Positions 1 to 64,000 of a stretch of 64,000 bases of DNA are shown here, one piece after another. Each line of letters starts with the position of its first letter. Within the stretch, counting starts at the first letter, position 1. The notes beneath the pieces were generated by a model. It was not told where the DNA came from and searched no databases. It saw only the letters and a program-made list of their open reading frames with translations. Position numbers and translations under genes: made by a program. The stretch lies in assembly GCA_001897425.1 (NCBI GenBank), contig MKSW01000002.1, positions 1 through 64,000 of the forward strand. Direction: 5' to 3'. The stretch is from Actinobacteria bacterium 69-20 (GTDB lineage Bacteria; Actinomycetota; Actinomycetes; Mycobacteriales; Nakamurellaceae).

Positions 1-2
1 CC

Positions 3-89
3 GGCACCGACACCGTCGACACGAGAACCACCGTGCCCCTCCGCGTCCGCGAATGGCACAGCATCCTCCAAAACACGGCAGGCGGCTAA
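3..89 (+). CDS. C-terminal end of an unidentified protein (partial)
   Basis: The third forward frame is open from the window edge to a TAA at 87-89 and would encode the last 28 residues of a protein (TDTVDTRTTVPLRVREWHSI... ending in TAGG). The residue mix looks like real protein, but the piece is too short to assign to a family. If genuine, its gene converges with the beta-glucosidase gene. It could also be chance coding in high-GC DNA. Confidence 0.35.
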   Translation, partial: GTDTVDTRTTVPLRVREWHSILQNTAGG

Positions 90-113
90 GCACCGGCCGC
101 GCATCCCCTGCAC

Positions 114-161
114 GGGTTGGGTGAACCACGCCCGCCACGGCACACCCCACACGCCCAACCC
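114..161. terminator. weak inverted repeat between convergent genes
   Basis: GGGTTGGG at 114-121 is complementary to CCCAACCC at 154-161; the stem extends to about 10 pairs with one G-T pair, and the loop is about 28 bases. There is no T run. Its position between a probable rightward gene end and the leftward beta-glucosidase gene end would suit a bidirectional terminator, but the long loop makes it weak. Confidence 0.25.
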
Positions 162-192
162 CACGGGCACAGCGATGAGATCCGCAGCTGCG

Positions 193-1554
193 TCAGTCGA
201 TACCGCGCGAGCGGTGCGCCGCGATGAGATCGCGATAATGCCCGAACGACGCGCGCGGCGTGCGATCCAGTGTCTCCGGGTCGATGCGCACCAGGCCGAA
301 CCGGCGGGTCATACCTTCGGCCCACTCCCAGTTGTCCATCAGCGACCAGTGGAAGTAGCCCCGCACGTCGACGCCGGCGTCGATCGCGTCGGCGACGGCA
401 CCGAGATGCGCATCGAGGTAGTCGATCCGGGCCGTGTCCGCCAGGAGGCGCCCGTCGGCATCGCGAACATCGTCATAGGCGCAGCCGTTCTCGGTGATGT
501 AGACCGGCGGCAGGTTCGGGTACGCGGCCCGCAGCCCGACCAGGAACTCGGTGAGCGCGGCAGGGTCGATCGGCCAGCCGAAGTCCGTCACCGGCCCGTC
601 CGCCGGCTCGACGAACGCGAAGGGCAGGTTCGGGTTCGCCGGGTCCGCGGCCACCGTGGTCGGCTGGTAGTAGTTGACGCCGTAGAAGTCGAGCGGAGCG
701 GCGATGGCCGCCAGATCGCCGTCGTGGACGCAGTCCCAGGCCGCGCCTGGGATCATCTGTAGGGCATCCGGATAGCCGCCGGAAAGCACCGGCTGGGCGT
801 ACTGGCCGTTGTGGTAGACGTCGTACATGCCGGCGGCGAGCAGATCCTCGTCCCGATCCGAGGCCGCGCGCACCGGGGTGTGGTTGTTGACAATGCCGAC
901 AGGGCTGCCGGTTTCGCGGAGCACAGCCGCAGCCCGCCCGTGCGCCAGCAGCTGGTGGTGCGCCGCCTGGAACGCGGCGCCGTAGAGCGTGAGTCCGGGT
1001 GCCTCGATGCCGAGCGCGTAGCCGTATCCGGTGTGCACCACGGGTTCGTTGATCGTCATCCACGCGGCGACCCGGTCGCCGAACGCGCCGCAGGCCGCCG
1101 CGACGTACTCCTCGAACGCGTCGACGCTGCCACGGTCGAGCCAGCCGCCCTCGATCATGATCTCCACGGGCATGTCCCAGTGGTAGAGCGTGACCCAGGG
1201 GGCGATATCCCGTTCCAGCAGGGCATCGATCAGCCGCGAGTAGAAGGTGACGCCCGAGGGGTTCAACGGGCCCCGGCCGCTCGGCAGGAGCCGCGACCAG
1301 GACAGTGAGAGGCGGTAGGCGTCCACACCGAGATCCGCCAGCAGCGACACATCTTCGCGCCAACGGTGATAGTGGTCGACCGCGACAGTCGGCGTGCTGC
1401 CGTCCGCGATCTTCCCCGGCACGGCGGCGAAGGCATCCCAGATGGAGCTGGTCCGGCCGCCCTCCGCGGCGCCGCCCTCGATCTGGGCGGCCGCTGTCGC
1501 CGCCCCGAATACGAATCGCGCGGGCAGCCGATCGGCGATATGCCCCGGAATCAT
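193..1554 (-). CDS. GH1 family beta-glucosidase
   Basis: This encodes a 453-residue glycoside hydrolase family 1 enzyme, which releases the terminal beta-linked sugar (usually glucose) from glycosides by a retaining double-displacement mechanism. TINEP with acid/base Glu170 and ITENG with nucleophile Glu355 are both present, as are the N-terminal FVFGAATAAAQIEGG segment and the aglycone-site HWSLMDNWEW segment. No signal peptide is visible, so it should act in the cytoplasm on imported glycosides. The ATG at 1554 overlaps the stop of the upstream MFS transporter gene as ATGA, implying translational coupling. A much longer upstream in-frame reading is only a shadow inside the transporter gene. 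The exact sugar substrate cannot be told. Confidence 0.93.
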   Translation of the reverse strand: MIPGHIADRLPARFVFGAATAAAQIEGGAAEGGRTSSIWDAFAAVPGKIADGSTPTVAVDHYHRWREDVSLLADLGVDAYRLSLSWSRLLPSGRGPLNPSGVTFYSRLIDALLERDIAPWVTLYHWDMPVEIMIEGGWLDRGSVDAFEEYVAAACGAFGDRVAAWMTINEPVVHTGYGYALGIEAPGLTLYGAAFQAAHHQLLAHGRAAAVLRETGSPVGIVNNHTPVRAASDRDEDLLAAGMYDVYHNGQYAQPVLSGGYPDALQMIPGAAWDCVHDGDLAAIAAPLDFYGVNYYQPTTVAADPANPNLPFAFVEPADGPVTDFGWPIDPAALTEFLVGLRAAYPNLPPVYITENGCAYDDVRDADGRLLADTARIDYLDAHLGAVADAIDAGVDVRGYFHWSLMDNWEWAEGMTRRFGLVRIDPETLDRTPRASFGHYRDLIAAHRSRGID

Positions 1555-2813
1555 GCGGAAACCTCCTGGCCGGCGATCGGGTGTGCACGCCGGACGGCGA
1601 ACCCGCGGGCGATGGGCAGGATCAGTGCGACGCCAACGAGCGGGACGATGAAGCCGGCGCGCATCGTCGAGCCGGACGCGACAAGCCCGGTCAACACGCC
1701 GCCGAGGACGAAGCCCAAGTAATTGAACTGGTTGACCCGCGCGACGATGGCGTCGGCCGTGGCTCGTCGCGCGACGGGATCGGCGATCGGGTTCCCGTCC
1801 GCGTCCACCGACGCCAGCTGCCCCGCCGCGGCGAAGGACAGCGGCGCCACTACGGCGATCCCGACGCCCAGCACGGCGAAGCCGACGATCGCGACCCACG
1901 GCGTGTGCGCGAGCAGGGCCGCGAGCAGGCCCACCGCGCCGACGGTCGCCGCGAGGCGGACGACGCGGACGGGGCCCACGCGGCGCACCAGGTGGTCGCC
2001 GGCGAGTCGGGCGACGAGGCTGGTGGCCTGGTAGGCGGCGTAACCGAGCGGTGCCACACCGGCCGATGCGAGCAGTACGTCGTGCAGGTAGATGGTGGAC
2101 CAGGACTGAGTGGCGGAGTCGGCGACGTAGAACAGCACGATCGCCGCGCCCAGCACCAGCATCGGACGCCACGGAATCGCCACGACCCGAGCCGCGCCGC
2201 CCGCTACCGGCAGCTCAGTCGGTCCCGTCGGTAGGCCCAGCCTCGCCGGCAGCAACGGAGTGGCCGCGGCGATCAGCGGCACCACCGCCACCGGAGCCAG
2301 CGCCACGGCAAGGGACCAACCGGCGGATCCGGTGCCCGAGGTCTCCAGTGCGCCAAGGATCCCGCCGGCGCTCCACGAACCGTGGAACGAGGTGAGGATG
2401 GATCTGCCCTGCATCGCCTCGCACGCGACGGCCTGCATATTGGTGGTCGCGTCGACGCAACCCAAGGCGAGCCCGTAGACCCCGAGCGCCACACAGAACA
2501 CGACGAACGACGGTGCCAGTGCCGCACCCAGGACCCCGAGTGCGAGCGTCACCAGCCCGAATCGCAAGGCGCCCGCGCTGCCGAATCGCGGGGCCAGCCA
2601 GCCGGCAACCACCGACCCGACGGCTGCCAGCAGCGCGACCACGAACATGATGACGGTGATCGCGAGATCGTCGATGCCCCAACGTTCCTTGAAGGCGCCG
2701 AGGTGCGTGAGCACCACGGCGAAGACGAATCCCTGCGCGAAGAAGGCCGATGTGGCCGCGGCGCGGCCGCGCGACACGGCGCCCTGCACCTCGGCCCGCG
2801 ATTCGGGTGGCAT
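1551..2813 (-). CDS. MFS transporter
   Basis: The 420-residue product is an integral membrane protein with about 12 hydrophobic segments and a central hydrophilic stretch around residues 190-210, the usual layout of major facilitator transporters. A first-loop segment GWLAPRFGSAGALRFG resembles the MFS loop 2-3 motif. The gene ends in an ATGA overlap with the GH1 beta-glucosidase gene, so its substrate is plausibly a glycoside or disaccharide that the enzyme then cleaves; this is inference from position only. The region near residue 315 includes a hydrophilic loop (ASVDADGNPIADPVARRATAD) longer than typical. Substrate and direction of transport are not readable from sequence. Confidence 0.85.
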   Translation of the reverse strand: MPPESRAEVQGAVSRGRAAATSAFFAQGFVFAVVLTHLGAFKERWGIDDLAITVIMFVVALLAAVGSVVAGWLAPRFGSAGALRFGLVTLALGVLGAALAPSFVVFCVALGVYGLALGCVDATTNMQAVACEAMQGRSILTSFHGSWSAGGILGALETSGTGSAGWSLAVALAPVAVVPLIAAATPLLPARLGLPTGPTELPVAGGAARVVAIPWRPMLVLGAAIVLFYVADSATQSWSTIYLHDVLLASAGVAPLGYAAYQATSLVARLAGDHLVRRVGPVRVVRLAATVGAVGLLAALLAHTPWVAIVGFAVLGVGIAVVAPLSFAAAGQLASVDADGNPIADPVARRATADAIVARVNQFNYLGFVLGGVLTGLVASGSTMRAGFIVPLVGVALILPIARGFAVRRAHPIAGQEVSA

Positions 2814-3111
2814 GTACCGGGACTATTCCCGCGGCCGGGCGACCGGTCAAGCACCCGCAGTTCGCGCGTCATAGCGGTTCTATCAACACCGCAGATCGAT
2901 CAACACCGCGGTATCGCCATAGCGGCCGAACGCGCGTCACGACGGCGGCCCACGGCCGCGTACGCTGGAGGGCCGCGGGTTGCCGACGCCGGAAGCCCGT
3001 CGTTTTCGTGTGTTCACCGGGCCGGGAACATCGGCTCGGCCGCCGACGTTACTAAGACGGTACGAGAAGTCGCGGCGCCGGATGCGGCGTACGAGACCAG
3101 GAGGAATGAGC
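2814..3111. other. 298-base spacer between divergent MFS gene and rbpA
   Basis: No convincing gene is present. The spacer carries one CGTCATA word at 2867, a direct repeat of ATCAACACCGC (2882-2892 and 2899-2909, period 17), the SigH/SigR-like rbpA promoter at 3024-3050 and the rbpA ribosome binding site at 3099-3106. The promoter of the leftward MFS/beta-glucosidase pair must also lie here but was not recognised. Confidence 0.6.
3024..3050 (+). promoter_or_regulatory. SigH/SigR-type ECF promoter of rbpA
   Basis: GGGAAC at 3024-3029 is followed after 17 bases by CGTT at 3047-3050. This matches the known SigH/SigR consensus (GGGAAY, 16-18 bases, CGTT) used in actinobacterial thiol-oxidative stress responses. 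Transcription would start near 3057, leaving a leader of about 55 bases before the rbpA ATG. In Streptomyces rbpA is known to belong to the SigR regulon; that the same holds here is inference. Confidence 0.65.
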
Positions 3112-3453
3112 ATGGCAGACCGTGTGCTGCGAGGCAGCCGACTCGGTGCGACGAGCTACGAGGCGGACCGGAACCACGACCTCGCGCCTCGGCGCACCGC
3201 CACCTACCGCTGCCCGCGGGATCACGAGTTCGCGGTACCGATGGCCGACGACGCGGAGGTCCCCACCGTGTGGGATTGCCGCATGCACGGCCTCGAGTCG
3301 ACCCTGGTCGACGGTTCGGTGCCGGATGGCAAGCCCGCGAAACCGCCGCGGACGCATTGGGACATGCTGCTGGAGCGCCGGTCCGTCGACGAACTCGAGG
3401 AAATCCTCAAGGAGCGCCTGGACGAGATCAAGTCGCGGCGCACGGCCATCTGA
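3112..3453 (+). CDS. rbpA: RNA polymerase-binding protein RbpA
   Basis: The 113-residue product is RbpA, an actinobacterial essential factor that binds sigma-A-type sigma factors and RNA polymerase and stabilises the open promoter complex. The N-terminal MADRVLRGSRLG segment, the central core domain, the basic linker and the C-terminal sigma-interacting segment (PPRTHWDMLLERRSVDELEE) are all intact. Cys34, His38, Cys56 and His59 stand at the positions of the zinc ligands of the Streptomyces protein (Cys, His, Cys, Cys), so it may bind zinc through a CHCH set; the M. tuberculosis protein lacks this set. AGGAGGA at 3099-3105 supports the ATG at 3112. It is monocistronic and converges on the mannose synthase gene with only 9 bases between stops. 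Confidence 0.97.
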   Translation: MADRVLRGSRLGATSYEADRNHDLAPRRTATYRCPRDHEFAVPMADDAEVPTVWDCRMHGLESTLVDGSVPDGKPAKPPRTHWDMLLERRSVDELEEILKERLDEIKSRRTAI

Positions 3454-3462
3454 TATTTGCCG

Positions 3463-4254
3463 TCAGCGGCACCGGTCCACCGCGCCCCTCAACTGCGCCC
3501 AGCGGTGCCGAACGGCCCACACCGCAATGCTGGTGAACGCTTCCGTCATGATCGAACCGCTCATCTTGGACGAGCCGATCTGCCGTTCGGTGAATGTGAT
3601 CGGCACCTCGGCGACGCGCAGCCCTGCGCGGATCGTGCGCCAGGCCAGGTCGACCTGGAAGCAGTAGCCCTGCGACGCCACGTCCTCGAGGTGTAGGCGC
3701 CGCAGCACGTCCGCGCGGTAGGCACGGTAGCCGGCCGTCATATCGCGCACGCCCGATCCCAACGCGAGTCGCGTGTACAGGTTCGCGCCGCGCGAGAGCA
3801 CCTGCCGGCTCGCCGGCCAGTTCACCACCGAGCCGCCGGGCACGTACCGCGACCCGATCACCAGATCCGCGTGCGCCATCGCATGCAGTAGCCGGGGCAG
3901 CTGCTCGGGCGCGTGCGACCCGTCCGCGTCCATCTCGACGATCGCGTCGTACCCACGCTCCAGCGCCCAGCCGAAGCCGGCCAGGTACGCCGCCCCGAGC
4001 CCGTTCTTCGCGGTCCGGTGCAGCACATGCACCCGCGGATCCGCCGCCGCGAGATCGTCCGCGACGGCACCGGTGCCGTCCGGCGAGGAGTCGTCCACCA
4101 CCAGCACATCGACCAGCGGCACGCTCGTCAGCAGCCGGCCCATGATCAGCGGCAGATTCTCCCGCTCGTTATACGTCGGGACGATGACGATCACGCGCCC
4201 CGATGCCGGCAGGTCGGCGAACACGTCATCGCCGCGGGCGTCGGCCTCAGGCAC
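3463..4254 (-). CDS. ppm1: Polyprenol monophosphomannose synthase (GT2)
   Basis: A 263-residue GT-A glycosyltransferase of family 2 that transfers mannose from GDP-mannose to polyprenyl phosphate, giving the donor for lipoglycan and protein mannosylation outside the membrane. Visible are the nucleotide-binding start [16 protein letters not shown] near residue 22, [10 protein letters not shown] near 54 and the metal-binding EMDADGSH near 110. The GTG start at 4254 overlaps the end of lnt by 8 bases, so the pair is co-translated. In M. tuberculosis the two activities are one fused protein (Ppm1, Rv2051c), while M. smegmatis has two proteins; this organism has the split form. Confidence 0.93.
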
Positions 4255-6175
4255 CGCTCGGCTCCTTCTTCGTCGTGGGCGCCACGGTGGACACCTCAGT
4301 GGGCGCCGCCGTTGACGTCACCGCGGGCGCACCAGCCGCACCCCGGCGACGGGACCGCAGCCACGCACCAGCCAGCAGCAGCGGGCAGATCGCGGTCAGC
4401 GCCCACTTCACGGGCGCCCCCAGCACGGTACCCGGTGTCGTCGCGGTGAGCAGCGGAACCTCCGGCACCATGAACCCCGCCGTGAACAGCGGCACGGAGT
4501 CCGCCACGCTGCCGTCGGGCCGGATCACCGCCGAGACACCGCTGGTCGCCGCGATCAGCACCTCGCGCCCGAACTCGACGGCCCGCACCCGGCTCATCGC
4601 CTGCTGCTGATACGTCTCGTTGGTGTACCCGAAGGTCGCGTTGTTCGTCTGCACCACGATCACCTGCGCACCGCCGTGCACCACGTCGCGGACCAGGTCC
4701 TCCTCGACGATCTCGAAGCAGATCACGTCACCGATCGGCACGCCGTTCAAGCTGAGGTTGCCCGGCTTGGCACCCGGCACGAAGTCGGCGCGCACCAGAT
4801 CGACCTTGGACGAGAAGAAGCGGAAGAACGGCCGCCACGGGATGTACTCGGCGAACGGCACCGGATGCCGCTTCGTGTACGTGGCGCCGGGCCCGGTGAC
4901 CGGGCTCCACACGATGCCCATGTTGTAGACCTTGTCCGGCTGGTCGCTCTGCACCACCGCGCCGACCAGCAGCGGCACGCCGACCTCCTTGGCGGCCTTG
5001 TCGATCACCGCGGCCGCGTCGGGGTTGCGGTACGGGTCGATGTCGGACGAGTTCTCCGGCCAGAGCACCAGGCGCGGCTTCGGCACCGTGCCGGCCTGCA
5101 CCGCCGCCTCCAGCCGCGCGGTCTCCGCGGCGTGCATGTCCAGCACGGCCCGCCGGCGAGCGTTGAACTCGAGCCCGGGCTCGGGCACGTTTCCTTGTAT
5201 GACGCCGATCGGCGCCGTCGGCGCACCGGCGCCGGTCTGGACGGCCGGGCGAGCGGCCAGACCCCCGGCGAACGGCAGCAGCACCAGGACGAGGGGCATG
5301 CCGACGCCCACCAGTCGGCGGACAAGGCCGGTCCGCGCGCTCTGCGCGCGGCGAACATCGTCATCTCCGTTGATCGAGACGTCGCTCCGGGCAGCGCGCC
5401 GCCACCGGACGCGGACCCGGAGCCCGGACCACCCGGCGCCGCCGACCCATACCCGGCGCAGCACCTCGCCGAGTGCGAAACCGGCGAGCGCGACGGCGAA
5501 CGCGAGTCCCACCTCACCGACCACCGCGGCGAGCGGCAGCAACGGGCCGTCCGGTTGGGTGAAAGCGACGGCACCCCAAGGGAAACCACCGAACGGGAAC
5601 ACCTCCCGGAGGGCCTCCCCCGCCACCCAGGCGCACGCGGCCCAGATCGACCATAACGGGAGCCGGCGCGATGCCGGGCCCATCAGCGCCACGGCGGGCA
5701 TCACCAGCAGCGCCTCCGCCGTCGCCAACGCCAGCCACGGGACGCTACCCACGTAGATGCCGGTCCACTCCAGCATCGGGAAGAACTGCACGGCTCCGAA
5801 CGCGAAGCCGAGCCCAGCCGCCGCCTTGGCACTTCGCCCGTACACCGCGATGCCCAACAGCGCGAAACCAAAGATCGGCGCCCACCACAGCGTCGACGGC
5901 GCGTAGCCGGCGTAGAGCAGCAGCCCGCCGGCCGCGGCGACGAGGATCCGCAGTCCGCCGGTCCCGCGAAGCGACTTCAGGCGCCTGGGCCACCGCTCGC
6001 GCCGGCGCTGCCGCCGTGTCTGTTGCCGCTGTTCCCGCAGCTGCCGGCGGCGTTCCCGCGAATCAGCCGGCGAGTCCGGGCCGCTGCGTCCTTGGCTGCG
6101 TCCGTTACTGGGATCCTGGGCGGCATCCGAACCGAGCCCGCCCCGCTCGCGCGTCGAGTCGAGGTGCAGGGCCAC
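4247..6175 (-). CDS. lnt: Apolipoprotein N-acyltransferase
   Basis: The 642-residue product has a basic, Arg/Gln-rich cytoplasmic N-terminus (about residues 20-75), about six membrane segments, a periplasmic-side nitrilase domain and a final membrane helix, the layout of Lnt, which adds the third acyl chain to lipoproteins. The nitrilase catalytic set is visible: Glu in LWPENSSD, Lys in [14 protein letters not shown] and Cys in GDVICFEI. Chosen start is GTG at 6175, 34 bases after the prepilin peptidase stop; an ATG at 6232 would overlap that gene by 23 bases and is the alternative. The C-terminal tail is Ala/Thr-rich. It precedes ppm1, matching the order in the fused mycobacterial protein. 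Confidence 0.92.
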
Positions 6176-6209
6176 GCCCGCAAGCCTAGGCGAGGCGCGG
6201 TACGGCGCG

Positions 6210-7007
6210 TCAGACACCGAGCAGCCCCGCATAGCCCGCCGTCAGCTGTGCCCCGGCGGCGATCCCCACCGCGGTGCCGAGGATCATGAACGGCCCGAAC
6301 GGCAACGCCGTCTTCCCCGTCGCGCGGCGCAGGCCGATCATGCCGACCGCGACGATGCCGCCGAGCAGGAAGCCCGCAAACGCGCCGACCACCAGTGCCG
6401 ACCACCCGACGAAGGCCATCGCCCCGCCGAGCACCCCGGCGAGCTTCACATCGCCCCACCCCATACCCGCCGGGTACACCAGCACGAGCAGCAGGTAGAA
6501 GCCGAACAGTGCCGCTCCGCCGATCGCCGCGCGCGCCAGCGCCCACCAGTCGCCGGACCACCAAGCCGCGCCGACGAGCAGCGCCGCGAGCACCGGGTAG
6601 GCGGGCAGCACGATCGCATCCGGCAGCCGGTGCACGTCGATGTCGATCAGCGCCAGCGCCAGCCCGATGGCCGCCAGGTACAGCAGCGCGGGCAGCATCG
6701 GCAGCAGCTCGCGGTGCCAGGCGAACGCGACGACGGCGCCGAACAGCACGGCGGTCGCCGCTTCGACGAGCGGGTACCGGATGCTGATCGGCGTCCGGCA
6801 ATCCGCGCACCGCCCGCGCAACGCCAGGTAGGAAACGACCGGGACGTTGTGGCGGGCCCGGATCGGCTGCCCGCAGGAGGGGCAGTGTGACGCGGGCCGC
6901 ACCACGGACTCGCCCGCGGGCACGCGGTAGATCACCACGTTCAGGAACGAGCCGATCGCGGCACCGAGGACCACGGCAGGGATCAGCAGGACGGCGAGCA
7001 CAGGCAC
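6210..7007 (-). CDS. Prepilin peptidase (A24 family)
   Basis: A 265-residue, eight-helix membrane aspartic protease of the PilD/GspO family, which cleaves type IV pilin-like leader peptides and in full-length members also N-methylates the new end. The N-terminal domain has both CxxC pairs (CPSCGQPI and CADCRTPI) expected of the zinc-binding, methylating form. The catalytic aspartates are in LIDIDVHRLPD and MGWGDVKLAG. No pilin or secretion genes lie nearby, so the substrate is elsewhere; actinobacteria often carry it for Tad/Flp pili. Start is GTG at 7007, with 79 bases to the divergent P-ATPase gene. Confidence 0.93.
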   Translation of the reverse strand: MPVLAVLLIPAVVLGAAIGSFLNVVIYRVPAGESVVRPASHCPSCGQPIRARHNVPVVSYLALRGRCADCRTPISIRYPLVEAATAVLFGAVVAFAWHRELLPMLPALLYLAAIGLALALIDIDVHRLPDAIVLPAYPVLAALLVGAAWWSGDWWALARAAIGGAALFGFYLLLVLVYPAGMGWGDVKLAGVLGGAMAFVGWSALVVGAFAGFLLGGIVAVGMIGLRRATGKTALPFGPFMILGTAVGIAAGAQLTAGYAGLLGV

Positions 7008-7086
7008 GATCTTCGCATCAGCGCTTCCCTCTCCGTGTCACAGTCGCGTCGACCGGCGGCGTGGCGCGTCGTGAGAAGCTATCCGG

Positions 7087-9597
7087 GTGACCTCGAATCC
7101 TCCCGCGGCCATCGCGGCCACGTCGCGTCGGCCGACCGGTTTAACGGCGACGGAGGTGTCCGAACGGGTCTCCGCCGGCCACGTGAACGCGTCGGTGACG
7201 GGCACCTCGCGGTCGGTGTGGGAGATCGTGCGGGCCAACGTGTTCACCCGGTTCAACGCGATCCTCGGCGGCCTGTTCGTGCTGATCCTGATCACCCGCT
7301 CGTGGGCGGACGGCCTTTTCGGCCTGGTGCTGGTGATCAACTCGGCGATCGGCATCGGGCAGGAATACCTCGCGAAACGGAAGCTGGACCGGCTGGCGCT
7401 GCTCAACGCGCCGACCGCGACCGTGGTGCGGGACGGCGCGGCGGTGACGATCGCCACGACGGACGTCGTCCTCGACGATCTGGTGGAGCTGCGCACCGGC
7501 GATCAGGTTCCCGCCGACGGCGTGTTGGATTCGGTCGCCGGACTCGAGGTGGACGAGTCGAATCTCACCGGCGAGTCGGATGCCATCGCGAAGTCGGCCG
7601 GCGACGAAGTGCGCTCCGGGACCACCGTAGTGGCCGGGTCGGGCCGGTTCTTCGCGTCGGCGGTGGGGGCCGATTCGTATGCGAACCGGATCACCGCGGA
7701 GGCGCGGAAGTTCACCCGGACGCATTCGGAGATCCAGTCGTCGATCAACACGCTGCTCAAGTACATCACCTGGGTGATCGTGATAGCCCTTCCGCTGCAA
7801 CTGTTCTCGCAGGCCCGGGCGGTCGGTGACCAGGGCTGGCAGCAGGTGGTGATCCGCTCCACCGGCGGGCTGGTCGGGCTGGTGCCGGAGGGGCTGGTGC
7901 TGCTCACCTCGATCGCGTTCCTGATGGCGGCGGTGCAGCTCACCCGCTCTCAGGTGCTCGTGCAGGAGCTGCCCGCTGTCGAGGGGCTCGCCCGCGTCGA
8001 TGTGGTGTGCCTGGACAAGACCGGCACGCTCACCGTCGGAGACATCGCCTTCGAAGAGGTGCTGCCGGTCGGCGCGGCCGGCAGCGGCCCCGGTGACCGT
8101 CCCGGTGACGGTTCCGTACCTGCCGGGACCGACGGGTATGACGCTGTTCTGCGCGAGGCGCTCGGGGCCATGGCGGACGATCCGAACGCCAACGGCACAC
8201 TCAAGGCCATCGCTGTCGGCATCCCCTCGCCCGCGGGCTGGCAGCGCACGGCAACCATCGCCTTCAATTCGGCCCGCAAGTGGTCCGCGGCCACCTTCGA
8301 CGGGCGTGGCAGCTGGGTGCTCGGCGCGCCGGACGTGCTGCTGCCCGCGGCGGACGCACTGCGCGCGCGGGTCACCGAACTGGCCGAGACCGGCCGTCGG
8401 GTGCTGCTGCTCGTCCGCGCCGACGGGGAACTGTCCGGCCAAGACCTGCCGGCGGGCCTGCACCCGGCAGCACTCGTCACGCTGACCGAACAGGTGCGCC
8501 CGGACGCCGCCGAGACGCTGGCTTACTTCCGCCGCCAAGGCGTGGACATCAAGGTGATCTCCGGCGACAATCCGACCACGGTCGCCGCGATCGCCCGTCG
8601 CGTCGGCCTGGATGTGGACCACGCCGTCGACGCCCGAACCCTCGGCAGCGACTCCGAGGAACTTCGCGAGATCGCCGTGAAGACCACGGTTTTCGGCCGG
8701 GTCTCCCCCGAGCAAAAACGTGCCCTGGTGAACGCGCTGAAGGCCGAGGGGCACGTCGCCGCGATGACCGGCGACGGCGTGAACGACGCCCTCGCCCTGA
8801 AAGACGCCGATATCGGCGTCGCCATGGGCAACGGGGCGCAGGCCACCAAGGCCGTCGCGCAACTGGTCCTGCTGGACGGCAAGTTCTCGCACCTTCCCTC
8901 GGTGTTGGCGGAGGGCCGGCGGGTGATCGGCAACGTGGAACGCGTCGCCAATCTGTTCCTGGCCAAGAACGTGATGAGCCTGGTGGCGATCCTGTCCGCG
9001 GCGATCGCCGCCCTGCCATTCCCGTTCCTGCCCCGGCACCTGACGCTGGTGTCCAGTGTCACCATCGGGATCCCGGCGTTCTTCCTGGCGCTCGGCCCGA
9101 ACCACCGCCGCTACCTGCCGGGCTTCTTGACGCGCGTGCTGCGGTTCGCGGTCCCGGCCGGCGCGGTCGCGGGCTTCACGGTGATCGTGTCCTACCTGTG
9201 GGCGAACGGCACGTACGGCATGCCGCCGAGCGAGCGCGCGGCCCGCTGCGCGATCCCGATCGGCCACACCGGCGCGTTGGACCCGGCCTGCTCGCAGCCG
9301 TCCACCGCCGCCACGGTCGCGCTGCTGGTCGTCGCGTTCTGGATCCTGGTGGTCCTGGCACGGCCGTTCAAGATGTGGAAGGGCGCCCTGATCGCCGCCC
9401 TGATTGTGATCACGGTCGGGGCGTTCACGGTGCCGCTCGCGCGGAAGTTCTTCGACTTCTCACTGCCCGCGGCCCTCGCCTGGCAGTCGCTGCTGGTCGG
9501 CGCCGTCGGCGCGGTGTGCGTCGAGATCGTCTATCGCGTCGCGCATTCCACGAGACGCACGGCTGCCGAACGTGCGGCCGAACAGCTCGGGCAATGA
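7087..9597 (+). CDS. ctpE: P-type cation-transporting ATPase, CtpE-like
   Basis: An 836-residue P-type ATPase. Visible are the actuator motif TGES (161-164), the membrane motif PEGL (267-270), the phosphorylation site DKTGT (Asp310), the hinge TGDGVNDALALKDADIG and about ten membrane segments. The PEGL site and the sequence around it (LVLLTSIAFLMAAVQL) match CtpE, which in mycobacteria is a calcium uptake ATPase; there is no heavy-metal CPx motif or N-terminal metal-binding domain, arguing against copper or zinc transport. GTG start at 7087 is directly divergent from the prepilin peptidase. Calcium specificity is inferred from family resemblance. Confidence 0.9.
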   Translation: MTSNPPAAIAATSRRPTGLTATEVSERVSAGHVNASVTGTSRSVWEIVRANVFTRFNAILGGLFVLILITRSWADGLFGLVLVINSAIGIGQEYLAKRKLDRLALLNAPTATVVRDGAAVTIATTDVVLDDLVELRTGDQVPADGVLDSVAGLEVDESNLTGESDAIAKSAGDEVRSGTTVVAGSGRFFASAVGADSYANRITAEARKFTRTHSEIQSSINTLLKYITWVIVIALPLQLFSQARAVGDQGWQQVVIRSTGGLVGLVPEGLVLLTSIAFLMAAVQLTRSQVLVQELPAVEGLARVDVVCLDKTGTLTVGDIAFEEVLPVGAAGSGPGDRPGDGSVPAGTDGYDAVLREALGAMADDPNANGTLKAIAVGIPSPAGWQRTATIAFNSARKWSAATFDGRGSWVLGAPDVLLPAADALRARVTELAETGRRVLLLVRADGELSGQDLPAGLHPAALVTLTEQVRPDAAETLAYFRRQGVDIKVISGDNPTTVAAIARRVGLDVDHAVDARTLGSDSEELREIAVKTTVFGRVSPEQKRALVNALKAEGHVAAMTGDGVNDALALKDADIGVAMGNGAQATKAVAQLVLLDGKFSHLPSVLAEGRRVIGNVERVANLFLAKNVMSLVAILSAAIAALPFPFLPRHLTLVSSVTIGIPAFFLALGPNHRRYLPGFLTRVLRFAVPAGAVAGFTVIVSYLWANGTYGMPPSERAARCAIPIGHTGALDPACSQPSTAATVALLVVAFWILVVLARPFKMWKGALIAALIVITVGAFTVPLARKFFDFSLPAALAWQSLLVGAVGAVCVEIVYRVAHSTRRTAAERAAEQLGQ

Positions 9598-9606
9598 CAC
9601 GAACAA

Positions 9607-9622
9607 CGTCATAGTCGTCATA
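9607..9622 (+). repeat. Tandem pair of the dispersed CGTCATA word
   Basis: Two copies of CGTCATA (9607-9613 and 9616-9622) lie 9 bases apart in the 134-base spacer between the convergent P-ATPase and Lrp genes. The first is preceded by GAAC and the second followed by CTCG, so both fit the extended form GAACnnCGTCATAnnCG in part. Being intergenic, they are not explained by coding constraints. Confidence 0.6.
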
Positions 9623-9731
9623 CTCGCCGCAACGCGGGGCCGCGACGGAACCGGACCTTACGCGGGCAGTTCGAGATCCGCCGGGACGTGGCCCGGGGTC
9701 GCCGCGGCGGCTAGGTTCACGGCGACTGTAT

Positions 9732-10199
9732 TCACAGCGGCTGGGGCGCCGACGGGTCGGGCGCGACGGTCCGCCCCTCGAACGGGGTGGACAGCACCAC
9801 CGTCGTGCGAGTGGTGACGTTGACGGAACTGCGCAACGTTGCGAGCAGCGTCTCCAGTGCCGCGGGCGAGGCGACCCGCACCTTGACGATGTACGACTCG
9901 ACCCCGGCGACCGAGTAACAGTCCTCGACCTCGGGCAGCTCGGCGAGCAGGTGCGCGTAGTCGTCCGGCGCGGCCGGGTCGATCGGGGTGAGCGAGATCA
10001 ACGCGGTGAGCGGCAGCCCCACCTGCGGCCCGTCGAGGCGCGCCGCGTAGCCGCGGATCACGCCGCGCTGCTCCAGTCGCCGGACCCGCTGGTGCGCGGC
10101 CGACACCGACAGCCCCACCCGTTCGGCGAGCTCGGTGAAGCTGCACCGCCCGTTACGCGCGAGTTCCGCGACGATCCGGGCGTCCAGGGGTTCCAACAT
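9732..10199 (-). CDS. Lrp/AsnC family transcriptional regulator
   Basis: The 155-residue protein has an N-terminal winged helix-turn-helix (about residues 4-50, with the recognition helix in GLSVSAAHQRVRRLEQRG) and a C-terminal RAM/ligand-binding domain ending near residue 140. Lrp/AsnC proteins sense amino acids and often control their uptake or breakdown. It lies 9 bases after an M24 aminopeptidase gene on the same strand, so the two are probably one operon, and peptide or proline-containing degradation products are a reasonable guess for the ligand. The ATG at 10199 starts immediately with the helix-turn-helix (MLEPLDARIVAELARNGR), as usual in this family. Confidence 0.93.
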   Translation of the reverse strand: MLEPLDARIVAELARNGRCSFTELAERVGLSVSAAHQRVRRLEQRGVIRGYAARLDGPQVGLPLTALISLTPIDPAAPDDYAHLLAELPEVEDCYSVAGVESYIVKVRVASPAALETLLATLRSSVNVTTRTTVVLSTPFEGRTVAPDPSAPQPL

Positions 10200-10208
10200 G
10201 GCCTGGTC

Positions 10209-11378
10209 TCAGCCGACCACGATCAGGTCGGTCGGAGCGTTGTTGCACAGCAGCGGACCGTCCTCGGTGACCACGACGATGTCCTCGATCCGCACCCCGA
10301 ACCGCCCCGGCAGGTAGATGCCCGGTTCCACCGAGAAGGCCATCCCCGGTTCGAGCACCTGCGTATTGCCGGCGACCAGGTACGGGTGCTCGTGCACCTC
10401 GAGCCCGATGCCGTGGCCGGTGCGGGTGATGAAGTAGTCGCCGTATCCCGCGTCGGCGACGACGGTGCGGGACGCCATATCGACGGACTCAGCGGTGGCG
10501 CCCGCAACGGCCGCCGCGACACCGGCTGTCTGCGCCGCGCGCACCACCTCGTACACCTCGCGCACCTCCGGATCTGCGTCAGCGCCGCCCGTGAGATACG
10601 TCCGCGTGCAATCGGAGAAGTAGCCGTCCGGCGCGGGTCCGCCGATGTCGATCACCACTGGCTCGCCGGCCCGGATCGGCCGATCGGAGGCCTCGTGGTG
10701 CGGGCTCGCTCCGTTCGGGCCGGAGCCGACGATCACGAAGTCCGCGCGCTCGTGACCCTCCGCAAGGATCGCCGCGGTGATATCGGCGGCGACCTCGTAT
10801 TCGGTGCGGCCTGGCCGGAGCCACTCGCCGATGCGCAGGTGCACGCGATCGATCGCCTCGCCCACGGCCTGGAGCGCGGCGATCTCCGCTGGGCTCTTGC
10901 GCATTCGCAGCTCCGCGATGGTCTCCCCGGCCAGGGTCAACTCGCTCCCGGGCACCGCGCCTCGGGCGCCGAGCGCATGCACCGCGGGCATGTGGTAGTC
11001 GACGCTGAGTACCCGCGCGTCGGACGGCAGCAGTTCGGCGAGTTCCGTGTAAGGGTCCTGCCCATCGACCCAGGTGGTGAGCGGAAGACCCAGCGCCTCC
11101 ACGGGCGATCCGGCCCAGCCCAGCCGCTCCAGGGCGGGAACCAGCAGGTGCGCCGGGCCGTCCGCCGGCACCACCAGGCAGGTCAGACGCTCGTGCGAGG
11201 CGACCGAATGTCCCAGGAAATAGCGCATGTCGGCGCCCGGAGTGATCAGCACCGCATCGGCGCCGGCGGTAGCGGCCCGCGCGGCGAGGCGGCGGAACCG
11301 ATCGGTGAGGTCGGCGGTGCTCGGTGCGGACGTCAAGGCGCTGGGAGGCGTGGCAGATGCCGTTGGCAGGGTAGACAC
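10209..11378 (-). CDS. M24 family Xaa-Pro dipeptidase/aminopeptidase
   Basis: A 389-residue metallopeptidase with the pita-bread fold, removing residues in front of proline. An N-terminal creatinase-like domain occupies roughly residues 20-160 and the catalytic domain follows. Metal ligands are recognisable: Asp in VIDIGGPAPDGYFSDCTRTY, His in RTGHGIGLEVHEHP, Glu in FSVEPGIYL and Glu in VRIEDIVV. It corresponds in position and type to M. tuberculosis PepE (Rv2089c), next to the 5'-3' exonuclease (Rv2090). GTG start at 11378; a 43-base spacer separates it from the divergent exonuclease gene. The first 25 residues are low-complexity Ala/Ser/Thr/Pro and may not all be translated. Confidence 0.92.
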   Translation of the reverse strand: MSTLPTASATPPSALTSAPSTADLTDRFRRLAARAATAGADAVLITPGADMRYFLGHSVASHERLTCLVVPADGPAHLLVPALERLGWAGSPVEALGLPLTTWVDGQDPYTELAELLPSDARVLSVDYHMPAVHALGARGAVPGSELTLAGETIAELRMRKSPAEIAALQAVGEAIDRVHLRIGEWLRPGRTEYEVAADITAAILAEGHERADFVIVGSGPNGASPHHEASDRPIRAGEPVVIDIGGPAPDGYFSDCTRTYLTGGADADPEVREVYEVVRAAQTAGVAAAVAGATAESVDMASRTVVADAGYGDYFITRTGHGIGLEVHEHPYLVAGNTQVLEPGMAFSVEPGIYLPGRFGVRIEDIVVVTEDGPLLCNNAPTDLIVVG

Positions 11379-11421
11379 AGCGCTCAGCGTATCGGGCGCC
11401 GGTTCGGTAGCGTCACGGGTT

Positions 11422-12429
11422 GTGCTGCAACTCTATGACCTCGCCGGACTGTACTTCCGCGCGTTCTACGCCCTGCCGTCGTCGATCGTCGGTCCGCGCG
11501 GCCGGCCGGTGAACGCGATCCGCGGAACGGTGGACATGCTGGCGCGCGTCATCGCGGAGGGGTGCCCCGCCCGGGCGGTGGCGTGCCTCGATGTCGATTG
11601 GCGGCCGGCGTGGCGGGTGGCCCTGGTTCCGAGCTACAAGGCGCATCGGGTGGCGGGCGAACCGCCTATGACGACGTTCTCGGGTGAGGCCGATGCCGGC
11701 GCACCTGCGTCGGATGCGGCGGTCCAGCGCATGGCCCCATCGGTGAGCGAAGAGGAGGTTCCGGACGAACTCGCCTGGCAGGTCCCGGTGATCCTGGACG
11801 TGCTGGACGCCGTCGGGATCGCGACGGCCGGCGCGCCGGAGTGCGAGGCGGACGACGTGATCGGCACGCTCGCCGAGATGGAATGGACGGAACCCGTCGA
11901 AATCGTGTCCGGCGACCGCGACCTGTTCCAACTGGTGCGTGACCTGCCGACGCCGGTGACGGTGCGCTACGTGGGTGGCGGCATGGGCAATGCCGCCGTC
12001 ATCGATACGCGTCTGCTGCACGAGCGCTACGGCGTCGACGGGCCGGGCTACGCCGTCATGGCGACGCTGCGTGGCGATCCGTCGGATGGCCTGCCGGGGG
12101 TGCCCGGGGTCGGCGAGAAGACGGCGGCGCGGCTGGTGGCGGACCACGGCTCGATCGAGGCGGTGATCGCGGCGGCGCAGCAGGAGCCGTCGTCGTTCTC
12201 CCCCGCGCTGCGCGGCCGTATTAGGGGAGCCGTCGACTATCTACGCGCGGCGACGCCCGTGGTGCACGTGCGGCGCGATGCGGCGATCGAGGCGAGCACG
12301 CCGACCGGTTCGTTCCGGCTTCCTCGTGAGGCGCACGATCCGGGCCGGCTGGCGGCACTCGCGGACGAGCACTCCATCGGTCGGTCCATCGAACGGCTGC
12401 TCGCAGTGCTCGCCGACCTGCCGGGGTGA
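11422..12429 (+). CDS. 5'-3' exonuclease (FEN/Pol I N-terminal type)
   Basis: A 335-residue stand-alone relative of the DNA polymerase I 5'-nuclease domain, which removes RNA primers and flaps. Conserved acidic metal-binding residues appear in LYDLAGLYFRAFYA, CLDVDWRPAWR, ECEADDVIGTLA and EIVSGDRDLFQL, and the helix-hairpin-helix DNA-binding segment is DPSDGLPGVPGVGEKTAARLV. GTG at 11422 is chosen because homology begins at once (LQLYDLAGLYFR); upstream in-frame residues lie inside the divergent peptidase gene. It matches M. tuberculosis Rv2090 in position. The stop converges on a diguanylate cyclase gene 40 bases away. Confidence 0.9.
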   Translation: MLQLYDLAGLYFRAFYALPSSIVGPRGRPVNAIRGTVDMLARVIAEGCPARAVACLDVDWRPAWRVALVPSYKAHRVAGEPPMTTFSGEADAGAPASDAAVQRMAPSVSEEEVPDELAWQVPVILDVLDAVGIATAGAPECEADDVIGTLAEMEWTEPVEIVSGDRDLFQLVRDLPTPVTVRYVGGGMGNAAVIDTRLLHERYGVDGPGYAVMATLRGDPSDGLPGVPGVGEKTAARLVADHGSIEAVIAAAQQEPSSFSPALRGRIRGAVDYLRAATPVVHVRRDAAIEASTPTGSFRLPREAHDPGRLAALADEHSIGRSIERLLAVLADLPG

Positions 12430-12469
12430 TCCGTCCGCGGGATGCCGTGGGGTTTGTATGGGCGCAGCG

Positions 12470-13891
12470 CTATGCGGGTGCCGTGCTGTGGCGGGGGTGC
12501 GCCGGCTCGGGAACGGCGAGAACGGCGCGGTTGCGCCCTCCGGATTTCGCCGCGTAGAGCGCACGATCGGCCTCACGCAGGAGGTCCTCGACATCTTGTC
12601 CGTCGGTAGTGGTGCGCAGGGCGGCGCCGACGCTGACGGTCACCCGGATGGTGTTCTGGTCGATGGTGATCGGCGAGCACTCCAGGGCGAGCGTGATGCG
12701 CCGGGCGGCGCCGATCAGGTCGCGCGCGGGTGCGCCGGGCAGGATGGCGAGGAATTCCTCGCCGCCGTAGCGGACGAGGGTGTCGGTCGAGCGCAGGCAC
12801 CCGGCGATGGTTCGGGCGGCGTGACTGAGCACCTGGTCGCCGACGAGGTGGCCGAAGGCGTCGTTCACGCGCTTGAAATGGTCGAGGTCAATCATCAACA
12901 CGCCCACTTCGGCGTGACTTCGAGCCGCCAGCGCCTCCTCCAGGTTCGCCATGCCGGAGCGGCGATTGGCGCAACCCGTGAGAGGGTCCCACTGCGCGAG
13001 CTGTTGGGAGCGTTCGTATGTCAGCGCGTTATGCAGCGAGACCGCGACCGCACGCCGGAACAGATCCAGGAGGCGCTCACCCTCCGGGCTCACCGGACAG
13101 GTGTCCGCGAGCACGATCACGCCGAGCGGTTGCTCGGCAAAGGTGAGCGGCACCGCCCAGGCCGACTCGGAACCTGCCACAGCGACCGCGGCACGGCCTG
13201 CGGCCTCGGTTCGTAGCATCGCCTGCAACTCCGGTGCGACGCACAGCGGTGCGTCATCGATCGCCCCGAAGGCTGCGGCTCTGCAGAGCTCATCATTGCG
13301 ACACACCAGGAAGGCGCCGGCCGAGGCGTGAACCTGCCCGGCAACCCAGTCGAGCGAGGCGGCGGCGAGCCGGTCGACCTCCAGGTGACTTGACAGCGTC
13401 TGAAACAGATCGCGGATCGCCGACTCGACCCGGTGCGAGTCGGCGAGGGCGCCGACTAATGCGTTGAACGCGCTGGCACCGTCGCCCAACTCGTCATCGG
13501 AATCCACCGGCAGCAGGCACGTGCCGTCGTCGCAGCCCGACCAGTCGCCAGTTTCACTGGCGTGGCGAAGCGTGGCGGCGACCTGTTGCATGCCACCACT
13601 CAGCGTGCGCAGCCGTGGCCCGATCACCCGCCGAGCCAACCACCAGTTGACCCCGCCCACCAACAGTCCCGCGAACACCGTGGCGACGAAGAGCCGGACG
13701 GTCAGCGCAGCATCGACCGGCACGCCGAGTACCACCGTGAGGAGGGGAAACACGGCGCCGACCACGACGCCCAGCCCGACCATCCACATCGCAAGATCGA
13801 CGAACACCGCCCGCGAGGCCCGAGGCAGCCCCCGACGCGCCTTGACGCGACCGGAGGCGTCCCCGCTCGCGAGTGCAGCGTGGGCAGTCAT
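12470..13891 (-). CDS. Diguanylate cyclase, membrane-anchored, GAF-GGDEF
   Basis: A 473-residue protein with two N-terminal membrane helices (about 30-85), a HAMP-like linker, a GAF-like sensor domain (about 150-300) and a GGDEF domain. The active site is GGEEF at 376-380. RSTD sits exactly five residues before it, a canonical RxxD inhibitory site, so the enzyme should make cyclic di-GMP from two GTP and be inhibited by product. There is no EAL domain. ATG at 13891 is preferred to an upstream in-frame start at 13966, whose extra 25 residues are not family-like. The signal sensed by GAF is unknown. Confidence 0.92.
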   Translation of the reverse strand: MTAHAALASGDASGRVKARRGLPRASRAVFVDLAMWMVGLGVVVGAVFPLLTVVLGVPVDAALTVRLFVATVFAGLLVGGVNWWLARRVIGPRLRTLSGGMQQVAATLRHASETGDWSGCDDGTCLLPVDSDDELGDGASAFNALVGALADSHRVESAIRDLFQTLSSHLEVDRLAAASLDWVAGQVHASAGAFLVCRNDELCRAAAFGAIDDAPLCVAPELQAMLRTEAAGRAAVAVAGSESAWAVPLTFAEQPLGVIVLADTCPVSPEGERLLDLFRRAVAVSLHNALTYERSQQLAQWDPLTGCANRRSGMANLEEALAARSHAEVGVLMIDLDHFKRVNDAFGHLVGDQVLSHAARTIAGCLRSTDTLVRYGGEEFLAILPGAPARDLIGAARRITLALECSPITIDQNTIRVTVSVGAALRTTTDGQDVEDLLREADRALYAAKSGGRNRAVLAVPEPAHPRHSTAPA

Positions 13892-14032
13892 GCCTCCGCT
13901 ATCGACGCAGGACCGTAGTACTTGAGCACGGACCCAGGTCGACGTACTCGACCGACACGCCCGCAACCAGCTCCGGAGCCGGGCCCGGGGCGTGGCGCGG
14001 ACCGGGACGTATAGGTAGTCCCGACCGCTAGG

Positions 14033-15064
14033 TCAGTGCGGGATTCCGACCTTGTAGGCGCCGCTGCCGTCGACGATGGTGACCGTGACCGACTTGTCAG
14101 CGCCGGCTTGGGTGAGCGTGCAGGTGAACGTGTCCCCCGCCTTCACCTTCACCCCGGAGGGGCAGGTGACGTTGGCGACGTCCGACAGGCCGTAGCCGGA
14201 CGGGTTGTCGGTCGCGGCGTTGGTCAGGATCGACGTCACACCCTGCTGAAGGGCCGTCTTGTCGAACACCGTCGTGTTCAGGAAGCCTGGCTTCCAGAAC
14301 AGCACGACGGCGGCCGCGGCCAGCACCACCACCGCCAGGAGCACGCCGACCATCGCGCCGGAATGCGACTTCTTCGGGGCGGTCGGAGGCTCAGCGAGCG
14401 CCGTCTGCTGGCCGAACGCCGGCTGGCCGGCCGGGGCGTCGGACCACCCGTACGAGCTCGGCTGTCCGTATGCCGGAGGCTGCTCATAAGTGGTAGGCCC
14501 GGCGCCGTATCCGCCCTGGGCAGGGGTCGATGTCTGCTGGCCGTAGTTCGGCTGCGCGAAGCTCTGCGTGGGCTGCTGGCCGTAGGCCGGCGGCGCCGCG
14601 TATCCGGGCTGGTTGTATCCCGCGGATTGACCTCCCGTGGGTTGACCGTAACCCTGCGGTTGCGCATAACCGGGCTGGGTGTAGCCGGCGGGCTGGCCAT
14701 AGGTCGGCGGCTGGCCGAACCCGGCCGGTTGCGCGTAGTTCGTCGGTGGGGCGGAGCCGGTCGGCTGCTGCCCGTACTGGCCGGGCTGCTCGTACGCCGG
14801 TGGCGCCGCAGGTGCGGAGGGAGCCGCGTGCGCCGATGGCGCGGTCTGCGCGGGTGGCGGCGCGGGTGCAGGTTGGGCCGCGGCTTCGGGCGCGGGGGCC
14901 GCCTGCCATACGGACGCGGCCGGCTCCGGTCCGGGCTCCGGTGCCGCCTGCCATGCGGGGGCCGCGGCCTGCTCAGGCGCTTGCGGAGCCGGGTAGCTGG
15001 GCCACGGCTGCGCGGGCTGCGGGGCTTCGTCGCTGGGGGCGTCGGAGCCGTTCGGCGTCGTCAT
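14033..15064 (-). CDS. DUF4333 membrane protein with Tyr/Gly/Gln/Pro-rich N-terminus
   Basis: The 343-residue product has three parts: a long low-complexity N-terminal half rich in Ala, Pro, Gln, Tyr and Gly with many YGQP/YAQP/YNQP repeats (to about residue 215), one membrane helix (GVLLAVVVLAAAAVVLFW), and a C-terminal extracytoplasmic DUF4333 domain with one Cys pair (VTCPSGVKV and FTCTLTQ) that could form a disulfide. It occupies the position of M. tuberculosis Rv2091c next to helY. A GGAGG ribosome site supports ATG at 15064; another ATG/GTG at 15118 lies upstream in frame. Function of DUF4333 proteins is not known; the proline-rich arm would be cytoplasmic and may bind partners or phase-separate. 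Confidence 0.85.
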   Translation of the reverse strand: MTTPNGSDAPSDEAPQPAQPWPSYPAPQAPEQAAAPAWQAAPEPGPEPAASVWQAAPAPEAAAQPAPAPPPAQTAPSAHAAPSAPAAPPAYEQPGQYGQQPTGSAPPTNYAQPAGFGQPPTYGQPAGYTQPGYAQPQGYGQPTGGQSAGYNQPGYAAPPAYGQQPTQSFAQPNYGQQTSTPAQGGYGAGPTTYEQPPAYGQPSSYGWSDAPAGQPAFGQQTALAEPPTAPKKSHSGAMVGVLLAVVVLAAAAVVLFWKPGFLNTTVFDKTALQQGVTSILTNAATDNPSGYGLSDVANVTCPSGVKVKAGDTFTCTLTQAGADKSVTVTIVDGSGAYKVGIPH

Positions 15065-15234
15065 CAATGCCTCCGTCGGTGTTGTGAGTGCTCGCCCGGA
15101 CGTGGGACCGGTCGTCATGATCCAACCACAGGCGGACGCACGCGCCCGCGCGGCTCGCCATCGCCACAGCGTAGGGACTGGACGCCGAAATGTCAGTAGC
15201 CGGTCGGCCGCCGCTTCGAGACGTCGCGGCGAGG

Positions 15235-15282
15235 TCAGTCGACACTGAACTCAATCGACGCCGAACTCAGTCAACACCGAGC
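15235..15282. repeat. Three tandem 16-base repeats at the 3' end of helY
   Basis: Units at 15235-15250, 15251-15266 and 15267-15282 read TCAGTCGACACTGAAC, TCAATCGACGCCGAAC and TCAGTCAACACCGAGC. The third unit is the end of the helY coding sequence including its stop codon, so the array looks like tandem duplication of the gene's last 16 bases, followed by divergence. The rest of the 15065-15266 spacer shows no gene. Confidence 0.7.
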
Positions 15283-18116
15283 GCCACGACACCGCGGCGG
15301 ATCGCGGCGATGGCGTCACCGGCGCGTGGGGCGGCAGCGATGGGAGCAGCGATCCGGATCTGGTCGAGTAGATCGACGGTCTGGCGGCACCAGCGCACGA
15401 AGTCCCCGGGCGAGAGATCCACACCGCCGATCGCCGCGCTCGCCAACGCGTCCGCCAGGGTTCCACCGTCCGCCCACACGCACACCGCTGTGGCGAACCC
15501 GGGGTCCGGGGCGCGGCTGCGATCGATGCCGAACCGATCCTCGTCCGCCACCACGTCCTGCCAGACATCCACGACGGACTGCACGGCATCGCCGACCGGC
15601 CCACCGAGGGCACGTCGGCCGGCCGGAAGATCACGCCGCGACTCGAACACGAGCGTCGAGACCGCCGCCGCCAGTTCGCCGGCAGGCAGCTGCGCCCACA
15701 CACCTCGCCGAACGCACTCGGTGGCCACCAGGTCGCTCTCCGACCACACCCGCTGCAGGATTCGCCCCGCGCCGGTCGCGCGATCGCCGTCGAGGTAGCC
15801 CCTGGACGTCAACAGATCCGCGATCCGGTCGAGCGAACGGCCCAGCGACTGCCGCGACCGCTCGACCTGGCCGCGAAGTTCCTCGTTCTGCGCCGCCAAA
15901 ACCGTTCGCGCACGGGCGGTCTGCAGGTGCCACTCGCGATCCGGGCAGGAATGCACCGGATGAGACCGCACGGCGCGCCGCAACACCTCGATCCGGTCCG
16001 CGTCGGCATCATTGCCGTCCGAACCGCCGTCCGCGCCGCCGGCAGCCTCCCTGCGGCTCCGGGCGTCGCGGGCAGGAGGGCGGATCCCGGACGACGCCAA
16101 CGCCGATGCCAGGTCGCGCCGCACCGACGGCTCGCGATGTTCGGTGTGCTTCCGCAACCTCAGCCTGCCGAGAACCGGTATGGCGCCACGGAAGTCGGCT
16201 GCCGCCAGGCGGCCGGCCCAGGCACGGTCCGTTGCCACGAGCGGCCGCACGCTGCCGTCCGGGCCGGGACGCGCGTCCAGGACGACGGCCAGGCCGGCCC
16301 GTCGGCCGGCCGGAACGTAGATCACATCGCCACGCCGCAGCGTCGCGAGATCGGACCGGATCGTCTCCCAGCGGCGGGACGACCGCTTGCTCGCCGCAGC
16401 CTTCTCGGCGCCGGCCAACCGGGTGACCAGGTCCGCGTATTCAGCGGCGTCGCCGCGCTCGCAGGCCAGCGCCGCCTCCAGCTCATGGATGCGCTCGTCC
16501 CCCAGGCGTACCTGCCGCGCCGTGCCGACGATGGTGCGGCCCGTCTGGAACTGCGCGAAGGACTGTTCCAGCAGGGATCGTGCCGCCGCCCGGCCGCGGC
16601 GGGCGATGAGGTTCACGGTCATGTTGTAGGTGGGCCGGAACGAGCTGCGCAGCGGGAAGGTGCGCGCCGCGGCCAGGCCGGCGACCGCATGCACGTCGAC
16701 CTCCGGCGACCACACGACCACCGCGTGGCCCTCGATGTCTATCCCCCGCCGCCCGGCACGGCCCGTGAGCTGCGTGTATTCCCCGGGGGTGACCTCGGCG
16801 TGGCTTTCGCCGTTGTACTTGACGAGTCGCTCCAGCACCACGGTGCGCGCCGGCATGTTGATGCCCAGCGCGAGGGTCTCGGTCGCGAAGACGACCTTCA
16901 CCAGGCCTTCGGCGAAGAGCTCCTCGACGGTCTCCTTGAACGCCGGCAGCAACCCCGCGTGATGCGCGGCGATGCCGCGCTCCAGTGCGGCACGCCACGA
17001 CCAGTAGCCGAGCGTCTCCAGATCCGCCGGCGGCAATCCTGCCGTGTGCCGGTCCACGATGAGGCCGATGGCGGCGCGCTCGTGATCGTCGGTCAGCCGG
17101 ATGCCCGCACGTAGGCACTGCTCGACAGCGCCATCGCATCCCGCTCGCGAGAACACGAACACGATCGCCGGAAGCAGACCCGCAGCGTCCAGCCGATCGA
17201 CCATGACGGGGCGCGGGGCCGGTCGCCACCGGGCGGTGTCGCGCCCGCGACCCGGCACCGGCCGCAGCCCCGATCGCGGCTGGCGCGGGCCGAACCCGGA
17301 GCGGGACCCCGACCGGGACACGGCGCGGGACCCCGCCGAATCCGCGGCGGAGATCGCGCGCTGCAACGCCGGGTCGATGCGGCGCCGCGAGTCACGCATC
17401 GGGCCCCCGCCCGGCTCGTCGGTGCGCTCGGCGTAGAGGTCGAAGATGCGCCGCCCGAGCATCATGTGCTGCCACAACGGCACCGGGCGGACCTCGTCCA
17501 CCACCACGGTCGTCTGACCTCGCACGGTTCGCAGCCAATCGCCGAACTCCTCGGCGTTCGACACCGTCGCCGACAGCCCCACCACCTGCACGGTCGCCGG
17601 CAGGTGCAGAATCACCTCTTCCCAGACCGCACCGCGGAACTTGTCGGCCAGGAAATGGATCTCGTCCAGCACCACGGCAGCCAGCCCGTCCAGATCGGGC
17701 GATCCGGCGTGCAGCATGTTCCGCAGCACCTCGGTCGTCATCACGACGATGGGCGCGTGCGAGTTGATCGACGTGTCACCGGTAAGTAGCCCCACCGTGT
17801 CGCTGCCGTACTCCGCGGTCAGATCCCCGTACTTCTGGTTGGACAGCGCCTTGATCGGCGTCGTGTAGAAGCACTTGGCCCCGGCGGCCAGTGCCCGGGC
17901 GACAGCGAACTCCCCGACCACGGTCTTGCCGGCCCCAGTCGGTGCGCACACCAGCACACACTCGCCGCGTTCGAGCGCCTGGCAGGCCTCGATCTGAAAC
18001 GGGTCGAGTTCGAACGGTTGCGTGGCCGCGAACCGCGTCATACCCGGATAGGCGGCGCGTGCAGCCGCGGCGGCGTATCGCTCCGCCGGTGTGCGGGGCG
18101 AGTCGGCGACGGACAC
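15267..18116 (-). CDS. helY: Ski2-like DExH RNA helicase HelY
   Basis: A 949-residue Ski2/Mtr4-type helicase. Walker A is APTGAGKT (61-65 core), the DExH box is DEIH (151-154), TTPIKALSNQKY is motif Ia, and the second RecA domain carries SRAGCDGAVEQC and QLTGRAGRRGID. The C-terminal third is the DSHCT-type helical region. Between the two RecA domains lies an Arg/Ser/Gly/Pro-rich insert (about residues 245-310), probably disordered. In mycobacteria HelY is thought to act in RNA turnover, but the exact role is not settled. GTG start at 18116, 24 bases after the tatC stop, so the two are likely co-transcribed, as in M. tuberculosis (Rv2093c-Rv2092c). Confidence 0.93.
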   Translation of the reverse strand: MSVADSPRTPAERYAAAAARAAYPGMTRFAATQPFELDPFQIEACQALERGECVLVCAPTGAGKTVVGEFAVARALAAGAKCFYTTPIKALSNQKYGDLTAEYGSDTVGLLTGDTSINSHAPIVVMTTEVLRNMLHAGSPDLDGLAAVVLDEIHFLADKFRGAVWEEVILHLPATVQVVGLSATVSNAEEFGDWLRTVRGQTTVVVDEVRPVPLWQHMMLGRRIFDLYAERTDEPGGGPMRDSRRRIDPALQRAISAADSAGSRAVSRSGSRSGFGPRQPRSGLRPVPGRGRDTARWRPAPRPVMVDRLDAAGLLPAIVFVFSRAGCDGAVEQCLRAGIRLTDDHERAAIGLIVDRHTAGLPPADLETLGYWSWRAALERGIAAHHAGLLPAFKETVEELFAEGLVKVVFATETLALGINMPARTVVLERLVKYNGESHAEVTPGEYTQLTGRAGRRGIDIEGHAVVVWSPEVDVHAVAGLAAARTFPLRSSFRPTYNMTVNLIARRGRAAARSLLEQSFAQFQTGRTIVGTARQVRLGDERIHELEAALACERGDAAEYADLVTRLAGAEKAAASKRSSRRWETIRSDLATLRRGDVIYVPAGRRAGLAVVLDARPGPDGSVRPLVATDRAWAGRLAAADFRGAIPVLGRLRLRKHTEHREPSVRRDLASALASSGIRPPARDARSRREAAGGADGGSDGNDADADRIEVLRRAVRSHPVHSCPDREWHLQTARARTVLAAQNEELRGQVERSRQSLGRSLDRIADLLTSRGYLDGDRATGAGRILQRVWSESDLVATECVRRGVWAQLPAGELAAAVSTLVFESRRDLPAGRRALGGPVGDAVQSVVDVWQDVVADEDRFGIDRSRAPDPGFATAVCVWADGGTLADALASAAIGGVDLSPGDFVRWCRQTVDLLDQIRIAAPIAAAPRAGDAIAAIRRGVVALGVD

Positions 18117-18140
18117 GCACCCAGCGTGTCACATCGGGTC

Positions 18141-19211
18141 TCAGGTCACGTCGGCCCAGCCGTCGCCGCTCTGTGTCGTGTCGCCGCGACCATCGTCAAC
18201 GGATATGACGGGATTCACGGCCGCCGGGATCGGCTCCGCTTGGTCCACCGGTGCGGGTGCGTCGATGTGCTCGACCGTGCCCAGTCCATCGGCCGGGCTA
18301 CCGTCCGAATCCGGCCCGCCCGGCTCCAGCGACGACGCCACGTCGTCCGGCAGCTCGGCGTAGGACGCCGCGGCCACCTTCCGCTTCCTGCGGTCGTGCG
18401 CCTTGGACACCTGCACGGCGCATTCGTAGAGCACACACAACGTGACCGCCAACACGCTCATGCTCACCGGATCGTTGCCGGGCACCGCGATCCCAGCGAA
18501 CACGATCAGTCCGAAGAAGGCGTAACGGCGCGCCTTGGCCAGCTTGGCGCCCTTGACCACGCCCGCGAAGTTCAGCATCACCAGCAGTAACGGCAGTTCC
18601 AGTGACACCCCGAAGATGAGCATCATGCCGATCAGGAACTTGTAGTACCCCTGCGGATCCAGCGCCGCGTCGACATACTGACCACCGAAACCGAGCAGTA
18701 CCTTCAGCGCCTCCGGGATCACCAGGTAGGCGAGCACCATGCCCCCGGCGAAGAGCGCCGCCCCAATCCCGGTGAAGCTCAGCGCGAACTTCTTCTCCTT
18801 GCTGTATAGCGCCGGGCCGACATACGCCCACAGCTGGTAGAGCCACAGCGGACAGCTGAGCACAGCACCGGCCATCACCGCGGCGGTCAGGCGAAGCTGC
18901 AGCGTCGAGAACGGAGTGGTCGCCAGCAGGGTGCAGGTACCGGTGCCGTTGAACGTGACACGCCGCGTCGGCGGCACGGCGCAGTAGGGCTCGATGAGGA
19001 TCTCGCCGAGCGGGCGGATGTGCCATGCCGGAATCCCCACCGAGAACCAGATGAATCCGAGGGCCGAACCGATGAAGATCGCAAGGACGGCCAGAAACAT
19101 CCGATGACGGAGCTCGTACAGGTGCTCCATCAGGGTCATCGACCCGTCTACGGGCCGCGCAACCCCGCGTCGGCGCAGCGATGGCACGATTGTTTCCCCT
19201 GCCGTACTCAT
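18141..19211 (-). CDS. tatC: Sec-independent translocase subunit TatC
   Basis: A membrane protein of about 356 residues with the six-helix TatC fold and the conserved cytoplasmic N-terminal motif MTLMEHLYELRHRM. TatC recognises twin-arginine signal peptides of folded proteins and recruits TatA. A hydrophilic C-terminal tail of about 90 residues, rich in Asp, Pro and Gly, extends past the last helix. ATG at 19211 is chosen; GTG at 19232 adds seven residues, and neither has a strong ribosome site. In mycobacteria tatA lies between pafC and tatC; here pafC ends at 19265, leaving no room for it. Confidence 0.94.
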   Translation of the reverse strand: MSTAGETIVPSLRRRGVARPVDGSMTLMEHLYELRHRMFLAVLAIFIGSALGFIWFSVGIPAWHIRPLGEILIEPYCAVPPTRRVTFNGTGTCTLLATTPFSTLQLRLTAAVMAGAVLSCPLWLYQLWAYVGPALYSKEKKFALSFTGIGAALFAGGMVLAYLVIPEALKVLLGFGGQYVDAALDPQGYYKFLIGMMLIFGVSLELPLLLVMLNFAGVVKGAKLAKARRYAFFGLIVFAGIAVPGNDPVSMSVLAVTLCVLYECAVQVSKAHDRRKRKVAAASYAELPDDVASSLEPGGPDSDGSPADGLGTVEHIDAPAPVDQAEPIPAAVNPVISVDDGRGDTTQSGDGWADVT

Positions 19212-19264
19212 GCTCAAAGGCGATGCGGGCACGGAGGCGCGCCCGGTACGCCGATCCTACGCAG

Positions 19265-20287
19265 TTATTGCGGGACGTCCGGTGCCGTCTCGATCGATCC
19301 GCCCGGCGACGGCATGTGCTCGTAGGCCGTCAGCGCGGCGCGGGCGCGTATCGCCACCTGCTCGGCCAGATCCGGGCGATCGACGACGGTGGCCGCGGCC
19401 CCGAGCGAGAGCACCAGCCGGATGAGCCACTCCTCGTCGGACGCCCGCATGCGCACGTCCAACGCGCCCGGATCGTCGGCGGATTCCGCGATGTCGTCCA
19501 TCAGGTAGTACTCGGCGACCCATGCGGCCGCCGGTTCCAGGTGCAACGTCACGGGCGGGGCGTCGCGCCCGGGCGTGAACAGGGCCAGCGGCACGTCGGT
19601 ACCGACCCACAGCGGTGGTTGCGCGGGCACGTCGAGCATGCGCACCTCGTCGATCCGATCGACGCGGAATCGGCGGATGGACTGTGCGCTGTAGCAGTAG
19701 CCCTCCAGATAGGCGTGACCGTCGATGACGAGGATCCGGATCGGGTCGACCTCCCGTTCGGTGAGCTCATCGCGTGACGCGGTGTAGTACCGCATCCAGA
19801 GCCGGTGGCCACTCTCCACGGCTTTCCGCACGGTCCCCAGCGCGGGGGTCGGATCGGCGGCGGCGACGGCGATCGCAGGCACTGGCCCCGCAGCGGATTC
19901 GAGCTTGGCCAGGGCCGAGTGCACGGCGTCGGCGTCGACCAGGTCCGGTAGGTCGGCGAGGGCGCGGAGCGCGACGGTCAACGTGACGGCCTCATCGGGG
20001 CTCAGCCGCACCGGGCGGTCGATCCCGGCGTCGTACGCGATCGAGACCGTGCCGTCGTCCTCGTCGAGCACCACGTCGATCAGTTCGTTCGGGTAGTAGC
20101 CGGGCTCCCCGCAGACCATCAGCAGGTTGAGATCGGCGGTGATCTGATCGACGCCGACGCCGAACTCCTGCGCCAACTCCGAAATGGACACCCCCGGCCG
20201 CCGGGAGATGTACGGCACGAGGGCCAACATGCGGGACACCTGGTCGACGGCGGATTCCGCGCCGCGCCGCGCGGACGCGGCGGTCAT
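19265..20287 (-). CDS. pafC: PafC, WYL-domain transcriptional regulator subunit
   Basis: A 340-residue protein with an N-terminal winged helix-turn-helix (about residues 12-75, SRMLALVPYISRRPGVSISELAQEFGV), a WYL domain (from about 130; HRLWMRYYTASRDE and YLEGYCYSAQSIRRFRVDRID) and a WCX C-terminal extension. PafB and PafC together form the PafBC activator of RecA-independent DNA damage genes in mycobacteria, proposed to sense single-stranded DNA through the WYL domain. ATG at 20287 overlaps the pafB stop as ATGA, so the subunits are made together. Longer upstream readings lie inside pafB. Confidence 0.93.
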   Translation of the reverse strand: MTAASARRGAESAVDQVSRMLALVPYISRRPGVSISELAQEFGVGVDQITADLNLLMVCGEPGYYPNELIDVVLDEDDGTVSIAYDAGIDRPVRLSPDEAVTLTVALRALADLPDLVDADAVHSALAKLESAAGPVPAIAVAAADPTPALGTVRKAVESGHRLWMRYYTASRDELTEREVDPIRILVIDGHAYLEGYCYSAQSIRRFRVDRIDEVRMLDVPAQPPLWVGTDVPLALFTPGRDAPPVTLHLEPAAAWVAEYYLMDDIAESADDPGALDVRMRASDEEWLIRLVLSLGAAATVVDRPDLAEQVAIRARAALTAYEHMPSPGGSIETAPDVPQ

Positions 20288-21297
20288 CGCGCTGCCCCTG
20301 TCAGCAGGCTGCGAACGGCCTCGCGCAGCTCGGGCGGGTCGATCACCAGGACGTCCGCCCCGTGCCCGGCGATCCGGCGGGCCGTATCGCTGAGGGACGC
20401 GCACGGGATACGAACCTCGTCATATCCGTCATACCCGTCCGGTCCGGCCGCATGCAGGACCTGCGCGCCGCGACGCAAGCCCGCAGCCGTGCCGACGCGG
20501 ATTCGGACGAGCGCGGCGGATGACGGCGAACTGTCCGCGTGCGCGGCGACGAACTGGCGGAGATCGATGCCGGGCGGAACGGCGACGGCACCGGACCGTC
20601 CGACGGCCGTGACGGCGCCGCTGATCCGGGACAGCCGGAAGGTGCGCGGCGCGTTGCGGTCGGTGTCGTGACCGACCATGTACCACACGCCCCGGTAGTT
20701 CACCATGCCCCACGGCTCGACGGACCGCGGCTCGCTGTGCGTGTCGGCCACGCCGCGATAGTCGAATCGCACGCCGCGCCGAGCGCGAATCGCTTGGTAG
20801 AGGTCGCCGAACGACGGTTCGCTGGTGCGCAACCGCGCCTGCAACCGTTGAAGCGGACTGTCCGGGTCGTCGGCGCCGCTTTTGTCGGCGTTACCGCTTC
20901 CGGTGGCCGATTCGGCGGCATCACGGACCTTCCGCAGCGCGGCGGACCCGGCGTCCGCAAGGACCGTCGTCTCCCACAACCGGGACGCGACCGCGAGCGC
21001 AGCCGCCTCGGCGGGGGTGAGCGTCAGCGGCGGCAGGGCGAAATCGGCGGGGCGGATGCGATACCCGTCGCCGGCGGCGTCGGTCTCGATCGGGATGCCG
21101 AGGTCGCGGAGTTCTTGTTTGTCACGTTCGAACATCCGGGCGAATGCCGCGTCACCCGCCGGCCCGCCCGGCGCGTCGCGATAGCCGGCGACGTGATCTC
21201 GGATCCACGCGGCGGTGCGGTAGTACCGGGAGTTGAGCAGCGCGATGACGAGGTCCAGCAGCCGCTCCGCCTTCGAGACGGGAACAGAGGTGGGCAC
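20284..21297 (-). CDS. pafB: PafB, WYL-domain transcriptional regulator subunit
   Basis: A 337-residue partner of PafC with the same layout: N-terminal winged helix (AERLLDLVIALLNSRYYRTAAWIRDHV), WYL domain starting near residue 165 (GVRFDYRGVADTHSEPRSVEPWGMVNYRGVWYMVGHD) and a WCX segment. It works as the PafB-PafC heterodimer or fusion that switches on DNA repair genes after damage. Despite the name, it is not needed for pupylation; the name comes from its place beside pafA. GTG start at 21297. A run of YDGYDE codons near 20418-20433 (DGYDGYDEV) contains two copies of the dispersed CGTCATA word. Confidence 0.93.
   Translation of the reverse strand: MPTSVPVSKAERLLDLVIALLNSRYYRTAAWIRDHVAGYRDAPGGPAGDAAFARMFERDKQELRDLGIPIETDAAGDGYRIRPADFALPPLTLTPAEAAALAVASRLWETTVLADAGSAALRKVRDAAESATGSGNADKSGADDPDSPLQRLQARLRTSEPSFGDLYQAIRARRGVRFDYRGVADTHSEPRSVEPWGMVNYRGVWYMVGHDTDRNAPRTFRLSRISGAVTAVGRSGAVAVPPGIDLRQFVAAHADSSPSSAALVRIRVGTAAGLRRGAQVLHAAGPDGYDGYDEVRIPCASLSDTARRIAGHGADVLVIDPPELREAVRSLLTGAAR
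20418..20433 (+). repeat. Tandem CGTCATA words inside pafB
   Basis: CGTCATA occurs at 20418-20424 and 20427-20433, nine bases apart, the same spacing as the intergenic pair at 9607-9622. Here both are within the pafB coding sequence and encode GYDGYD on the opposite strand. GAAC precedes the first copy at the typical distance. Confidence 0.55.
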
Positions 21298-21376
21298 GCG
21301 CCAAGCGTGCCATATCGCACGCTAGGCGCGTCACTACTCACATCGCGTCACATCGCGGTGCCGAATTGCTCGTTCG

Positions 21377-21515
21377 GCGCTCCGCTCGGCGGCCCTGCGG
21401 TGTTGCATTGTTCGCTCCGCGCTCCGCTCGGCGGCCCTGCGACTCCGTCGCGACGGGCCAGCCTCCCTCCGGCGTCGCTCACGGAAACGTCGCGACGGGC
21501 CAGCCTCCCTCCGGC
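21377..21515. repeat. Two pairs of long direct repeats, both with 42-base period
   Basis: The 219-base pafA-pafB spacer contains a 23-base sequence at 21377-21399 repeated at 21419-21441 and a 27-base sequence at 21447-21473 repeated at 21489-21515. Both pairs are exact as read and both have period 42. The first unit begins GCGCTCCGCTCGG and the second GTCGCGACGGGCC. The last copy ends one base before the pafA stop region. They do not look coding and may belong to a dispersed repeat family. Confidence 0.75.
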
Positions 21516-21516
21516 C

Positions 21517-22878
21517 TCACATCGCGGAAATGAGGCGGTCGACGCGCTCGTCGACGGCCTCGAACGGATCCTTGAGCAGCACCGTGCGTTGCGCCTGATC
21601 GTTCAGCTTGAGATGGACCCAGTCGACTGTGTAGTCCCGGCCCGCGTCCTGTGCGGCGGCCACGAACGCTCCACGCAACCGGGCGCGCGTGCTCTGCGGC
21701 GGCGTATTGACCGCTTCCTCGATATCCGCATCCGTGACGACCCGCGCGATCTGCCCGCGCGCGGCGAGGAGCGAATACAGTCCGCGTCCGGGCCGTACGT
21801 CGTGGTATGTCAGGTCGAGTTGCGCGATGCGCGGGTGATCGAGCGTCAGGCCGTGCTTGGCGGCATAGGAGTCGATCAGCTTCTTCTTGATGATCCAATC
21901 GATCTCGGTGTCGACGCCGGACATATCGCCGGTCTCGACGGCGACCAAGACCCGCTCCCACAGATTGAGGACGTGGTCGGTGACCGGGTCGCTGCCGCGC
22001 CTGGCGACGAAATCCCGAACCCGTTGGTAATAGTCCTGCTGCGCGTCCAGCGCCGAGATGTGCCCGCCCCCGGCGAGCCGGACCGTCTTGCGGCCGGTGA
22101 GGTCCTGGGAGATCTCCCGGATGGCGCGAATGGGGTTCTCGAAGGTGAAGTCCCGCACGGGCACGCCCGCCTCGATCATCTCCAGCACCAGCGCGGCCGA
22201 CCCGACCTTGAGCAACGTCGTGGCCTCGCTCATATTGGAGTCGCCCACGATGACGTGCAGCCGCCGGTACTTCTCCGCATCGGCATGCGGCTCATCGCGC
22301 GTATTGATGATCGGCCGGGATCTGGTGGTGGCGCTGGAGACGCCCTCCCAGATGTGGTCGGCGCGCTGCGAGAGGTGATACGCCGCCGAGCCGTGCGCGG
22401 TGGAGACGATTTTCCCTGCCCCCACGATCAACTGCCGACTCACCAGGAACGGGATCAGTCCCTCGGCGAGGGTCGAGAACTCACCGGTCCGGTGCACCAG
22501 GTAGTTCTCGTGGCATCCGTAGGAGTTTCCGGCGGAGTCCGTGTTGTTCTTGAACAGGTAGATGTCCCCGCCGATCCCCTCGTCGGCGAGCCGGGCCTCG
22601 GCATCGACCACCAGATCGTGCAGGATCCGCTCGCCCGCCTTGTCGTGCGCGACGAGTTCGAGGAGGTCGTCGCATTCGGCGGTGGCGTACTCCGGATGCG
22701 AACCGACATCCAGGTAGAGGCGAGAACCGTTGCGCAGAAACACATTCGAGGATCGTCCCCAGGAGACGACGCGACGGAAGAGGTAGCGGGCGACTTCGTC
22801 GGGTCCGAGGCGCCGCTGGCCGTGGAACGTACAGGTGATGCCGAATTCCGTTTCGATCCCGAAGATCCGCCGCCGCAT
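21517..22878 (-). CDS. pafA: Pup ligase PafA
   Basis: A 453-residue ligase that joins the C-terminal glutamate of Pup to lysines of target proteins using ATP. The sequence starts [16 protein letters not shown], with the Mg/ATP-binding glutamates at the very N-terminus, and includes YPE-like [12 protein letters not shown], the [23 protein letters not shown] segment and the [22 protein letters not shown] segment typical of the glutamine-synthetase-like fold. Length matches the family (452 in M. tuberculosis). ATG at 22878 is chosen since it begins the conserved region; in-frame residues upstream lie in prcA. It follows prcA by 38 bases. Confidence 0.97.
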
Positions 22879-22916
22879 ATCCCTCAGCCTAGCGAGCCGC
22901 ACCCCGGCGGCCGGAG

Positions 22917-23738
22917 CTATGCGTCGCCTGGCTCGTCCGACTCGGCGTTGTCGGCTGATCCGGAATTCTCGGGCGACGTCACGTTCTCGGCTGGCGCGGT
23001 ACCGCCCGCGAGCGCCGCTGCGACCTCGACGTCGTCCAGCCGCCGGAATGTACGCCCAGTCGCCGCACGGTCCAGCACCGCGACCTCGAGTTGGTCTGCC
23101 CGCAGATCCCGCGGTGCACCCTCCCCGGCGGCGCCCAACGCCTTGACCGCCGCCGCCAACGCGGATTCGAGCGACCATCCCGAACGGAACGACTCCTCGA
23201 GCGCGGCCGCCACCGGCTCCGTTGACCCTCCCATCACGACGAACCGGGTCTCGTCGACGATCGATCCGTCATAGGAGATGCGGTAGAGCTGATCGGTGGC
23301 CTGGGACCGCGTTCCCGGTGCCGCCTCGGTGGGGTGGCCGTTCCCCGGGCGTGTGCCGACCTCGGCCACACAGAGCTCCACCTCGAACGGTTTCTGGTGC
23401 TCGGAGAAGATCGATCCCAGCGTCTGCGCAAACGCATTCGCGAGCCACCGGCCGGTGACGTCGCGCCGGTCGTAGGAATACCCCCGCACGTCCGCCAGGC
23501 GGATTCCGGCCGTCCGCAGATTCTCGAACTCGTTGTAGCGGCCGACGGCGGCGAAACCGATGCGATCGTAGATCTCGCTGACCTTGTGCAGGGTCCGCCA
23601 GTTGTTCTCGGCGACGAAGAGCACGCCGCCGGCATAGGTCGTCACCACCACGCTGCGCCCGCGGGCGATGCCCTTGCGCGCGTAGTCCGAGCGATCCCGC
23701 ATGAACTGCTCGGGCGACGCGTAGATCGGCATAGTCAT
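22917..23738 (-). CDS. prcA: 20S proteasome alpha subunit
   Basis: A 273-residue alpha subunit forming the outer rings and gate of the proteasome. The N-terminal gating segment ([32 protein letters not shown]) and core ([36 protein letters not shown]) match PrcA. An insertion near residues 125-145 ([21 protein letters not shown]) and an acidic C-terminal tail lengthen it compared with the roughly 250-residue mycobacterial protein. It has no catalytic threonine. The gene is 83 bases downstream of prcB; that spacer holds a CGTCATA word at 23806. Confidence 0.96.
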
Positions 23739-23821
23739 AGCGCTGTCACCGGTGGTCTCTCCTCGCGGGTGCGTCGTCCGCCGATCTCGTAAATGTCAGG
23801 AACATCGTCATACTCGATGCG

Positions 23822-24661
23822 TCACCCACCGGGGCGCACCCGTCGATCGGCGACGACCTGCTGCGCCACGGCACCGATCGCGTCGTCCGGCTGGCGCAGC
23901 GCACCGTCCGCGGTCGCGACCACCACCACCGGGTAGATCTTGCGGGACAGGTCGGGCCCGCCGGTGGCGGTGTCCTCGTCCGCGGCGTCATACAGCGCCT
24001 CGATCGCCGCGCGCACGGCTGCGTCGGCGGCGGCCTCCGGGTCGTGACGCTTCTTCAACGCGGATTTCGCGAAGACAGCCCCCGACCCGACGGCGTGGTA
24101 GGCGTGCTCCTCGTACAGCCCGCCCGCGATGTCGTAGGAGAAGATCCGACCGGCACCGTCCGTGGCACGGCGATCCAGGTCGTACCCGGCGAACACCGGC
24201 AGCACGGCCAGCCCCTGCATGGCGGCCGCGAGGTTGCCGCGGATCATCGACGCCATCCGATTCGCCTTGCCCGCCAACGACAGTCGGGTACCCTCGATCT
24301 TCTCGTAATGTTCGAGTTCCAGTTGGAAGAGGCGGACGAGTTCCAGTGCCACCCCGGCCGTCCCGGCGATCCCCACCATCGAGTGCGAGTCCGCGACGAA
24401 GACCTTCTCGATGTCGCGTTGCGCGATCATGTTGCCCATCGTGGCGCGCCGATCACCGGCCATCACCACGCCGTCGGCGAACGTCAGCGCGACGATCGTG
24501 GTGCCGTGCGGCAGTTCGGGCACGCGCCCCGGAACGGTCGATCGTGCGAGCAGCGTCGGTTCGGCCTTGGCGAGGAATTCGACGAACGATCCGATCCCTG
24601 GCGTGAGGTACGCGGACGGGACCGCGGCCGCAGGCCAATGCTGGTCAGTGGCCAAGGTCAC
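23822..24661 (-). CDS. prcB: 20S proteasome beta subunit (catalytic)
   Basis: A 279-residue catalytic subunit. The N-terminal propeptide of 53 residues ends at ELPHG, and processing before Thr54 ([22 protein letters not shown]) exposes the N-terminal nucleophile threonine. The core includes [39 protein letters not shown]. The GTG start at 24661 overlaps the pup stop (GTGA), so Pup and the protease chamber are translationally coupled. Length and propeptide are close to M. tuberculosis PrcB. Confidence 0.97.
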
Positions 24662-24849
24662 TGGCCGCCCTTCTGGACGTACGCCCGGACGAAGTCCTCC
24701 GCATTCGATTCGAGGACGTCATCGATCTCATCGAGCAGATCGTCGGTCTCGGCGGCAAGCTTCTCCCTGCGCTCCTGACCGGCCGGCTCGGCCGCCGCCG
24801 CGTCGTCGTCATCGCCGCCGCCGTGGCGTGTGACCCGCTCCTGTGACAT
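24658..24849 (-). CDS. pup: Prokaryotic ubiquitin-like protein Pup
   Basis: The 63-residue protein is the tag of the actinobacterial proteasome. It is acidic and disordered at the start ([17 protein letters not shown]), then has the helix-forming segment [22 protein letters not shown] that enters the Mpa coiled coil, and ends in [11 protein letters not shown]. The final Gln must be deamidated to Glu by Dop before PafA can ligate it. ATG at 24849 is preceded by a GAGAGGAACTC ribosome-site-like stretch. It overlaps prcB by four bases. Confidence 0.98.
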
Positions 24850-24978
24850 TCGAGTTCCTCTCGCTGCGCGCGGACACCTCGCCGCGCTGACCGCGTCAGC
24901 CGGCGCGGTATCCGGTCATCCAGCACCATGACGCCTGCCGTGGCACCTGCCGTGACACCGTCGACTCTACCCAGGCGG

Positions 24979-26610
24979 CTACGGCCGGGTGAGCGCGTCG
25001 ACGAGTTCCGCGGCGTCGTGCACCGCGTCCATCAACGCACCGACGTTGCGTTTGGTTCCGCGCGTCGGTTCCAGCGTAGGGATGCGGACCAGCGAGTCGC
25101 GGCCGACATCGAATATGACGGAGTCCCAGGACGCGGCCGCCAGCCGGTCGCTGTACTCCTTCACGCACCGGCCCCGGAAATACGCACGCGTGTCCTCCGG
25201 GGGTTCGACCATCGCCCGCCGGACGGCGTCCTCGGTGACTAGGCGCCGCATCGACCCGCGGGACACCAGCCGGTTGTACAGGCCCTTGTCGAGTCGGACG
25301 TCGGAATACTGCAGGTCGACCATCGCCAGTCGCGGCGCCGCCCAGCCGAGTCCGTCCCGGGTCCGGAAGCCTTCCAGCAGACGGAGTTTCGCCGGCCAAT
25401 CGAGTTGATCGGCCAGCTCCATCGGATCGCGTTCCAGCGCGTCCAGAACGTCGAGCCATCTCTGAAGGACGAGCGATGTTTCACGATCAACGTCATCGCC
25501 GTACCGATCCGCGACGAAACCGGCGGCCGCCTCGGCGTAGGCGCGTTGGATGTCCAGACCGCGGGCGGTGCGCCCGTCGGCCAGCGGAACCGCCGCCGCC
25601 AGCGACGGATCGTGCGAGATCGCGTGCACCGCCGCCACGGGCTGCGCCAGCGCCACCGACGGCAGCGGCCAGCCCTGTTCGATCATGGACAGCACCAGCG
25701 CCGTCGTGCCGACCTTCAGATAGGTGGCCAGTTCCGCCAGGTTCGCGTCACCGATGATCACGTGGAGTCGGCGGTATTTCCCGGGATCGGAGTGCGGCTC
25801 GTCGCGGGTGTTGATGATGCCGCGCTTGAGCGTTGTCTCCAGACCCACCTCGACCTCGATGTAGTCCGAGCGCTGGCCGAGCTGGAACCCGGCGGTCTGC
25901 CCGGCCGGACCGATACCGACCCGGCCGGCGCCGGTGATCACCTGCCGGGACGCGAAGAACGGCGTGAGGCCGGCTACCAGCACACCGAACGGCGTCTCGC
26001 GCAGGCACAGATAGTTCTCGTGCGTCCCGTACGAGGCGCCCTTCCCGTCGACATTGTTCTTGTAGAGGTGCAGCTGCTTCGCGCCGGGGACGGATCCGGC
26101 GAGGCGGGCGGCCTCCTCCATCACGCGCTCACCGGCCTTGTCGTAGATCACGGCGTCGGTCGGATTGGTGGCTTCCGGAGCGGAGAACTCGGGGTGCGCG
26201 TGGTCGACGTACAGCCTCGCGCCGTTGGACAGGATGACGTTGGCCGAACCGATGTCGTCGATATCGGGCTCCACGGCGGGGCCGAAGAGGCTGGACAGGT
26301 CGTAGCCGCGGGCGTCGCGCAGCGGCGATTCGACCTCGTAGTCCCACCGGGCGCGCCGGGCGCGCGGCGCGGCGACCGATGCGGCGTAGGCCAACACCAC
26401 CTGCGTGGAGGTGACGACCGGGTTCGCCGACGGGTCGCCCGGCACGGAGATGCCGTATTCGACCTCGGTGCCGACGATGCGCCGTGCCGTCAGCCCGAGC
26501 GTGTCCGGACGTTGGTCGTTCCGATGGTCCGTGCCGGGTGCTGCGCCGTCGGTAGATGCTGCTCCATCGATCTCCACACCGACGAATCTAGCGGTCTCGG
26601 TGTCCGCCAC
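24979..26610 (-). CDS. dop: Pup deamidase/depupylase Dop
   Basis: A 543-residue PafA paralogue that deamidates the Pup C-terminal Gln and removes Pup from conjugates. The conserved N-terminal [23 protein letters not shown] (near residue 43), [21 protein letters not shown] and [24 protein letters not shown] segments are all present, and a Dop-specific loop follows the first strand. The first 40 residues are an unusual hydrophilic extension ([15 protein letters not shown]...), which may mean the true start is further in; GTG at 26610 is retained. It precedes pup by 129 bases, with no gene between. Confidence 0.95.
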
Positions 26611-26649
26611 CGTGCGGTCGGGGGCGCAGGGCCGAACAGGCGTCGTGCG

Positions 26650-28311
26650 CTACAGGTACTGGCCCGTGGAGGAGGCGGTGTCGATGGCGCGGGAGCCCTC
26701 GGACTGCTTGCCGGAGACAAGCGTCCGGATGTAGACGATGCGCTCGCCCTTCTTGCCGGAGATTCGCGCCCAGTCGTCGGGGTTCGTGGTGTTCGGCAGA
26801 TCCTCGTTCTCCGTGAACTCGTCCGCGATCGCCGACAGCAGGTGCGCCAGTTGCAGCCCCTCACTGCCGGATTCGATGCGCGCCTTGATCGCCGACTTCT
26901 TCGCGCGATCCACGATGTTCTGGATCATCGCGCCGGAGTTGAAGTCCTTGAAGTACAGCACTTCCTTGTCGCCGTTGGCGTAGGTGACCTCCAGGAACCG
27001 GTTGTCGTCGTCCTCGACGTACATGCGCTCCACGGTGTGCTGGATCATCGCGGCGACGGTCGCCTCTCGGTCGCCGTCGAATTCGGCGAGATCGTCCGCG
27101 GAGAGCGGTAGGTCAGCCGTCAGGTACTTCGCGAAGATGTCGCGCGCCGCCTCCGCGTCCGGCCGTTCGATCTTGATCTTCACATCGAGCCGGCCCGGCC
27201 GCAGGATGGCCGGGTCGATCATGTCCTCACGGTTGGAGGCGCCGATTATGATGACGTTCTCCAACCCCTCCACACCGTCGATCTCGCTGAGCAATTGCGG
27301 CACGATGGTCGTCTCCACGTCCGAGGACACCCCGGAACCGCGGGTGCGGAAGACCGAGTCCATCTCGTCGAAGAACACGATCACCGGGGTCCCCTCCGAG
27401 GCCTTCTCCCGCGCCCGCTGGAAGATCAGCCGGATCGTCCGTTCCGTTTCGCCGACGTACTTGTTCAGCAGCTCCGGGCCCTTGATGTTCAGGAAGTAGC
27501 TGGTGACCTTCTCGCCGCCCCGCGCCTCCGCGACCTGCTTCGCCAGCGAGTTCGCCACCGCCTTCGCGATGAGCGTCTTGCCGCACCCTGGCGGCCCGTA
27601 GAGCAGCACGCCCTTCGGGGGGCGGAGCTTGTACTGCGCGAACAGTTCGGCGTGCAGGAACGGGAGTTCCACGGCGTCGCGGATCTGTTCGATCTGCCGG
27701 GTCAGGCCGCCGATATCGGCGTAGGAGACGTCCGGAACCTCTTCCAGGACGAGGTCCTCCACCTCGGCCTTGGGGATCCGCTCGTAGGCGTAGCCGACCT
27801 TGGTGTCGACGAGCAGGGAATCGCCGGGCTTGAGCGGCGACTCGAGCAGCGGTTCGGCGAGGTGCACGATCCGCTCCTCGTCGGCGTGCCCGACCACGAG
27901 CGCGCGGTCGCCGCCGATCAACTCGCGCAGCGACGCGACCTCCCCGGTGCGGTCGAATGCGGTGGCCTCGACAACCGTCAGCGCTTCGTTGAGCCGGAGC
28001 TGTTGGCCGCGGCGCAGCTCGCCGACCTCCACGGTCGGCGACACGGTGAGCCGCATGCGGCGCCCGCCGGTGTACACCTCGACCGTGCCGTCCGGCCCTG
28101 CCGCCAGGAACACTCCGTAGCCGCTGGGGGGCTGCGCCAGCCGGTCCACTTCCTCCCGGAGTTCCAGCAGTTGCGCGCGGGCCTCGCGGAGCGTGATGAC
28201 GAGCTTCTCGTTCCGTTCCGCAAGCGCGTTGATACGCTCCTGCGCCTCGTCGAGCTGCCGCCGAAGTGGGTGTGGACCGCCACCGGCGACCGTGGAATCA
28301 CTGTGGGTCAC
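26650..28311 (-). CDS. mpa: Mycobacterial proteasome ATPase Mpa/ARC
   Basis: A 553-residue AAA unfoldase that captures pupylated proteins and feeds them to PrcAB. Order: N-terminal coiled coil (about residues 12-55) that binds Pup, two OB folds (about 60-200), AAA domain with Walker A GPPGCGKT and Walker [11 protein letters not shown], and a C-terminal extension ending in GQYL, the motif that docks into pockets of the alpha ring. A GGGGAGG ribosome site supports GTG at 28311; a longer in-frame start at 28350 is less likely. Spacing to dop is 39 bases, so the genes probably form one transcript with pup-prcB-prcA. Confidence 0.97.
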
Positions 28312-28432
28312 CTGGAATCCTCCCCTAGTCTCACCCGAATGCCCCCTCACGAACCTGCTCTCACCCTACTCGGGGGCGGCTCGCAGCTCGGGTCATCACG
28401 CCGGCCCGCGCGCCGTCATCGCATCGGCGTCG

Positions 28433-29323
<891 letters not shown>

Positions 29324-29339
29324 TCAACGGCGCTGCCGC

Positions 29340-30494
29340 TCAATCTGGACGCCGGCGGTGCGGGCCGGCGCTCGCACGGTCGATATCGGCGCGCGTCACC
29401 ACGCCTCGTACGGTCCCGTCCTCCCCCAGCAAGGCGATGAAGGGCAGCTGCATTTCGGCGACGCGTTCAATGACGTCGCGCGGGTCCTCGCGGGGCGACA
29501 CGATCATCCCAGGTTCCAGCGGGGTCACCGCCGCCCATGACGCTGTGTCGGGGCCGGGCACTGCGGGGGCCGCCACGCGGCTCCGGTCCACGACGCCGAC
29601 GGCACGACCGTCGGAGGCCGTCACCACGACGACGATATCGGCCGGGAGCGCGAGCGCCGCCGCCAGCGGCTCCGTCACGGCCATCGGGACCACGCGGCGT
29701 GCCACGGCGGACAACGGCATCCCCGACGGCCACCCCCGAGCCGCGGTGGACGGGCGTTCCGCCCACGCCCCCGCGGCGACGAACGCCGCCATCACGAGCA
29801 CGATCGCGGCCTGCAGGAGGCCGGGACGGGTGCCGGATCTCAGGAACAGGCCGGCCCAGACGATGAGCGCCGCCGCCACCAGGAACCCGCCGGCGACGCC
29901 GACGATGGTGCCGGCGCGCCGCCGCCGCGAGACCTTCCAGATCAAGGCCCTGGTCACCCGGCCGCCGTCGAGCGGCAGGGCCGGCAGGATGTTGAACACG
30001 GCCACGATGGCGTTCGCAACTGCCAACTCGATCAGGATGAGCCAGCCGATGGTCCGCACTTCGGTCACGCCCATCAGCAGCCAGCAGCCCACGGCCAACA
30101 GTGCGGACACGGCCGGCCCGGCGCCGGCGATCAGGGCCTCCTCGGTGGCCGACGCCGGGGACCGCTCGAGCTCTGACACGCCCCCGACCAGGTACAGCCG
30201 CACCTCGCGGACGCCGATGCCGAACACCCGTGCCACCAGGCAGTGCCCGAGCTCGTGCGCGAGGACACTCAGCGCCAGCAGCACCGCCAACGCGACGGAC
30301 ACGACCGCGGCACCGAGCGAGGTGATCCGTGGGATCAGTTGCAACACCACGGGAGTCGCGAGCGCGACGATCAACACCACTGATAGGAACCAGGACGGGG
30401 CGACGACGATGTCGATGCCGGCGATGCGCGCCAGCCGCACCGCGCCGACACCGGCCGGCCGCTGCCGCCGCTTGGTACGTTCGCCGACCGCCAC
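29340..30494 (-). CDS. M50 site-2 protease family protein with CBS-like tail
   Basis: A 384-residue membrane metalloprotease of the site-2 type. The zinc motif HELGH is at residues 80-84 inside a membrane helix, and the third ligand is the Asp of NILPALPLDGGR (Asp176). After about six membrane segments, residues 255-384 form a CBS-domain-like cytoplasmic region (PFIALLGEDGTVRGVVTRADI), as in the CBS-containing M50 subgroup. Such enzymes cleave within membrane segments of regulators, and the CBS part may sense nucleotides. GTG start at 30494. Substrate unknown; mycobacterial homologues sit next to trmI as here. Confidence 0.9.
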   Translation of the reverse strand: MAVGERTKRRQRPAGVGAVRLARIAGIDIVVAPSWFLSVVLIVALATPVVLQLIPRITSLGAAVVSVALAVLLALSVLAHELGHCLVARVFGIGVREVRLYLVGGVSELERSPASATEEALIAGAGPAVSALLAVGCWLLMGVTEVRTIGWLILIELAVANAIVAVFNILPALPLDGGRVTRALIWKVSRRRRAGTIVGVAGGFLVAAALIVWAGLFLRSGTRPGLLQAAIVLVMAAFVAAGAWAERPSTAARGWPSGMPLSAVARRVVPMAVTEPLAAALALPADIVVVVTASDGRAVGVVDRSRVAAPAVPGPDTASWAAVTPLEPGMIVSPREDPRDVIERVAEMQLPFIALLGEDGTVRGVVTRADIDRASAGPHRRRPD

Positions 30495-30560
30495 GTCTCG
30501 AGGGTAGTGGGCGGCGCGCCGCGACCCGCGCTGTCGGTACTAACTCCTACGGTGGTCGTG

Positions 30561-31517
30561 ATGGACGAACACATGACGCCGACAACGCGCACCGTGGCGA
30601 CGGACGACGACTCGGCGCACACGGCCGGGCCGGGACAGCCGATCCAGGCGAGACAGGCGGCGGGGCCGGCTGCCCCGCGGGCGCTCTCGCCGTCTCGCGC
30701 GAACGATTTCAAGTCCTGCCCACTCAAGTTCCGCTATCGCACCATCGACCGAATCCCGGAGCCGCCCTCCGCGGCGGCCGCACGCGGCACGCTGGTGCAC
30801 GCCGTCCTGCAGTACCTCTTCTCCCGGGCCGCCGCGGAACGCACCGAGGCAACAGCCGCCGCGGCCGTCCCGCGGCTGTGGACGGATCTGGTTCGGGGCG
30901 ATCCGGATCTCGCGACGCTGCCGGAGGCCATCGACCTCGACACCTGGTTCGGTGCCGCCCGCGAGCTTCTTGGCCGGTACTTCTCGATGGAGGATCCGGC
31001 TCGCCTGGAGCCCGACGCATGCGAGCTGCGCCTCGAGGTGACGCTGCCCGACGGTGTACCGACGCGTGGTTTCGTCGACCGGTTGGACGTGAGTCCGGGC
31101 GGGCTGATCCGCATCGTCGACTACAAGACCGGGAAGGCGCCGCCCGCGGCGTACGCGGACGACGCACTGTTCCAGCTCAAGTTCTATGCGCTCATGCTGT
31201 ATCGCCTACGCGGCGTGATCGCGGCGCGGCTGCGGCTCATGTACCTCGGCGACGGACGACTGCTGGAATACACGCCGGATGCGGCCGGCCTGGAATCGTT
31301 CGAACGCAGCGTGGTCGCGCTGTGGCGCGCCATCGAACGCGCATCGGCGTCCGGGGATTTTCCCCCACGACGCAGCAAATTGTGCGACTGGTGCTCGTTC
31401 CAGCCGCTGTGCCCCGCGTTCGGCGGCACGCCCCCGCCGTACCCCGTGAGCCCCAGCGATGCTGCGCGTCCCGGTGATGTCGTCCGTCCGGCCGATCCGG
31501 TGCGTCCCGGCGACTGA
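30561..31517 (+). CDS. RecB-family PD-(D/E)XK exonuclease-like protein
   Basis: About 318 residues with the RecB nuclease fold: LSPSRANDFKSCPLKFRYR at the start of the domain, a His-containing helix ARGTLVHAVLQYLF, a catalytic Asp region FVDRLDVSP and the motif IVDYKTGKAP. Near the end is a Cys cluster (KLCDWCSFQPLCPAF) which with the first Cys is typical of the iron-sulfur RecB subgroup (AddB/Cas4-like). It corresponds to M. tuberculosis Rv2119. The start is uncertain: ATG at 30561 is used, ATG at 30573 and an earlier in-frame start at 30507 are possible. The tail is Pro/Val/Arg repeats (RPGDVVRPADPVRPGD). Confidence 0.88.
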   Translation: MDEHMTPTTRTVATDDDSAHTAGPGQPIQARQAAGPAAPRALSPSRANDFKSCPLKFRYRTIDRIPEPPSAAAARGTLVHAVLQYLFSRAAAERTEATAAAAVPRLWTDLVRGDPDLATLPEAIDLDTWFGAARELLGRYFSMEDPARLEPDACELRLEVTLPDGVPTRGFVDRLDVSPGGLIRIVDYKTGKAPPAAYADDALFQLKFYALMLYRLRGVIAARLRLMYLGDGRLLEYTPDAAGLESFERSVVALWRAIERASASGDFPPRRSKLCDWCSFQPLCPAFGGTPPPYPVSPSDAARPGDVVRPADPVRPGD

Positions 31518-31566
31518 GGCCATCCCGGCCGCACCGGGGCTCATCAACCGGATTAGGGTCCTGGGT

Positions 31567-32400
31567 GTGACGGCCGCTTCCACCGTGCCCACCCCCCGCG
31601 CGTACTACGAGCCGCTGGGCGCCGGACGCTTTCGGTCCACCGTGCATGCGCAGGGGGCCTGGGCGCAGGAGCACCAGCACATGGCGCCGGTGTCGGGGCT
31701 GCTGGTTCGCGCCATCGAACAGTGCGCGCCGCGGGACGATCTGCTCGTCTCCCGGGTGGCGTTCGACATCCTCGGCGTGATCCCCACCGGCGAGGTCGAG
31801 GTCCGCGCCTCGGTGATCCGGCCCGGCCGCACCATCGAGTTGGTCGAAGCGGAGATGACGGCCGGCGGCCGGGTCGTGGTGCGCGCGACGGCGTGGCGGC
31901 TGGCCACGTCCGACACCAGCGAGATTGCGGGCAGCTTCGTCGATGTGCTTCCCGGGCCGGATCACGGCGCCCCGTGGCACGGCACCGGAATCTGGGGCGG
32001 CGGGTTCATCCGCACGCTGGATTTCCGCGTTCTTCCGGGGTGGAAACCCGGACGCGGCCGGGTGTGGATCCGCACGGACGTGGACCTCGTCGATGGCGCG
32101 CCGTCATCGACCCTGGCGAAGTACTTCAGCCTCATCGATACGGCGAACGGGATCGCCGTGCGCGCGGATCCGGCGACGTTGCTCTTCCCGAACACGGATC
32201 TGACGGTGCACCTGGTGCGCCGGCCGGTCGGCCCGTGGGTGGGATTCGACACCACCGTCTCCTTCGGGGCGGACGGTATCGGGCTGACATCGTCGGTGCT
32301 GCATGATGTTTCGGGCCCGGTCGGCCGCGCCGCGCAAACCCTCACGCTGCGGCCGATCGGCACCGTCCGCCCGCCGCCGGAGGCACCGTTCGCCACCTGA
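31567..32400 (+). CDS. Thioesterase-family (double hotdog) protein
   Basis: A 277-residue protein made of two hotdog-like halves, resembling acyl-CoA thioesterase-like proteins of the TesB/4HBT type found in mycolic-acid bacteria (compare Rv2120c-adjacent neighbourhoods). The first half includes GAWAQEHQHMAPVSGLLVRAIEQ and VSRVAFDILGVIPTGEVEVRASVIRPGRTIELVEAEM, the second DVDLVDGAPSSTLAKYFSLIDTANG. It would hydrolyse or bind acyl-CoA; specificity cannot be told. GTG at 31567 is chosen because hotdog homology starts soon after. The stop converges on hisG, with a short hairpin between. Confidence 0.8.
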   Translation: MTAASTVPTPRAYYEPLGAGRFRSTVHAQGAWAQEHQHMAPVSGLLVRAIEQCAPRDDLLVSRVAFDILGVIPTGEVEVRASVIRPGRTIELVEAEMTAGGRVVVRATAWRLATSDTSEIAGSFVDVLPGPDHGAPWHGTGIWGGGFIRTLDFRVLPGWKPGRGRVWIRTDVDLVDGAPSSTLAKYFSLIDTANGIAVRADPATLLFPNTDLTVHLVRRPVGPWVGFDTTVSFGADGIGLTSSVLHDVSGPVGRAAQTLTLRPIGTVRPPPEAPFAT

Positions 32401-32403
32401 GCG

Positions 32404-32423
32404 GGCTGTATCCGGCTACAGCC
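32404..32423. terminator. Hairpin between convergent thioesterase gene and hisG
   Basis: GGCTGTA (32404-32410) and TACAGCC (32417-32423) form a perfect 7-base stem with a six-base loop. It spans the hisG stop codon and lies four bases after the thioesterase stop. There is no T run, so it is a weak bidirectional terminator candidate. Confidence 0.4.
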
Positions 32424-33264
32424 GGCACGACCGGATGTCGGATGCCAGAATCGCCTTCGCGCCGAGGGCGGCGAGCGCGTCCATCACCGGATTCGCCTCC
32501 GCGCGCAGCACCATCGCACGGACCGCGACCCACTCGGGGTCGCCGAGCGGCGACACGGTCGGCGACTCCAAGCCCGGCGTGATCGCACTCGCCTCGTGCA
32601 GCAGCGCCCGCGGGCAGTTGTAGTCGAGCATCAGGTACTGCTGCGCGAACACGACGCCCCTCAGCCGGTCGACCACCTGCGCGGCGGCCGGGCTGAGCTC
32701 GGCGTCGCTGCCGCGCGCGATCACAATCGCCTCGGACTCGCAGATCACCGCACCGAACGGCACCAGCGCGTGCTGTTGCAGAGTGCGGCCGGAACCGACC
32801 ACGTCGGCGATCGCGTCGGCCACACCGAGTTGCACGGAGATCTCCACCGCGCCGTCGAGCCGGATGACCTGCGCCGTGACGCCGTGCTCGCGGAGGTAGC
32901 CGGTGACGATGTTCTCGTAGGCGGTGCCGACGCGCACCCCTTGCAGGTCCGCCACCGCCCAGTCCCGTCCCTCCGGCGCGGCGAAACGGAAGCTGGACTG
33001 GCCGAATCCGAGCCCGAGCACCTCCCGCACCGGCGCCTCCGAGTCGATGGTCAGGTCCCGGCCGGTGATGCCCAGGTCGAGATCGCCGGACCCGACGTAG
33101 ACCGCAATGTCCCTGGGGCGCAGGAAGAAGAACTCGACCCCGTTCGCCGAGTCCAGGACCGTCAGGTCCCGGCCGTCATGCCGCCCTCGGTAGCCCGCCT
33201 CCCGGAGCATCTCGGCGGCGGACTCGGACAACGTGCCCTTGTTCGGAACGGCGACTCGCAACAT
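32416..33264 (-). CDS. hisG: ATP phosphoribosyltransferase HisG (long form)
   Basis: A 282-residue enzyme for the first step of histidine biosynthesis: ATP plus PRPP gives phosphoribosyl-ATP. It begins [20 protein letters not shown]; the PRPP-binding region is in the middle ([11 protein letters not shown]), and a C-terminal ACT-like regulatory domain (from about 210) marks the hexameric long form that histidine inhibits without HisZ. The ATG at 33264 matches the conserved start; the in-frame extension [12 protein letters not shown] upstream at 33300 is unlikely. hisE lies 248 bases upstream; the intervening leader carries an overlapping histidine-rich frame. Confidence 0.95.
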
Positions 33265-33379
33265 GGTGTGTCCTTCGTGGGTGATGGCCTGGTAGCTCAT
33301 GGCTTGCTAGCTGACGACACTGCGGGTGGTGATTTCTGCGGGTGGTGGCTTCTGGGGGTGTGAAGGCCCGGCTGGCCAT
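33176..33379 (-). CDS. Histidine-rich small reading frame overlapping hisG (candidate leader peptide)
   Basis: A 67-codon frame starts at ATG 33379 and runs into hisG in another frame. Its middle reads [19 protein letters not shown] then RRTHH: seven histidines within about 25 codons, the last pair exactly over the hisG start. This is the pattern expected of a histidine-sensing leader that couples ribosome stalling to hisG translation. The start codon lies in a small hairpin (33377-33393). The ribosome site is weak. It may be a chance result of CACCAC repeats. Confidence 0.35.
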
Positions 33380-33393
33380 AGGTTTCGCCTATG
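33377..33393 (-). promoter_or_regulatory. Hairpin covering the start of the histidine-rich frame
   Basis: CATAGG (33377-33382) and CCTATG (33388-33393) form a perfect six-base stem with a five-base loop in the hisE-hisG spacer. On the minus strand the stem includes the ATG of the histidine-rich frame. One arm is part of a CGTCATA word (33390-33396), so the hairpin may be incidental. Confidence 0.35.
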
Positions 33394-33512
33394 ACGACGT
33401 TCGCCGCAGCCAACCGCGGGATGCTCGTCGACGAACGGGATCACGGCCGCGGTGGCGCCGACACCCCGCCGGGGCGGCGACCGACGCGGCGGGAGGTGCT
33501 CCGCGCGGCCGC

Positions 33513-33794
33513 CTACAGATGCCGGTAGACCTGCTCCAGGCCGATGCCGCGGCCGATCATGATGACCTGCATGCGGTAGATCAGCTGCGACAGTTCCAGA
33601 GCGAGCGCGTCGTCGTCCTCGTGTTCAGCGGCGAGCCAGACTTCGCCGGCCTCCTCCAAGACCTTCTTGCCCTGCGCGTGGACGCCCGCGTCCAACGCCG
33701 CCACGGTGCCGGACCCGGCCGGCCGGGTGGCCGCGCGGTCCGAGAGCTCCGCGAACAGGCTGTCGAAGGTCTTCACGACATGCCATTCTTCCAT
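33513..33794 (-). CDS. hisE: Phosphoribosyl-ATP pyrophosphohydrolase HisE
   Basis: A 93-residue all-helical MazG-like enzyme for the second step of histidine biosynthesis, hydrolysing phosphoribosyl-ATP to the AMP form. Key segment: [38 protein letters not shown] with the metal-binding Glu/Asp residues. Length equals that of the M. tuberculosis protein (93). ATG at 33794 fits; GTG at 33776 ([11 protein letters not shown]) is an alternative. It is a stand-alone HisE, not fused to HisI, and is upstream of hisG as in mycobacteria. Confidence 0.94.
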
Positions 33795-33820
33795 CCCGCA
33801 CGCCGTAGGCTCACAGCACC

Positions 33821-34399
33821 ATGTCCGCACCCACCCCCGCGTCTGCCATCGGAGATGACGGTGTTTTGAACCGCGTGCGGGCCCGGACCACGTTCGCCGG
33901 CCTCACGATGATGTGTGTCACCGCCCTGTTCGCGCTGACGGGCTGGGTGTGGCCGGCATGGCTCGCCGGCGGGCCGGGCATGGCGATCGGCGTCGTGGTG
34001 GTGGGTGCTGTCGGTGGCCTGGGGCTCGTGTTGCTGCGTCGAGCCCGTCTCTGGGGCGTGGCGGCCGTGCGTGCTTCCTCCTGGGCGGGCGACCTCGGCG
34101 GTCCGGGATGGGTGAAGGCCGTGTGCGGGCAGGCACGGCCGATGCGGCGGAACTCGGGCCCACCGATGCTGCGCCGAGTCAGCAAGCACGCGCAGATTGT
34201 GCTGCCGCTGAGGGCGCAATCGGGTCCGCTCTCCGCGGGCGAAGCCGTCATGGTCCATGCCAGAGCGGATGCCCTGGCGCCCACGCGCGACGACGATCTG
34301 TTGGTCTACGCCGTCACGGCGCGCGGCCCGATCCTGATCGGTCGGCCGGCCGACGGCGTGCTCTTCGTCGCGGATCGGTGGACCTTCGCGGCACTGTGA
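33821..34399 (+). CDS. Hypothetical membrane protein
   Basis: A 192-residue protein with two adjacent membrane helices (about residues 25-72) and a soluble C-terminal domain of about 110 residues. The soluble part ends [35 protein letters not shown] and is beta-rich; no catalytic motif is seen. It is divergent from hisE with a 26-base gap and converges on uvrA with 34 bases. I do not recognise the family; a small PH-like or NfeD-like soluble domain is possible but unproven. Confidence 0.75.
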
Positions 34400-34433
34400 G
34401 GCCGGGCGCGGCGCCTTGCGGATGGTTCCGGCG

Positions 34434-37544
<3,111 letters not shown>

Positions 37545-37629
37545 GATGACCCATGCTATGCGTGCCCACCGACAGCCCCGAATCCGCGCAGGTTGCGTCC
37601 CCGTCCGCCGGGGATGCGAGTATGACGAT

Positions 37630-38706
37630 GTGTCCGCGCATCGCCCCGATCCGATCCGCTGGGGCCTCGTCGGGTACGGGCCCGGCGGGCGAACCTTCCA
37701 TGCGCCGCTCATCGCCGCGGCGGGCGGAATCGATCTGTGCGCGGTCGTCACGACGGACCCGGAGCGGCGCGCCGCGGTCGCCCGGGATCATCCGGGGGCG
37801 ATCTGTGTGTCAAGCCTCGCCGATCTGCCCGCGCTCGGCGTCACCGCGGTGACGATCTCCACGCCCCCAGCGACCCATGTGCCGCTCGCGCTCGCCGCGA
37901 TCGACCTGGGGTTGCACGTCGTGGTGGACAAGCCGTTCGCGCTCACCGCCGCCGAGGCGACCGCGGCGGGCGCGGCCGCGCAGGCCGCACACGTCGTGCT
38001 CGTGCCGTACCAGAACCGTCGCTGGGACGGCGATTTCCGCACGGTCACGGCGCTGACGCGCGCCGGCCGGCTCGGTGCGGTGCATCGCTTCGAGTCCCGG
38101 CTGGACCGCTGCCGCGCGGTGAAACCCGGTTGGTCGTCGGACGTCTCGGCCGGCGGCGGCCTGCTGCTGGACCTCGGACCGCACCTCGTCGACCAGGCGC
38201 TGCAGCTCCTCGGCCCGGTGCGCACCGTCCATGCCTGGCTGGACACGGTTCGCGACGGCGCAGCCGCCGAGGACAGCGTCATACTCGATCTGGCGCACGA
38301 CGGTGGCGCGCACAGCACTCTCGTCGCGTCCCTCGCGGCACCCGCGCCCGGGCCGCGATTCCTGGTGCAAGGGTCGCGGGCTGGCCTGCGCATCGAGGGT
38401 TTCGACGGGCAGGAGGCGCAGCTCAAGGCAGGGCTCTCACCGGCAATGCCGGGTATCTCGTGGGGCGTCGATGACGAGCGGAGCGCCCGGCTGTTCGAGG
38501 CGGACGGCGGCGCGGTGGACCTGCCTCTCGAGCGCGGCCGATGGGACACGTTCTATCCGGCGGTGGCGTCGGCGATCACGGACGGCACTCCCCCGCCCGT
38601 CGTTACCTCGGATGCAGTAGCGACCGCCCGTGTGATCGATGCGGCTCGGGCGTCGGCGCGAACCGGACGTGATGTTCCTCTGGGCGGCGAGTCGTCATCC
38701 GGGTGA
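37630..38706 (+). CDS. Gfo/Idh/MocA family oxidoreductase
   Basis: A 358-residue NAD(P)-dependent oxidoreductase. The Rossmann motif is [17 protein letters not shown] at the N-terminus, the family EKP-like motif is [11 protein letters not shown], and the C-terminal alpha/beta sheet domain includes [21 protein letters not shown] with the conserved Gly/Asp/His set. Such enzymes oxidise or epimerise sugars, inositols or related polyols; the substrate cannot be told. GTG at 37630 puts the Rossmann motif at the usual distance. It is divergent from uvrA with an 85-base gap that contains a CGTCATA word at 37621. Confidence 0.88.
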
Positions 38707-38789
38707 TTTTCCGACCCGCGGCGTGGCGGAGGTTGTCGCGACCGGGAGTTGTCGCTACAGTGGCATTACTAACGCATTACCAATGTTGG

Positions 38790-38913
38790 CAATCACATGA
38801 CGGTCACCTGGTAGTGCGCGAGGCAGACTGTAAGGCGGCTGTGAGGGCGTACACGGCTGCTATCCCGCGGTGACGGGGCTGGCGATTCCGCTGGCCCCGT
38901 CACTGATTTTTTC
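38790..38913 (+). ncRNA. Candidate small RNA ending at an intrinsic terminator
   Basis: A terminator with a real T run is unusual in this window and stands 164 bases beyond the nearest upstream stop codon. Promoter-like AT-rich repeats lie about 100 bases before it. A transcript of roughly 120 bases would start near 38785-38795. No known RNA family was recognised by eye. It may simply be the long 3' end of the oxidoreductase transcript. Confidence 0.3.
38870..38913 (+). terminator. Strong intrinsic terminator
   Basis: GTGACGGGGC (38870-38879) pairs perfectly with GCCCCGTCAC (38894-38903), loop of 14 bases, followed by TGATTTTTTC. The 10-base GC-rich stem with a run of six T makes it the clearest rho-independent terminator in the window, oriented rightward. 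Confidence 0.88.
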
Positions 38914-39014
38914 TGGCTCTCACCAGCTCGTTCCAAGGGCATCCGTGCAGGTCAGCCAGTATCTGCGGGCGTGTCTGGCAGCGCGCGTCGGAGTCGCCGG
39001 ATAGTGTCTGGCAC

Positions 39015-39692
39015 ATGAGCAAGACCACCGACTACACCGGGCACGTCGATTCCGGTGGCGACCCGGCTGTGCGCGTGCTCGGCGACATCACCGTCACGAA
39101 GCTCTCCGTCGGGCCGATGGATAACAACGCCTACGTGCTCACCTGCGCGGGCACCGGCTCGTCGCTGCTCATCGACGCCGCGAACGACGCGGAGTGGATC
39201 ATCGGGCTGCTGAGTAGCGATCCGCGGCATCGCTCGCTCGCCAGCATCGTGACCACCCACCGGCATGCGGATCACTGGCAGGCGCTCGCGGAGGTCGTCT
39301 CGTCGACCGGTGCGCCGGTCCTCGCCGGTGCCGAGGATGCGGCGGGGTTGCCCGTGCCCGTAGATGTGCCGCTCCGGCATGGCGATACGGTGCCGTTCGG
39401 CGATTGCGTGCTGGAGGTGATCGCGCTCCGCGGCCACACGCCCGGCTCCGTCGCGCTGCTCTACCGCGAGGCCGGGGGCGGGGCGCATCTGTTTACCGGG
39501 GACTCCCTCTTCCCCGGCGGGCCGGGGCGAACGACGTCACCGACGGATTTCACCTCGCTCATGGACGATCTCGAAGCTCGCGTCTTCGGCCTGCTGCCCG
39601 ACGACACCTGGGTCTATCCAGGCCACGGCGACGACACCACCCTCGGCACCGAGCGCCCCCACCTCCCCGAATGGCGCGCCCGCGGCTGGTGA
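39015..39692 (+). CDS. MBL-fold metallo-hydrolase (glyoxalase II-like)
   Basis: A 225-residue metallo-beta-lactamase-fold hydrolase with two metal sites: THRHADHW (His, His, Asp, His), the HTPGS His, the GDSLFPGG Asp and the final YPGHGDDT His. Glyoxalase II-type members hydrolyse thioesters; the mycobacterial relative next to uvrA is Rv1637c. It begins MSKTTDYTGHVDSGGD with ATG at 39015; the strongly conserved PMDNNAYVLTCAG comes near residue 35. It stands alone between a terminator and a toxin-antitoxin pair. Confidence 0.9.
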   Translation: MSKTTDYTGHVDSGGDPAVRVLGDITVTKLSVGPMDNNAYVLTCAGTGSSLLIDAANDAEWIIGLLSSDPRHRSLASIVTTHRHADHWQALAEVVSSTGAPVLAGAEDAAGLPVPVDVPLRHGDTVPFGDCVLEVIALRGHTPGSVALLYREAGGGAHLFTGDSLFPGGPGRTTSPTDFTSLMDDLEARVFGLLPDDTWVYPGHGDDTTLGTERPHLPEWRARGW

Positions 39693-39816
39693 GCCGGGCT
39701 CGTCATCGGGTGCGGCCCATCATCGGTATGCCGGTGGCGACCGTACGCAGGTGACGACTACGACGACGTTCCATAGACTGTTGTGAGTATCGTCGGCAAG
39801 TGGCGGGAGGTGTGCG

Positions 39817-40371
39817 ATGACGGGTACGTCGGTCACGGTGGAGATTCCGCCGGGATTGGACTCCGCCCGGACCCGCCGCTGGTTGGAAGAGATCCTGGGT
39901 GAACGGGCGACCATTGCCCGCCTGCGCGCCGAGATCGGCGGACAGGACCAAGCACCGGGGCCGGGTGTCATGGCCCAGATCGGCCGGCTCGAGGCTGCCT
40001 GGCGGGATATCGAGAAGCGTTACGGCCTGCTCAGCGCAGACGATCTGGTGCGCATGGCCGGCGCCACGCCCGCATCGCTGCGGACCTGGGTGCACAATCA
40101 ACGGCGGCGGCACGGGCTGCTCGCGGTGCGCCGAGGCGGCCGAAACGTCTTTCCGGGATTCCAGTTCACGAGGACGGGAAGCCCCAAGCCCTGGCTGCGC
40201 GAGATCACCGAACCGTTGCTCGCCGCCGGCTGGTCGGAAGAGTCGGTGCTCCTGTGGCTCGCTGCGCCGACGGGTTGGCTGTCCGGCCAGGCACCGCTCG
40301 ACGTTGTCGATACGGAACTCGATCGCGTGCGTCGTGCGGCAGCCGCGGCTGCGGCCGGGCCGGTCGGGTGA
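39817..40371 (+). CDS. Antitoxin of a RES-type toxin-antitoxin pair
   Basis: A 184-residue protein. The N-terminal half has charged helices and a helix-turn-helix-like segment (LSADDLVRMAGATPASLRTWVHNQRRR); the C-terminal 60 residues (FPGFQF, WLREITEPLLAAGWSEESVLLWLAAPTGWLSGQAPLDVV) resemble the toxin-binding domain of MbcA/ParS/Xre antitoxins (DUF2384-like). It should neutralise the downstream RES protein and repress the operon. GGGAGG lies just before the ATG at 39817. The GTGA overlap with the toxin gene implies coupled synthesis. Confidence 0.78.
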   Translation: MTGTSVTVEIPPGLDSARTRRWLEEILGERATIARLRAEIGGQDQAPGPGVMAQIGRLEAAWRDIEKRYGLLSADDLVRMAGATPASLRTWVHNQRRRHGLLAVRRGGRNVFPGFQFTRTGSPKPWLREITEPLLAAGWSEESVLLWLAAPTGWLSGQAPLDVVDTELDRVRRAAAAAAAGPVG

Positions 40372-41009
40372 CCGTTCCCTCTCCGCCCCGTCCGCTCCGC
40401 CCCCTACACGCGCTGCTGCCGGAGGGCAGCGTGCTCTACCGGGTGCATCGCACATCCCACGGCGGCATCGACGATCCAGGAAACCGGTTCAACCCCGGGA
40501 TCGGTGGCCCTACGAGGTGGGCCTTCTTCGGCCGGCCGATCGTGCCGGTTCTCTACGCGGCGGCATCGCCCGAAGCGGCGGTGTTCGAGACCCTGCTGCA
40601 CGACGCGGTTCCCGGTTCGGTGGTCCCGGCCGCCTACTACCGCTCGACCGTCTTGACCGTGCTGCACACGGTTCGCGACCTGCCTCTCGGCCAATTCCAC
40701 TCCGCGGGGCTGCGCAAGCTGGGCCTGCACGCGGCCGACCTCACCGACACCGCCGCCGAGACGTACCCCGCAACGATCGAATGGGCACAGGCGATACACA
40801 CGGACACCGATCTGGCCGGCATCGAGTGGATGTCTCGCCAATACAACAGTGTCGCTTGTCTGGTGCTGTTCGAAGGCCCGGGGCGGGCAAGCGCCCGCGA
40901 CCTCGTCCCGGCGCCCGACGATCCCGCCGGCCGGAACTTCGCGCTGCCCCACGACCAGGAGTGGTTGGCCGCGCTCGCCGCCAGAGCGGACATCACCATC
41001 GAGGTGTAG
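40368..41009 (+). CDS. RES-domain toxin (predicted NAD+-consuming)
   Basis: A 213-residue RES domain protein. The namesake residues are visible: Arg in VLYRVHRT, the FNPGIGGPTRWAFFGRPIVPVLYAAASPEAAVFETLLHD block with the conserved Glu, and a later Ser in RQYNSVACLVLF. Known members such as M. tuberculosis MbcT break down NAD+ (NAD+ phosphorolysis), stopping growth when unrestrained. GTG at 40368 overlaps the antitoxin stop by four bases (GTGA). It is longer than many RES toxins (about 150-190 residues) but the domain covers most of it. Confidence 0.85.
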   Translation: MTVPSPPRPLRPLHALLPEGSVLYRVHRTSHGGIDDPGNRFNPGIGGPTRWAFFGRPIVPVLYAAASPEAAVFETLLHDAVPGSVVPAAYYRSTVLTVLHTVRDLPLGQFHSAGLRKLGLHAADLTDTAAETYPATIEWAQAIHTDTDLAGIEWMSRQYNSVACLVLFEGPGRASARDLVPAPDDPAGRNFALPHDQEWLAALAARADITIEV

Positions 41010-41139
41010 CGCTGATCCGCCACTCGCAATGGGGCGCGGCGGCGACAAACTCCTGGCCGCCCAACAAGCACAACAATCAGCTGGCGGCGCGCATTCATAC
41101 ATGTAGTAGCCGGGATCGGTCGCGATGCCGTGAGGCAGT

Positions 41140-41189
41140 TTCTATCGGGTTCCATCGAGTTCCATTGAGTTCTGCTGAGTTTCATCGAG
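41140..41189. repeat. Five 10-base direct repeats upstream of the ECF sigma gene
   Basis: Units at 41140, 41150, 41160, 41170 and 41180 read TTCTATCGGG, TTCCATCGAG, TTCCATTGAG, TTCTGCTGAG and TTTCATCGAG. The exact 10-base period equals about one DNA turn, so a protein bound to each would sit on the same face. The array ends 27 bases before the ATG at 41217. The rest of the 207-base spacer (41010-41216) holds a TACATGTA palindrome near 41096 and no gene. Confidence 0.75.
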
Positions 41190-41216
41190 CGCGCGAGGGG
41201 CGGGAGGGCCGACCGC

Positions 41217-41771
41217 ATGACGTTCGACGAGTTCGCGGCCTCCGAACTGCCGGCGCTGGCAAGGTACGCCCGGACGTTGACCGGCGACCGCCAGCACGCG
41301 CACGACGTCCTCGCGGAAGCCCTGGTGACGGCCCACCTGCGCTGGCACAAGATCGGTGCCATGCAGCATCCGGCGGCCTACGTACGCCGTATCGTGACCA
41401 CCACCTTCCTCGGGGAGAAGCGACGCTGGTCCACGCGACATGTCGTTCTCACCCCTACCGGCGAACTACCGGAGGCCGCGAGCCCGGACCGCGCCGGGAA
41501 CGTGGACGACCGTGACGAGCTTCGCAGCCTCCTTGCGTCGCTACCGCGCCAGGTTCGGGCCGCCATCGTGATGCGCTACTACCTCGGCCTCGCGGACCGG
41601 GACATCGCCGCGGAGCTGGGGTGCGCCGAGGTGACGGTCCGCTCGTACATCTCGCGCGGCATTGCAACCCTCCAGGTCGCCGGCAGCGGCGGAGCCGATG
41701 CAAGTGCCGACGCACGACCCGGCGCATCGTCCGCGAACCGAGCCGCCGTCGAACGGAGAGCTGTTCGATGA
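41217..41771 (+). CDS. ECF RNA polymerase sigma factor (SigE/SigL-like family)
   Basis: A 184-residue ECF sigma factor. Region 2 is ELPALARYARTLTGDRQHAHDVLAEALVTAHLRW (about 9-45); region 4 is LASLPRQVRAAIVMRYYLGLADRDIAAELGCAEVTVRSYISRGIATL (about 102-150). A short Ala/Ser-rich tail follows. It resembles the actinobacterial SigE-family ECF group whose partner is a large membrane protein. Start ATG at 41217 with GGGAGGG upstream. Its stop overlaps the next gene as ATGA, so sigma and partner are co-translated. Five phased repeats upstream suggest a regulated promoter. Confidence 0.92.
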   Translation: MTFDEFAASELPALARYARTLTGDRQHAHDVLAEALVTAHLRWHKIGAMQHPAAYVRRIVTTTFLGEKRRWSTRHVVLTPTGELPEAASPDRAGNVDDRDELRSLLASLPRQVRAAIVMRYYLGLADRDIAAELGCAEVTVRSYISRGIATLQVAGSGGADASADARPGASSANRAAVERRAVR

Positions 41772-42982
41772 ATATCAGCGATCTGCACGGGGAACTCGCG
41801 GAGCAATCGGCCGATGCGCCCGACCTGGCCGCCGTCCGGTCGGACGTCGACGCGATGCTCGCGCGGAGGACGCGCCGGCACCAGGCCCGGGTGATCATGG
41901 CGGTAGCCGCCGCCGTGGTGGTCCTGATCGGCGGCGTCACCGCCGGAACGCGACTTCTGGTGCCGCATCCGACCCATCCATCCGGCCCGGCGTCAGGCCC
42001 GGCATCAGTGTCAACGCACGCTGGTACTCCGACCGCAGGTACCGGGTCGCTGTCCACGCCCACGGGCACGGCGAGCACAGAGTCGCCCGGCGCATCGCCG
42101 ACCCAGGCCACGACCGACACCGCGCCGGCCGTGCCCACCAGGCCGACCGAACTCGGCAAAGCGTCGGGCGTGCTTGCTGTCGCCGGCCCATTCGAGCTGT
42201 CGGTGCCGTTTGCGCTCACCCCCCCGGCAACCGGCCGCGCCGATCTGGGGTGGTCGGCATCACCTCACTCGGGGCTCGTTTCGGTGGGGCTTCCGGGCTA
42301 CGTCCCTATCCCGCAAGACGCTGCCAAGCCCGACGAATGGGTCGGCGGGAGCATCGACTACGGACCCGAAGTTCCGCCGCCACCGACCGGCGCGCGAACG
42401 ATCACGGTCGGGGGGCACGTGGCTACCACGTGGACGGATCCGGAATCGGGGTCGCCGAGCCAGACCACATCGATTTCATGGGCGCTCCCCGACGGCACGA
42501 AGATCCGCGCCAGCTCGAACCGCAAGGACGTGGCGGCCGTCATAGCAGGGATGGTCGTCGACAAGCCGTCGACGGTCACCGTTCCCGCCGGGGCGACGAT
42601 ACTTCCGCCCGGCCTGACGTTCGCGCATGCAGAATTCGGGATGACAGTGTCCCGCACCCAGCCCGATCGTCTGACCGCGGACAGGTCGCAGATCGTCGTG
42701 TTCTGCTCATCCGGAACGGAGCCGGGCACCGAATTTGACTCCCCGGACTGCCTCTCGACAAGCCGCCTACCGAACGCCGACGCGGCGGAGGCCGCGACGC
42801 ACCCGGGATTCAGCGACTGGGCCGTAGCGATCGTTCATGGCAGGACCGTGTACGTGTCTCCGGACGGACGCGCCGTCGGCGGCACGAATGCGAGCGGCGA
42901 TTGGGATGAGGTCATTGCGGGGAGCGCTCTACCGGTGACCCCCGCCGATGCGGCGGAAATGCTCGTCGAGCTTTCGCCGTAG
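41768..42982 (+). CDS. Membrane protein coupled to the ECF sigma factor (probable anti-sigma/sensor)
   Basis: A 404-residue single-pass protein: a short cytoplasmic N-terminus (about 42 residues, MNISDLHGELAEQSADAPDLAAVRSD), one membrane helix (VIMAVAAAVVVLIGGVTAG), a Thr/Ser/Pro-rich stalk (about 65-125) and a large extracytoplasmic domain with a Cys pair (VVFCSSGTEPGTEFDSPDCL). The cytoplasmic part lacks the HxxxCxxC zinc motif of common anti-sigma factors, so binding to the sigma factor is inferred from the ATGA overlap alone. It ends 89 bases from the convergent gamma-glutamyl hydrolase gene. Confidence 0.8.
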   Translation: MNISDLHGELAEQSADAPDLAAVRSDVDAMLARRTRRHQARVIMAVAAAVVVLIGGVTAGTRLLVPHPTHPSGPASGPASVSTHAGTPTAGTGSLSTPTGTASTESPGASPTQATTDTAPAVPTRPTELGKASGVLAVAGPFELSVPFALTPPATGRADLGWSASPHSGLVSVGLPGYVPIPQDAAKPDEWVGGSIDYGPEVPPPPTGARTITVGGHVATTWTDPESGSPSQTTSISWALPDGTKIRASSNRKDVAAVIAGMVVDKPSTVTVPAGATILPPGLTFAHAEFGMTVSRTQPDRLTADRSQIVVFCSSGTEPGTEFDSPDCLSTSRLPNADAAEAATHPGFSDWAVAIVHGRTVYVSPDGRAVGGTNASGDWDEVIAGSALPVTPADAAEMLVELSP

Positions 42983-43071
42983 CCGGCCCCGTCGGTTCGA
43001 TGGAGCAGTCGTCCCCCTGCCGTAGGCCTGTTCAGGTTTCGCAAACCGTGCCCGGTGCCCACGATTCGTGC

Positions 43072-43797
43072 TCAGTCGGGTTTGCGTGTCGCTGCGCGTT
43101 CGACGAGCCATTGGAACAAGGTGAGCCGGTCGTGCATCATCTCCGGGTGCCACTGGACGCCGATCGCATCGGCGCCGTCGACTTCGATCCCCTCGGTCAC
43201 GCCGTCATCGGCGGATACACTGACCAGCACGCCCTCGCCGGGCCGGTCGACGGCCTGGTGATGGAAGCTGTTCACGAAGGTCTCTGCGCCGAGCAGGCTG
43301 TGCAGCCGCGAGCCATCGCGAATCGTGACTCGATGAGTCGGGTGATGCGCCGGATAGCCGAGGAAGGAATGGCTCTGGCCGCCGTCGGCGGGCAGGTGGC
43401 GGACCAGGGTCCCACCGAGTGCGACGTTCAGCACCTGGCACCCACGGCAGATGGCGAGGATCGGTACGCCACGGGCGAGAGCGCCGGTGATCAGGTCGAT
43501 CTCGTGCTGGTCGCGGTCCGGGTCGATATCCGTGGACATCGGCCCGGGGGTGGAACCGTATCGCCGCGGGTCCACATCGCCGCCACCGACCACCACCAGC
43601 CCGTCGATCGCTTCCAGAACGCGTTCGGCCGCTCCCGCCCGAACGAGGTGCACAGGCACCCCGCCTGCATCGGCGATTCGTTCCGCGTACGCGGAAATCG
43701 CGGTGTCCATGGACATGTGACGCAGCACGGCGGGCGCGCCCGCGAGGGACCCGAGGGAGGTGCGGCCGCCGGTGATGCCGATCAGCGGGGCGGACAT
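43072..43797 (-). CDS. Gamma-glutamyl hydrolase, peptidase C26 (PuuD-like)
   Basis: A 241-residue class I glutamine-amidotransferase-fold hydrolase. The nucleophile Cys is in ILAICRGCQVLNVALGG, and the His-Glu partners are in GVQWHPEMM. The family includes PuuD, which releases GABA from gamma-glutamyl-GABA. It is the last gene of the cluster; its ATG shares one base with the stop of the aldehyde dehydrogenase gene (TGATG). Its likely substrate is the gamma-glutamyl amino acid made by the enzymes upstream, giving glutamate back. Confidence 0.9.
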   Translation of the reverse strand: MSAPLIGITGGRTSLGSLAGAPAVLRHMSMDTAISAYAERIADAGGVPVHLVRAGAAERVLEAIDGLVVVGGGDVDPRRYGSTPGPMSTDIDPDRDQHEIDLITGALARGVPILAICRGCQVLNVALGGTLVRHLPADGGQSHSFLGYPAHHPTHRVTIRDGSRLHSLLGAETFVNSFHHQAVDRPGEGVLVSVSADDGVTEGIEVDGADAIGVQWHPEMMHDRLTLFQWLVERAATRKPD

Positions 43798-45251
43798 CAG
43801 ATCGGCCAGCTCGGGTCGTCGACGCCCGTCATGCGGGCGCCGGTGAACAGCCGGAACGATTCCTCGCTGCCGTGGCCGCCGACACCGCTGAGGCCGAAGA
43901 AACTCTGCTCGGCGTCGGGCGCGAGGTTCAGCAGACTGGTGCCGTTGATCTTCACCTCGCCCACGCGCAACCGGCGACCGACCTCCAGCGCGCGAGATTC
44001 CTTGGCGCCGAAAACATATCCGGCGAGGCCGTACTGGGAATCGTTCGCCAGGGCCACGGCCGTCCGATCGTCGGCCACGGGTATGACGATGACGACCGGC
44101 CCGAAGATCTCCTGCGCTGAGCCGTCATGCTCGGCTCCGGTCACCACGGTGGGAGCGAAGAAGCACCCGTTGTCCTCCGGGGCGGGCATGGCCGCTGTCG
44201 CGGTCGCGCCGGCGGCTACCAGCGCGCCGACCTGACTGCGCACCTTGTTCAGGTGGGCCCGGTGCGACAGCGGGCCGAAGGTGGTGGTGTCGGAGAGCGA
44301 GGAACCCATGGTCTCCTGACGCATGCGGGCGAGCATCGCAGCGACGAGATCGTCATGCAAGGCTTTCGGGACGTACACCCGGCGTGGGGCCTCGCACCAC
44401 TGCCCGTTCAATTTGACGGCACCCGGGACCAGTTGTGCGGCAACGGCTGTCGGGTCCGCATCGTCCAGTACTACGGCGGGGTTGTTCCCGGACAGTTCGA
44501 GATGCACCGGCACCAGCCTGGGCGCGGCGCTGGCCGCGATGTCGCGACCGGTGGCGGTACCGCCGGTGAAGCTGATCACCGCGATGCGCGGATCGGCGAC
44601 CAATGCGCTACCGACCGCCGGGCCTCCGTGCACGAGTTGGAAGACCCCTGGCGGCAAGCCGGCCTCGGCGGCCTGCGCGAACAGTGAACAGCTCGCCGGG
44701 GCCCATTCGGGAGCTTTCAGAATGACGGGACAACCGACCGCCAAGGCGTGCGCGATCTTGGTCGTGGCGACACCGAGCGGCGCGTTCCAGGGCACGAGCA
44801 CGGCTGCCGGGCCTCTGGGGATCCGATCGAGCCATACCGGCCGGCCGTCGACGCTCATATCGCGCGTGCACGCCCCGGACGCGACGCGCGCGACCGGCGC
44901 GACCAGGGTGTCGGCCAGCGATCCGGCCATCATCCGCGTGACGGTGATCGGTACACCGGTGAGCCGGGCGTCGGCCTGCGCGATGGCCTCCTCCAGCGGC
45001 CGCAACGCCGCCGCGAAGGCGGCGATGCGCTCGGCGCGACCCTCGGCGCCGAGGTCCAGCCAGCTACCGCTGCGATGCACGCGATCCGCGGCAGCCAGCG
45101 CGCGCTCAAGGTCGGCCGCCTCCGTCTGCCGCTGGTGAGCTAGATGCTCGCCGGTGTTCGCGTCGGCGAGTTCGGCATCGAGCCGCACCTGGGGCTCGGC
45201 GAGGTTCCCGTCGATCAAGTCCTGCTGAATCGCCGTGAAAGTTGCCGTCAC
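43797..45251 (-). CDS. Aldehyde dehydrogenase
   Basis: A 484-residue NAD(P)-dependent aldehyde dehydrogenase. The catalytic Cys is in NGQWCEAPRRVYVP, the general-base Glu in HLELSGNNPAVVLDD, and the cofactor-binding Gly motif in SFTGGTATGRDIA. GTG at 45251 with AAAGGGA upstream is chosen over an in-frame start at 45368, whose extra residues are not family-like. In this cluster it should oxidise a gamma-glutamyl-aminoaldehyde to the acid before hydrolysis by the C26 enzyme. It is 136 bases downstream of the transporter gene, on the same strand. Confidence 0.93.
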   Translation of the reverse strand: MTATFTAIQQDLIDGNLAEPQVRLDAELADANTGEHLAHQRQTEAADLERALAAADRVHRSGSWLDLGAEGRAERIAAFAAALRPLEEAIAQADARLTGVPITVTRMMAGSLADTLVAPVARVASGACTRDMSVDGRPVWLDRIPRGPAAVLVPWNAPLGVATTKIAHALAVGCPVILKAPEWAPASCSLFAQAAEAGLPPGVFQLVHGGPAVGSALVADPRIAVISFTGGTATGRDIAASAAPRLVPVHLELSGNNPAVVLDDADPTAVAAQLVPGAVKLNGQWCEAPRRVYVPKALHDDLVAAMLARMRQETMGSSLSDTTTFGPLSHRAHLNKVRSQVGALVAAGATATAAMPAPEDNGCFFAPTVVTGAEHDGSAQEIFGPVVIVIPVADDRTAVALANDSQYGLAGYVFGAKESRALEVGRRLRVGEVKINGTSLLNLAPDAEQSFFGLSGVGGHGSEESFRLFTGARMTGVDDPSWPI

Positions 45252-45387
45252 GTCGTCCCTTTCGTCGTTCTCATAGTTCTGTTGTCGCAGTTCCGTTGTC
45301 GAAACCGACGGGTGCCGACGGCGGGCTGTTCGTTCTGCTTCAGGCGGCGCTCGGCTGATGATCCGCACCCGATCGATGCTGTGCTGC

Positions 45388-47229
45388 TCAGCTGGCTCCG
45401 AGGTACGCGCTGATCACCGCCTGGTCCGCGCGGATCGTCTCCGGGTCCCCTTCGGCAATGCGTCGCCCGCTATCCATCACGACGATCCGCTCGCACAATC
45501 CGAGGATGAACGGCAGGTCGTGGTCGACGACCAAGACCCCGCAGCCCACCAGGGACGGCAGATCCCGCACCACGTCGCCGAGCTCGGCCGATTCGACCTC
45601 ATTCATACCGGCGACCGGTTCATCCAGGAAGATGAAATCGGGGGCAAGGGCCGCAGCGCGCGCGATCTCGAGCCGGCGCTGCGCACCGTAGGGCAGCGTT
45701 CCGGCCTTCCGATCGAGTACGTCCGCCAGGCCGAGTCTGCCGATGAGATCCGTCATCGGGACGTCTGCGGACCGCCCGGCTTGGCGGGCGGCGATGCCTG
45801 CGACCGCGATGTTGTCCGCCACGGTGAGATCGGCGAACAGCCGGATGTTCTGGAATGTCCGCGCGATTCCGTCCAGGGCTGCGAAGTGCGCGCCGACCGG
45901 GATGGGCTTGCCGCTCAGTGTGAGGCGCCCGGCTGTCGGTTCCAGTACGCCCGACAGCATGTTCAGCATCGTCGTCTTGCCCGAACCGTTCGGCCCGATC
46001 AGGCCGACGATCGACCCGGCGCGCAGCTCCAGGTCGACGGAGTCGACGGCAACGATGCCCTCGAACCGCTTCCCTGCGCCGACCGCCCGGAGCACCGCCG
46101 GCGCCCGGTCGGCGGAGTTCGCGTCGGGTCGCCGCCCGGGTGCCGGGGCAGCTTGCCGGGATGCCGAAGTCTCGAGGCTCGACTGCCTGAGCCGCCGCCA
46201 GCGCTTCGGCAGCAGGCGATCGATCTCCCAGTCGTCGAGCAGTCCCTTCGGCCGCAGGATCATCGTCAGGGTGATGACGAGGCCCAGGAAGATGTCGGTG
46301 AGCCCCGGGATGGCGGGCAGGTCCAACCCGCCGATCGTCGGCCCGTCACCGAGGTAGCGGAAGACCTCACGGCCGACCGTCACCATAACGACGCCGACGA
46401 CGATCCCGGTGACCCCGCGCACCCCGCCGACGAACACCATCGCCATCGTGGTCAGCGTGAGCGAAAGGTAGAAATCGGTCGGCGTGATGGAGCCGAGGTA
46501 CAGACCCAGCAGAGCGCCGCCGGCGGCGGAGACGACGGCCGAGAGCACCCAGCCTGCGAATCTCGCGCGCCGGACGTCGGTGCCCATCGATGCGGCCGCC
46601 AGCTCGTCCTCGCGGGCTGCCCGGAGTTGCAGCCCGATGGGCGACTCCTTGAACGCGCCGGCCACCGCCAGCGCGACGAACATGACGGCGGCCGCGGTCC
46701 AGGTGGTGACGACCCGCGGAATCCCGTAGAACGCCTCCGCGCCGCCCGTCATGGACACCCAGTCGTTGAGCACCTGATAGGTGACGACCAGGACCGCGAG
46801 GGTGATCATAGTGGCACTCGTGCCGCTGAGCCGGCGAATGGCGAGCCCCAGTCCCGCGGCGAACACGGCAACCAGGGCGAGCGCCACCAGCACGGCGACA
46901 CCGGGGTGCAGCTGCACCGTAGCGAGGGAGAACGGCGCATTGGGAATGCGCCGCGCTTTCGAGGCCAGGGTGGCGGACAAGATCGCCACGGTATAGGCGC
47001 CCATGCCGGCGAACCCGATGTGCCCGAAGGAGATGACACCGGAGTTCCCCGTGAAGATCCCGATCCCGACCACGATGACGACGTTGATCATGGCGACTGT
47101 CACCAGCCGCTGGCCGCTCGCACCCTGGGCCGCAACGACGAGCATCGCGACGATGACGATCGCGATGGTCAAGACGGCGGCGCGCCCGACACCGGTGCGC
47201 AGGGCCGCCGACCAGGTGGGGACCCTCAT
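45388..47229 (-). CDS. Fused branched-chain-type ABC permease and ATPase (LivM-LivG)
   Basis: A 613-residue fusion. Residues 1-330 are a LivM-type permease with about ten membrane segments (GNSGVISFGHIGFAGMGAYTVA, the LivM loop with the EAA-like motif AAREDELAAASMG); residues 370-613 are a LivG ATPase with Walker A GPNGSGKTT and Walker B FIFLDEPVAGMNEVE; the ABC signature is degenerate (LPYGAQRRLE). It is read as one frame without break across the junction (RLRQSSLETSASRQAAPAPGRRPDANSADRAPAVLRAV). ATG at 47229 overlaps the livH stop (ATGA). Confidence 0.93.
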   Translation of the reverse strand: MRVPTWSAALRTGVGRAAVLTIAIVIVAMLVVAAQGASGQRLVTVAMINVVIVVGIGIFTGNSGVISFGHIGFAGMGAYTVAILSATLASKARRIPNAPFSLATVQLHPGVAVLVALALVAVFAAGLGLAIRRLSGTSATMITLAVLVVTYQVLNDWVSMTGGAEAFYGIPRVVTTWTAAAVMFVALAVAGAFKESPIGLQLRAAREDELAAASMGTDVRRARFAGWVLSAVVSAAGGALLGLYLGSITPTDFYLSLTLTTMAMVFVGGVRGVTGIVVGVVMVTVGREVFRYLGDGPTIGGLDLPAIPGLTDIFLGLVITLTMILRPKGLLDDWEIDRLLPKRWRRLRQSSLETSASRQAAPAPGRRPDANSADRAPAVLRAVGAGKRFEGIVAVDSVDLELRAGSIVGLIGPNGSGKTTMLNMLSGVLEPTAGRLTLSGKPIPVGAHFAALDGIARTFQNIRLFADLTVADNIAVAGIAARQAGRSADVPMTDLIGRLGLADVLDRKAGTLPYGAQRRLEIARAAALAPDFIFLDEPVAGMNEVESAELGDVVRDLPSLVGCGVLVVDHDLPFILGLCERIVVMDSGRRIAEGDPETIRADQAVISAYLGAS

Positions 47230-48116
47230 ACCTTCACCCCCCTGATGCGGCCGAGCAGTCCCTGCGGGCGCAGGACGAGTACTGCCGCGATCGCGGCGAA
47301 GATGAAGCCCTGGGTGAGCCCGACGACGCTGGCCGGCAACGCGGCGCGCAGGGCCACTTCGACGGCGCCCAGCGCGAAACCGCCGATGACGGCGCCGCCG
47401 AGACTGCCCAGGCCGCCCACGACCACGGCGACGAACGCCGACAGCATCGGCATCAACCCCATGTGCGGATTGATGGATCCGCCCGTACGGGCCATGGTGA
47501 GCAGCCCGGCCAACCCGGCCAGTAGGCCGGAGGCGGCGAACGCCGCAACGACCACCCGGTTGATCCGCACGCCCACCAGGCGCGCGCCCACAGCATCCTC
47601 GGCGGTGGCCCGCATCGCCAGGCCAGCACCGGTTCGCTTGAGCACGTACAGCCCCACCAACAGGGCGATCGCGGTCACGCTGATCGTGACGATCTGGTAG
47701 CGCGGCATCACCAGGGCGCCGACGCTCCACGACCCCATCAGCCAGTCCCACTGCGGCACCGTCTTCGAACGGGCCGAGATCAGCATGACGATGAGCGCCT
47801 GGATGATCAGGCTCACACCGAATGACGTGAGCAGGCTGGTCGTCTCGCTGGCACTCCGCACGGGCCGGAAGGCGACCCGTTCCATCACGAGGGCTGCGAC
47901 GATCGACGCCGCCACTCCGGCGACGGCGCCGACCGCCCAGGGCAGCCCCAGGGCGGCGCTGCCGAGCGCGGCGTAGCAGCAGATGGTGATCAGTTCGCCG
48001 TGCGCGAAGTTCGTCAGACCGAAGATCGTGAACACGATCGCCAGGCCCAGGGCGAGCAGCGCGTACGTGGCACCGAGGCTGAGCGCGTTGAGCGCCTGCT
48101 GCAAGAACACGATCAT
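47226..48116 (-). CDS. livH: Branched-chain-type ABC transporter permease LivH
   Basis: A 296-residue permease with about eight membrane segments. Typical LivH features are ALSLGATYALLALGLAIVFTIFGLTNFAHGE at the start and the cytoplasmic loop RATAEDAVGARLVGVRINRVV. It pairs with the LivM half of the next gene to form the membrane pore. ATG at 48116 overlaps the livF stop (ATGA). Longer upstream readings lie inside livF. Confidence 0.94.
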   Translation of the reverse strand: MIVFLQQALNALSLGATYALLALGLAIVFTIFGLTNFAHGELITICCYAALGSAALGLPWAVGAVAGVAASIVAALVMERVAFRPVRSASETTSLLTSFGVSLIIQALIVMLISARSKTVPQWDWLMGSWSVGALVMPRYQIVTISVTAIALLVGLYVLKRTGAGLAMRATAEDAVGARLVGVRINRVVVAAFAASGLLAGLAGLLTMARTGGSINPHMGLMPMLSAFVAVVVGGLGSLGGAVIGGFALGAVEVALRAALPASVVGLTQGFIFAAIAAVLVLRPQGLLGRIRGVKV

Positions 48117-48856
48117 GCGATTCGCTCGCTTCCGGTTCCATGCGCCGCGCCACTGCCGCCGAGGTAGGCATCGGTGAGCCCGGCGGGTCCACCGATCTCG
48201 GCCGCGGTGCCGGACGCGACGACAGAACCGCTGCGCATCACATACGTCCGATCGGCGACATCCATGGCGCGTGTCGCGTTCTGATCGACCAGGACGATGG
48301 TCAGCCCCGTCGCACTCAGGTCGCGAACCACGTCGAAGACGAGCTCCACCATCATCGGCGCCAGGCCTAGAGTGGGCTCGTCGAGCAGTAGCACGCGTGG
48401 CCTTGCCATCAGCGACCGGGCGATAGCGAGCTGTTGGGCTTCGCCGCCGGACAGCGTGCCGGCGGCCTGCTCCCGGCGTTCGCCGAGGATTGGAAATCGC
48501 TCCAGCATGCGCTCGAGATCCGCCGCAGCACCCGGTCGGTCGCGCCGGAAGCTCGCGCCGAGCACCAGGTTCTCCCTGACGGTGAGGCCGGCGTGGATGC
48601 GTCGTCCCTCGGGGGTGAGCACCAGGCCGTGCCGGATGACACGTTCGGCCGGCCATCCGGTGATGTCCACGCCGTCCAGCACGATTCGACCGGCTGTCGG
48701 CCGCAGCAGACCTGCTACGGCCGACAGCGTGGTGGTCTTGCCGGCTCCGTTCGGCCCGAGCAGGGCAACCGTCTCGCCGCGGTCGACGCTCCAAGAGACA
48801 TCGCGCACCGCCACGATCGGCCCGTATCGGACCGTCAGACCCTCGATCGACAGCAT
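48113..48856 (-). CDS. livF: Branched-chain-type ABC transporter ATPase LivF
   Basis: A 247-residue ATPase. Walker A is GPNGAGKTT, the signature is [16 protein letters not shown], and Walker B is VLLLDEPTLGLAP. The usual LivF segment VLTPEGRRIHAGLTVRENLVLG is present. With the LivG domain of the fused gene it supplies the two ATP-binding sites. The ATG at 48856 is 8 bases from the binding-protein stop. Confidence 0.95.
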   Translation of the reverse strand: MLSIEGLTVRYGPIVAVRDVSWSVDRGETVALLGPNGAGKTTTLSAVAGLLRPTAGRIVLDGVDITGWPAERVIRHGLVLTPEGRRIHAGLTVRENLVLGASFRRDRPGAAADLERMLERFPILGERREQAAGTLSGGEAQQLAIARSLMARPRVLLLDEPTLGLAPMMVELVFDVVRDLSATGLTIVLVDQNATRAMDVADRTYVMRSGSVVASGTAAEIGGPAGLTDAYLGGSGAAHGTGSERIA

Positions 48857-48864
48857 GGGGTGAA

Positions 48865-50040
48865 TTACGGGGTCGGGATGTAGGACGGCACGAAGGAGTC
48901 CTTGTACACGAACTTGCCGCCCTCCACGGCGCCGATGGTCACCGGCTTGAGCGGAATGCCGGTGGTGCCCTGGTAGGTCACCGCACCCGTCATCGTCGGC
49001 ACATCCTTGAGCTGTTTGAGCGCGTCCGTGATCGCCTTCGCATCGTTGCTGCCCGCCTTCTCGACAGCGGCCGCGATGATCTGCGCGATCGTCACGCCGA
49101 GCGCACCGAGTGCGGGACCGTCGCTGATGTCTTTGTTGGACTTTCCTGGCCCGTCCAGGAACGCCGCATAATCGCTGCCCGGGGTCGGGAAGACGTGCGT
49201 CGAGAAGACAGTGCCCACCAGGGCATCACCGCCTGCTTCGAGCAGACCGGCGGTGTCGAAGCCGTCGCCGCCGGCCACCGGGGTTTCGACGCCGGCGCGG
49301 CGCAGCGCGCGGATGAAGCTCGGCGTGTCCGGCGGGAACATCGTCGTGTAGATGACATCGGGGCGCGGATTCATCGCGGCGATCTTGGTGACCTGCGCCG
49401 AGAAGTCCGTCTGCCCGATAGAGAAGGTGACATCGCCGAGCACCTTTCCGCCGCCGTGGGTGAAGGTGTCGGCGAAGAACTTCGGCGTGTTCGAGGTGTA
49501 CGTCATGTCCGGGCTGCTCACGGTGACGGCCGTCTTCTTGCCGTTCTTGAGCAGGTATTCGGCGACCCCGGCGGCCTGCACGTTGTCACCGAACGCGGCC
49601 AGGAATACCGAAGCGTTCCCGCCGATGGCGGTGTACTCGGGCTGCGTAGAGGCACCCGCGATCACCGGAACTCCGGAGCTACCGGCAACCTCGATGACGC
49701 CGGTCGCCATCCCGGGGAAGGCCGGTCCGATCAGGATGTCCGCACCCGCGTCGACGAGTTCCTGGGCGACGGTCCCACCGGAGGCCGAATCGCTCTTCAT
49801 GTCCTTCGCCTGGACGTCGAAGGTGTAGCCCGCTACCCCGCCGGCGGCGTTGATCTTGTCGATCTGGTACTTGAGGCCGGCCAGCAGCGGCACGTCGCCG
49901 ATCGCGGCGTCGCCGGTCAAGCCGAGCGCACCGCCGATCGTGACGACCTTGCTGTCGGACTTGGATGATCCGCCGGAACAACCGGCGAGCGCGGTGGCGG
50001 CCACCGCGGTGGCCGCCACGACTCGAATCCACGATTTCAC
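48865..50040 (-). CDS. ABC transporter substrate-binding lipoprotein (Liv family)
   Basis: A 391-residue exported binding protein. The N-terminus MKSWIRVVAATAVAATALAGCSG is a lipoprotein signal with lipobox LAGC, so Cys21-23 is lipidated. The mature part has the two-lobe type I periplasmic-binding fold (IGGALGLTGDAAIGDVPLLAGLKYQIDKINAAGG). GTG at 50040 with GGGAGAAG upstream is chosen; ATG at 50055 is an alternative. The family binds amino acids, amides, urea or amines; the cluster suggests an amine or amino alcohol. A hairpin separates it from the upstream ligase gene. Confidence 0.92.
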   Translation of the reverse strand: MKSWIRVVAATAVAATALAGCSGGSSKSDSKVVTIGGALGLTGDAAIGDVPLLAGLKYQIDKINAAGGVAGYTFDVQAKDMKSDSASGGTVAQELVDAGADILIGPAFPGMATGVIEVAGSSGVPVIAGASTQPEYTAIGGNASVFLAAFGDNVQAAGVAEYLLKNGKKTAVTVSSPDMTYTSNTPKFFADTFTHGGGKVLGDVTFSIGQTDFSAQVTKIAAMNPRPDVIYTTMFPPDTPSFIRALRRAGVETPVAGGDGFDTAGLLEAGGDALVGTVFSTHVFPTPGSDYAAFLDGPGKSNKDISDGPALGALGVTIAQIIAAAVEKAGSNDAKAITDALKQLKDVPTMTGAVTYQGTTGIPLKPVTIGAVEGGKFVYKDSFVPSYIPTP

Positions 50041-50094
50041 GATCGCTTCTCCCATTTCTGTGAGGCAGGTGCAGTTGTCGGTGGAGCAGTGCGG

Positions 50095-50123
50095 TCGGCG
50101 GATCCGGATCGCGGATCCGCCGA
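50095..50123. terminator. 12-base perfect hairpin after the ligase gene
   Basis: TCGGCGGATCCG (50095-50106) and CGGATCCGCCGA (50112-50123) form a perfect 12-base stem with a five-base loop. On the minus strand it follows the stop of the glutamine-synthetase-like gene by six bases and precedes the binding-protein gene. There is no T run. It probably lowers read-through or protects the 3' end, tuning enzyme versus transporter amounts. Confidence 0.6.
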
Positions 50124-50128
50124 AGGAC

Positions 50129-51496
50129 CTAGATGAACTCGAAGTAGCGGGCCTTCTCCCAGTCAGTGACCGCATGGGAGTAGACCTTGGCCTCCCAGAG
50201 GGCGGCGAGGACGTACTGCTCGACGACATCGGCGCCGAGGGCGTCCAGGGCGAACGGGCTGGCCGACAGGAGCCGGGCCGATTCGTCGAGTGTCGTCGGG
50301 AAGCGCTCGATGGCGCTGCGGTCGGCATCCAGCCGGTAAGCGTCACCGCCATGCATGCCGGGTGGCTCGAGCCCCTCGTCGATACCGGCCGAGGCCGATG
50401 CGAGCAGGGCGGCGATGGCGAGGTACGGGTTCACGTCCGCGCCGGGCACTCGCCACTCGGCGCGCACCGACCCCGGGTGTTCACCGAGGATGCGACAGGA
50501 CACCGTCCGGTTGTCGTACCCCCAGGTGGCCCCGTGGCCGGCGAACTCCTCGGAGTTCGTGCGCCGATAGGAATTGATCGTCGGCGCGTAGAACGTCATG
50601 AAAGCCGGTGCGTGCTGCAGGATTCCGGCGACGGCCCCACGCAATGACCTGGACACGAAATGGTCTGCGGCGGCGTCATAGAAGATCGGTGAGCCGCCGG
50701 TGTCCGTCATGGACAGGTGAATGTGACAGGACGATCCGACCTGATCGGCGACCGGTTTCGGCATGAACGTGGCCGACATCCCCGCTCTGGCAGCGCAATC
50801 GCGCACCGCGAGCTTGAAAAGGACGTGCCGGTCGGCCATGTCCATGGCGTCGCCGTAGGTGAGGTTGATCTCCCACTGCCCGAGGCCCCACTCCCCCTGG
50901 CTGAGTTCGACGTCCAGGCCGGAGCGGTCCAACGCGTCGCGCAGCGGCTGGAAGAAATGCTCCCAACCGTTGACCTGCTGCACGGTGTAGTCGGCGTGCA
51001 TCAGGGTGGACGGCGTCATGGTGTGGTAGCCACCGGTGCGCAATGCGTCGTAGTTCTCGCGATACAGGAAGAACTCGAGTTCCGTTCCCACAGCAGCGGT
51101 TCGACCGGCGGCGGCCATCGCGTCGAGTTGGCGGCGCAGGATGGTGCGCGGCGCGACGGCGACCAACTCGCCGGTCTCCGGCTCGTACAAATCGGCCATG
51201 ACGACCGCGGTGCGATCAAGCCATGCCGCCGGTCGCAAGGTGGCCATGTCCGGGCGCATCAGGATGTCCCGCCAGCCGGTGTGCCACCCCGCGTACGGCA
51301 CTTCGAGGCCGATGTCCTGGTTGATGTCCCAGCCGAAGACGCAGGTGGAGATGGCGATCCCGGGCTCGGCGAGTTCCTGCAGTTTGCGCGGTGTGAGCCG
51401 CTTGCCGAGCAATCGGCCGGACATGTCCGGCGCCGTCACGATGACGGTGTCGTAGCCGCCGGAATGAAGCTCGTCCGGCGTGAGCTGCGCCGTCAT
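50129..51496 (-). CDS. Glutamine synthetase-like gamma-glutamyl-amine ligase
   Basis: A 455-residue GS-I fold ligase. Metal and ATP-site segments VGTELEFFLY, GQWEINLTYGDAMDMADRHVLFK, GSSCHIHLSM and NSYRRTNSEEFAGHGATWGYDNRTVSCRI are present, but the adenylylation site of true glutamine synthetase (NLYDLPPEE) is missing, as in PuuA and the GlnA3/GlnA4 gamma-glutamylpolyamine/ethanolamine ligases of Streptomyces. It likely joins glutamate to an amine using ATP. ATG at 51496 overlaps the SDR stop (ATGA). Confidence 0.9.
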   Translation of the reverse strand: MTAQLTPDELHSGGYDTVIVTAPDMSGRLLGKRLTPRKLQELAEPGIAISTCVFGWDINQDIGLEVPYAGWHTGWRDILMRPDMATLRPAAWLDRTAVVMADLYEPETGELVAVAPRTILRRQLDAMAAAGRTAAVGTELEFFLYRENYDALRTGGYHTMTPSTLMHADYTVQQVNGWEHFFQPLRDALDRSGLDVELSQGEWGLGQWEINLTYGDAMDMADRHVLFKLAVRDCAARAGMSATFMPKPVADQVGSSCHIHLSMTDTGGSPIFYDAAADHFVSRSLRGAVAGILQHAPAFMTFYAPTINSYRRTNSEEFAGHGATWGYDNRTVSCRILGEHPGSVRAEWRVPGADVNPYLAIAALLASASAGIDEGLEPPGMHGGDAYRLDADRSAIERFPTTLDESARLLSASPFALDALGADVVEQYVLAALWEAKVYSHAVTDWEKARYFEFI

Positions 51497-52257
51497 CGGG
51501 TCAACCACCCACCGTCGACGGGAAGCTCGATGCCGGTGATGTAGCTGGCGTCGTCGGAGAGCAGGAATGACGCCGCCGCGGCGATGTCGGCAGGTTCGCC
51601 GACGCGCGGGATCAGCAGCCGTGTCTTCATGAACTCCATCGCCTCCGGCCCAGTGATGTCGCCACCCGTGAATCGGGTATTGATAGGCCCGGGGGCGATC
51701 GCGTTGACACGGGTGCCTTGAGCCGAGAGCTCCACGGCGAGGGCCTTGGTCAGCATCGGGATGCCACCCTTGGACGCGTTGTAATGCGGTTGGCAATGCG
51801 GCCCGCTCGCTACGACCACCGATGCCTCGACGGTGGACAGATTGACCACAGCGCCGCCGCCGGCCGCCTTCAGGTGCGGGGCTGCGGCCTGGGTGACCAG
51901 GAACGGCCCGGTCAGGTTCACGCCCAGGACGAAATCCCACTCCTGCTGGGTGACATCGGCCAGGCCCGACATGGTGACGACACCGGCATTGTTGACGAGG
52001 TAGGTGAGCGAGCCAAGCATGTCGACCGCCGCCGATACGGCCTCGTGCACGACATCACGGTTGGCGACGTCGCAGTACACGAAGCTGGCCCGCCCGCCCG
52101 CGCTGGTGATCATCTCGATCGTCTCGGCGGCACCGGCCTCGTTGACGTCCAGGACCGCGATCGCGGCGCCTTCCGAGGCGAGGCGGGTGGCGATCGCTCG
52201 GCCGATACCGGATCCCGCACCGGTGACGATGGCCGTACGGCCCTGATGGTCCCTCAC
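51493..52257 (-). CDS. Short-chain dehydrogenase/reductase (SDR)
   Basis: A 254-residue classical SDR. The cofactor motif is TGAGSGIGRAIA, NNAG is at LVNNAGVV, and the catalytic Ser and YxxxK are in VNLSTVEASVVV and HYNASKGG. LDVN after the second strand favours NAD. GTG at 52257 is preceded by GGAGGA. Its place directly before the ligase gene, with no amine oxidase nearby, suggests oxidation of an alcohol group on the gamma-glutamylated substrate or on the free amino alcohol. Confidence 0.92.
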   Translation of the reverse strand: MRDHQGRTAIVTGAGSGIGRAIATRLASEGAAIAVLDVNEAGAAETIEMITSAGGRASFVYCDVANRDVVHEAVSAAVDMLGSLTYLVNNAGVVTMSGLADVTQQEWDFVLGVNLTGPFLVTQAAAPHLKAAGGGAVVNLSTVEASVVVASGPHCQPHYNASKGGIPMLTKALAVELSAQGTRVNAIAPGPINTRFTGGDITGPEAMEFMKTRLLIPRVGEPADIAAAASFLLSDDASYITGIELPVDGGWLTR

Positions 52258-52356
52258 AAGAATGTCCTCCAGCTAGTGCCGATCAGGTCGTCGGCTCGGT
52301 GATTGAAAGCGGTGGTCAACAGCGTTGGCTGCCAAGCGTCGCGGTACCCCCCCACG

Positions 52357-53082
52357 TCACTGCCTGGGTTCCTCGGCCGTCATCGGCTGGCCAGGTATCA
52401 GGATCTCGCGCAGCACGTCCCGACTGTGTTCGATGTGCCTGACCATCAGTCGCGCGGCCCGGGCACCGTCGCGGGCCTCGATCGCCTTCAGCAGCCCGGC
52501 GTGCTCGCGCCGCATATCGACCACCGACGGCAGGTAGTTCAAATTGTCCGTGGGAGCGAAAAGCTCGCCTCGCGCATCACGAATCGACTCCTGGAGCCGC
52601 GGACTGCCTGACGCGGCAGCGATCTCGGCGTGAAAAGCCGAATCGTGCTTTCGGAACTCCTGACGGGAAATGCCCTGCCGCAACGCGGTGACGGCGGCAC
52701 GCATCGCCACGATCTGCGCATCGGTGCGGCGTTCCGCGGCCAGCTTTGCGGCACGAGACTCCACCGCGATGCGGAACTCGGCCAAGTCGTCCCACTCCCC
52801 GATGGTCGCTCGCATCCGGCCCGCCCACAGCTCCGGGTTCGATCCGAGGGCTGAGACCGAGGTTCCGCCGTGCGCCCCGCGTTGCGTCGTCACATAGTTC
52901 AGTGCTTCGAGCGCAGCGAGCGCCTCGCGCACCGCCATGCGAGACACCCCTAGTTGTGCCGCAAGCTCGCGCTGTGACGGGAGCTTGGAGCCTTCCGGCA
53001 ACTCACCGCTGTGGATCAAGCGGCGCAGCAGCGCGGCAACTTCTTCGCCCGTCCTGGTCGAGGGGGGCAAGTTGAAGTTCAT
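52357..53082 (-). CDS. FadR-subfamily GntR transcriptional regulator
   Basis: A 241-residue regulator with an N-terminal GntR winged helix (GSKLPSQRELAAQLGVSRMAVREALAALEALNYV) and a C-terminal FCD ligand-binding domain (from about 85) with metal-binding His residues (HDSAFHAEIA and RREHAGLLKAI). ATG at 53082 is used; a TTG/GTG start at 53118/53106 is possible. First gene of the amine cluster and likely its repressor. The upstream 53083-53243 stretch contains a direct repeat of GGACC and a CGTCATA word at 53147. Confidence 0.91.
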   Translation of the reverse strand: MNFNLPPSTRTGEEVAALLRRLIHSGELPEGSKLPSQRELAAQLGVSRMAVREALAALEALNYVTTQRGAHGGTSVSALGSNPELWAGRMRATIGEWDDLAEFRIAVESRAAKLAAERRTDAQIVAMRAAVTALRQGISRQEFRKHDSAFHAEIAAASGSPRLQESIRDARGELFAPTDNLNYLPSVVDMRREHAGLLKAIEARDGARAARLMVRHIEHSRDVLREILIPGQPMTAEEPRQ

Positions 53083-53243
53083 TGGACCGACGATAGGACC
53101 ATTCACGAGAGGCGTCAAGACTCGCGCGCCCTGCTCCCGGGGATGTCGTCATATGTGCGGCGACACGCGCCGGCAGCGGTTCGACTGCCCGATTCGAAAG
53201 AGGCAGGAACGCCACCCGACCGGATCGGGTTGCGCAGGGTAAG

Positions 53244-53283
53244 GCGGCGCCCCCGGGGCGGGTCGGGTCACCGGGGGCGCCGC
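53244..53283. terminator. 13-base perfect hairpin ending the carbamoyl operon
   Basis: GCGGCGCCCCCGG (53244-53256) pairs perfectly with CCGGGGGCGCCGC (53271-53283), loop 14 bases. On the minus strand it starts 13 bases after the permease stop. No T run follows, as is common for actinobacterial terminators. It separates the permease from the FadR-type regulator gene and so marks the boundary of two operons. Confidence 0.75.
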
Positions 53284-53296
53284 TGGTACGGTTCGG

Positions 53297-54634
53297 TCAA
53301 ATTCCGACGGCGGCGTGCGCCTCCTCTGCGTCGGCGCGGGTGCCGACGTGCGCGGGTCGTCTGGCAAGTTCGATCGCAAGGTAGACGACGAGGCCGACGA
53401 CCATGCCGACGATCGCATCGGAGAGCGATGGCAGCGTTTCGTGGACAACGAGCCCAACGACCGCACCGACACCCCAGCCGATGAACGCGGTCGGCCGGAC
53501 GCGGCGTTCGACCCGGCCGACGAGCCGCCTGCGCAGGATGACCTGATCGGCTATCAAGACCGCACCGAGCGGCGGAACGATCACGCCGAGCAGGGCGAGC
53601 CAATTGACGTAGAAGCTCCACACGCCGGCAATCGCTGCAGCGAGCCCGATCGCGCCGAGAATCAGCGTGAGCAGGCGCATCTTGGAGCGCACGATATGCG
53701 ACCAACTGAGCGCCCCGTTGTAAAGGCAGTGGGTACAGACGGAGCCGAGGTTCACGACGACGAAGATGACCACGAAGATGTCCAGGACGATGTTCCCCGG
53801 CCCGGTGAGGATCGGGGTGAAGTCGCCGCCCGCGGTGCCGGGGTCCGCGATGGCACCTGCGGCCACCAGGAACCCGCCGGACAATTGCGCGATCAAGCTG
53901 GCGATCGGAAAGGCGGAGGCGGTTGCTATCACGCCTTGCTTTCCGTTCTTGGACCAGCGAGTGAAATCGGCCGCCATGGTGCCCGAATCGAGGAACGTGG
54001 CCATGATCGCGGTGACAGCGGCACCGAAGGTCATGGTGCCGCCTGCGATGCCGGCGTAGCCGGTGACGCCGCCGAAGTCGTGGTGTCCGGCTGCAATGGC
54101 GACGGCGATGATCACCGCGATGATGAATAGTGGGGCGGCGAGTGCTCCGGTCCAGGACAATGCCTTGATACCAAGGAATGTCGCGGCGATGAAGATGATG
54201 CCGGCGATGGCGGCGACCAAGGCTTCGTTCCAGCCGAATGAGTTGTGCAGGGCGGACCCGGTGGCGCCGGTGTTGAACGCGAACCAACCGACGACGACGG
54301 TGGACAGGAATCCGGACGCGACGATATAGCCCACGGATCCGAACGTTTCAGTGGTTTGCAGGGCGAAGTTCTTGCCGGTCTGGCCGGCGCGATAGCTGAG
54401 CAGGCCAACGAAAACGAACATGATCAGGTTCGCCAGCAGGATCGCGGCGAAGCCTTCTTTGAAGCCGAGCATGGCGACGACGATGCCGCCGGGCACGGCG
54501 TTGGTGAGGATCATCGGGAAGCCGAACCAGACAGCGGCGACCGTCATGAGGGATTTGCGGTGTTCCGGCGGTACCGGGCTGTGCTCGAATTCCGACTCCA
54601 GCTTGCTGCCGGTGTCGGACTGGGTTGTTTCCAT
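53297..54634 (-). CDS. NCS1 family permease (cytosine/allantoin type)
   Basis: A 445-residue membrane protein with about 12 helices of the nucleobase-cation-symport-1 family. The N-terminus METTQSDTGSKLESEFEHSPVPPEHRKS is followed by FPMILTNAVPGGIVVAMLGFKEGFAAIL, typical of CodB-like members; the allantoin permease AllP belongs to the same family. As last gene of the operon it probably brings in the ureide or nucleobase from which carbamoyl groups are released. ATG at 54634; 81 bases follow the carbamate kinase gene. Base composition is lower in GC than genes to the left. Confidence 0.9.
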   Translation of the reverse strand: METTQSDTGSKLESEFEHSPVPPEHRKSLMTVAAVWFGFPMILTNAVPGGIVVAMLGFKEGFAAILLANLIMFVFVGLLSYRAGQTGKNFALQTTETFGSVGYIVASGFLSTVVVGWFAFNTGATGSALHNSFGWNEALVAAIAGIIFIAATFLGIKALSWTGALAAPLFIIAVIIAVAIAAGHHDFGGVTGYAGIAGGTMTFGAAVTAIMATFLDSGTMAADFTRWSKNGKQGVIATASAFPIASLIAQLSGGFLVAAGAIADPGTAGGDFTPILTGPGNIVLDIFVVIFVVVNLGSVCTHCLYNGALSWSHIVRSKMRLLTLILGAIGLAAAIAGVWSFYVNWLALLGVIVPPLGAVLIADQVILRRRLVGRVERRVRPTAFIGWGVGAVVGLVVHETLPSLSDAIVGMVVGLVVYLAIELARRPAHVGTRADAEEAHAAVGI

Positions 54635-54715
54635 CGCAGGCCTTTCGGGATCAGGAGAGCTTGGTTGGGTTCGCGGCCGGTGCCGATGCGCCGGATTGCC
54701 CCCGCATGAGAAGGG

Positions 54716-55648
54716 TCAGGCGTAGACGATGCCGTCGGCGACGTCGGCACGGATCTCGGTGCCGATCTTTCTGGCGAGCAGTTCGTCGAGTCGGTCCAGC
54801 GGGCCGATCAATGCCCGGCCGCCGGCTTTGGCAACCCGAATGGCGGCGTCGACCTTCGGTTTCATGGATCCTTCGGCGAACGGCAGATGTTGAATTCCGT
54901 CGACCGAGGCGGTGAGGATGTCGCGCTGCTGTGGCGTTCCCCAGTCCTGGCTGACGAAGTCCGCGTCGGTGAGGATGACCAACGTATCCGCGCCGATCTC
55001 CTCGGCGAGAGCCGCGCTGGCGAGATCCTTGTCGATAACGGCCTGGACGCCCGATTGGCGTCCGGCCTGCGAGTCGGCCTTCACGGGCACACCCCCGCCG
55101 CCGACGCAGACAACGAGGTACCCGTTGTCGAGGAGCAGCCGGATCGCGTCGGCTTGAATGATCCGGATCGGTTGCGGGGAAGGTACTACGCGACGGAAGT
55201 AGTTGCCGTCCTTGCCGATCGTCCATCGGTAGTCGGCAGCAACCTCGGCGACGTCCTCGGCGCTGTATTGCGGGCCGATGAACTTTGTCGGGTGCTCGAA
55301 TGCCGGGTCGTGGTCGTCGACGACGGTCGTGGTCAGCAGGTTCGCGATCTTGCGCTCGCCGCGCAGGATGTTGCTGAGCTCCTGTTGCACGACGTACCCG
55401 ATCATTCCTTGGGTTTCGGCGCCGAGAATATCGAGCGGGTAGGCCGCCACCTCCTGGTAGGTGAGGTTTTGCAGCGCCAGCAGGCCGACCTGTGGGCCGT
55501 TTCCATGGGTGACGACCAATTCGTGCTCTCTCGCCAGCGTGGCCAGGCTATGACAGGCGGAGCGCACGTTCGCCCGCAGCAGGTCGGCCGTCATCGGCTC
55601 GCCCCGCCGCGACAACGCATTCCCGCCCAGTGCAACGACGATTCTCAT
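54716..55648 (-). CDS. arcC: Carbamate kinase
   Basis: A 310-residue amino-acid-kinase-fold enzyme that makes ATP from carbamoyl phosphate and ADP. It starts MRIVVALGGNALSRRGEPM; further family segments are VVTHGNGPQVGLLALQN, QGMIGYVVQQEL, CVGGGGVPV, DKDLASAALAEEIGADTLVILTDAD and GSMKPKVDAAIRVA. Its neighbours are the FdrA/DUF1116/DUF2877 proteins rather than arginine deiminase genes, so its role is that of AllK: harvesting carbamoyl phosphate from oxamate-type carbamoyltransfer. Starts 58 bases after the DUF1116 stop. Confidence 0.95.
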   Translation of the reverse strand: MRIVVALGGNALSRRGEPMTADLLRANVRSACHSLATLAREHELVVTHGNGPQVGLLALQNLTYQEVAAYPLDILGAETQGMIGYVVQQELSNILRGERKIANLLTTTVVDDHDPAFEHPTKFIGPQYSAEDVAEVAADYRWTIGKDGNYFRRVVPSPQPIRIIQADAIRLLLDNGYLVVCVGGGGVPVKADSQAGRQSGVQAVIDKDLASAALAEEIGADTLVILTDADFVSQDWGTPQQRDILTASVDGIQHLPFAEGSMKPKVDAAIRVAKAGGRALIGPLDRLDELLARKIGTEIRADVADGIVYA

Positions 55649-55706
55649 GGCTACCCCTGTTCGTGGTGTTCGGTGGCGCGATCGGCCCAGCCGGCTGTGA
55701 CGCGGC

Positions 55707-57131
55707 TCAGCAGTACTTGGCGGCGAAGGCGAGGGTGGCGGCGTGAAACGCCTCGATCGGCGGGTGCGTGAGCCCGGCGCCGATCATTCCGATGCCGGCG
55801 TCCTTGTGCGCGATTGCGGTGTTGATCAATGGCAGAATGCCGGTTTCCTCGACCTTGCGGATGTCGATGCCTGTAGCGGTGCCACGGAAGGCGAGGATGG
55901 GGATCGTCAGGTTCGGGTTCGTGGTCGTGGTGATCTCCAGCATCTGTCTGGAGTAATCGATGGCCTCTTCCACGGTCCCGCCGACGAGCGGCACGATCGC
56001 TGGTGCGCAAGCCATCGCGAAGCCGCCGATGCCATAGGTCTCGGTGATCGCCGAGTCGCCGATGTCGCGGCCGCGGTCCTCTTTCGTGAACCCCGGGAAC
56101 AGTGGCCCCTCGATGTATTGCGCCGGCCCGGTGAACCAACGGCTCTGGCCGAGCCCGGAGATTCGGATACCGAATTCGACTCCGTTGCGGCACATCGTGG
56201 TGACCACGGTCGAGTAGTCGATATCGTGCGCCGAGTCGACCGCGGCTTTCGCGCATGCCATCCAGGTCGGCCCGGAGAAGTAGTCGGAGGACGCGACGAA
56301 ATTGAACACATCCTGCTTGTCCTTCGTCGAGAAGTCCGAGTCGAGGATGTGCGGGGCAAGCGCCTGGATCAGCAGCGTGGTGCCAGCATTGTTGCGGTTG
56401 TGCGCCTCGTCGCCCATTTGCAGCGCCTGCGCGAGCATCATGCGGAGGTCGATCTCCTTCGCGGAGACCATCGCGTCACGAAGGATCGGGCCGAAGACGT
56501 CCCGCATCCACTTCAGGCGGTCGATCACGCTCTGGTCGTTCGCGCCCATGCGCAGAATCTTGGCGAGTTGCTCAGAGAGGTTCGTGTAGGCGTAGTTGCC
56601 GTAGGGGCGGTTTTCCACGACGTGCATGAACATCGATGCAGAGGTCACACCGGCCATCGAGCCTACGGTTTGGTGCTCGTGGCACGGAGAAAAGGTGATC
56701 TCCCCGGAGGCCGCGAGATCGTAGGCCTCGTCGACGTTATCGGCCAGGCCCTCGAAGACGAGCGCCCCGGTCACCGCGCCGACCATGGTGCCGGCCATGT
56801 CCTTGAACTCGATCGGCGGGCCTGCGTGCAGGATCGTCTTCCTCGTCATGCCGGGCACTACGTCGATGGCGGGTGCGTATCCGACCAGCACTGGCTGCGA
56901 GGTGATGATCCGCTCGACCGCCTCGGCGTTCGCATCCGCGATCTTTACTGCGAGGTCCGAACGTGACAGAGCGGTCAGCACGGCGATCACGTCGGGCCGA
57001 CCGCCGCCGGGCGGTGTCCAATCCAGGTGCGTAACAGGGGCGCCCTGCGCCTTGATGTCGTCGGCGAACATTTCGGCGCCGACGTTGATGGCTGACAATG
57101 GCTGACTGAACAGGTCCACGACGGTGCTCAT
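55707..57131 (-). CDS. DUF1116 protein, YlbE/AllG-like
   Basis: A 474-residue member of DUF1116 (E. coli YlbE, now AllG). Recognisable are SAINVGAEMFADDIKAQGAPVTHLDWTPPGGG at the start, FSPCHEHQTVGSMAGVTSASMFM and RNNAGTTLLIQALAPHIL. AllF (FdrA), AllG and AllH are together needed for oxamate carbamoyltransferase activity: oxalurate plus phosphate gives oxamate and carbamoyl phosphate. ATG at 57131 overlaps the FdrA stop (ATGA). Confidence 0.92.
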   Translation of the reverse strand: MSTVVDLFSQPLSAINVGAEMFADDIKAQGAPVTHLDWTPPGGGRPDVIAVLTALSRSDLAVKIADANAEAVERIITSQPVLVGYAPAIDVVPGMTRKTILHAGPPIEFKDMAGTMVGAVTGALVFEGLADNVDEAYDLAASGEITFSPCHEHQTVGSMAGVTSASMFMHVVENRPYGNYAYTNLSEQLAKILRMGANDQSVIDRLKWMRDVFGPILRDAMVSAKEIDLRMMLAQALQMGDEAHNRNNAGTTLLIQALAPHILDSDFSTKDKQDVFNFVASSDYFSGPTWMACAKAAVDSAHDIDYSTVVTTMCRNGVEFGIRISGLGQSRWFTGPAQYIEGPLFPGFTKEDRGRDIGDSAITETYGIGGFAMACAPAIVPLVGGTVEEAIDYSRQMLEITTTTNPNLTIPILAFRGTATGIDIRKVEETGILPLINTAIAHKDAGIGMIGAGLTHPPIEAFHAATLAFAAKYC

Positions 57132-58687
57132 GCGTTTTCTCCCTTGCTCACGAACTCGCGGGCAAGAAGCCCTGTATTCGTCGATGACGACGCCCACGTG
57201 ACACCCGCGTCGGTGAGCTTCTTCACCTGTGCGTCGAAACCCTGTTCGTCGCGATCGGTCCCGAGCACATAACCGAGGACCTCCAGGTGCCGGCCAGCCT
57301 TTGCGGCGGCGTCCTTGGCTTCGACGATGGTCGGGAGCATCACGCCGACGGGATCCGGGTTGGATCCATAGCCGAGCACGAAGTCCATGACGATCACACC
57401 GACCTCGGGATCGGCGGCCTCTGCCTTGAACCGTTCGATGCGGTTCGACGGGTCGATCATCGGGTGCGGTTTGCCGTTCGTGAACTCGTCCTCGCCGAAG
57501 TCCAAGAATGTGTGTGCGCGCGACGGATCGGATCCCTTCAACCTCTTTGCCGGATCCTTTTGAATGTTCGAATACACGTCGCCGAACTTCTCCAGCGCGA
57601 GGAACATGGTCTCATCGCACAGGGTGCCGCCGCAGAAAAGACCGCGGATATATCGCTGTTCCGGCGTAAGTTTCGCGCGAACCTCCTCGATGAGCGGCCG
57701 ATTGATCTCGTGCAGGTCCAGCTCGACTTCCCGTGCGCCGCCGGCGATGACAGCAGCGAGGGCCGCCGGCTTTGTGCGGTTGAAGAGTTGCACGCCGCGA
57801 ACCTCGGCCGCCTTCATCAGCTCCGGCCCAGCGCCGAGGAAGCAAGCGACAGCGGGCTTTTCAGATGCGGCGAGCCGGTCGAGGACCTTCTCGGCGACGG
57901 CCACGGCCGGGGGCTTGGAAATGACGGCGATCACGTCGGTACCGGGGTCGGTGTCCAGCGCGGCGATCCCGTCGAGCATCATGATTGCGCCGACCTCCGC
58001 CGACAGGTCCCGCCCGCCGGTGCCGATCAGCTCCGAGACGCCCGCGCCGAAGTCGTGGATGCGCACGGACATCTCCTGCGCGCCGGTACCCGAGGCAGCG
58101 ACGATTCCGATCCGTCCGCGGCGCACTTTGTTCGCGAAGCACAGCGATACCCCGCCGATGATCGCTGTGCCACAGTCCGGTCCCATCACCATGAGGCCGG
58201 CATCGTGTGCACGGCGTTTGAGGGCGATCTCGTCGGCAAGCGGCACGTTGTCCGAGAACAACATCACGTTCAACCCGGCGTCGAGCGCCTTCCCCGCCTC
58301 GTGCGCCGCATACTGACCGTTGACGGAAATGACGGCGATATTCGCATCGGGTCGCGCCGCAGCGGCCGCGGCGATGGTGTGGTGGACGATTTCGCTGGCT
58401 TGGCCGGTCGGTTCGCGGTCGAGCAGGGCGATCAGACCGTTCATCGCGGCGTCGGCGCCCGCTTCGTCGCCGCTCGTGACGACGATGAGGATCAAGTCTC
58501 CCGGTGTCGCTTCGGCGATGTCGTCGGTTATCAGGCCTTGGTTGGCTAACACGTCCTTGTTCATCGGAGTAGCCATGGCCGCCACCGCGTTCACGACACC
58601 GTCGAGCGCGGCCGCCTTCGTCGAGATCGCCATCAGCGATACCGAATCGATGTACTTGTTCTTCTTGATCAGTGATCGGGTTGGCAT
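57128..58687 (-). CDS. fdrA: FdrA-like (AllF) acyl-CoA synthetase-fold protein
   Basis: A 519-residue protein of the succinyl-CoA-synthetase-like FdrA family: N-terminal MPTRSLIKKNKYIDSVSLMAIST, CoA-binding-like domain with VMGPDCGTAIIGGVSLCFANKVRRGRIGIVAASGTGAQEMS, and ligase-like domain with GLFCGGTLCDETM. Part of the oxamate carbamoyltransferase complex. The ATG at 58687 lies 19 bases inside the end of the DUF2877 gene, so the operon is tightly packed. One 60-base stretch (57541-57600) is only 52% GC. Confidence 0.93.
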   Translation of the reverse strand: MPTRSLIKKNKYIDSVSLMAISTKAAALDGVVNAVAAMATPMNKDVLANQGLITDDIAEATPGDLILIVVTSGDEAGADAAMNGLIALLDREPTGQASEIVHHTIAAAAAARPDANIAVISVNGQYAAHEAGKALDAGLNVMLFSDNVPLADEIALKRRAHDAGLMVMGPDCGTAIIGGVSLCFANKVRRGRIGIVAASGTGAQEMSVRIHDFGAGVSELIGTGGRDLSAEVGAIMMLDGIAALDTDPGTDVIAVISKPPAVAVAEKVLDRLAASEKPAVACFLGAGPELMKAAEVRGVQLFNRTKPAALAAVIAGGAREVELDLHEINRPLIEEVRAKLTPEQRYIRGLFCGGTLCDETMFLALEKFGDVYSNIQKDPAKRLKGSDPSRAHTFLDFGEDEFTNGKPHPMIDPSNRIERFKAEAADPEVGVIVMDFVLGYGSNPDPVGVMLPTIVEAKDAAAKAGRHLEVLGYVLGTDRDEQGFDAQVKKLTDAGVTWASSSTNTGLLAREFVSKGENA

Positions 58688-59577
58688 TCTGCTCCTCGCA
58701 TTCCCATGAACATGTGCACAGCGGCCAGCAGCCCTTCGGCCTGGTCCGTGCCCGACGTGTGGCCGATCGCGATCAGATCGGCCATCAGCGGCACGATCTC
58801 GGTGACGTCGCCGACCCCGCGGAGTGCGGCCAGCACCGCTGCCAGCGGTTGCGCGGCGCGTCCGCGGCATGCTGCACGCAACATGGTGAGCGACAGATCA
58901 TGTGTCGCACCGTCTGTCGCGACAGCGCCGACCGCTTCCGGAACGATGTCGAGTGGGCCGCCCAGCTGGGTAGCCGCGAAGACGAGTCCGGTCAGCACGT
59001 CGTCGCCCGACGGCGTCAGCCCGACCCCCAGTCCGACGATGCTGGCCGTCGCCGCCCGGACCTTCGCCGCATCCTGCCGGCGAACGGCTCGACCGATCTC
59101 GGCGACCGCCGAGGCGATCCGGGCCGACGTGGCAGCCCCGATCAGGTCCGCCCGGCCTTCGACGCGAATCCCGTAGCGCCGAAGGGCTCCGTCAGCGACC
59201 GAAACTCGGTGCGTATCGAGCGGCCCATGGGAGCGACTCGGATCCCACGGCGCTGCGGCACCCAGGTCGACTGTGAGACAGGCTGCTATCACGACGGTCT
59301 CGTCACTCACGGCCACCGGCTTGCCGGCCGACAGGCCATAGCGATGAAGACTCGTGACGTCCAGGCGGATCGTGGCGGGCGCGTCCGGAGCGGTTTTCGC
59401 CGCCATCGCCCACAGCGATCCGTCGATAGAGCGAACGTTGACCGCCTTGTCGAAGACCGAGTGGATGCGCCCCGCAAGACTCTGCGCGCCACGGTGCAAC
59501 AGCTCCGAGTCCGCTGAGATCGCTCGCATCGACCATGTCGGGTTCTCCCGATCTCGTCGGATCGCGAGCATCGTCAT
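58669..59577 (-). CDS. DUF2877 protein, AllH-like
   Basis: A 302-residue DUF2877 member, the family of E. coli YlbF/AllH. The conserved signature is VGLGVGLTPSGDDVLTGLVFAA; other family segments are IGHTSGTDQAEGLLAAVHMF. Third subunit of the oxamate carbamoyltransferase set. ATG at 59577 is used; ATG at 59571 and 59529 are alternatives. It follows the ankyrin gene by 15 bases and overlaps fdrA by 19. Confidence 0.87.
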   Translation of the reverse strand: MTMLAIRRDRENPTWSMRAISADSELLHRGAQSLAGRIHSVFDKAVNVRSIDGSLWAMAAKTAPDAPATIRLDVTSLHRYGLSAGKPVAVSDETVVIAACLTVDLGAAAPWDPSRSHGPLDTHRVSVADGALRRYGIRVEGRADLIGAATSARIASAVAEIGRAVRRQDAAKVRAATASIVGLGVGLTPSGDDVLTGLVFAATQLGGPLDIVPEAVGAVATDGATHDLSLTMLRAACRGRAAQPLAAVLAALRGVGDVTEIVPLMADLIAIGHTSGTDQAEGLLAAVHMFMGMRGAECQPDH

Positions 59578-59592
59578 CGCCGGTCGGGATCC

Positions 59593-60207
59593 CTACGCCC
59601 GCGCTACCGCGTCGGCGAGAATGCCGGCGATCGCGCCGAAGTCCCTCTGCTCGGCGTGTTCCAGCGGTGAGACACCCCACTGGTCCACCATGGTCGGGTC
59701 GGCACCAGCCGCCAAGAGCAGTCGGACTATCTCCTGCTGGGCATCGCCGCCGTCACGCAGGATGATCGCCTCGAGCAGTGGAGTCCAGCCGCACACGTTG
59801 GTGTGGTTAACGTTGCAGTCGGTCTGCTCAGCCAGGTATCGGACTACCTCGACGTGGCCCTTTTCCGCGGGCGGGTGGATCACCGATCCGTCGAACCGCG
59901 TGCGTCGATCAAGATCGGCGCCCGCCTCCACCATGAGCTTGACCAGATCGAGATTCCCCGAGATCGACCCCCACAAGAGAGGGTTGAGGCGCACCTGGTC
60001 CTGACTGTCGAGGTCTGCACCGGCGTCTACGAGGACGCGCACCACGTCCAGTCGACCCGCCTTCGCTGCGATCAGGATCGCTGTGCGACCCACAGTGTCG
60101 GTGGCATTAAGGTCGATTCCCCGGCTCAGGGCAGCCAGGATCTCCTCAGCTTGAGCGGTCGCCACAATGGTTGGCCACTCCGTCGGTGACTGCCGGGGTT
60201 TGCGCAT
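59593..60207 (-). CDS. Ankyrin repeat protein heading the carbamoyl operon
   Basis: A 204-residue cytoplasmic protein consisting of about five to six ankyrin repeats (for example NATDTVGRTAILIAAKAGRLDVVRVLVDAGADLDS and TNVCGWTPLLEAIILRDGG). No signal peptide or enzyme motif. It is the first gene of the operon, immediately before the DUF2877 gene. Ankyrin proteins mediate protein-protein contacts, so it may scaffold the three-part carbamoyltransferase; this is inference from position. GAAGGA precedes the ATG at 60207. Confidence 0.88.
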   Translation of the reverse strand: MRKPRQSPTEWPTIVATAQAEEILAALSRGIDLNATDTVGRTAILIAAKAGRLDVVRVLVDAGADLDSQDQVRLNPLLWGSISGNLDLVKLMVEAGADLDRRTRFDGSVIHPPAEKGHVEVVRYLAEQTDCNVNHTNVCGWTPLLEAIILRDGGDAQQEIVRLLLAAGADPTMVDQWGVSPLEHAEQRDFGAIAGILADAVARA

Positions 60208-60228
60208 CGATCCTTCTCGTTCGCGAAC

Positions 60229-60276
60229 CTGTCAAGCGCTTCTATGGCATACCGTACCGCTATTTTGGCATACCAA
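60229..60276 (-). promoter_or_regulatory. Operon promoter with two GntR-type operator sites
   Basis: TTGGCATACCAA (60265-60276) is a near-palindrome, and TATGGCATACCGTA (60243-60256) shares its GGCATACC core. The site centres are 21 bases apart, two helical turns, suiting two bound dimers. On the minus strand TTGTTG then 17 bases then TACGGT gives a promoter overlapping both sites. The FCD-GntR gene next door is the probable regulator. The remainder of the 60208-60420 spacer shows no gene. Confidence 0.65.
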
Positions 60277-60420
60277 CAAGGTTCGGTGCACTGAGAATCG
60301 ATCCCGTGTTGGCGGGAGCCTGAGGCGCGATACGCGTTCAGCGTCGCACGGCGTAATGAAGTGCCCCGGCAGGTCTTTCGTGCAGTCCGACGGATCTCCG
60401 CCTGTTGCCGATGGGGCGAG

Positions 60421-61101
60421 CTAGGGACGCGTGCTTTGAAATAGCTGCGCGAGCGCGACTCGCTTCGATGTCCGCACGTGTACCGATGACTCACGGCGCG
60501 CGCGGCGCACGTCTCGCGCGGCGATCGCGTCCGCGATGGCCGCGTGCTCCGTCTGCATCAGCACGTCACGGTCATTCTGGCGAAGGAGCCAGTGCAGACG
60601 GCTGTTCAGCGGGCGCAGCATGTCGATCAGGACGTCGTTATGGGCCATCGCCGAAAGCGCATCGTGGAAGCGCGTGTTAGCGGAATCGAACTCCGCCTTG
60701 CTCTGCCTATCCAGCGCCGCCTGACCCTCAGCCACGAGCGCCAGCAATCCCTCGACCTCACGGTCGGTCGACTTGCGTACCGCAAGTTCACAGACGTAAG
60801 GCTCCAGCGCCTCGCGAATTTCGAAGATCTGGTCAAGGATGTGCGAATCGATGTCCGACACCACCATGCCGCTGCGCGGCACGTGAGTGACGAACCCTTC
60901 CGTCGCCAACGCCCGCAACGCCTCCCGCACCGGTACCCGCGACATACCGATCTCGACGGCGAGATCCCGCTCCTTCAAGCGCGCCCCCGGGCGCAACTCA
61001 CCCGAGACGATTCGTTCCCGAATATGTTCCAGCGCGCCATCCACCAGGGATGGCGGCGCTGAACCCACCCCCGCATGGCCATCGACAGCCGAACGCGTCA
61101 C
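60421..61101 (-). CDS. GntR family regulator with FCD domain
   Basis: A 226-residue regulator: winged helix (LVDGALEHIRERIVSGELRPGARLKERDLAVEIGMSRVPVREALRALATEGFV) followed by a FCD ligand-binding domain with likely metal-binding His/Asp residues (SANTRFHDALSAMAHN and EHAAIADAIAARD). GTG at 61101 is used; an earlier in-frame start at 61176 would overlap the S9 peptidase gene. It is transcribed toward the ankyrin operon across 213 bases holding two operator-like sites, so it probably controls that operon in response to a ureide or its product. Confidence 0.9.
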   Translation of the reverse strand: MTRSAVDGHAGVGSAPPSLVDGALEHIRERIVSGELRPGARLKERDLAVEIGMSRVPVREALRALATEGFVTHVPRSGMVVSDIDSHILDQIFEIREALEPYVCELAVRKSTDREVEGLLALVAEGQAALDRQSKAEFDSANTRFHDALSAMAHNDVLIDMLRPLNSRLHWLLRQNDRDVLMQTEHAAIADAIAARDVRRARRESSVHVRTSKRVALAQLFQSTRP

Positions 61102-61148
61102 GCTCAAACAGTAACGTGCAGACACATCGGGAGGGACCGGCAAGACCG

Positions 61149-63191
61149 TCAGGCGACGGGCAGGTACCGCGCCCACCAGTCGAGGATCGCCTCGAAGCGC
61201 TGCTGCCGGTGCTTCGGCCGGCCGGAGCGGGAGAGCTCGTGGCCCTCCCCTGGGAAGAGCAGCATCTCCGTCTCGTGCCCGCGCAGTTTGAGCGCGACGT
61301 ACATCCGCTGCGCCTGTTCCAACGGGCAGCGCCAGTCCTGCTCGGAATGGACGATGAGCAGCGGAATGTCGATCCGATCGGCGTGTTCTAGCGGCGAGAG
61401 CTCACGCTGCCGGTCCGGGTCCGAGCCGACGTACGCGTCCGCGAAGAAGAAGCCGATGTCGCTGGACCCGGCGAACGAGTCCCACGCGTTCACGGCCCGC
61501 TCGCTGATGCCGGCGACGAACCGGCCCGGCGCGTGCGAAGCCAGCCAGCTCGTCATGAAGCCCCCGTAGGAACCGCCCATGACGCCGACCCGGCCTGCGT
61601 CGAGATCGTCGCGGGCGAGCGCCGCGTCGAGCAGCGCCAGCACATCGTCCACGTCGACCGTGCCGAGCCGGCCGACGATCGCCCGGCCGTGCTCCTCGCC
61701 GTATCCGGCCGAGCCGCGCGGGTTGGGCAGCACCACCGCGTATCCGTTGGTCGCATACATCTGCGCTTCGTCGGAAACGCTTCGGGTGTAAGCGGAATGC
61801 GGTCCACCGTGGACGGACAGCAGCACCGGATGCGGGCCGGTGAAGCCGCCGCCCGGCGGCAGGACGAGCCATCCGTGCACGGGGTACCCGTCGGGCGCGG
61901 TCCCTGTCACTTCAACGGCCTCCGCCAGGCCCGCTTCCCGCAGCGGCGCGGAGATGTCGCTCAGCCGCACTTCGGGCGACGGGTCGCCGGCGGCGGCCGC
62001 CCGCTTCAGGTCCGCAAGGTCGCCCATGACGATGTCCCCGCAGCTGGCCGCATCCGCGATCACCGCGGCGATTCGCGGCCCGTTCACGGTGAACGCTTTC
62101 ACCACGCGCGGCCCGCCCAAGACCACGGCCATCTCGTGCAGCGGCACGTCTCGCCCGTCCGCGGGCACTGCCCGAACGGCGACCGTGCCCCGGTCGTCCA
62201 CCGCGACCAGGACGAGGCCGTCGACTACGACGGGGTCACCGGCGTCGGCATCGACATGGACCGTCGCCGCGTCGGTCAGCCGGTGCGGATCGCCGCCCGC
62301 GAGCGGAACCGCCCACAGACCCGGTGTGCGACCGGCGAAGTCGTTTTCGTCGAAGGCAGCCCCGACGTAGTAGACCCAGCCGTCGTGGACGATCGGCGCG
62401 GTGGCGTCACCGTGCGCGGCCGCGATGACGCGGGCAGACGCCGGCTCGCCGGCGACCGGCACGGCCACGATCTCCGCCTGCTGCGAGTCGATCGCGACCG
62501 GACGCGTGTACACGATCTCCGCGCCGTCGGGGGTGAACGCCGGTCGTCCGATAGACCCGGCTTCGTCGGTGATCCTTCGCGGCGTCGAGTCCACAGCCGC
62601 GACTCCGGACTGGTCGACCAGCTCGAGGACGAAGATCTGCTCCGGTCGATCGAGGACGAAGCCCTTGCCGTCCGTCCGGTATGACATCCGGTTGATCCGC
62701 CGGGCGGGTTCGGCCTCCGGGACCGGTCCGTGATCGTGGTGGCTCGGCGCACCGCAGTCGACCGTGGGCCGTTGCGGTTCCGCTGCGCCGGTAGTAGCGG
62801 CAACGCCGTACCGGCCCTCTTCCGGGACTGCCGCCAGATAGGCAATGAACCGCCCGTCCGGTGAGAACGTGACAGATGACACGCCCAGCGGGTGATCCAC
62901 CAGCTGAAACGGCTCCCCGCCGTGACGCGGCATGGCGAACGGCTGAGCGGGCGCGCCGGCTGCGGCACGCAGGAACACGACGACGGAGCCGTTCGGCGAC
63001 AACACCGGCGCCGAGTCGAGCGGACCGCGCGTGAAGTCCACCGTGCTCGCCCCGGCGCGGAGCAGTTGCAGGGCGCCCCGGTAGCAGTCGCCATCGACAT
63101 CGGGCGTGGACAGAGCGGCGATCACATCACCCGTCTCGCCGAGGGCAGGTCGCCCGTAGGTGCGAAAGAGACGCAGGTCTGCGGGCTTCAT
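61149..63191 (-). CDS. S9 family prolyl oligopeptidase
   Basis: A 680-residue peptidase with an N-terminal seven-blade propeller-type domain (to about 420) and a C-terminal alpha/beta-hydrolase domain. The catalytic triad is visible: Ser541 in GGSYGGF, Asp619 in EQDWRC and His651 in EGHELS. Such enzymes cut short peptides, often after proline or with acylaminoacyl specificity. No signal peptide is seen, so it is cytoplasmic. It lies 24 bases after the TerC gene and 47 before the GntR gene; a link to either is not evident. Confidence 0.93.
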   Translation of the reverse strand: MKPADLRLFRTYGRPALGETGDVIAALSTPDVDGDCYRGALQLLRAGASTVDFTRGPLDSAPVLSPNGSVVVFLRAAAGAPAQPFAMPRHGGEPFQLVDHPLGVSSVTFSPDGRFIAYLAAVPEEGRYGVAATTGAAEPQRPTVDCGAPSHHDHGPVPEAEPARRINRMSYRTDGKGFVLDRPEQIFVLELVDQSGVAAVDSTPRRITDEAGSIGRPAFTPDGAEIVYTRPVAIDSQQAEIVAVPVAGEPASARVIAAAHGDATAPIVHDGWVYYVGAAFDENDFAGRTPGLWAVPLAGGDPHRLTDAATVHVDADAGDPVVVDGLVLVAVDDRGTVAVRAVPADGRDVPLHEMAVVLGGPRVVKAFTVNGPRIAAVIADAASCGDIVMGDLADLKRAAAAGDPSPEVRLSDISAPLREAGLAEAVEVTGTAPDGYPVHGWLVLPPGGGFTGPHPVLLSVHGGPHSAYTRSVSDEAQMYATNGYAVVLPNPRGSAGYGEEHGRAIVGRLGTVDVDDVLALLDAALARDDLDAGRVGVMGGSYGGFMTSWLASHAPGRFVAGISERAVNAWDSFAGSSDIGFFFADAYVGSDPDRQRELSPLEHADRIDIPLLIVHSEQDWRCPLEQAQRMYVALKLRGHETEMLLFPGEGHELSRSGRPKHRQQRFEAILDWWARYLPVA

Positions 63192-63215
63192 AGCGTGGAA
63201 GCCTACCGGCGCTCG

Positions 63216-64000
63216 TCATGCGCCGGATGTGCCCTTCCGCGGAGCGCGGACCGGGACGATGCTGGCGACGACGGTCACTAGCAGGATGGCCCCCACCACG
63301 CCGAGAGAGACCGCAGGACTGAACTCCGGCGCCCAGCCGATCGGCTGCCCACCCGCCAAGAACGGGAGCGAGTTCTCCGCCATGGCCTCGAGGATCAGCT
63401 TGGCTCCGATGAACAACAGGATCAGCGCGAGCCCCTTGTTCAGGTACTTCAGCCGATTCAGCAACGCGCCGAGCACGAAGTACAGCTCGGACAGCCCGAG
63501 CAGCGCAAACGCGTTCGCCGTGAACACGAGGAACGATTCCTTCGTGAGGCCGAAGATCGCGGGGATGGAATCGAGCGCGAACACGATGTCGGTGATGCCG
63601 AGCGCGACCACGACGGCGAGCAACGGCGTCGCGAGCCGCCGCCCTTCCTGCCGCACCAGGAACTGCCCGCCCACGTATCCCTCGGACATCGGCAGGACCT
63701 TGCGCAGCAGGCGCACGGACCGCGGCTCGTCCGTCACGTGCCCGGGCGCGGAGCGCATGAGGTTGACCGCGGTCACCAGCAGGAACACGCCGAACAGGTA
63801 GAACACCCAGGAGAAGTGATGGATGAGGGCTGCCCCGGCGGCGATCAGACCGCCGCGCAACACCAGCGCGATGCCGATGCCGATCAAGACGACCTTGCCC
63901 TGCAGTTCCCGCGGCACGCGGAACGCGCTCAGGATGATCGCGAAGACGAACAGATTGTCGACACTGAGCGCATATTCGGTGACGTAGCCCGCGAAAAACT
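63216..64000 (-). CDS. TerC family integral membrane protein (5' end outside window)
   Basis: The visible 261 codons encode a TerC/Alx-type membrane protein; the start lies beyond the right edge. At the edge FFAGYVTEYALSVDNLFVFAIILSAF contains the family DNLFVF motif, and the second conserved half is ITDIVFALDSIPAIFGLT with its own Asp pair. TerC/Alx proteins are linked to manganese export, helping load exported metalloproteins. About seven membrane helices are visible here. Metal role is from family knowledge. Confidence 0.92.
   Translation of the reverse strand, partial: FFAGYVTEYALSVDNLFVFAIILSAFRVPRELQGKVVLIGIGIALVLRGGLIAAGAALIHHFSWVFYLFGVFLLVTAVNLMRSAPGHVTDEPRSVRLLRKVLPMSEGYVGGQFLVRQEGRRLATPLLAVVVALGITDIVFALDSIPAIFGLTKESFLVFTANAFALLGLSELYFVLGALLNRLKYLNKGLALILLFIGAKLILEAMAENSLPFLAGGQPIGWAPEFSPAVSLGVVGAILLVTVVASIVPVRAPRKGTSGA

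Follow-up and report, generated by a model that had tools for sequence, protein, structure and literature searches.

Sequence comparison identifies an actinobacterial ortholog of the Escherichia coli yah operon, led by an ankyrin gene

RESULTS

An ankyrin gene heads an FdrA-type gene cluster

Why would a gene encoding an ankyrin repeat protein stand at the head of a cluster for FdrA-type carbamoyltransferase subunits and a carbamate kinase? In the 64-kb stretch of DNA analyzed here (the window), six genes lie on the minus strand in the order ankyrin, AllH, AllF, AllG, carbamate kinase, and NCS1 permease. The ankyrin and AllH genes are separated by a 15-base gap, AllH and AllF overlap by 19 bases, AllF and AllG share an ATGA overlap, and gaps of 58 and 81 bases precede the carbamate kinase and permease genes, respectively. 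A preliminary description of the locus had reported this gene content, order, spacing, and strand, all of which we recovered, and its reading of an FdrA/DUF1116/DUF2877/carbamate kinase module with an ankyrin in the lead was borne out by family profiles scoring above their cutoffs.

The ankyrin protein (positions 59593 to 60207; 204 amino acids) has six repeats and matches PF00023 with 82 bits (cutoff, 21). No signal peptide was seen in it, and its AF2 model has a pLDDT of 92. The DUF2877 subunit, of the AllH/YahE type (58669 to 59577), matches PF11392 (75 bits; cutoff, 25; E value, 7.8e-21). The FdrA-type subunit AllF (57128 to 58687) scores 469 bits against NF004760 (cutoff, 433) and carries the shared motifs MGPDCGT, ASGTG, KPP, and PHPMIDP, and the DUF1116 subunit AllG (55707 to 57131) matches PF06545 (298 bits; cutoff, 27; E value, 3.7e-89). 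The carbamate kinase (54716 to 55648) scores 421.6 bits against NF009008 (cutoff, 361). The last gene (53297 to 54634) encodes a CodB-like nucleobase permease (PF02133, 64 bits; cutoff, 23.5; E value, 1.6e-17), which is assignable to the NCS1 family only, as its score of 181 bits against the equivalog model for the cytosine permease CodB is below the cutoff of 326.

The cluster recurs in a second Nakamurella metagenome-assembled genome (L133) at 89 to 98% identity, with GntR and S9-peptidase genes likewise upstream, which excludes chance or an assembly artifact as its source. Promoter and terminator scans returned signals at chance level, without excess.

The cluster corresponds to the E. coli yah operon

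The order of the first five genes is that of E. coli K-12 b0318 to b0321 and b0323, which encode an ankyrin protein (yahD), a DUF2877 protein (yahE), an FdrA-like protein (yahF), a DUF1116 protein (yahG), and a carbamate kinase (yahI). The window AllF is 59% identical to YahF versus 37% to E. coli AllF, and the window AllG is 70% identical to YahG versus 46% to E. coli AllG; these values mark the two as orthologs of YahF and YahG and argue that the operon is not a rearranged AllFGH type. Over nearly its full length, the ankyrin is 41 to 47% identical to E. coli YahD (41%) and a plasmid homolog, and AllH is just 24% identical to YahE. In a tree of AllG proteins, the window protein groups with those of Nakamurella and Propionibacteriaceae, and a Yah clade of 84 rows (SH-aLRT, 99) holds both it and YahG. 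In a tree of ankyrins, the window protein and YahD fall in one 22-row clade of operon ankyrins with support of 100/100, and the Ramlibacter ankyrin stands apart. Judged by these comparisons, the cluster is the actinobacterial ortholog of the yahD-yahE-yahF-yahG-yahI operon. The ankyrin-led arrangement, which the preliminary description had taken to be undescribed, was thus already annotated in E. coli; a paper giving its function was not found. The literature on yahD-yahJ that our search returned consisted of lists of genes, lists of expression data, and one study of Tat substrates; in it we found no metabolic function and no measured activity of any Yah-type enzyme.

The two operons differ in other components. 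The regulator is of the LysR type in E. coli (yahB) and of the GntR type in the window; the E. coli operon has no permease, whereas the window has an NCS1 protein; and the kinase is YahI in E. coli but AllK-like in the window, where it is 52% identical to AllK/YbcF versus 40% to YahI and is not of the YahI type. In addition, the E. coli operon (yahD-yahJ, b0318 to b0324) includes YahJ, an exported amidohydrolase listed as a Tat substrate (PMC7549933), which is absent from the window operon. Because other members from Actinomycetota and Burkholderiales also lack YahJ (absent from L134, L135, L151, and L210), we regard it as an accessory and not a core feature of the Yah-type operon. The best match to YahJ in a genome-wide search of the source genome, at 23% identity, was not accepted as an ortholog.

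The ankyrin gene is linked to the Yah clade across phyla

We examined 83 loci of the Yah clade, which come from Enterobacterales, Burkholderiales, and Actinomycetota, and in 80 of them an ankyrin gene stands ahead of AllH-AllF-AllG in the same orientation. This count is to be read with the fact that about 74 of 80 scanned loci are gammaproteobacterial and not independent. The gene lies a median of 2.5 kb before AllG, and in the other three loci the sequence available upstream spans roughly 1.5 kb at most, too little to show it. Among non-Yah loci, 1 of 52 had an ankyrin nearby. The Ramlibacter operon has, in the same place, an ankyrin of another kind that is fused to TPR-like repeats. Conservation of the ankyrin with the operon is supported within the Yah clade but not as an actinobacterial feature: among 396 sampled actinobacterial genomes, 49 of which have AllG, the ankyrin stood beside no examined AllG locus except that of the window, and its homologs were mostly distant from AllG. 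The operon is rare within Actinomycetota.

A palindrome beside a GntR gene is shared by four loci

A gene encoding a GntR/FCD transcriptional regulator (60421 to 61176, minus strand; Pfam GntR and FCD) lies upstream of the ankyrin gene; its true start may be downstream of the GTG at 61176. The encoded protein is 96% identical to its counterpart in L133 and 48 to 50% identical to those in L134 and L135, where the gene is also upstream of the ankyrin gene. At about 60237 to 60274 on the minus strand, upstream of the ankyrin gene, are two direct repeats with GGTATGCCA, one of them inside TGGTATGCCA; the two near-copies of a palindrome that they carry span 60245 to 60274. The count of GGTATGCCA in the 64-kb window is 2, against an expected 0.17. 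A perfect TGGTATACCA is found upstream of the ankyrin gene in L133, L134, and L135, and a TGGTATACCA-like palindrome ahead of the ankyrin gene, beside a GntR regulator gene, is common to the four actinobacterial loci. The palindromic repeats are probably the operator of the GntR regulator, and the operon is probably under the control of this upstream protein. Neither the GntR gene nor the palindrome copies had been noted in the preliminary description, which also lacked a further FdrA-type cluster located elsewhere in the source genome and the correspondence to E. coli yah.

The ankyrin as a proposed accessory component

Conservation of the ankyrin reaches 0.98 in the inner helix of repeat 5 and 0.97 in the next loop, compared with 0.54 to 0.82 in the outer helices. 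We infer that the ankyrin is a dedicated accessory component of the Yah clade that would bind the enzyme or a ligand via a conserved concave face in repeats 4 and 5. A bolder proposal, which we advance tentatively, is that the Yah clade constitutes a four-component carbamoyltransferase (ankyrin plus AllF-, AllG-, and AllH-type subunits) that would act on a nucleobase-derived ureide other than oxalurate and would need the ankyrin for activity or substrate selection.

Alternatively, the ankyrin might not be an enzyme component at all but a ligand-binding or protective protein that acts on a deaminase-like amidohydrolase or on the substrate and accompanies the operon through its service to a common pathway; we consider this possible but rather doubtful. 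The family-wide motif N137, G140, W141, T142, E146, A147, and G153 is retained in unlinked homologs, which adjoin nucleoside deaminases, and a Bdellovibrio ankyrin confers protection against exported enzymes (PMC4686830). Some YahD-like ankyrins are found where there is no FdrA operon, so the basic function of the ankyrin need not depend on this enzyme. The YahD-family ankyrin EF0377 of Enterococcus faecalis (PDB 3HRA; fold match, TM 0.87), near FdrA/DUF1116/DUF2877 genes (locus L131), has as neighbors an FdrA-AllG fusion and an amidohydrolase of the YahJ family. Unlike the window protein, it carries a lipoprotein-like signal, is separated from the AllG region by about 5.4 kb, and accompanies the single AllG of that record, which is outside the Yah clade. 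The best fold match of the window ankyrin, ABAYE2397 (PDB 5D66; TM 0.90; 38% identity), and the DUF1116 protein PDB 3CLQ, a close relative of the window AllG (621 bits over 412 amino acids), are both entries that state no function. However, in the window, Propionibacteriaceae, Herminiimonas, and Ramlibacter, the ankyrin is kept wherever the sequence allows, yet no YahJ hit was obtained, which argues against this alternative.

Comparison with the oxamate carbamoyltransferase AllFGH

The biochemistry of E. coli AllFGH has been reported (PMC11326118). The allFGHK genes resemble the window operon in encoding three homologous subunits and a catabolic carbamate kinase but differ in gene order, in having no ankyrin, and in the adjacent allantoin genes. 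A true oxamate carbamoyltransferase that phosphorolyses oxalurate made elsewhere, as in E. coli AllFGH-AllK, would account for the presence of all three subunit families with their common core motifs and for the kinase being nearer AllK than YahI. We nevertheless judge it improbable. The window AllG falls in the Yah clade, apart from E. coli AllG, and AllF is nearer YahF, so that the preliminary label of an AllFGH operon is not supported in its strict sense; moreover, E. coli retains both paralogs. The source genome holds a second FdrA/AllG/AllH cluster elsewhere, beside PucR and nucleoside-hydrolase genes, that is better placed for purine catabolism. Finally, the reported lack of an allantoin pathway around the operon was confirmed, with no match to the allantoinase model in the window and none over the cutoff in the whole source genome (best score, 271 bits; cutoff, 357.9). 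The earlier suggestion that the operon may act on some compound besides oxalurate is plausible.

A view of the ankyrin gene as a mere passenger, caught by the 5' end of the operon without any relation to it, is very hard to sustain: ankyrins are modular and common, with homologs mostly far from AllG in the actinobacterial sample, but the ankyrin holds its place from Actinomycetota to Enterobacterales and lies downstream of a common probable operator, and in Ramlibacter that place is filled by another ankyrin.

Permeases and neighboring hydrolases suggest a substrate class

While the window encodes an NCS1 permease, most other loci encode one with a UapA/UraA fold (Z, 26 to 27). Because the modest AF2 model of this common permease (pLDDT, 69) matches SLC26-type transporters as well as UapA/UraA, its best match, we assign it at the level of fold class only; searches of Pfam and NCBIfam gave no hit for it, and it is not claimed as an NCS2 protein. 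Related FdrA modules adjoin either a cyanuric-acid hydrolase and a xanthine permease or BiuH-like hydrolases. AtzC, on atrazine plasmids, is also among their neighbors. A DUF1116 fragment on pTC1 was considered as Yah specific, but the non-Yah copy in the source genome matches it just as well (62%), and we therefore dropped a Yah origin for it.

DISCUSSION

The best overall explanation, to which we assign a probability of roughly 0.6, is that the cluster is an actinobacterial yahDEFG-yahI ortholog with a putative ureide carbamoyl-phosphate route and an accessory ankyrin. It is most likely an inducible operon for scavenging nucleobases or ureides. The NCS1 permease would import a nucleobase-like ureide or ureide precursor, AllF-AllG-AllH (YahF-YahG-YahE type) would transfer the carbamoyl group of the ureide to phosphate, and carbamate kinase would convert the resulting carbamoyl phosphate to ATP, NH3, and CO2. 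As no measured Yah-type activity was found in the literature, the carbamoyl-transfer step is extrapolated from the E. coli AllFGH paralogs, which are 37 to 46% identical; the permeases and the hydrolases neighboring related clusters point to the substrate class. Counting against this scheme, the actinobacterial and Burkholderiales loci lack the YahJ amidohydrolase, which might otherwise open a ring.

The yah genes form an uncharacterized catabolic operon of the best-studied bacterium. Here, an ankyrin is strictly linked, across phyla, to a single clade within the FdrA-type carbamoyltransferases, a recently identified group, and permeases, regulators, and kinases differ. A constant core of the ankyrin and three subunits can thereby be distinguished from exchangeable parts, and the linkage indicates which proteins to purify jointly and which substrate class to test. 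The proximity of related modules to cyanuric-acid hydrolase, BiuH-like hydrolases, and AtzC suggests that bacteria may quite generally harvest carbamoyl phosphate from ureides by means of FdrA-type complexes. If the four-component proposal is true, the Yah clade would represent a new enzyme architecture common to Enterobacterales, Burkholderiales, and some Actinomycetota.

A Yah-type operon in the window

The six-gene operon on the minus strand (53297-60207) encodes, in transcription order, an ankyrin repeat protein, AllH (DUF2877), FdrA/AllF, AllG (DUF1116), a carbamate kinase, and an NCS1 permease. Profiles clearly matched all of these genes; scores exceeded the cut-off for the FdrA and carbamate-kinase models of NCBIfam and for the Pfam models of AllG, AllH, and ankyrin. 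The coordinates, 15-base gap, 19-base overlap, and ATGA overlap given in the preliminary description were all right; its assignment of the operon to the oxamate-carbamoyltransferase type was wrong. E. coli K-12 has yahD (ankyrin), yahE (DUF2877), yahF (FdrA-like), yahG (DUF1116), yahH, yahI (carbamate kinase-like), and yahJ (amidohydrolase), arranged in this order and separate from the allantoin-linked fdrA-ylbE-ylbF-ybcF (AllF, AllG, AllH, and AllK). Because the window AllF and AllG are nearer to YahF and YahG (59% and 70% identity) than to E. coli AllF and AllG (37% and 46%), the operon is assigned to the Yah type. Only the carbamate kinase is nearer the All type (52% to AllK, 40% to YahI). 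Searched against plasmid proteins, the window ankyrin matched E. coli and Enterobacter sequences along nearly the entire length, with 46-50% identity; one matched plasmid has the order ankyrin-DUF2877-FdrA-DUF1116-membrane protein-carbamate kinase. The ankyrin-led arrangement, earlier thought undescribed, already exists as yahD-yahE-yahF-yahG. In K-12, only yahH (L120, 11770-12090) lies between yahG and yahI, where other operons have a permease; the transporter may therefore have been lost.

The closest named relative of this genome (4.48 Mb, 43 contigs) is a Nakamurella MAG, whose AllG matches at 97% and whose copy of the cluster likewise has the S9-peptidase and GntR genes upstream. Within the genus, the operon is present only in this genome and one other of 17, so it was likely acquired by transfer. 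A separate same-strand cluster (43075-53118), with peptidase C26, aldehyde dehydrogenase, branched-chain-type ABC transporter, glutamine-synthetase-like, SDR, and GntR genes, resembles a polyamine-type (Puu) catabolic cluster.

The ankyrin is a constant companion of the Yah clade

A Yah-type AllG alignment was used to scan bacterial and archaeal genomes, one per species, with loci chosen independently of the ankyrin. The scan returned 80 loci, chiefly from Enterobacterales, with Aeromonas and Orbaceae; beyond these groups were two Burkholderiales (Herminiimonas and Ramlibacter) and four Actinomycetota. Adding E. coli K-12, a single plasmid, and the same-genus genome gives 83 Yah-clade loci. 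An ankyrin gene is present in 80 of these, on the same strand and ending 1.7-3.2 kb before AllG. At the loci lacking it, three in number, AllG is preceded by no more than about 1.5 kb of sequence; one of these has an AllG identical to that of an ankyrin-bearing locus. Outside the clade, by contrast, an ankyrin occurs at 1 of 52 loci (E. faecalis, 5.4 kb away), 38 of which have at least 4 kb of upstream sequence. In the AllG tree, a long stem (0.8 changes per site) leads to a single clade that holds the Yah set (SH-aLRT 99), and the operon ankyrins form one clade in theirs (100/100), except that of Ramlibacter, which is fused to TPR-like repeats and clusters with free-standing ankyrins, although its branch is long. 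These counts and trees show that the ankyrin is a constant companion of the Yah clade. The linkage holds mostly in Enterobacterales and also in Burkholderiales and Actinomycetota, and is not an actinobacterial peculiarity.

The E. faecalis locus (L131, 8752-17198) brings together a lipoprotein-like ankyrin (3HRA), a YahJ-family amidohydrolase, PucR, an FdrA-AllG fusion, and DUF2877, and is a second, separate ankyrin/FdrA association.

Features of the ankyrin protein

The window ankyrin was modeled with six repeats (pLDDT 92). The strongest conservation falls on repeats 4-5, in their inner helices and fingers (mostly 0.88-0.98), and the weakest on the outer helices (0.54-0.82), which is the pattern that a concave binding face should show. 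Since several residues of the conserved region (N137, G140, W141, T142, E146, A147, and G153) are kept also in homologs without an FdrA operon, members of the YahD-like family may share one kind of ligand or partner. In Paracoccus and Martelella (L122 and L124), genes for free-standing YahD-like ankyrins come before nucleoside deaminase genes; in Deinococcus and Agrobacterium (L123, L127, and L132, at about 5.7-9.5 kb), they come after ATP-binding protein, response regulator, and heme-binding-protein genes. Solved structures of relatives are 5D66 and 3HRA (EF0377). Induction of EF0377 is seen in infection models, and E. faecalis without it was somewhat more virulent toward an insect host (PMC2912369); these findings do not define its biochemical role.

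Regulation

A GntR/FCD regulator gene (60421-61176) lies directly upstream of the operon. Two direct repeats with GGTATGCCA (60237-60274) lie upstream of the ankyrin gene; this 9-mer has no further occurrence in the 64-kb window (expected, 0.17). In the Nakamurella MAG locus (L133) and in two other actinobacterial Yah-type loci (L134 and L135), a single perfect TGGTATACCA palindrome occupies the equivalent position, which in L134 and L135 is between divergent kinase and ankyrin genes. These two loci also have a GntR gene near the operon (48-50% identity to that of the window). Given the common palindromes and nearby GntR genes, the ankyrin gene is most likely the first of a regulated unit, with the window GntR protein most likely its regulator.

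Chemistry and substrate

E. coli AllF-AllG-AllH convert oxalurate to oxamate and carbamoyl phosphate, from which AllK forms ATP (PMC11326118, PMC9843812). Because the AllF and YahF types have the motifs MGPDCGT, ASGTG, KPP, and PHPMIDP in common, the Yah-type enzyme would likely also catalyze phosphorolytic carbamoyl transfer. From gene context, our best guess for its substrate is a nucleobase-derived ureide, with oxalurate a less likely candidate. The window operon has an NCS1 permease; in most of the remaining Yah operons, the permease matches no Pfam family and is modeled with a UapA/UraA fold (pLDDT 69; best Z of 27, to UapA with xanthine). YahJ, extra in enterobacterial operons, falls together with cytosine deaminases in one amidohydrolase group, and other FdrA-DUF1116-DUF2877-kinase modules occur with cyanuric-acid hydrolase and xanthine permease or with BiuH-like hydrolases.

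One such module, on a Citrobacter plasmid (L236, 2734-10375), combines AtzD cyanuric-acid hydrolase and xanthine permease with DUF2877-FdrA-DUF1116-carbamate kinase, suggesting an FdrA complex that acts on a biuret-type ureide. Atrazine plasmids carry such a module in reduced form, with a truncated DUF1116 gene ahead of atzC (pTC1 [L237], 5986-8782; L240, 6001-8782; L239, 6001-7568). In pTC1 and L240 a carbamate kinase gene lies between the two, directly upstream of atzC, an order as in yahG-yahI-yahJ; AtzC and YahJ share 29% identity. This hints that atzC derived from an FdrA-type ureide operon. The genome of the window has a second FdrA/AllG/AllH set, without an ankyrin (L062, contig C33, 2893-10664), which adjoins inosine-uridine nucleoside hydrolase and PucR genes and probably serves purine catabolism.

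The value of these findings lies in a sharper question: what role the ankyrin of the yah operon plays, and which ureide the operon serves.
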